Of a DNA stretch of 22,058 bases, positions 1 to 22,058 are shown piece by piece. The stretch is from positions 1-22,058 of the IMG/VR virus record IMGVR_UViG_3300046028_000302, one strand, 5' to 3'. The position numbers and the translations under genes are program-made. How positions within the stretch are numbered: the first letter of the stretch is position 1; the number at the start of each line of letters is the position of its first letter. The notes under the pieces were generated by a model. That model saw only the letters and a program-made list of their open reading frames with translations, was not told the DNA's origin and did not search any database. This DNA is from a virus.

Positions 1-76
1 TAAGAACCGTTTAGGAATGCACGACAAACAACATATTGAAACTAAAACCGTAGAAGGATTCGACTTTGATAATTAA
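1..76 (+). CDS. Terminase small subunit, C-terminal end (partial)
   Basis: The frame is open from the first bases (codons start at base 2) to the TAA at 74-76 and gives the last 24 residues of a protein that begins outside the window. The tail reads NRLGMHDKQHIETKT followed by an acidic end. A 'GM-DKQ-ET' stretch of this kind is what I associate with the C-terminus of phage small terminase subunits, which recognise the packaging site and load the large subunit. Position supports the call: the stop lies 11 nt inside the large terminase gene. With only 24 residues visible, the assignment rests mostly on context. Confidence 0.55.
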   Translation, partial: KNRLGMHDKQHIETKTVEGFDFDN

Positions 77-1268
77 AGGATATAGACCGCACGATAAGCA
101 AAAGGAAATACATCACAGTATAAACCATGAGCCGTATAAGTATTATATTTTAAATATCGGTAGGCAGTTTGGTAAAACTATGCTAGGCATTAATCAATTG
201 CTTTATTGGTCTATGAATGATAAAGGTTGTAGTATTGCATGGGTTACTCCCATCTATAAGCAATCAAAAAAGGTATTTGATGAAATGGAAAAGGTTTGCC
301 AGCGTAGTGGATTCTTTCAATTCAACCGCTCAGATTTAACTATCAAAGGTTTCGGTTCTACAATTCAATTCTTTTCTGGTGAACGTCCTGACAATATAAG
401 GGGTAATACATTCGACTATCTTATAATGGATGAGATAGCATTTAGCAGAGAGCAATTATGGAGCGAAGTATTAAGTGCGACCGTATTAGTTAAAGGAAAA
501 AAGATACTGTTTATTTCAACTCCAAAAGGTAAGAACCATTTTTATAAACTTTCATTACAGCATAACTACGACAATAGATATAAGTACTTTCATTTTTCTA
601 GTTATGATAATCCAATGATTAGCGTTGAGGACTTAGAAGAACGTAGACGTAATTTGCCAGACCATATATTTAGACAAGAATACTTAGCTGAATTTTTAGA
701 TAATGCTAGTGGATTATTTAAGAATATAAAAGATTGTGTTAATGAATTTCCTGTATCAACTCCATTAATGTTTGGTGGTTTAGATATTGGACGAGCAGAC
801 GATTATACTGTACTCACTATTGTTAACCGTGATAATCAAATGATACACGTTGAACGATGGAGACAGGACGATTGGACCAATATAATAAACAAGGTTGCTG
901 AAGTAATAAATAGATTCAGAGCAAAGATATATGTGGAGGTTAACAATCAAGGAGATGTATTCTATGAGATGCTGCATAAACAATGCCGTACATTTATAGA
1001 GCCTTATGTAACTTCTAGTAAAACAAAACCCGTTATGATTGAAGACTTAGCGCTATTATTTGAGCAAAAGAATATATCTATACTTAATGAAGAGTGGCTA
1101 ATAAACGAACTAGAAGCCTTTACTTATATTTATGATACAAAGACTAGGGGTGTTAAGTATTCAGCTCCTCAGGGTGTGCATGATGATGGGGTTATATCTT
1201 TGGCTTTAGCAATACAATCTAGAAAAGACTTAATTAAAAAAGGTCATTATATTGGTACTCATGCGTAA
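66..1268 (+). CDS. Terminase large subunit (DNA-packaging ATPase/nuclease)
   Basis: This 400-aa protein powers genome packaging into the prohead and cuts the concatemer. The N-terminal ATPase has a Walker A-like GRQFGKT (residues 32-38), Walker B YLIMDE (118-123) and a coupling motif FISTPKG (149-155). The C-terminal RNase H-like nuclease shows GGLDIG (D240), an acidic VEVNN (E292) and HDDG (D373, D374), the expected three-acid layout. The length is normal to slightly short for the family. The start is TTG at 66: no in-frame ATG occurs before M40, which lies beyond Walker A. An AGAAGGA stretch at 52-58, 7 nt upstream, is one of the few Shine-Dalgarno-like sites in the window. It overlaps the preceding gene by 11 nt, so coupled translation is likely. 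Confidence 0.95.
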   Translation: MIIKGYRPHDKQKEIHHSINHEPYKYYILNIGRQFGKTMLGINQLLYWSMNDKGCSIAWVTPIYKQSKKVFDEMEKVCQRSGFFQFNRSDLTIKGFGSTIQFFSGERPDNIRGNTFDYLIMDEIAFSREQLWSEVLSATVLVKGKKILFISTPKGKNHFYKLSLQHNYDNRYKYFHFSSYDNPMISVEDLEERRRNLPDHIFRQEYLAEFLDNASGLFKNIKDCVNEFPVSTPLMFGGLDIGRADDYTVLTIVNRDNQMIHVERWRQDDWTNIINKVAEVINRFRAKIYVEVNNQGDVFYEMLHKQCRTFIEPYVTSSKTKPVMIEDLALLFEQKNISILNEEWLINELEAFTYIYDTKTRGVKYSAPQGVHDDGVISLALAIQSRKDLIKKGHYIGTHA

Positions 1269-1285
1269 TAATTAAAATAAAATGT

Positions 1286-1293
1286 TATATTTG
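1286..1293 (+). promoter_or_regulatory. Promoter -7-like octamer TATATTTG before the 69-aa gene
   Basis: TATATTTG matches the Bacteroidetes -7 consensus TAnnTTTG exactly and lies 5 nt before the ATG at 1299. I see no clear TTG at the -33 position. If it is active, transcription would start at or next to the ATG, giving a leaderless mRNA for the accessory cassette. The same arrangement recurs before 11929, 14605 and 18505. It is a sequence match only, without transcript evidence. Confidence 0.45.
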
Positions 1294-1298
1294 CAAGC

Positions 1299-1508
1299 AT
1301 GAAAAACAATATCTTTAAAAATATGGTGTTAAGAGAGATACCAGAAGCTGAGTTTATAAACAATATTCTTATCAGTCCTTTGCCTAAGATAAAGATAAAC
1401 GGTATATTTAGGGATGGTAACGATATAATACTATTAGCTATTTCAAAGTTTAGTTATTCATCTGTAATCGAAGCTATGAAGAATCAAAAGATAATCATAA
1501 TGTTATGA
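1299..1508 (+). CDS. Hypothetical protein, 69 aa
   Basis: I do not recognise this small protein. It has a mixed composition with an Ile-rich middle and end, no signal peptide, no convincing membrane segment and no known motif. It is the first gene after the large terminase subunit, separated by a 30-nt gap that holds a -7-like octamer. Its TGA stop overlaps the ATG of the next small reading frame in an ATGA junction, which suggests that both are translated from one message. It opens the accessory cassette that continues with glycosyltransferases and a methyltransferase, but nothing visible links it to their function. Confidence 0.6.
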   Translation: MKNNIFKNMVLREIPEAEFINNILISPLPKIKINGIFRDGNDIILLAISKFSYSSVIEAMKNQKIIIML

Positions 1509-1582
1509 GTACAAAGTCTTTTATAGTGGTAATAATAATATCAGTAATACTATGGTATATAATTATAAAGTCCTTAATTTAA
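1505..1582 (+). CDS. Putative single-pass membrane microprotein, 25 aa
   Basis: The ATG at 1505 overlaps the previous stop (ATGA) and opens a 25-codon frame ending at TAA 1580-1582. The peptide begins MSTKS and then has a continuous hydrophobic run of Ile, Val, Leu and Trp from about residue 6 to 21, followed by K22 and a short end. That is a typical one-helix membrane peptide. The frame overlaps the first 31 nt of the glycosyltransferase gene. The coupled start and the clean hydrophobic profile favour a real gene. However, the AT-rich base composition easily yields Ile-rich peptides, so this could be chance. A membrane anchor or regulator near the glycosyltransferases is possible but unproven. 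Confidence 0.4.
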   Translation: MSTKSFIVVIIISVILWYIIIKSLI

Positions 1583-2460
1583 GTAGTAATGATTACGCTA
1601 ACATGGCGCACAATAACGCAAACGCTTTAAGGTCGATAGGTGTTATATGTGAAGATTTAACATTAAACAGTCATGTGTTTGGATATAATGAAGAAAGCAA
1701 GGTAGTAGATAGGCAATATATTATAAACCACGTTAACAACTACGATGTTGTACAGATATTCCATAGTTGTCCCGTTATACTTTCACTTATTGAGATAGCT
1801 AAATTCAAAGGTAAATTAATTGTTTACCATTCAGGGAGTAGATATAGAGATGAACCGTTTTTTTATAACAACATATTCAATCCAATAGTTTACCGTTGCA
1901 TTACAGACCAAACAGAGTTTATGGAGTTAGGAGCGAAAGACATTGAATACTTAGCACCTCACACAGATTTAAAACCCGTAGACAAACGTAAAGACGGTAA
2001 ACTTATTATCGGTCATTATCCTAGTAATGCAATTGTAAAAGGCACGAAAGAGATTAGGGGAATGTTAGAACCGTTTAAAGATGAATTTGAGATTAGAATA
2101 GACGAAACTATCCTACCGCATGACGAAAACTTAAAACGTATTGCAGAGTGCCATATCTATATTGAACTATTTAAGCCTGAATTGAACGGCAAACCATACG
2201 GATGTTTCGGAGTGACTGCATTTGAAGCTACAGCTTTGGGTTGCTTAGTTATTACAAATGATTTGAATAAGGAAGTTTACGAGAATGTTTTTACTAGACA
2301 TGATTTTTTAATAGCAAATGATAAAGAAACTTTTAGACAAGTTTTACTAGTGACATCAATGTTAAAAACAGAAACGTTTAATGATAGGTTTCATAAAGAC
2401 TTTCATAGTAAACATTCAATAGAAGCTACAGGGAAACGAATACTAGATTTAATAAAATGA
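1552..2460 (+). CDS. GT-B-like glycosyltransferase (GT4 type)
   Basis: This 302-aa protein looks like a GT-B fold retaining glycosyltransferase that moves a sugar from a nucleotide donor. The N-terminal half begins with a beta strand (KVLNLSSND, 6-14) and the helix that follows it. The C-terminal donor-binding half contains a HYPSNAIVKGT stretch (155-165), where family members usually carry a phosphate-contacting Lys, and the signature FGVTAFEATALGCLVITND (219-237), which corresponds to the E-containing nucleotide-sugar motif with E225. It is shorter than the usual 350-400 aa, so it is a compact version. Its ATG lies inside the 25-aa microprotein frame, and its TGA overlaps the methyltransferase ATG (ATGA). 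The acceptor cannot be told from the sequence. Confidence 0.75.
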   Translation: MVYNYKVLNLSSNDYANMAHNNANALRSIGVICEDLTLNSHVFGYNEESKVVDRQYIINHVNNYDVVQIFHSCPVILSLIEIAKFKGKLIVYHSGSRYRDEPFFYNNIFNPIVYRCITDQTEFMELGAKDIEYLAPHTDLKPVDKRKDGKLIIGHYPSNAIVKGTKEIRGMLEPFKDEFEIRIDETILPHDENLKRIAECHIYIELFKPELNGKPYGCFGVTAFEATALGCLVITNDLNKEVYENVFTRHDFLIANDKETFRQVLLVTSMLKTETFNDRFHKDFHSKHSIEATGKRILDLIK

Positions 2461-2987
2461 AAGCAACTAAAAAAGCGTGGAAAAGCGCAACTGAAAACCT
2501 ACGTACAAGACAGCAGAAAGCACAACACACGGACGATAATAGAACAGCTCCGAATATTTTAAGAGACTATGAAACACATTTAAACAAGTGCGGTTACGGC
2601 AATAGTATTTTAGACGTTGGTTGCGGTGGTCAGTTCCTAAAAACTTGTATTCCTGAAGATGTTGAGTATATCGGTTTAGATGCTTTTCCAATTAAGGGAG
2701 TGCCAACATTGAAAGGTAGTATTGAAACTATTGAGGGCATCGAAGTAGATACCGTTTGCTGTATGGCTGTACTAGATAACTGCTTAGACTTTGATAAGGC
2801 AATAGACAACATTAAAAAGATAGCGCAAAAGAATGTTATTATCTTAACTGGCATAGATATTGAAGTAGACCAATACCATACTTTTAAATTACAGTTGTCC
2901 GACTTTGAAGAACGTTTTAAAGATTGGAGTCAAACACATTATGAAGAGTTAACTCCTAAGGTATGGTTACTATGTTACAGCCGCTAG
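2457..2987 (+). CDS. Class I SAM-dependent methyltransferase
   Basis: This 176-aa protein is a small Rossmann-fold methyltransferase. SAM-binding motif I is ILDVGCGG (51-58). The acidic residue that holds the ribose is D75 in YIGLDAF (71-77). Motif IV is VDTVCCMAVLDN (97-108), which has no DPPY or NPPY, so it does not look like a typical adenine-N6 or cytosine-N4 DNA methylase, and no PCQ motif for cytosine-C5 is visible. A sugar, lipid or protein substrate therefore seems more likely, which fits its place between two glycosyltransferases. The basic, Gln-rich N-terminus (1-30) may be a docking segment. It starts on an ATGA overlap and ends 25 nt inside the next gene. Confidence 0.75.
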   Translation: MKATKKAWKSATENLRTRQQKAQHTDDNRTAPNILRDYETHLNKCGYGNSILDVGCGGQFLKTCIPEDVEYIGLDAFPIKGVPTLKGSIETIEGIEVDTVCCMAVLDNCLDFDKAIDNIKKIAQKNVIILTGIDIEVDQYHTFKLQLSDFEERFKDWSQTHYEELTPKVWLLCYSR

Positions 2988-4201
2988 TAAGTATTATAAT
3001 TCCCTATTCAATTGATAGGGGTTATTTAGATGTAGCAATTGAAAGCGTTAAAAAACAAACATATCCTAACATTGAGTTATTAATACAAAATGATAATGTT
3101 AACGTATCAACAAATATAAACAACGGTATTAAACGCGCGAAAGGTTTATATATTAAATATCTATGTGAAGACGATTATCTAACACCTAACTCAATTACAG
3201 ATAGTGTTGAAGCTATGCAAGGTTTTGACTTTATTCATGGGGTTGCTAACAATGTACATACAAATAGCGTGCAAGTTCAATACCCTAGATTTAAACATCC
3301 TACTTTTAATGACATGATATACAATAATGTTATTCACGGAGGTACACTAATGTTTAGAAAAGACATTTTAGATGCTGTAAACGGCTTTGATGAGTCATTA
3401 ACTTGTGCTGAAGAGTACGATTTAAACCTTAGATTATTAGATGCTGGTTATAAGTTAGGATATACAGATAAGATTCTTTACAATTACCGTAGACATGACG
3501 CTCAAAAGAGCTTAGGTAAAGGAATAAACCAAGGTGAACGAGCGCAAAAGATACAAGCAATTAGAGATAAGTTCACTAGGACACCCATAATTGTAGGAAT
3601 AGCAACTTTTAAAGGCCGTGAATTATTACTGCAAAGAACTATAGACTCTTTAAAGGGTCAAGTTGATAAGATAATAGTTTACAATAACGAACTAAATACC
3701 AACCTAACCGATAACGGCAAGTTCTACGGATTGAATTATGTGACTAAACCGTCTTACTATTTCAGTTGTGACGATGATATTATTTACCCAAGTGACTACA
3801 TACATAAAACAATACAAGCAATAGACAAACATAATTGTATAGTAACTTACCACGGGCGTAGATTGAAAGGTATAGGGGTGGAATACTATAGAGGACATGA
3901 TTCTTATAGCGCGTTTAAGACCGTTAACAATGGAATGTATTTAGATGTGTGTGGCACGGGAGTAACTGCATTTAAAACAGATTACTTTAACCCGACAAGC
4001 TTACTAGATTCTGAACACAAAAAAATGAGTGATGTTATATTCTCACTTAAGGCAATGAAGGATAAAAAGAAAATGTTTATGATGCCACATTCTCAGGGTT
4101 GGATTATAGAACAAAGAACAATAGTAAATATACATACTGAACAAATTAAAAACTCACAAATACAAACAACACTATGCGACGAAATAATGAATTTGAAATA
4201 A
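2963..4201 (+). CDS. Two-domain GT-A glycosyltransferase (GT2-like plus second GT-A-like domain)
   Basis: This 412-aa protein carries two GT-A-like domains in tandem. The first (about 7-205) is a classic GT2: strand LVSIIIPYS (8-16), the Asp-rich donor/metal site CEDDYLTP (68-75) and a catalytic-base region AEEYDLNLRLL (149-159). The second (about 207-395) restarts with strand TPIIVGIATF, and its acidic cluster is SCDDDIIYP (268-276) with three consecutive Asp. It is less like standard GT2 and has no obvious ED-type base motif. Two-domain GT2 proteins in other systems build alternating glycans, so this could add two sugars in turn. The start could be M1 (2963) or M4 (2972), just before the first strand. 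It overlaps both neighbours (25 and 28 nt). Confidence 0.75.
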   Translation: MVTMLQPLVSIIIPYSIDRGYLDVAIESVKKQTYPNIELLIQNDNVNVSTNINNGIKRAKGLYIKYLCEDDYLTPNSITDSVEAMQGFDFIHGVANNVHTNSVQVQYPRFKHPTFNDMIYNNVIHGGTLMFRKDILDAVNGFDESLTCAEEYDLNLRLLDAGYKLGYTDKILYNYRRHDAQKSLGKGINQGERAQKIQAIRDKFTRTPIIVGIATFKGRELLLQRTIDSLKGQVDKIIVYNNELNTNLTDNGKFYGLNYVTKPSYYFSCDDDIIYPSDYIHKTIQAIDKHNCIVTYHGRRLKGIGVEYYRGHDSYSAFKTVNNGMYLDVCGTGVTAFKTDYFNPTSLLDSEHKKMSDVIFSLKAMKDKKKMFMMPHSQGWIIEQRTIVNIHTEQIKNSQIQTTLCDEIMNLK

Positions 4202-4791
4202 AACTACCTAAGACAATAAACGATTTAAGAATAAGACATTTAAAAGCGTTTAGTGATGAACACTTTAAAGTTGAAAGCATTAGTTTAAATGATAAGGTTA
4301 TATTCTTGGCCAATATTACTTTGGTATCAGTTTCTAAGTTATTGACTATTGACTATAAGGATATAGAGAAAATGTTTAGCCATTGCATGAATTTATTTGA
4401 AGGATATAAAGTTAATGGAAACCCTAAACAATTTATAACCGTAAATGATATAGAGTATCAACTTGTGGATCAAAAGAAAGTAGGAGTAGGTTACCATATT
4501 GACGTAGAAAATTCAGACTTTGTAAATGACCCTGTACGATTAGCTTGTATTAATTACATACCTAAGGGAACTATCTACGGTTGCATGGACGAAAACGAAA
4601 ATATGCTTTATCCTATAAGTTCCAGATATGAAGACTTTAAAGAACATTTTAAAATGACAGACTTTGTGGAGCTTCAAGGTTTTTTTTTGCTCAGAGACGC
4701 GCAATTAATGAGCAACTATATGGAAAGCCTAAAATTAAAAGAGAGGATAAAAAAGAGATTAAGAATGTTTGGTCTTGGCATGAAGTCATAA
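4174..4791 (+). CDS. Tail assembly chaperone, short form (gpG-like), 205 aa
   Basis: This is the unshifted product of a tail assembly chaperone gene. Such proteins coat the tape measure during tail assembly and are typically made as a short and a -1 frameshifted long form. The N-terminus (KLPKTINDLRIRHLKAF) and the helical, charged sequence resemble chaperones that I recall from Bacteroidetes siphophages. The slippery T run falls at codons 169-172. After it, the 0 frame gives a Lys/Arg/Met-rich tail ending at TAA 4789-4791. ATG 4174 is the only sensible start and lies 28 nt inside the glycosyltransferase gene. The usual neighbour, the tape measure, is unusually far away (9508), with four genes between. 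Confidence 0.65.
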   Translation: MRRNNEFEIKLPKTINDLRIRHLKAFSDEHFKVESISLNDKVIFLANITLVSVSKLLTIDYKDIEKMFSHCMNLFEGYKVNGNPKQFITVNDIEYQLVDQKKVGVGYHIDVENSDFVNDPVRLACINYIPKGTIYGCMDENENMLYPISSRYEDFKEHFKMTDFVELQGFFLLRDAQLMSNYMESLKLKERIKKRLRMFGLGMKS

Positions 4792-4931
4792 TTTATCTAG
4801 CAAAAGAATTAGGCGAAAATAGAAAAGATATAATAAAAATTAATATCTTTACATTTAATAATTGGGTAAACTTCTTTACATATAAAATAAAGAAAGATAA
4901 CCCTCCGACAAAAACGATAGTTAGACGATGA
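4174..4931 (+). CDS. Tail assembly chaperone, predicted -1 frameshift product (gpGT-like), about 252 aa
   Basis: The -1 frame is open from 4653 to the TGA at 4929-4931 and has no ATG near its beginning, so it is most simply reached by a -1 slip on the T run at 4680-4688. The fusion keeps residues 1-171 and adds 81 residues: a charged linker, then an amphipathic helical end with VWSWHEVIIYLAKELGENRK and a later NNWVNFFTY stretch. This looks like the T part of other tail chaperones (aromatic residue, then LA..., then a hydrophobic helix). The TGA overlaps the ATG of the next gene in an ATGA junction, the same coupling seen elsewhere here. That is strong evidence that this frame is translated. 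The region 4792-4927 would otherwise be a rare non-coding gap. Confidence 0.75.
4680..4692 (+). other. Probable -1 ribosomal frameshift site (T9-G slippery run)
   Basis: Nine T in a row (4680-4688) followed by GCTC give, in the 0 frame, GGT TTT TTT TTG CTC. The heptamers T TTT TTT and T TTT TTG both allow tandem re-pairing one base back, after which reading continues TTT GCT CAG. A short 6-bp complementarity, TTGCTC (4687-4692) with GAGCAA (4710-4715), could form a small downstream stem, but it partly overlaps the slip site and is weak. A homopolymer this long could instead be a sequence error or a true indel. Confidence 0.65.
4844..4851 (+). promoter_or_regulatory. Promoter -7-like octamer TATCTTTA inside the chaperone -1 frame
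   Basis: TATCTTTA is identical to the octamer at 18493 and shares the preceding TTAA. It lies inside the predicted -1 coding frame, 77 nt before the ATG at 4928, and no start codon follows at the 4-nt spacing seen elsewhere. It might drive the downstream tail genes with a normal leader, but in AT-rich DNA it may be chance. Confidence 0.2.
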
Positions 4932-5497
4932 CAGAAGCTGAAATATTAAGTAGTTTAAATTTAGGTAGTTCTAAAGCTATACTTAATAATACGGCTGGCA
5001 ATCCTTTATCTACATTACTACAAGCACTTACCCAAGAAGTTATTGACGATTTGCGTAAAGCTATGCAAGACAGAAATGTAGATGCTAGTAGAAACTTATC
5101 ACAAAGTATAAAACCAACAAAGACATTATACAACGGTAAAGCGGTTAGTGTTGGCATAACAATGGATTTCTATTGGAAGTATGTAAACTACGGAGTAAAC
5201 GGAACTGAAGTTTCACACGGTGCGCCAAATTGGGGTAAAGCCCCTAGCAGTGGGGTTAGTTTTCATGACTCTATTAAGAATTGGATATCTCAAAAGGGTA
5301 TAGGTTTACCAGAACAATTTAAAAGTTACGATTCTTTCGCTTGGGCTGTTCAGAATAGCGTTGTTAAGAAAGGACAAAAACCGAAGCCATTCTTTGAAGA
5401 TGTTATTAACGATCAACTTATTAACGTACTTAAGAAACCTATTCAGAAACTACTAGGTAAATCTATAAAATTAAATATTATTTCACCATGGCAGTAA
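4928..5497 (+). CDS. HK97 gp10-like tail completion / head-tail joining protein
   Basis: This 189-aa protein has the layout of the HK97 gp10-like family, which helps join or complete the tail. An N-terminal helix is followed by a beta region with FYWKYVNYGVNG (about 79-90; the family has a D/WY-x-VN/E-x-G pattern). Next come a Gly/Pro-rich loop, an SIKNWISQKG helix, a small-residue helix with AWAVQNSV, and a terminal KPKPFFEDVI that matches the 'PFF--V' ending. The start at 4928 overlaps the TGA of the frameshifted chaperone frame (ATGA). The end overlaps the next gene by 10 nt. The call rests on motif order, not on catalytic residues, as the family has none. Confidence 0.65.
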   Translation: MTEAEILSSLNLGSSKAILNNTAGNPLSTLLQALTQEVIDDLRKAMQDRNVDASRNLSQSIKPTKTLYNGKAVSVGITMDFYWKYVNYGVNGTEVSHGAPNWGKAPSSGVSFHDSIKNWISQKGIGLPEQFKSYDSFAWAVQNSVVKKGQKPKPFFEDVINDQLINVLKKPIQKLLGKSIKLNIISPWQ

Positions 5498-6645
5498 CAA
5501 TAGCAAGCTCACCACAAAAATACACCCCCTCAGATAATCCTATTATTTGGACTTTCTACAGCGGTGCAATTGGTAACCCTAACTTTAGTTATATTATTGA
5601 AGTTTATGTTAATGCCGTGTTGATTTCATCTCATCAAGTATTCCCTGAGATTGGCGGTGGGTATTCTCATTTTGATATTAGCGAAATAATTAGACCTATC
5701 ACACCCGTAGCCATTGTAGGTAGTTCCACTATTGTAACCGATGCAAGTAATTATAGAAGCGCATACGTTAAGATTAGAGAATTCTACGGAACTACTCCAT
5801 CGTTTCATGCTGATGCTACAAGTGCCACGATATATCCTTTTAAAGCGTGTTTAAACCCTATCGATTTTGATACATTTGACTATACAGATTTTAAATGTAC
5901 ATCAAATACTAAAAGATTTTTAACAGATTCACCAAACACTTTGATGTTGCCTGAGGGTAAAGATTATTACTTAAACATAATAACAGATGAACAAACAGAT
6001 ATAGGTATTATTTTAGATTTTTACGATTCAAGTAATGCAATAATAACATCTATAGATTATAATGCTGCCACAAGTTTTAAGATAACACAGTTCAATCTTA
6101 ATTCTGATAACTATTTATCTACTTTAACACAGCCCGTTTTAGATACTGTTTCTTATGTTAATTATTACATAGCCGATTTAGGAAGTAGTCCAATTAGTGA
6201 AACTAAAAGAATGTATTTCGATAGGGGTTGCGACAATGGAGCTGAGCTAATTTGGTTAAATAAATATGGCGCGTTTGATGTTTACAACTACGGTCATAAT
6301 TTAGTAGCTTCGTCTGAAATAACTGCTAAAACATTTGAAAAGCAATATGGCGGTTGGGTAGATGTTAATTATGTTTTAGACTCATCTAATGCTGGTGTAC
6401 ATTCTTACTTTAAGACTGCTAAAGATAAGGTTAAATTAATTAGTAAATACATTGATTCAGATACACAGAATTGGTTAGTAAGGTCGGCTTATATTTCGTC
6501 GCTTGTTTACATGTTTGATGCTACTAGACAAATGGTTAATATTGCATCAACTTCTTATGAAGAAAGCAATGACCGATTTATAGAAGAAACAACAGAGATA
6601 GTCGACCTTACCCTTCCTAATATTCGTAAATCAATACTATTATAA
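5488..6645 (+). CDS. Tail structural protein, probably distal tail (hypothetical)
   Basis: This 385-aa protein is rich in Thr, Ser, Tyr, Asn and Asp and alternates short beta-strand-like segments, typical of virion proteins. It has no signal peptide, no membrane segment and no catalytic motif. The opening (MAVTIASSPQKYTPSDNPI) and the pairing with the following 789-aa gene resemble tail genes of Bacteroidetes phages. A W-rich middle (AELIWLNKYGAFDVYNYGHN, about 251-270) may be a folded core. It lies between the gp10-like protein and the hub-like protein, joined by a 10-nt overlap upstream and TAATG downstream, so a baseplate or distal-tail role is the best guess. I cannot name a family with certainty. 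Confidence 0.5.
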   Translation: MAVTIASSPQKYTPSDNPIIWTFYSGAIGNPNFSYIIEVYVNAVLISSHQVFPEIGGGYSHFDISEIIRPITPVAIVGSSTIVTDASNYRSAYVKIREFYGTTPSFHADATSATIYPFKACLNPIDFDTFDYTDFKCTSNTKRFLTDSPNTLMLPEGKDYYLNIITDEQTDIGIILDFYDSSNAIITSIDYNAATSFKITQFNLNSDNYLSTLTQPVLDTVSYVNYYIADLGSSPISETKRMYFDRGCDNGAELIWLNKYGAFDVYNYGHNLVASSEITAKTFEKQYGGWVDVNYVLDSSNAGVHSYFKTAKDKVKLISKYIDSDTQNWLVRSAYISSLVYMFDATRQMVNIASTSYEESNDRFIEETTEIVDLTLPNIRKSILL

Positions 6646-9014
6646 TGGATAGATTATTAGTTAATAATACGGAACTAGATTTAAACGATAGAGTACCATT
6701 CCCTTTAAACTTTTCCATAGCAGATAGTAAAGAACCAAATAAGCGTAAAAGGAATTACTCGAAAGAAGTTGTTATTCCCGGCACGGCTTCAAACATGGCT
6801 TTTTTTAGTTCCGCTTATCAATTAGCTTTATCTACGGTTGACAATACTACTTTAATCGGTTTTAACTTTGACCCAACGGTAAGAGTAAAAGCAAAGTATT
6901 ATAAAGAGGGTTTACTTGTTTTTAACGGGCTATTAAGATTAAATCAAGTTACTATATCAAATGGTAACTATTCGTTTAAGTGTACGTTATTTTCAAACTT
7001 CATTGATTTATTCATGAAGCTAGGAGATAAAAAGATAAGCGAGTTAGGTTGGTCTGAATATAACCATTTATTAAATAGAACCAATGTAATCAATTCATTT
7101 GATACTTCGGTAAAAGTGGAAGGTGTAGATACGGTTAATTTCACGGCAGGCTTGCCAGATGGCTTTGGTTACCATTACGGATTAGTTGAATACGGTTATA
7201 CAGCTTATTCGACAAGGTCAACAACTGATATTATACCTTTGACTTATGCGCGGGAAATATTCACTAAATGTTTAGAGCTTGCTAACTTAACGCATGAGTC
7301 TGATTACTTAGATTCTGCAATATACAAAAAGAAGTTAATAGGTTTTGGAGGCGGTCAAAAAATATCTTTACCATCTACAGAGGTTGCAAATAGACGCGTT
7401 AAATTTACAAGCACTTTAAGCAATGTTAAAGAATATGTTTATATAGCTGTAGACCCTGACAATGCGAATAGATATAGATACTTAGCTAATAATTGGATTG
7501 ATATGTTGGCAACGTGGGACGGTATCACATCTACTTTAGTACATGATAATTTTGACCAATACTATATAGACCATACAAATACACCAGCAGGATATTACAA
7601 TTACATAACTATAAAGAAACAAGGTTTATATAATCTAAATATATCACACCCTATAGAAGTAGCTTTTGATTTTGGAGCTATGAGTAACGCTGGCGGTATA
7701 TTTAATGTTAAGTGGGAAGTTTTAAAAAATGGCGCGGTTATAGATTCTCAATTAGTTGAAGAGGGTGACATTACTACAACTTATGCAAATACATTTACCT
7801 ATAATAGTAATATTCAATTAAATGTTAGTGATGTTATTAATATGCGGTTTCAAGTTTATGTAGATTATAAGCTAGACGCTACAATGTTTTCGGGAGTAGA
7901 ACCATTAGAGATAAGTATAACTTCTAGTTCTAACTTCACTACGGATTTAACGAGCGTACAAGCTACATTACAAGATGGTGACGTAGTAGATATTAGTAGA
8001 TTCATGCCAGATATGAAAGCTAGTACATTCTTTGAAGCTGAAATGTTAATGGCTAACCTTTATTTTAGTGACCCTGACATCTACGGAGTGATTAAAATAG
8101 AGCCTTTAAACGATTTTTATAAACCTACTACAGAATTTTGGGACATTACAGATATAGTTGACCATTCAAAAGATATTAATATAATGCCATCTAGTAAAAT
8201 TGAGGGTAAAATATACAAATATCAATGGATGAAAGACCAAGATTATGATAATAAAAAGTATTTCGGTTACTTCGGTATAGATTACGGGAATCATTGGTAC
8301 ACAGTTCCATCTACGTTTCAAGTAGGAGAGCGAGTTTATCAATTACCATACGCTCAAACAGTGCCAACAGATGCTATATTTCCATTCGTAGCGCCTAGAA
8401 TTATAGACGTAGACATACAGACGGGAATAGTAAAGCCATTTAAAGGTAAACCTAGAACTTATTTATGGAATGGTTTAAAAAGTGGGTCATGGAGGTTAAC
8501 AGACACCAACACGGCTACCTATTCAGATTTAACAACTTACCCTAGTGTACATCATTTTGATAATTGGGAAAGTCCAAACTTCGATTTGAATTGGGGTATG
8601 CCTATACTATTTGATTATCCAGCTACGTCCGTAACAAGTGACAATCTTTTTACTAGATATCATGAAAGGTTTGTTAAGGAAATGACTGGACGAGATAGTA
8701 AGATAGTAGAACTTTATGCAAAGATAAGCGTTAACGATATTAATAGCTTAGATTTTAGTAAATCTGTAATGTGGAACGGAGTACTTTATAGACTTAATCA
8801 AATAACGGATTTTGATAGTAACGTATCAGAGTCTACAAAAATAGAATTAATAAAAATAATACAAGCAAACAACCCCGTAACGGGTACTATAACATGGACG
8901 GAATTACCAACCGTAGATATTGAGTTTTCTCCTTCAGATACGGGTACAGATGTGGGTGTTGGTTTTGGGGGTGTTGAGGACATATTAACTTACAGTGATA
9001 TATTTTTTGGATAA
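6645..9014 (+). CDS. Large tail hub/baseplate-like structural protein, 789 aa
   Basis: The N-terminal 130 residues carry a pattern that I recall from large Bacteroidetes phage tail proteins: basic residues then VVIPGTASNMAFF (42-54), FDPTVRVKAKYYKEG (75-89) and VFNGLLRLNQV (92-102). This resembles a hub-type beta barrel that binds the tail tube end. The middle is a long beta-rich region with many Tyr/Asn/Asp. The C-terminal third has another beta domain (VLYRLNQITDFDSN, about residues 706-719) and an acidic Gly/Val-rich end. No lytic, peptidase or sugar-binding motif is evident. Its place before the tape measure and its size are consistent with a tail tip or receptor-contact protein. TAATG junctions at both ends indicate coupled translation. 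Confidence 0.5.
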   Translation: MDRLLVNNTELDLNDRVPFPLNFSIADSKEPNKRKRNYSKEVVIPGTASNMAFFSSAYQLALSTVDNTTLIGFNFDPTVRVKAKYYKEGLLVFNGLLRLNQVTISNGNYSFKCTLFSNFIDLFMKLGDKKISELGWSEYNHLLNRTNVINSFDTSVKVEGVDTVNFTAGLPDGFGYHYGLVEYGYTAYSTRSTTDIIPLTYAREIFTKCLELANLTHESDYLDSAIYKKKLIGFGGGQKISLPSTEVANRRVKFTSTLSNVKEYVYIAVDPDNANRYRYLANNWIDMLATWDGITSTLVHDNFDQYYIDHTNTPAGYYNYITIKKQGLYNLNISHPIEVAFDFGAMSNAGGIFNVKWEVLKNGAVIDSQLVEEGDITTTYANTFTYNSNIQLNVSDVINMRFQVYVDYKLDATMFSGVEPLEISITSSSNFTTDLTSVQATLQDGDVVDISRFMPDMKASTFFEAEMLMANLYFSDPDIYGVIKIEPLNDFYKPTTEFWDITDIVDHSKDINIMPSSKIEGKIYKYQWMKDQDYDNKKYFGYFGIDYGNHWYTVPSTFQVGERVYQLPYAQTVPTDAIFPFVAPRIIDVDIQTGIVKPFKGKPRTYLWNGLKSGSWRLTDTNTATYSDLTTYPSVHHFDNWESPNFDLNWGMPILFDYPATSVTSDNLFTRYHERFVKEMTGRDSKIVELYAKISVNDINSLDFSKSVMWNGVLYRLNQITDFDSNVSESTKIELIKIIQANNPVTGTITWTELPTVDIEFSPSDTGTDVGVGFGGVEDILTYSDIFFG

Positions 9015-9508
9015 TGGACATTAAAAGAAGACAAGTAATTAAAAGAAGTACAGGTGTTGCAACAGTTCCTGTAAGTGGTGACCATAGAAATGGCGACTGG
9101 ATTGTAACCGATATCTACGAAGGTGAGTTGATGCAAGACATTACCACGGGTTTATTATACACTCGTTTAGGCAATGATATACTAGACGCTAACGGAAAGC
9201 CTTTAGTGAAAAATTACCGTGCTTTAATAAGTCAAGTAAGTACAACCGCGCCAAGTGTAATAGAGTTTGAAAACACTATAGGTGCAATTGTATGGACTAG
9301 AATTTCAGCGGGTAAATATATGGGTACACTAGTAGGAGCTTTTACTATAAACAAAGTAGAGTGTTATTGTGGAACACCAATGGTTAACGATAGGGTTTAT
9401 AACTTTTATAGAAAGTCAGCAGATGCCGTTGAATTATACACTTATGAAGCTGGAGTTTTTACAGATGCAATTATAGATAATTTATCAATTAAAATAACTA
9501 TTAACTAA
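9014..9508 (+). CDS. Hypothetical tail protein, 164 aa
   Basis: The N-terminus is basic (MDIKRRQVIKRS). It is followed by a segment DITTGLLYTRLGNDI (about 42-56) that resembles the short 'given/label' repeats found in tail fibres and neck fibres. The second half (IGAIVWTRISAGKYMGTLVG, 89-108) looks like a beta-sandwich strand pair seen in small Bacteroidetes phage virion proteins. Two Cys (117, 119) occur near one another. There is no enzyme motif. It lies between the hub-like protein and the tape measure with TAATG junctions at both sides, so it is probably a small tail or fibre component. The exact role is unknown. Confidence 0.5.
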   Translation: MDIKRRQVIKRSTGVATVPVSGDHRNGDWIVTDIYEGELMQDITTGLLYTRLGNDILDANGKPLVKNYRALISQVSTTAPSVIEFENTIGAIVWTRISAGKYMGTLVGAFTINKVECYCGTPMVNDRVYNFYRKSADAVELYTYEAGVFTDAIIDNLSIKITIN

Positions 9509-11859
9509 TGGCTGAAGAAATAGTATTTAAAACCACGGTCGACACTGGTAATAGTGTCTCTGCAATTAACGACGTAGACAAAGCGTTAAAGGAAGTTAAT
9601 TCAACGGTAAAAAGTAATAGTGTTGATTCTAATAAAGCCTTTGATGATCTTAATGCGAAAGTTGATAGTGGCGAGTTATCAGTAAGGCAATTAAGTAAAG
9701 CTGTAAAGGAATACGCTACTATTGCCGTGCAAGCGGGTGAAGATAGCCCTATAGGTCAGGAAGCTATAAGAAGGGCTGGTGAACTTAAAGATAGATTAGG
9801 CGACCTTCAAACACAGATAAACAATAACGCCAACGACGGGCGTAGTATGCAAACAGCTTTACAACTCGGTCAAGGTATTGCGGCAGGTTATGCAGTTGCT
9901 CAAGGTGCTTTAGCTTTGTTTGGTGATGAGAATAAAGACCTACAAAAAACACTTGTCAAACTGCAAGCAATACAAGCTGTACTAGCAGGACTTGAAGAAA
10001 TACGTTCTATCTTAGAAAAGGAAAGTTTAGTAAGAACTGCAGCTCTTAAAGTTTGGAATGTAGTAAAGGTAGCTAGTGAGTACGCATATGCGACTGCAAT
10101 AGGAACAAGTACGGGAGCTTTAAAATTAGCTAGGCTTGCAATGCTTGCTTTACCTATAGTTGCTATTATTGCTGGTATTATAGCTATAGGTTCAGCTATG
10201 TCAGCGTTTGGGGACGAAACAGAATCAACTGAGGAAAAACAAAAGAGGTTAGATGATGCTTTAGAAGCTACAAATAAAACTTTAGAATCTCAAAAATTAG
10301 CCTATGAAAATGCAGCAACGGCATCAAAGTGGGCAAATGATAAACAATTAATAGACGCCTTAAATGCAGGGGCAAGTGAGAAGGAAATAAATGATATAAA
10401 ATTAAAAGGTTCAAAAAACAGATTAGCCATTTTAAAAGCTGAATACGAAAAAAACAAAGAAAATGCTTTGGTAATGTATTCCGACTTAAAAATTACTCAA
10501 GCTCAAGTAGATGCTATAATGAAGTCGAAAAGTGACTCTTATAAAAAATATTCTACTGAATTAATGAATATGAATATGGCAGAAGCTCAATCCAGAAACG
10601 AATCAATAAGGGCAACTCGGAAATCACAAAATGAAGATAATAAAAAACAAGCTGAAGCTAGTATAGAACATAATAAAAAAGTTAAAGAAGCTGCAATAAA
10701 ACATAAACAGGATTTAGCGAAGGTCGAAGAGGATAATAGAGTAGCCATGCATAATAGTGAGGTTGGATTCTTTGAAGCCACTATTTTAAGCAACCAAGAA
10801 TTAAGTAAAAAAGCTTTTAACGCTCAAAAAGGATTATTACTAGAAAATAAAGAGTTCGCGCTAGCTGACTTAAAAGCAACGGAAGGACAAAAAGAAGCTA
10901 TTAAAGCAAAGTATAATGCTGACTTAATAAAATTAGAGAAAGAACATAATGATGCGTTAAAAGAAATTGTTTATAAAGATAAAAAAGCAATTTTAGAGGT
11001 TGCATTAAATGATGACACAAAAAATGTAGAAGCTAAAAAAGACTTACTATTACTAGAAAGAGATTTTTTACTATCAAATACTAAATTAACTGAAGCGGAA
11101 ATTTTCGCTATAAAACAAAATTATATAAAAGAGGTTCAGGATATGGATTCCGAAGCTTATACAGCTTACCAAGAGGCTACAAACACGGCGCAACAAAATG
11201 AAATTAATGGAGTAAATGAAAAATACGACGCATTAATTAAAACCGCTGAACAATACGGATTTGACACTATAGAACTTGAAAAGAAAAGACAAGAAGAGTT
11301 AAATAAGATAGAAGAAGCTGCAACGGTTAAAAAAATAGATAACGTTAAAAAGTATGCAGACGCTACAATGGCTTCTTTAAATGCTTTAAACGATTTACAA
11401 AACCAATTAGACGCTAATAAATTAAAAAATCAAAACTTAACAGAAGCGCAAGTATTAGAGATTAAAAAGAAAGCGTTTAATAGAGACAAGGCTTTAAAGA
11501 TTGCAAGTGTTTCTATAAATACAGCAGAAGCTATAAGTAAATCCGTTGCTGCAAGTCCATTAACATTTGGAGCGCCTTTCTCTGTATTCTCAGCGGTCAC
11601 GGGAATAGCACAGATTGCAGCAATTGCAAGCACTAAGTTTGACGGAGGTGGTAGTAATATTACAGCCCCAACTACACCAGCAAATGAAAATCAAAGTTCT
11701 GGCGGTGGCGGTTTTGGTGTAGGTTCTACTAGTGAAGTGTCAAGTGTTGGACTTACAGATAATGCTACAGGAATAAAAGTAACCGTTGTAGACTCTGAAA
11801 TCAAAGCCGTTATGGATGCTTCAGCTGCTGCTAGTGTATTGTCTACTTTCGGGGGTTAG
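9508..11859 (+). CDS. Tail tape-measure protein, 783 aa
   Basis: This protein sets tail length and is ejected with DNA. It shows the usual architecture: a helical N-terminus, a hydrophobic segment (about 208-232, LARLAMLALPIVAIIAGI and onward), a very long Lys/Glu/Ala-rich coiled-coil region (about 240-650), then a C-terminal membrane-like helix series with SINTAEAISKSVAASP (about 668-683) and GIAQIAAIAS, ending in a Gly/Ser-rich linker and a small beta domain. At roughly 1.5 angstrom per residue it would correspond to a tail a little over 100 nm long, consistent with a siphovirus. It is the last gene of the tail block and ends with TAG. It lies four genes downstream of its chaperone. Confidence 0.85.
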   Translation: MAEEIVFKTTVDTGNSVSAINDVDKALKEVNSTVKSNSVDSNKAFDDLNAKVDSGELSVRQLSKAVKEYATIAVQAGEDSPIGQEAIRRAGELKDRLGDLQTQINNNANDGRSMQTALQLGQGIAAGYAVAQGALALFGDENKDLQKTLVKLQAIQAVLAGLEEIRSILEKESLVRTAALKVWNVVKVASEYAYATAIGTSTGALKLARLAMLALPIVAIIAGIIAIGSAMSAFGDETESTEEKQKRLDDALEATNKTLESQKLAYENAATASKWANDKQLIDALNAGASEKEINDIKLKGSKNRLAILKAEYEKNKENALVMYSDLKITQAQVDAIMKSKSDSYKKYSTELMNMNMAEAQSRNESIRATRKSQNEDNKKQAEASIEHNKKVKEAAIKHKQDLAKVEEDNRVAMHNSEVGFFEATILSNQELSKKAFNAQKGLLLENKEFALADLKATEGQKEAIKAKYNADLIKLEKEHNDALKEIVYKDKKAILEVALNDDTKNVEAKKDLLLLERDFLLSNTKLTEAEIFAIKQNYIKEVQDMDSEAYTAYQEATNTAQQNEINGVNEKYDALIKTAEQYGFDTIELEKKRQEELNKIEEAATVKKIDNVKKYADATMASLNALNDLQNQLDANKLKNQNLTEAQVLEIKKKAFNRDKALKIASVSINTAEAISKSVAASPLTFGAPFSVFSAVTGIAQIAAIASTKFDGGGSNITAPTTPANENQSSGGGGFGVGSTSEVSSVGLTDNATGIKVTVVDSEIKAVMDASAAASVLSTFGG

Positions 11860-11889
11860 TGTAAACACTATTTAGAATTAATCTAAATA
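11858..11889 (+). other. Hairpin region after the tape-measure gene
   Basis: After the TAG at 11857-11859, TATTTAGA (11869-11876) and TCTAAATA (11882-11889) form a perfect 8-bp stem around the loop ATTAA. The core AGA-ATTAA-TCT is identical to that of the terminator at 14553-14591. No T tract follows, so it is a weak terminator at best. It could act as an attenuator, an RNA end or a processing signal. A small palindrome, AGTGTAAACACT-like, precedes it at 11858-11869. Confidence 0.35.
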
Positions 11890-11916
11890 AAATGTAAATA
11901 ATTCAATTTTAATTAA

Positions 11917-11924
11917 TAACTTTA
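11917..11924 (+). promoter_or_regulatory. Promoter -7-like octamer TAACTTTA before protease/scaffold gene
   Basis: TAACTTTA lies exactly 4 nt before the ATG at 11929 in a 69-nt, highly AT-rich intergenic gap, one of the longest gaps in the window. It matches TAnnTTTG except for the last base. No -33 TTG is visible. The ATG spacing equals that at 14605 and 18505, which supports a start of transcription at or near the ATG and a leaderless mRNA for the capsid unit. Confidence 0.5.
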
Positions 11925-11928
11925 TATT

Positions 11929-13005
11929 ATGTTACCAATTTATAAGCTTACAATTAATGACAATGATGAGACGGGCGTAGACTATAACGCGTTTGTTGAC
12001 ACGCCTGCACACTTAAAAGCCTTTATTGCTTTTGATAAATCAATGCCTTATAAGTTTAAAGAAGAACAAAGAATTGTAACGGGTGTTATGATGAGCGCAA
12101 ATACTTTGATTTACAGAAATAGTCCAGATATTGGAGAACACCAAGTTTTCTTCGACGTTGCTACAATTAAACAAATAGTACTTAAGTTTTTTAAGAACAG
12201 TTTTGGGAACAATGTAAATAAAATGCACAATGAAAACGATAAAGTAAACGGTGCTATAATGCTAGAAAGTTTTTTTATTGATTCAAAGCGAGGTGTTAAC
12301 GCCCCTATCGAATTTAGTAAACAAAATCTACAAGATGGGACTTGGATAGCTTCCTACAAAGTAGAGAATGACCAACTATGGGACGAAGTAAAAAGTGGAA
12401 AGTTTCAAGGTTTTAGTGTCGAAGGAATTTTTGATAGAATACAAGTAAATATAAAAACAAATAATAAACAAAAGATGAACAAAAAAGAAGTAAGTGGTAA
12501 GTCACTCTTTAATTTGATTTTTGGTAAAAGCAAGTTTGAAGAAGTGCCAGTTACAGAAGAAACAGTTTCATCATTTGCGGAGGTTACATCACTAGACGGC
12601 ACGGTGCTGACTTATGAGGGTGAACTAGCAATTGATGCGCCTATCTTCGTAATTGATGAGAATGGCGACAAGTTGCCAGCCCCAGCATTAGATTATCAAT
12701 GTGAAATTGATGGTAAAGTATTAATTATTTCAGTTAATGAAAGCGGTTTAATTTCTGCTATTGAAGACGTTATCGTTGAAGAAGCTGAGATGAGCGCTGA
12801 GATTAAAGACTCAATCCTTGCAGAAGTTGCTGAAGTAATGAAAAGTACTTTAGAAGCTACGTTTGCTAAAATTGAAGAATTGACTTCAGAACTTAAAAAA
12901 CTTAAAGAAGAGAAAGTGAGCAAGTTTCAAAATGAAGCTAAAACGGGAGTTAAAGAAGTTGCTAAAATGACAGCAAACGAAATCCTAAAAAATATTAAAA
13001 ACTAA
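11929..13005 (+). CDS. Prohead protease (XkdF-like) fused to scaffold domain
   Basis: This 358-aa protein combines a capsid maturation protease with a scaffold. The N-terminal part (about 1-175) resembles XkdF-type serine proteases: GVMMSANTLIYRN (52-64), EHQVFFD (70-76), a His in VNKMHNE (H100), E113 in MLESFFID and a candidate nucleophile in FQGFSVEG (S163). A short linker (about 171-182) leads to a charged C-terminal half with a Glu/Lys-rich coiled coil (about 285-340), typical of scaffolding. The gene lies directly upstream of the major capsid gene, as expected. It follows a -7-like octamer at 4 nt. The His/Ser pair is read from the sequence; the catalytic assignment is inferred from the family. 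Confidence 0.75.
   Translation: MLPIYKLTINDNDETGVDYNAFVDTPAHLKAFIAFDKSMPYKFKEEQRIVTGVMMSANTLIYRNSPDIGEHQVFFDVATIKQIVLKFFKNSFGNNVNKMHNENDKVNGAIMLESFFIDSKRGVNAPIEFSKQNLQDGTWIASYKVENDQLWDEVKSGKFQGFSVEGIFDRIQVNIKTNNKQKMNKKEVSGKSLFNLIFGKSKFEEVPVTEETVSSFAEVTSLDGTVLTYEGELAIDAPIFVIDENGDKLPAPALDYQCEIDGKVLIISVNESGLISAIEDVIVEEAEMSAEIKDSILAEVAEVMKSTLEATFAKIEELTSELKKLKEEKVSKFQNEAKTGVKEVAKMTANEILKNIKN
12475..13005 (+). CDS. Probable nested scaffold protein from internal start, 176 aa
   Basis: Residue M183 of the protease-scaffold gene marks the boundary between the protease and the scaffold part. The bases before it (AATAAACAAAAG) are A-rich and G-ended, much like the leader of the capsid gene (AAATAAATAAAG), and both coding starts read M-N-K. 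A separate scaffold of 176 aa made from this in-frame start would parallel the C/Nu3 arrangement of lambda, giving more scaffold than protease. It contains the coiled-coil region and no protease residues. The start could also be a plain internal Met in A-rich DNA. Confidence 0.45.
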   Translation: MNKKEVSGKSLFNLIFGKSKFEEVPVTEETVSSFAEVTSLDGTVLTYEGELAIDAPIFVIDENGDKLPAPALDYQCEIDGKVLIISVNESGLISAIEDVIVEEAEMSAEIKDSILAEVAEVMKSTLEATFAKIEELTSELKKLKEEKVSKFQNEAKTGVKEVAKMTANEILKNIKN

Positions 13006-13023
13006 ATTTAAAAATAAATAAAG
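13006..13023 (+). promoter_or_regulatory. A-rich translation leader of the capsid gene
   Basis: The 18 bases between the scaffold stop and the capsid ATG are almost only A and T and end in AAATAAATAAAG directly before ATG. No Shine-Dalgarno is present. In Bacteroidetes, A-rich positions just upstream of the start favour efficient initiation without Shine-Dalgarno pairing, so this fits a strongly translated gene. Confidence 0.5.
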
Positions 13024-14010
13024 ATGAATAAAATTGGAAAATTGGGTAAAGCCCTTAAAGAAAAATTTGATTACGATGTAGTTGGATTACCAGCATGGAC
13101 TGACAATACAATGCCTGTAGTAATTACAGACTTGATTAACAACTCTGATTTTTTAAGTTCTTTGACTTTAGAGTCAGATGTTAAAGGAACGAAAGAGATT
13201 GCTTTGTTAAATTCAGATGTAACGCTTCAAGCTAAAGTTGCTTGTACTCCTTCTCCTGATGGTTCTGTTATCTTTACAAAAGCTGACCTTACAACTGTAC
13301 CTTTGTACATGGGTATCGAGTTTTGTAATGAAGACCTTAATGGTAAAATGACTCAAATCTTAAACAAGTTAGGTTTGAAAATGCAAGACGGTCAACTTCC
13401 TGCAGACCTTGAAACTGTTTTAGGTGCTTACCTTGGTAAATTGTTACAACGTAAAGCTCAGTTAGTAGTTGTTTCTGGTGACACTTCTTCAATCGACCCT
13501 GAACTAGTTTTGATGAATGGTTTACGTCACATCTTAGTTAACGATGCAGATGTATTGACTTACGATGCAGCAGATGCTACAATGACATCTACAAACGCTT
13601 ATACTCAATTTATCGGAGTACATGATAAAATACCTACTGAATTGTTTGATAACGAAATGACTATCAAATTATATACAGGACGTACTGAAGCTAGAAAATG
13701 TATCACAGCTTGGAATACTGCTAATCAATATGATCACGTAGTTGTTACTAATACTAAATCTAGTGTTTCTTTTATCCTTCCTGGAACAAACGTTGAAGTT
13801 GTTACTTTGCCAGAGTTAGATGGTAAATCTGAAATTTACGCTATTCCTTTAGATTTAACTTTCTTAGGTGTTGATTCTTTAGATGATATGAATTTTGAAG
13901 TTAAGTACGATGCTTATAACGATAAATTGAAAGCTGAAGCTTCATTTAGATTAGGTACTCAAATTGTTTGGGGTCAATACTTTGTTAGACTTCATTTGTT
14001 AAACTCTTAA
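13024..14010 (+). CDS. Major capsid protein
   Basis: This 328-aa protein is called the shell protein from its position after protease/scaffold, its length and its composition (mixed alpha/beta, no enzyme motif, balanced charge). Features include a basic N-terminus (MNKIGKLGKALKEKFDY), a long helix-like stretch with QLPADLETVLGAYLGKLLQR (about 123-142, a candidate spine helix), and a beta-rich C-terminal part ending FRLGTQIVWGQYFVRLHLLN. Codon use differs by eye from the neighbours: Leu CTT and TTG and C/T-ended codons are frequent where tail genes favour TTA and CTA, the sort of bias expected for the most expressed gene. I see no separate delta domain; it may lie in the scaffold. A fold of HK97 type is inferred. 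Confidence 0.8.
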   Translation: MNKIGKLGKALKEKFDYDVVGLPAWTDNTMPVVITDLINNSDFLSSLTLESDVKGTKEIALLNSDVTLQAKVACTPSPDGSVIFTKADLTTVPLYMGIEFCNEDLNGKMTQILNKLGLKMQDGQLPADLETVLGAYLGKLLQRKAQLVVVSGDTSSIDPELVLMNGLRHILVNDADVLTYDAADATMTSTNAYTQFIGVHDKIPTELFDNEMTIKLYTGRTEARKCITAWNTANQYDHVVVTNTKSSVSFILPGTNVEVVTLPELDGKSEIYAIPLDLTFLGVDSLDDMNFEVKYDAYNDKLKAEASFRLGTQIVWGQYFVRLHLLNS

Positions 14011-14022
14011 TATTACTGAATT

Positions 14023-14532
14023 ATGTGTGAAATCCTAGAAGGAAAGAACGCAGTATGTGATAGCGTAGGCGGTGTAAAAGCCATCTACGCTTGGAATACT
14101 GCAGACGCTACAATAACAAAGGCAAATGGTACTATTTCATCTTTATCTTTAGCAGCTGGTAAATATATCCACAAGTTTTTTGTTGAAATGGAGACGTCTA
14201 AATTTACAGCCACGAAAATAGGTGATAGAAAAAATCAATCTGTAGCATACGAGCAAACAGGAACTATGATGTTGAGCGGTAATACTGCAACTGATATTGT
14301 AAACCTTGAAGCTTTAGAAATCGCTAGAACTACTTTCGCTGTAGAATTGAACGATGGTACTTACGAAGTATTCTACGAAACTAACGGGGCGAGTGTTTCA
14401 GGTGTTAGAGATTCTGGACAAGCTTATGAAGATGCAAACGGTAACGTTTTAACTTTATCTGGTAAAGAAAAGAATAGACCTAATAAAATTGCTGCAGGAT
14501 TAATTACAGCATTGTTAGACCCTGTTTCTTAA
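14023..14532 (+). CDS. Major tail tube protein (probable)
   Basis: This 169-aa beta-rich protein starts MCEILEGKNAVCDSVGGVK, close to the opening of tail tube proteins that I recall from Bacteroidetes phages (a Cys near residue 2, a second Cys near 12, then GGVK). The centre has a YEQTGTMMLSGN strand pair (about 75-86) and an LEALEIARTTFAVEL helix-strand (about 93-107). The end has a DANGNVLTLSGKEKNRPNKI stretch (about 137-156), matching the 'LTFTGEEK' close of the family. Like the capsid gene, it uses more C/T-ended codons. It follows the capsid by 12 nt and is followed by a strong terminator, so the pair is co-transcribed. A decoration protein is the main alternative. Confidence 0.6.
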   Translation: MCEILEGKNAVCDSVGGVKAIYAWNTADATITKANGTISSLSLAAGKYIHKFFVEMETSKFTATKIGDRKNQSVAYEQTGTMMLSGNTATDIVNLEALEIARTTFAVELNDGTYEVFYETNGASVSGVRDSGQAYEDANGNVLTLSGKEKNRPNKIAAGLITALLDPVS

Positions 14533-14552
14533 TTAGAAATAATAAATTAATT

Positions 14553-14591
14553 AAAACCTTATTGAGAATTAATCTTAATAAGGTTTTTTTT
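14553..14591 (+). terminator. Strong intrinsic terminator after capsid/tail-tube unit
   Basis: A 15-bp stem pairs 14553-14567 with 14573-14587. It has one G-T wobble (14564/14576) and the loop ATTAA. The stem is followed by a run of T that starts inside its right arm (T14584-14591, eight T). It sits 21 nt after the tail-tube stop and directly ahead of a -7-like octamer. This is the clearest transcription end in the window. Confidence 0.85.
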
Positions 14592-14592
14592 G

Positions 14593-14600
14593 TATCTTTG
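14593..14600 (+). promoter_or_regulatory. Promoter -7-like octamer TATCTTTG right after the terminator
   Basis: TATCTTTG matches TAnnTTTG fully and ends 4 nt before the ATG at 14605. It starts 2 nt after the T tract of the terminator, so one unit ends and the next would begin within 10 nt. No -33 TTG at about 20 nt upstream is visible, as that position falls in the terminator loop. Leaderless transcription of the portal unit is the prediction. Confidence 0.55.
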
Positions 14601-14604
14601 AACT

Positions 14605-14994
14605 ATGACAATTTTAATAACGAAATCTAGTTTAAACATTATAGCTTTGACATTGTCAGAACTTGAGGACCAAACACTAGATATTAATTGGCTTTTTAGG
14701 TTTACTAAAGACGAAGGTAGACAAGAAATATTTTGCTATTTAAATGATTTAAACGAGTCGACAGCACGTTATAATTTGTTTAATTTATTGGAGGGTGTAG
14801 ATGCAACGTTTACAAAACTAGGAGATTATACCTATAGAGTTTATCAAATGCCTAACGGTGGTTCTTTAGATTATTCCTTAGGTATTCAATGCGAGATAGG
14901 TAAAGTAAGAGTAATAGATAATATTATAGTAGTGCCAGCAAGCTTTGAGCCTACATTAACATCAAATATTTATGGAGGAGAAACAAACAGCTAG
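14605..14994 (+). CDS. Hypothetical virion-associated protein, 129 aa
   Basis: This small beta-rich protein has the order SLNIIALTLSELED (about 8-21), WLFRFTKDEGRQEIFCYLND (about 29-48), YNLFNL (56-61) and DYTYRVYQMP (73-82). I associate this layout with a group of small proteins encoded next to portal genes in Bacteroidetes phages, possibly a single Ig-like beta sandwich. There is no enzyme motif. It is the first gene after the terminator and begins 4 nt after the -7-like octamer. Its last 23 nt overlap the portal start. A minor head or neck part is plausible but not proven. Confidence 0.5.
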   Translation: MTILITKSSLNIIALTLSELEDQTLDINWLFRFTKDEGRQEIFCYLNDLNESTARYNLFNLLEGVDATFTKLGDYTYRVYQMPNGGSLDYSLGIQCEIGKVRVIDNIIVVPASFEPTLTSNIYGGETNS

Positions 14995-16714
14995 AACGTT
15001 TAGTACATTTAGAGAGGTTGCAATCATTGACCCCGTTGAAACAGTAGCCAAAGAAGGGTGGGTAAAATGGGGAATCGACAACCTTTACCCTCAATTTTTA
15101 TGGTCTTTATATGTTAACAGTCCTATTCATGGAGGTATAATCAACTCTAAAAATACTTTTATTTCGGGTGCTGGTTTAAACTATGAAGGTACTGAGAATT
15201 GGGATGAGATTAATAAAAACGGACGTTCTAAATATACACTAGACGAACTTGTCGAAATGTACTCACTAGACCAGGAAGTTATTAACGGTTATTATATTAA
15301 ATGCGTTTATGATTCATTAAATCAAAAGTGGCAATTAGAACACTTAGATTTTGAGTTGATGCGACCTAATGAAAACGGAACTATATACTATTATTCTGAA
15401 AATTGGGCAACGTCTAGACAAAATGATAAGACAAAATTCAAAGAATATACTAGCTTTTTTAACCGTACAAGTGAAACAAAAGAATGCGTTTTATTTGTAA
15501 AGGCTAAATCTAGACAGTTTATACTAGAAACTAAAAAGCTAACTTCAGGATATTACCCTATTCCATTGTACAGCGGTGGTATTGATTCAATATTGACTGA
15601 TATAGAGATTAATTTCTTTAGATTATCAGAGGTTGTTAACGGTTATAAGGGTGGGACATTGATATCTTTAAACAATGGTATACCAGAAAGCGAAGAACAA
15701 GCTGAAAAGATAGTATATGACCTTAAATTAAACGCTACAGATAAGCGTAAGCAAGGCGGTGTAAGCGTTACTTTCTCAGATGGTAAAGATAGAGAGCCTA
15801 GCATTGTGCAATTAAATGGAAATGACCTAGATAAGCGCTACGAAAGTACAGAGGTTGGACTTTCTAAAAAGATATTTATTGCACATTCTGTAATTAACCC
15901 TAAAATGTTCGGTTATATTCAAGATTCTTCTTTATTTTCTAGTGACTTAGAAAATGACTTTAAACTATTCAATCGTACATACGTAAAGAAAAGACAAAAG
16001 AATATATCAGACTCTTTGAACTATGTACTTTCAGAACTTAACGGAATGACGGGAGAAATTAGTTTTAACGAATACGAACTATTTGATAAAGTTATTGAGC
16101 CAATTGTACCTGTAGCTTTAAAGTTATCAGCAGAAGACAATGAAACGCAAATACTAGATTTATTTGTAAGTTGTGGACGTTCTAAAAACGATGTTAAAAT
16201 TATAAAATCTAGTGAATTTAAAAACCAAACAGAAGAGGAAATTATCGAAGGATTTTTTAAAGACAAATTTGCTGTTAACGATAATCAAAATACAATCTTA
16301 TCCATGCTATCAAATGGTGAGAGTTATGATGCAATTGTAAAAGTTTTAGATATGAAACCTATTGAAGTTTCAAAGATAATTGTAGGATTGCAAAATAACG
16401 GTTATTTAGATGGTGGTAACGTTACCGACAAAGGACTTCAAGAGATTGTAAACCGTGAACAGATAAGTGTTGTTTATTCTTATGAGAAAAGACCCAACGC
16501 TCCCGACTTAGTTAAAGGGGGTAGTTCTAGACCATTTTGCAAAACGCTTATTGAAATGGATAAAGTTTACACAAGGAACGAAATAGATAATATCAGTTCA
16601 GCAGTTAAGCGTGACGTATGGAGTTATAGAGGTGGTTGGTATCATAACCCTAACACAGATATAAATACTCCTTCATGTAGACATTTTTGGAAACAAAACG
16701 TAATCTTTAAATAA
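14972..16714 (+). CDS. Portal protein with winged-helix and Cys/His C-terminal domains
   Basis: Residues 1 to about 380 look like a portal, the dodecameric ring at the packaging vertex: KWGIDNLYPQFLWSLYVNSP (32-51), SPIHGGIINSKNTFISG (50-66), and a stem/crown region with INFFRLSEVVNGYKGGTL (213-230). Beyond this lie a helical segment, a probable winged helix (about 438-492: NTILSMLSNGESYD, then VSKIIVGLQNNGYLDGGNVT) and a last module (516-580) with SSRPFCKTLIE (C523), YTRNEI, WSYRGGWYHNP and PSCRHFW (C569, H571). The last resembles the C-terminal module of Mu F/SPP1 gp7-type head proteins. Its first 23 nt overlap the 129-aa gene, and the connector gene starts 2 nt after its stop. At 580 aa it is longer than a bare portal, so it may do the work of two proteins. 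Confidence 0.75.
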   Translation: MEEKQTARTFSTFREVAIIDPVETVAKEGWVKWGIDNLYPQFLWSLYVNSPIHGGIINSKNTFISGAGLNYEGTENWDEINKNGRSKYTLDELVEMYSLDQEVINGYYIKCVYDSLNQKWQLEHLDFELMRPNENGTIYYYSENWATSRQNDKTKFKEYTSFFNRTSETKECVLFVKAKSRQFILETKKLTSGYYPIPLYSGGIDSILTDIEINFFRLSEVVNGYKGGTLISLNNGIPESEEQAEKIVYDLKLNATDKRKQGGVSVTFSDGKDREPSIVQLNGNDLDKRYESTEVGLSKKIFIAHSVINPKMFGYIQDSSLFSSDLENDFKLFNRTYVKKRQKNISDSLNYVLSELNGMTGEISFNEYELFDKVIEPIVPVALKLSAEDNETQILDLFVSCGRSKNDVKIIKSSEFKNQTEEEIIEGFFKDKFAVNDNQNTILSMLSNGESYDAIVKVLDMKPIEVSKIIVGLQNNGYLDGGNVTDKGLQEIVNREQISVVYSYEKRPNAPDLVKGGSSRPFCKTLIEMDKVYTRNEIDNISSAVKRDVWSYRGGWYHNPNTDINTPSCRHFWKQNVIFK

Positions 16715-16715
16715 A

Positions 16716-17258
16716 ATGAGTACAGCATTATTAATAAACGCATATAATCTTAAACAACTTTCTTTGATTCATGGAAATGTTGAAGATAGTATATTAACCC
16801 CCACTATTAAGATAGTACAAGACACAATGATAGAACCTATTATAGGGACTTCTTTGTACACTAGAATACTAGAAGGTATTGACCTAGATAATCTTAACGC
16901 TGATGAGGTTATTTTAATGGATAAGTATATTATTCCCGTAGTTGCTATGGGTTGTAATTTAGAATCCGTTGTAATGACTACATACCAAATTAGAAACAAA
17001 GCTACAGGAATAACAAACGACGAGTTTCTAAGGGGTGCAAGTGAAAGCGAAATAAATAGATTGCAGGATTCATTTAGAAGTAAATTTGAACACTATAGAC
17101 AAAAGTTGATACAATATTTAAAATACAATTCTGTTCTATATCCTGAATACTACCAATACTTTTCTAATCCTGATTCTTTTTATAGTTGTTTAACGGATGG
17201 CGGTGAAGGAATTAAACCAGACTTAGGTAAAACTAGAAGTAATATCTATTTTAAATGA
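16716..17258 (+). CDS. Head-tail connector/adaptor protein (gp6-like), 180 aa
   Basis: This 180-aa helical protein is probably the adaptor ring below the portal. The opening ALLINAYNLKQLSLIHGN, the PTIKIVQDTMIEPIIGTSLY stretch (about 29-48) and the helix DEVILMDKYIIPVVAMG (about 63-79) resemble connector proteins of Bacteroidetes phages, where a long helix bundle packs against the portal. There is no enzyme motif. It lies directly after the portal and overlaps the next gene by 4 nt (ATGA, 17255-17258). The end is Gly/Lys-rich. Confidence 0.6.
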   Translation: MSTALLINAYNLKQLSLIHGNVEDSILTPTIKIVQDTMIEPIIGTSLYTRILEGIDLDNLNADEVILMDKYIIPVVAMGCNLESVVMTTYQIRNKATGITNDEFLRGASESEINRLQDSFRSKFEHYRQKLIQYLKYNSVLYPEYYQYFSNPDSFYSCLTDGGEGIKPDLGKTRSNIYFK

Positions 17259-17884
17259 AGAAAACTTTAAATAATCTTAATACAGAACTACAAGCAATTG
17301 CAGACGCACACCTTCAGGTTAATACTTACTATTGGGGTGACTTTCTAAATGCTATAAACCAAGACAAGGCGGTTACATACCCTTTAATGTGCTGTTTTGT
17401 TACGGGTAATAGTTTAGATAAAGTTACTATTCCTGTTACTATTAATATAATTGTAGCTGATAAGTTTTTTAAAAATGGTCGACAAGGCAATTTAAACGAT
17501 ACTGAAAGCGATACTTTACAAGTTGTACGTGATGTTTATGAAGTTATTAGTAAAAGCCCTAGATGGCAAAACATTGGTAAGATAACGGGCGCAACGGCAA
17601 GTAAATTTCTAGAAAAAGGTGCAGATGAAAGTGCTGGATGGATTTTAGCAATATCATTTACAATATACGACAATCAAAGTATTTGTAATTTACCTATGAT
17701 GGGTTACGACTTTGAAACGTCTGCCAATATACAAATGTGTGAGGACGTTATTATAATAAATTCGGACGGTTCATTTACCCATACGGCTGCAAGTGGTGAC
17801 GTTTATACATTACCAGATACTACATACAATGTTTATGTAAATAGTAACTTAAATAGTACGTTCACTATTCCAACATTAAGCTAA
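17255..17884 (+). CDS. Tail terminator-like protein with extra C-terminal beta domain, 209 aa
   Basis: The N-terminal 140 residues fit a tail terminator: a start helix with LQAIADAHLQVNTYYWGDF (12-30), a central beta sheet with TIPVTINIIVADKF (58-71) and DTESDTLQVVRDVYEVI (82-98). This is the family that caps the tail tube and joins it to the head. After about residue 150 comes an added beta-rich piece with CEDVIIINSDGSF (162-174) and GDVYTLPDTTYNVYV (181-195), which resembles short modules at the ends of fibre proteins. The order connector, then terminator, then fibre is normal. It starts on an ATGA overlap and ends on TAATG. Confidence 0.55.
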   Translation: MKKTLNNLNTELQAIADAHLQVNTYYWGDFLNAINQDKAVTYPLMCCFVTGNSLDKVTIPVTINIIVADKFFKNGRQGNLNDTESDTLQVVRDVYEVISKSPRWQNIGKITGATASKFLEKGADESAGWILAISFTIYDNQSICNLPMMGYDFETSANIQMCEDVIIINSDGSFTHTAASGDVYTLPDTTYNVYVNSNLNSTFTIPTLS

Positions 17885-18474
17885 TGAAAAACTTTATAAC
17901 CGACTTAGCATTTACAGAACAACTTACAACGCTTGCAAGTGATGACACTATACTAGTAAGACAAACTAGCCAAAGTAAAAAGAATACAGAGATAAGTGTA
18001 AGCAATTTCTTTGAGTCGAATATAACTCCACATATAGCTTTATTAGACACAACTATTCAAACTATTGCAGTTGCAAACACTCCACAAGTAATTACATTCA
18101 ATACTTTAGATTTTGCAGATAAAATAACACAAACTTCTAGTTCTAGATTTACAGTTTTAGAAGGTGGGAATTTTATAGCTAATATTTCAGCACAAACAGA
18201 ACTTTCTAGCGGTGCTAATAAATTACTAGATATTTGGATAAAAGTAAACGGAACTAATTTAGCTAACTCGAATAGTAAAATTAGAATTGCAAATGGTAAC
18301 GACCAGAAAAGGCTAACTATTTCAATACCATTTACTTTAAACGCTAATGATTATGTTGAACTTTGGATGAGTGGCAACGATGTACATTTACGATTATTAG
18401 CAACGGGAGTAGAAACAACACCTGATAGACCCGCAACACCAAGTATTTTTTTAACAATAGATAAATTACCTTAA
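17884..18474 (+). CDS. Small tail fibre / head-fibre protein with jelly-roll domain, 196 aa
   Basis: The N-terminus (about 1-45) has the layout FTEQLTTLASDDTILVRQ, common in fibre proteins that dock to the virion. Residues about 55-196 alternate strands in a pattern like a C1q/TNF jelly roll: TIQTIAVANTPQVITF, GGNFIANISAQTEL, IWIKVNGTNLANSNSK, RLTISIPFTLNANDYVELWM and a final TPSIFLTIDKL. Such trimeric heads bind sugars or receptors at virion tips. It follows the terminator-like gene with a TAATG junction and precedes the octamer at 18493. Function is inferred from pattern and place. Confidence 0.5.
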   Translation: MKNFITDLAFTEQLTTLASDDTILVRQTSQSKKNTEISVSNFFESNITPHIALLDTTIQTIAVANTPQVITFNTLDFADKITQTSSSRFTVLEGGNFIANISAQTELSSGANKLLDIWIKVNGTNLANSNSKIRIANGNDQKRLTISIPFTLNANDYVELWMSGNDVHLRLLATGVETTPDRPATPSIFLTIDKLP

Positions 18475-18492
18475 AAATTAAATAATTATTAA

Positions 18493-18500
18493 TATCTTTA
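18493..18500 (+). promoter_or_regulatory. Promoter -7-like octamer TATCTTTA before the tail fibre
   Basis: TATCTTTA ends exactly 4 nt before the ATG at 18505, in a 30-nt AT-only stretch, and is preceded by TTAA as at 11917 and 4844. It differs from TAnnTTTG in the last base. No -33 TTG is seen. It would start a leaderless message for the fibre and lysis genes. Confidence 0.45.
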
Positions 18501-18504
18501 TACT

Positions 18505-19758
18505 ATGGCGAATAACATTAATATAACATTTAGCAAGGCGGATATGGGTCTTGAAAATGTGGATAACACTTCTGATTTAAACAAACCAATATCTACAGCT
18601 ACACAAACGGCATTAGATAATAAGGTTGACAAAGAAGCTGGAAGCCGTTTAATAACTAGTGCTGAAGCTACATTGTTGGGTAATACTAGTGGAACGAATA
18701 CAGGCGACCAAGACCTTCAAAGCGTTGTAACTGCTGGTAATACTACAGATACAGATATTCAATTTGGGGACGGTGTTGGTGTGTTACTAAATAATACTTC
18801 AAGACTTCGAGAGGGTACAATTGACTCAGGCGCTGGCGGTGGTGTAGCTCAAATTTGCGCTGTAGGTTACGAGTTGAAATGGGAAGCTGGTAGTCAATAT
18901 GTAATGGATGGTAACGGTCTTTTAATACGAGAAGTTAACCATAAATTTACAAGTATTCCAGATGCAAATAATGATAACACACAAGGATTTTATGCTGGGT
19001 CACGTTGGATATTAGATAATGGAGATTTATATATTTGCACAGATGCGACAACCGCAACTGCTGTTTGGGAATTACAAACTATTGACACCGTGCCAACTGA
19101 TGGAAGTGTTAAAGCTGTAGAATCTAACGGAGTGTTTGACGCTTTATCAGATAAAGTTGATAAGGTTGCAGGGGAAAGACTTATAACAAGTGCAGAAAGT
19201 ACATTACTAGGCAATACTTCAGGAACTAATACGGGAGACCAAGACTTGAGCGGTTTAGCTCCATTAGCGTCCCCAACATTTACGGGAACGGTTGTACTAC
19301 CAAGTGATACATCAATAGGCACTGTTTCATCTACTGAATTAGGGTACTTGGACGGGGTTGCTAGTAGCGTTCAAAATCAATTAAACGCGAAAGTTAATCT
19401 TAACACTTTAATAACTCCCGCTAGTGGAAACAAAGTATCTGTGGATGCCAAAGGTTTGGTTTTAACTATCACAGACGAATACGCAACTTCAACAACTGGG
19501 AGCGTTATATCATTTTCAAGTCCTAAAGTTTGGAATACATTTAGCTCACCATCAACAGCAAATTTAACAGACGACTTAACGGGTGCGAAAATTGGAGCTA
19601 TTCAAAAGATATACTCAAATAAAGCGGTTGCGCCAACCGTTCCAGCTGGATGGGTTTTAATAGGTACAGGAACTTACACAACATCTACTTTAAATATTAT
19701 ATTTGCTGAGTGGGTGAGTGGAACTCGCATCGAATATTGGGTCACTAAACCAGCATAA
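18505..19758 (+). CDS. Tail fibre protein with internal duplication, 417 aa
   Basis: This is a modular fibre. The N-terminus carries GLENVDNTSDLNKPIS (15-30), a widespread phage fibre motif. A 32-residue module (40-71) is repeated at 217-248, with 29 of 32 residues the same (KVDK-AG-RLITSAE-TLLG, then NTSGTNTGDQDL). Between the copies lie a Gly-rich collar and WILDNGDLYICTDATTATAV (168-187), a familiar fibre module, then a VPTDGSVKAVESNGVFDAL link. After the second copy come LAPLASPTFTGTV (251-263), STELGYLDGV (276-285) and a beta tip rich in Ser/Thr. No enzyme motif is seen. It starts 4 nt after the octamer. The repeat implies growth by duplication. Confidence 0.8.
   Translation: MANNINITFSKADMGLENVDNTSDLNKPISTATQTALDNKVDKEAGSRLITSAEATLLGNTSGTNTGDQDLQSVVTAGNTTDTDIQFGDGVGVLLNNTSRLREGTIDSGAGGGVAQICAVGYELKWEAGSQYVMDGNGLLIREVNHKFTSIPDANNDNTQGFYAGSRWILDNGDLYICTDATTATAVWELQTIDTVPTDGSVKAVESNGVFDALSDKVDKVAGERLITSAESTLLGNTSGTNTGDQDLSGLAPLASPTFTGTVVLPSDTSIGTVSSTELGYLDGVASSVQNQLNAKVNLNTLITPASGNKVSVDAKGLVLTITDEYATSTTGSVISFSSPKVWNTFSSPSTANLTDDLTGAKIGAIQKIYSNKAVAPTVPAGWVLIGTGTYTTSTLNIIFAEWVSGTRIEYWVTKPA
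18622..18717 (+). repeat. Fibre module repeat, copy 1
   Basis: These 96 bases encode fibre residues 40-71. They match copy 2 (19153-19248) at 29 of 32 residues but carry many synonymous changes, so the duplication is old or has been kept by protein-level selection. Confidence 0.8.
19153..19248 (+). repeat. Fibre module repeat, copy 2
   Basis: These 96 bases encode fibre residues 217-248, the second copy of the module at 18622-18717. The three amino-acid differences fall at module positions 5, 8 and 16; the half NTSGTNTGDQDL is unchanged. Confidence 0.8.
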
Positions 19759-19761
19759 CTT

Positions 19762-20556
19762 ATGAGTTACTACCATCATTTAATTAAGAGTGCAGTAGTG
19801 CCAGCATACGGTGCATTAACCACCGCATGGATAACTGCAACTGGAGAAACTGACCCAACTATTATAAGTGCTTTAAACACCTTAGAAACTGATTTAACTA
19901 CTTATGGATTGACCGCTAAGATAAAAGCGTTATATCCAATGGTTGGAGGAACTGCGGCGAAACATAAATTTAACTTTATGGACGCAAGGGATTTAGACGC
20001 TGCTTATAGATTAACGTTTAATGGAGGTTGGACTCATGCAAGTACAGGAGCTTTGCCTAATGGGACTAATGCTTATGCTAATACTTATATGGCAACAACG
20101 GTAATAGATAAAAATTCAACGAACAACGTATATTTAAGGACAAACAGCAATGGTTTAAATACAGATATGAGTATATTAAGTTCTGGGAATACAATGTTAT
20201 TAATGCCGAGATTTAATGATGTTCTATACGCTGATTACCCTTATACAAGAGACACTGTTGCTAATACAGATTCAAGAGGTAATTACACTATTGTAAACGC
20301 TTCAGGTATAGGAAAAAAAGTTTATAAAAATGCAACGTCATTGATTTCTACTACTTTTTATAATGAATTTTTTGGAGGCACTGTAGTACCAGGTACTAAT
20401 TTCATATTTAGCGCGTGGGGTTTCTCTACTATCTCAAGGTATTCTAATAGAGAGATAGCCTCCGCATTGTTGGGAAATGCTTTTACAGCCACAGAAATAG
20501 TTAATTACAATACAGCTATACAAACATTCCAAACTTCACTTTCTAGAAACGTATAA
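19762..20556 (+). CDS. Receptor-binding-like tail protein, 264 aa
   Basis: The sequence has the opening TTAWITATGETDPTIISALN (about 20-39), then LTAKIKALYPMVGGTAAKHK (about 50-69), DARDLDAAYRLTFNGGW (about 74-90) and THASTGALPNGTNAYAN (about 91-107). I recognise this order from a common protein type in Flavobacteria phages, usually placed after the fibre and taken to be a tip or adhesin domain. The C-terminal half is beta-rich and ends in a helix (EIVNYNTAIQTFQTSL). No catalytic motif is seen, so adhesion rather than degradation is the better guess. It follows the fibre by 3 nt and joins the next gene by TAATG. Confidence 0.6.
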   Translation: MSYYHHLIKSAVVPAYGALTTAWITATGETDPTIISALNTLETDLTTYGLTAKIKALYPMVGGTAAKHKFNFMDARDLDAAYRLTFNGGWTHASTGALPNGTNAYANTYMATTVIDKNSTNNVYLRTNSNGLNTDMSILSSGNTMLLMPRFNDVLYADYPYTRDTVANTDSRGNYTIVNASGIGKKVYKNATSLISTTFYNEFFGGTVVPGTNFIFSAWGFSTISRYSNREIASALLGNAFTATEIVNYNTAIQTFQTSLSRNV

Positions 20557-20804
20557 TGAAACTAACAGACATAACAACAGCAGAATGGACTACATATGTA
20601 GGTCTATTGACTATTGAACAAAAAACATTAATACATGGTAATCAATATACTACGGATTCTTATTTCAATCCTATTCAGGATTTAAATGACAACTGGGTGA
20701 TTTCCATAGAGGAAATGAATTATTGCACAAACGTAGATTACCTTTGGGTAAAGAATTTAGATTTAATTATATACGAGCCAAAGGTTCAGGTAAACCCTTT
20801 TTAA
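20556..20804 (+). CDS. Hypothetical protein, 82 aa, after receptor-binding gene
   Basis: This small, slightly acidic protein is rich in Asn, Tyr and Trp (TAEWTTYVGLLT near 8-19; NDNWVISIEEMNYCTN near 44-59). It has no signal peptide, no membrane segment and no known motif. The TAATG junction couples it to the receptor-binding-like gene. Its size and place suit a fibre assembly chaperone or tip accessory, but that is a guess from context. It ends 3 nt before the first lysis gene. Confidence 0.55.
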   Translation: MKLTDITTAEWTTYVGLLTIEQKTLIHGNQYTTDSYFNPIQDLNDNWVISIEEMNYCTNVDYLWVKNLDLIIYEPKVQVNPF

Positions 20805-20807
20805 GAA

Positions 20808-21026
20808 ATGAGAGAATTCGTAGAGATAACAAAAAAGTATGGAGTGACAGGAGTATTAGCTTGTTGGCTATGGATGACAAACTCACGAGTGCAAGCATTG
20901 GAGGCTAAATTAGAACATTGTTACGAGTTAAGAATGGCAAACGGAAATTTAAAAGCTAATAGAATGTATAGTAAATCAATTAATTTTGCTATCTTACCAG
21001 ATAAATTTAAAATAAAAAAAGGATGA
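20808..21026 (+). CDS. Small membrane protein of lysis cassette, 72 aa (holin-like or spanin-like)
   Basis: Residues 9-25 (KKYGVTGVLACWLWMTN) form a short hydrophobic segment that can cross the membrane. It is followed by a helix with a coiled-coil look (SRVQALEAKLEHCYELR, 26-42) and a basic end. The layout resembles BhlA/UviB-type holin-like proteins (one N-terminal helix, then a charged coiled coil). An antiholin or spanin-like part is an alternative, but no lipobox or long periplasmic region is visible. It is the first gene of the lysis cassette and overlaps the holin candidate by 4 nt (ATGA, 21023-21026). Confidence 0.5.
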   Translation: MREFVEITKKYGVTGVLACWLWMTNSRVQALEAKLEHCYELRMANGNLKANRMYSKSINFAILPDKFKIKKG

Positions 21027-21220
21027 GAAATTTAAAAGAAGTAAAAAAGAGATGGAACGCGGAAACACCGATGTTTTTTAAGAAGTTAATCCACGTAGGA
21101 ATAGTAATAGGATTAGTTGGTGGTGCGTTAATTACGTTGCCTGCGACTGCTTCAGTAGGTGCGGTTCTAGTTACAATCGGAACGACTGCAGCAACGGTTT
21201 CAAAGTTTGCTAAAATATGA
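21023..21220 (+). CDS. Putative holin, 65 aa
   Basis: After a basic, Trp-containing N-terminus (LKEVKKRWNAETPMFFKK, 4-21) two hydrophobic segments follow (about 22-40 and 43-60; HVGIVIGLVGGALITL, then SVGAVLVTIGTTAATV), with a basic end KFAKI. This small two-helix layout matches holins that I recall from Bacteroidetes phages, which open the inner membrane at a set time so that endolysin reaches the wall. Position supports it: it lies directly upstream of the M15 peptidase and lysozyme, with ATGA overlaps on both sides. The sequence does not show which of the two small membrane proteins is the pore former. Confidence 0.65.
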   Translation: MRNLKEVKKRWNAETPMFFKKLIHVGIVIGLVGGALITLPATASVGAVLVTIGTTAATVSKFAKI

Positions 21221-21672
21221 TAACAACAGCTGAATGTATTAAAAGATACGGAAAGCCAAACGAGGGCGGGGTCGGTTATTTAGAAAGTATTACTTTACCT
21301 TATCCAATGGTTTATGACGGCAAGCCTGTTAAGAAAATGAGATGCCATAGGCTTGTTAAACAAAACTTTTTAGACGTGTTTAATGAGTTACTAAGTGTTT
21401 ATACATATCCTGAAATAGTACGTTTAGGGATAGATAAGTTTGGCGGTTGTTTCAACTACAGAAAAATGCGAGGGGGTACAGAATTTAGCCGCCATTCATG
21501 GGGCATAGCAATTGATTTAGATGCTCAAAGAAACCAATTAAAGGAAACTAATAAGACTGCTAGATTTGCACGTCCTGAGTACGCTAAAATGATTGACATA
21601 TTCTATAAACATGGATTTGTTTCTTTAGGTAGAGAAAAGAACTACGATTGGATGCACTTTCAGATAAAATAA
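21217..21672 (+). CDS. Peptidoglycan peptidase, M15 family endolysin
   Basis: This 151-aa zinc peptidase cuts peptide bonds in the cell wall (L-alanyl-D-glutamate or D-Ala type). The metal/catalytic layout is complete: SRHSWGIAID has H93 and D100 in the SxHxxGxAxD pattern, and DWMHFQ gives D144 and H147. A loop with FNYRKMRGG (79-87) precedes the first motif. There is no signal peptide or separate wall-binding domain, as expected when a holin lets it out. The start overlaps the holin stop (ATGA). A lysozyme gene follows at once, so this phage has two wall-cutting activities. Confidence 0.85.
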   Translation: MITTAECIKRYGKPNEGGVGYLESITLPYPMVYDGKPVKKMRCHRLVKQNFLDVFNELLSVYTYPEIVRLGIDKFGGCFNYRKMRGGTEFSRHSWGIAIDLDAQRNQLKETNKTARFARPEYAKMIDIFYKHGFVSLGREKNYDWMHFQIK

Positions 21673-21680
21673 AATAAAAT

Positions 21681-22058
21681 ATGAAAACGAGCCAAAAAGG
21701 TATTGAATTAATAAAACAATTTGAAGGGTGCAAGCTGAAAAGTTATAAGTGTCCGGCAAATGTTTGGACAATTGGCTACGGCAACACGTTCTATTTAGAT
21801 GGCAGCAAGGTTCTAATGGGTCAAAAGATTAGCCAAATAGAAGCGGATATGTTAATGTTAAAGTTGCTACCTAAATACGAAGCTACAGTAATCAAAAATA
21901 TTAAGGTTGCTTTAAATCAAAATCAATTTGATGCCCTTGTATCGTTTTGTTGGAACTGTGGAAGCTCACAAACTTTATTCAGATTAGTAAATCAAAAAGC
22001 TACGGATGAGGTTATCTATGATTGGTGGATTAATCATTATGTTACAGGAGGTGGTCCC
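21681..22058 (+). CDS. Lysozyme, GH24 family (partial, runs off window end)
   Basis: The ATG at 21681 opens a frame with no stop before the window edge (126 codons seen). The N-terminus reads GIELIKQFEGCKLKSY with catalytic E15, then C24 and T30 in VWTIGYGNT. The spacing (9 and 6) equals Glu11/Asp20/Thr26 of T4 lysozyme, but the middle Asp is Cys here. Further on, QNQFDALVSFCWNCG (about 77-91) matches the conserved 'Q-ALVSF-FN-G' helix. It cuts the glycan chain, complementing the M15 peptidase. An A-rich leader of 8 nt precedes it. No signal anchor is seen. Confidence 0.85.
   Translation, partial: MKTSQKGIELIKQFEGCKLKSYKCPANVWTIGYGNTFYLDGSKVLMGQKISQIEADMLMLKLLPKYEATVIKNIKVALNQNQFDALVSFCWNCGSSQTLFRLVNQKATDEVIYDWWINHYVTGGGP

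Follow-up and report, generated by a model that had tools for sequence, protein, structure and literature searches.

In the promoters of Flavobacterium johnsoniae and Flavobacterium psychrophilum, a TAHHTTTG box lies at -12 to -5, that is 4–5 nt from the transcription start (PMC6847099, PMC9723704). The -33 element is barely detectable in F. johnsoniae and the G at -5 is nearly invariant (PMC6847099), and leaderless messages make up 5.5% of the mapped mRNAs of F. psychrophilum (PMC9723704). The Thermus phage phiYS40 has leaderless middle and late mRNAs, which have been linked to changes in IF2/IF3 (PMC3594737). In another Thermus phage, P23-45, gp39 and an extended -10 element are known for the middle and late promoters (PMC7403470). 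A search of the accessible literature for leaderless late phage genes in Bacteroidetes found no paper.

Here, four octamers were analyzed in the late region of a tailed phage, a virus record of 22,058 bases that is called the window below and whose host is probably a Flavobacterium-like bacterium. We consider it likely that these octamers are the -7 elements of late-operon promoters giving leaderless mRNAs, and that their most probable reader is the host primary sigma factor (sigma-A/ABfr), acting without a -33 element or a phage sigma factor.

Gene Layout of the Window and Its Relatives

All listed late genes of the window are on the + strand, most of them abut or overlap, and they fall into four units that we regard as late from the function of their genes (Table 1). 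The apparent 136-nt gap before the gene at 4928 is accounted for by a probable frameshift extension of the preceding gene, which fills it. The ORF 4174–4791 crosses a T run (about 4679–4688, GGTTTTTTTTTGC), where a -1 shift opens an extension of ~80 codons ending at an ATGA overlap with the gene at 4928, and this looks like a tail-assembly-chaperone frameshift.

Some fifty relatives of the window are present in IMG/VR. The closest annotated isolate, Nonlabens phage P12024L/S, infects a flavobacterium; a search of isolate phages for nucleotide or capsid relatives of the window gave none, nor did a genome scan for proviruses with its capsid protein. The nearest apparently complete relative, G002 (34.3 kb), has a 172-nt end overlap at 95%, is mostly 92–94% identical to the window where well aligned and carries the same TAHHTTTR promoters.

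Table 1. Features of the window and related loci in other phages (the last two rows refer to relatives).
Feature	Position	Strand	Remarks
Terminase large subunit	66–1268	+	
-7 box TATATTTG	1286–1293	+	5 nt to ATG 1299, head of unit 1
Unit 1	1299–11859		Small protein, glycosyltransferase/methyltransferase cassette, tail genes, tape measure
Glycosyltransferase, methyltransferase, second glycosyltransferase	1552–4201	+	Inserted between terminase and tail genes, late operon
Tape measure	9508–11859	+	Preceded by tail genes
Inverted repeat ATTTAG-aattaat-CTAAAT	11868–11893	none	Conserved; not followed by T on the + strand
-7 box TAACTTTA	11917–11924	+	4 nt to ATG 11929, head of unit 2
Unit 2	11929–14532		Protease, likely capsid and likely decoration protein
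XkdF-like head protease	11929–13005	+	
Likely major capsid protein	13024–14010	+	Named from position and weak profile matches
Likely decoration protein	14023–14532	+	Named from position and weak profile matches
Intrinsic terminator of unit 2	14553–14591	+	15-bp stem and T run, -15.9 kcal/mol, z -6.2
-7 box TATCTTTG	14593–14600	+	4 nt to ATG 14605, head of unit 3
Unit 3	14605–18474		129-aa protein, portal and subsequent genes
129-aa protein	from ATG 14605	+	
Portal	14972–16714	+	
-7 box TATCTTTA	18493–18500	+	4 nt to ATG 18505, head of unit 4
Unit 4	18505 to window end		Fibre-like protein, M15 peptidase, lysozyme
Fibre-like protein	18505–19758	+	Followed by M15 peptidase and lysozyme
TTTAGAATTAATMTAAA-type element in relatives	G001:18966, G003:23378, G013:3542, G014:10630, G015:156 and 718		
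Exonuclease-like gene, TAYCTTTA-N4-ATG head, in relatives	G001:24524, G002:24497, G013:8335, G014:16304, G015:6454, G017:3983		Sigma-bearing and sigma-less phages

Boxes at the Heads of the Four Late Units

The original prediction placed four octamers 5, 4, 4 and 4 nt before ATGs, and all of them were found as described. They occupy all four true intergenic gaps of at least 30 nt (30, 69, 72, and 30 nt). All four boxes have TA..TTT, with a last base that is G in two and A in two. No other of the window's 26 starts carries a box of the strict form TAHHTTTR, and the looser TAnnTTTR adds a single start, at 2457 (TAGATTTA), which lies within a coding overlap. A generic sigma-70 promoter scan, which models the wrong promoter type, showed no excess and was set aside.

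The spacing had been called constant, which holds for the 4 nt at three heads and not for the 5 nt at the first. A box 4 nt before the ATG puts +1 on the A, and 5 nt puts it one base earlier. Transcription beginning at the ATG, as originally proposed, is thus supported as a prediction by the box-to-start mapping in Flavobacterium, with starts at the ATG or one base before it, and leaderless late mRNAs are predicted for the four heads. At the third head, the T run of the terminator of unit 2 ends at 14591, just before the TATCTTTG box, with 13 nt between the T run and the ATG; since the terminator leaves no more than this, a start far upstream of 14605 is unlikely unless the terminator is read through. 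In several relatives, sigma-bearing ones among them, a terminator is packed in the same way before the 129-aa gene or its counterpart; the hairpins there are different ones, rebuilt with the terminator architecture retained. In the same phage group, host-type boxes with a leader are about 20–40 nt from the ATG. The same gene caller was applied to 400 kb of the Flavobacterium hiemivividum genome, where the box lay at 3–6 nt in 3 of the 72 heads that carried one (~4%), in line with the published 5.5% of leaderless messages.

A palindromic element around TTTAGAATTAATMTAAA lies before the protease promoter (11868–11893) and is repeated in the non-coding early DNA of relatives, some of them sigma-bearing phages (Table 1). 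It is possibly an operator or a replication site.

The -33 Element and Phage Sigma Factors

No TTG lies 17–20 nt upstream of any of the four boxes, and the -33 TTG is therefore absent in all of them, as had been noted. In the phage set, TTG at this distance occurred in 0 of 14 dereplicated late or leaderless boxes versus 10 of 17 leadered boxes (Fisher p = 5e-4), the latter being a small set hand-picked for boxes ending in G. The gap between late and leadered phage boxes is real and may point to the need for a phage helper. In the F. hiemivividum genome, TTG was found in 9 of 44 leadered boxes and was absent from 35; against these the late phage boxes give a one-sided p of about 0.07, worked out by hand. 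Most Flavobacterium leadered boxes lack TTG, and the absence does not disqualify a promoter of the Bacteroidetes primary sigma factor.

Some relatives encode sigma factors of their own. The relatives G001 (27.5 kb) and G013–G017 have a 177-aa ECF-like sigma gene just before the terminase genes, whose product matches TIGR02937 across most of the protein (2.5e-7, below the curated cut-off of the model). Its structure model is poor (mean pLDDT 50.8), and the best PDB matches of this model are ECF sigma factors, but with E of about 0.02, which adds little. A second sigma-like version, 27% identical, is encoded by gene 35 of P12024L and passes the Pfam region-2 cut-off. In G013–G017 (L089–L098; records of up to 31 kb), the late heads carry GGTTACAA-N14-AGTTTATA at 3 or 4 nt from the ATG. 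The upstream half varies slightly, and there are up to three such heads per record where it is long enough. This promoter and the ECF-like sigma of the same phages form a candidate sigma/promoter pair. Its strict N3 form, when searched for in 2.9 million viral contigs, was present in 22 stretches, many with two sites. In P12024L, six heads have AAAC-N16/17-CGTTAATA (one site CGTTATTA) 4 nt before the ATG, and this promoter is kept in phages with relatives of the P12024L sigma.

In P12024L (L075; 2750–3031 and 5123–5412), L102, and L103, late CGTTAATA promoters lie within 46–52 nt of host-type TATATTTG promoters, which diverge from them and serve small reverse-strand genes.

Across the group, host-type boxes are found where a sigma gene is lacking and either bipartite promoter where one is encoded; a scan of the window's late heads for both bipartite promoters found no such site. 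The exception is G001 (L055/L056), which is 98.8% identical to the window over 10.7 kb and in which a different, sigma-type terminase module is joined to the structural module of the window; it may be a natural recombinant or an assembly chimera. The window itself is a fragment, and its close relatives differ in this respect, with a sigma gene in G001 and no recognizable one in G002, which was scanned with TIGR02937 and PF04542. A phage sigma as the reader of the window promoters, a candidate prompted by G001, was dropped on these grounds. Pfam and PHROG scans of ten G002 proteins from the early and terminase regions revealed no clear transcription factor, most having no informative family; a helper protein unrecognized by scans of these ten is possible.

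An unlikely alternative is that a phage sigma or a sigma-remodelling protein reads the late promoters, the factor displacing or replacing sigma region 4 in the manner of P23-45 gp39. The TTG missing from all 14 late boxes and present in 10 of the 17 leadered ones would fit such a factor, as would the final A in half of the late boxes and the two groups of relatives whose ECF-like sigma factors come with late promoters of their own. However, G002 keeps the promoters of the window with no match to either sigma model, the corresponding heads of sigma-bearing relatives have a different sequence, and the 9 of 44 in F. hiemivividum make a missing TTG nothing unusual. The earlier suggestion that, with the -33 element missing, a modified polymerase or a phage factor may be used is hence not needed for this phage, because the -33 is weak in Flavobacterium and the sigma-less G002 has the same promoters.

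Conservation and Placement of the Boxes

The conservation of the boxes was analyzed in relatives with at least 58% protein identity, with upstream DNA clustered at 85% identity; genes were called with a simple custom caller, the dereplication thresholds are arbitrary and the counts small. For three head genes, a box at 4–5 nt was found in 11 of 11 upstream clusters (protease 3/3, 129-aa gene 3/3, and fibre gene 5/5), as against 0 of 59 clusters of four internal genes encoding the capsid, decoration, portal, and 180-aa proteins (Fisher p = 5e-13). The boxes of the protease homologues are TAACTTTA, TAAATTTG, and TAATTTTA, and those of the 129-aa-gene homologues are TATCTTTG, TAACTTTG, TAATTTTA, and TATATTTG, all at 4 nt, while the fibre-gene homologues have theirs at 4–5 nt. 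The homologue of the unit 1 head has a box identical to that of the window in G002 and G004, and a distant relative (L042, 39%) also has a box before its 129-aa homologue. The variation is confined to the two n positions and to A or G at the end, as the consensus predicts. This pattern is that of a promoter box that keeps its place as the DNA around it changes.

The -7 reading was also tried on relatives below ~50% identity, where it mostly fails and other sequences precede the protease gene. In L031–L034, L037, L038, and L047, further motifs adjacent to the ATG (TTTTAACTYTWATAAWTAGA; CGTTAATATAATAGGT) lie upstream of the protease homologue, which suggests more types of late promoter. Another conserved head of leaderless geometry, TAYCTTTA-N4-ATG, belongs to an exonuclease-like gene of 372–373 aa upstream of the terminase region (Table 1).

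Restriction to operon heads also bears on the possibility that the octamer is a translation-initiation signal, Kozak-like and AT-rich, instead of a promoter. Its fixed distance to the ATG and the lack of Shine-Dalgarno sequences in Bacteroidetes (PMC9723704, PMC6847099) would suit such a signal, but it is missing from all 59 clusters of internal genes such as the capsid gene, and the heads of relatives carry two unrelated bipartite motifs whose upstream half is 14–17 nt away. We therefore hold a translation signal to be very improbable.

The placement of the promoter boxes was compared with shuffled DNA. When the 60 nt before each head were dinucleotide-shuffled, 0, 1, 2, 3, and 4 heads matched in 18858, 1116, 25, 1, and 0 of 20,000 runs. 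Across the window, the octamer followed by 4 or 5 nt and an ATG was found 12 times, compared with 1.8 ± 1.4 in shuffled controls. The comparison put forward with the original prediction, the octamer at random positions, would have been less telling: the word alone is moderately over-represented on the + strand (69 vs. 47.7 ± 6.0), and whole-octamer frequency was dropped as a weak test, the word itself being common. With the octamer itself only moderately enriched, it is its position and not the word that carries the signal. That AT-rich intergenic DNA yields the octamer often enough by chance can be dismissed almost entirely, since, for all its two-thirds A+T and the 69 occurrences on the + strand, none of the 20,000 shuffles matched at four heads and the conservation test, with boxes kept at heads only across diverged relatives, refutes it.

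Proposed Mechanism and Significance

In the proposed course of infection, the host polymerase would first use leadered promoters that have a -7 element and often a -33 element as well. In the phage group of the window, host sigma-A would then read the late operons by way of the -7 box, placed right next to the start codon, and AT-rich upstream DNA; in two other groups a phage ECF sigma would read late promoters that likewise adjoin the start codon. The late messages would in each case begin at AUG. The two boxes that end in A, the spacing of 5 at the first head and the -33 difference of 0/14 versus 10/17 count against the reading as host-type leaderless promoters.

The leaderless placement seems to be a selected property in its own right, because the sigma-encoding relatives differ in promoter sequence yet keep 3–4 nt to the ATG. 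A wider proposal, which we offer tentatively and would give slightly less than an even chance, is that the late mRNAs of this phage group are leaderless by design, that host sigma-A and at least two phage ECF-sigma promoter types have been exchanged, and that leadered host-type promoters stand before early genes. A parallel to the initiation-factor changes of phiYS40 would be a guess.

How Bacteroidetes ribosomes pick their starts is unsettled. Leaderless messages are rare in Bacteroidetes transcriptomes, and the late structural operons of these phages are predicted to lack leaders irrespective of the sigma that reads them, so that the group makes it testable whether late infection favors leaderless translation. 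If the wider proposal is true, the early/late switch would be translational as well as transcriptional, independent of that of phiYS40 yet parallel to it. For a phylum in which genetic tools are scarce, the phages would also provide candidate pairs of phage ECF sigma and promoter, as well as compact modules that combine promoter and start.

Comparison With Known Systems

The promoters of the window resemble those of Bacteroidetes sigma-ABfr in the -7 box, the 4–5 nt to the start, the weak or absent -33 element and the AT-rich upstream DNA (PMC6847099, PMC9723704). They differ in that all four late heads are predicted to be leaderless, compared with 5.5% of the mapped mRNAs in F. psychrophilum, and in that two of the four boxes end in A, at the position (-5) where F. 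johnsoniae has an almost invariant G. The P12024L (JQ823123) is a distant isolate relative with a related protease and portal, and its late heads are leaderless by geometry, like those of the window; it differs in its late promoter, AAAC-N16/17-CGTTAATA-N4-ATG, and in having its own sigma-like protein (gene 35). In both P23-45 and the window, late promoters dispense with an upstream element that host-type promoters have, whereas no factor like gp39 and no extended -10 element was identified in the window. The nearest precedent is phiYS40, which has a class of late transcripts without a leader, as predicted for the window; however, its host belongs to a different phylum, and what is an experimental finding in phiYS40 is in the window a prediction from DNA.
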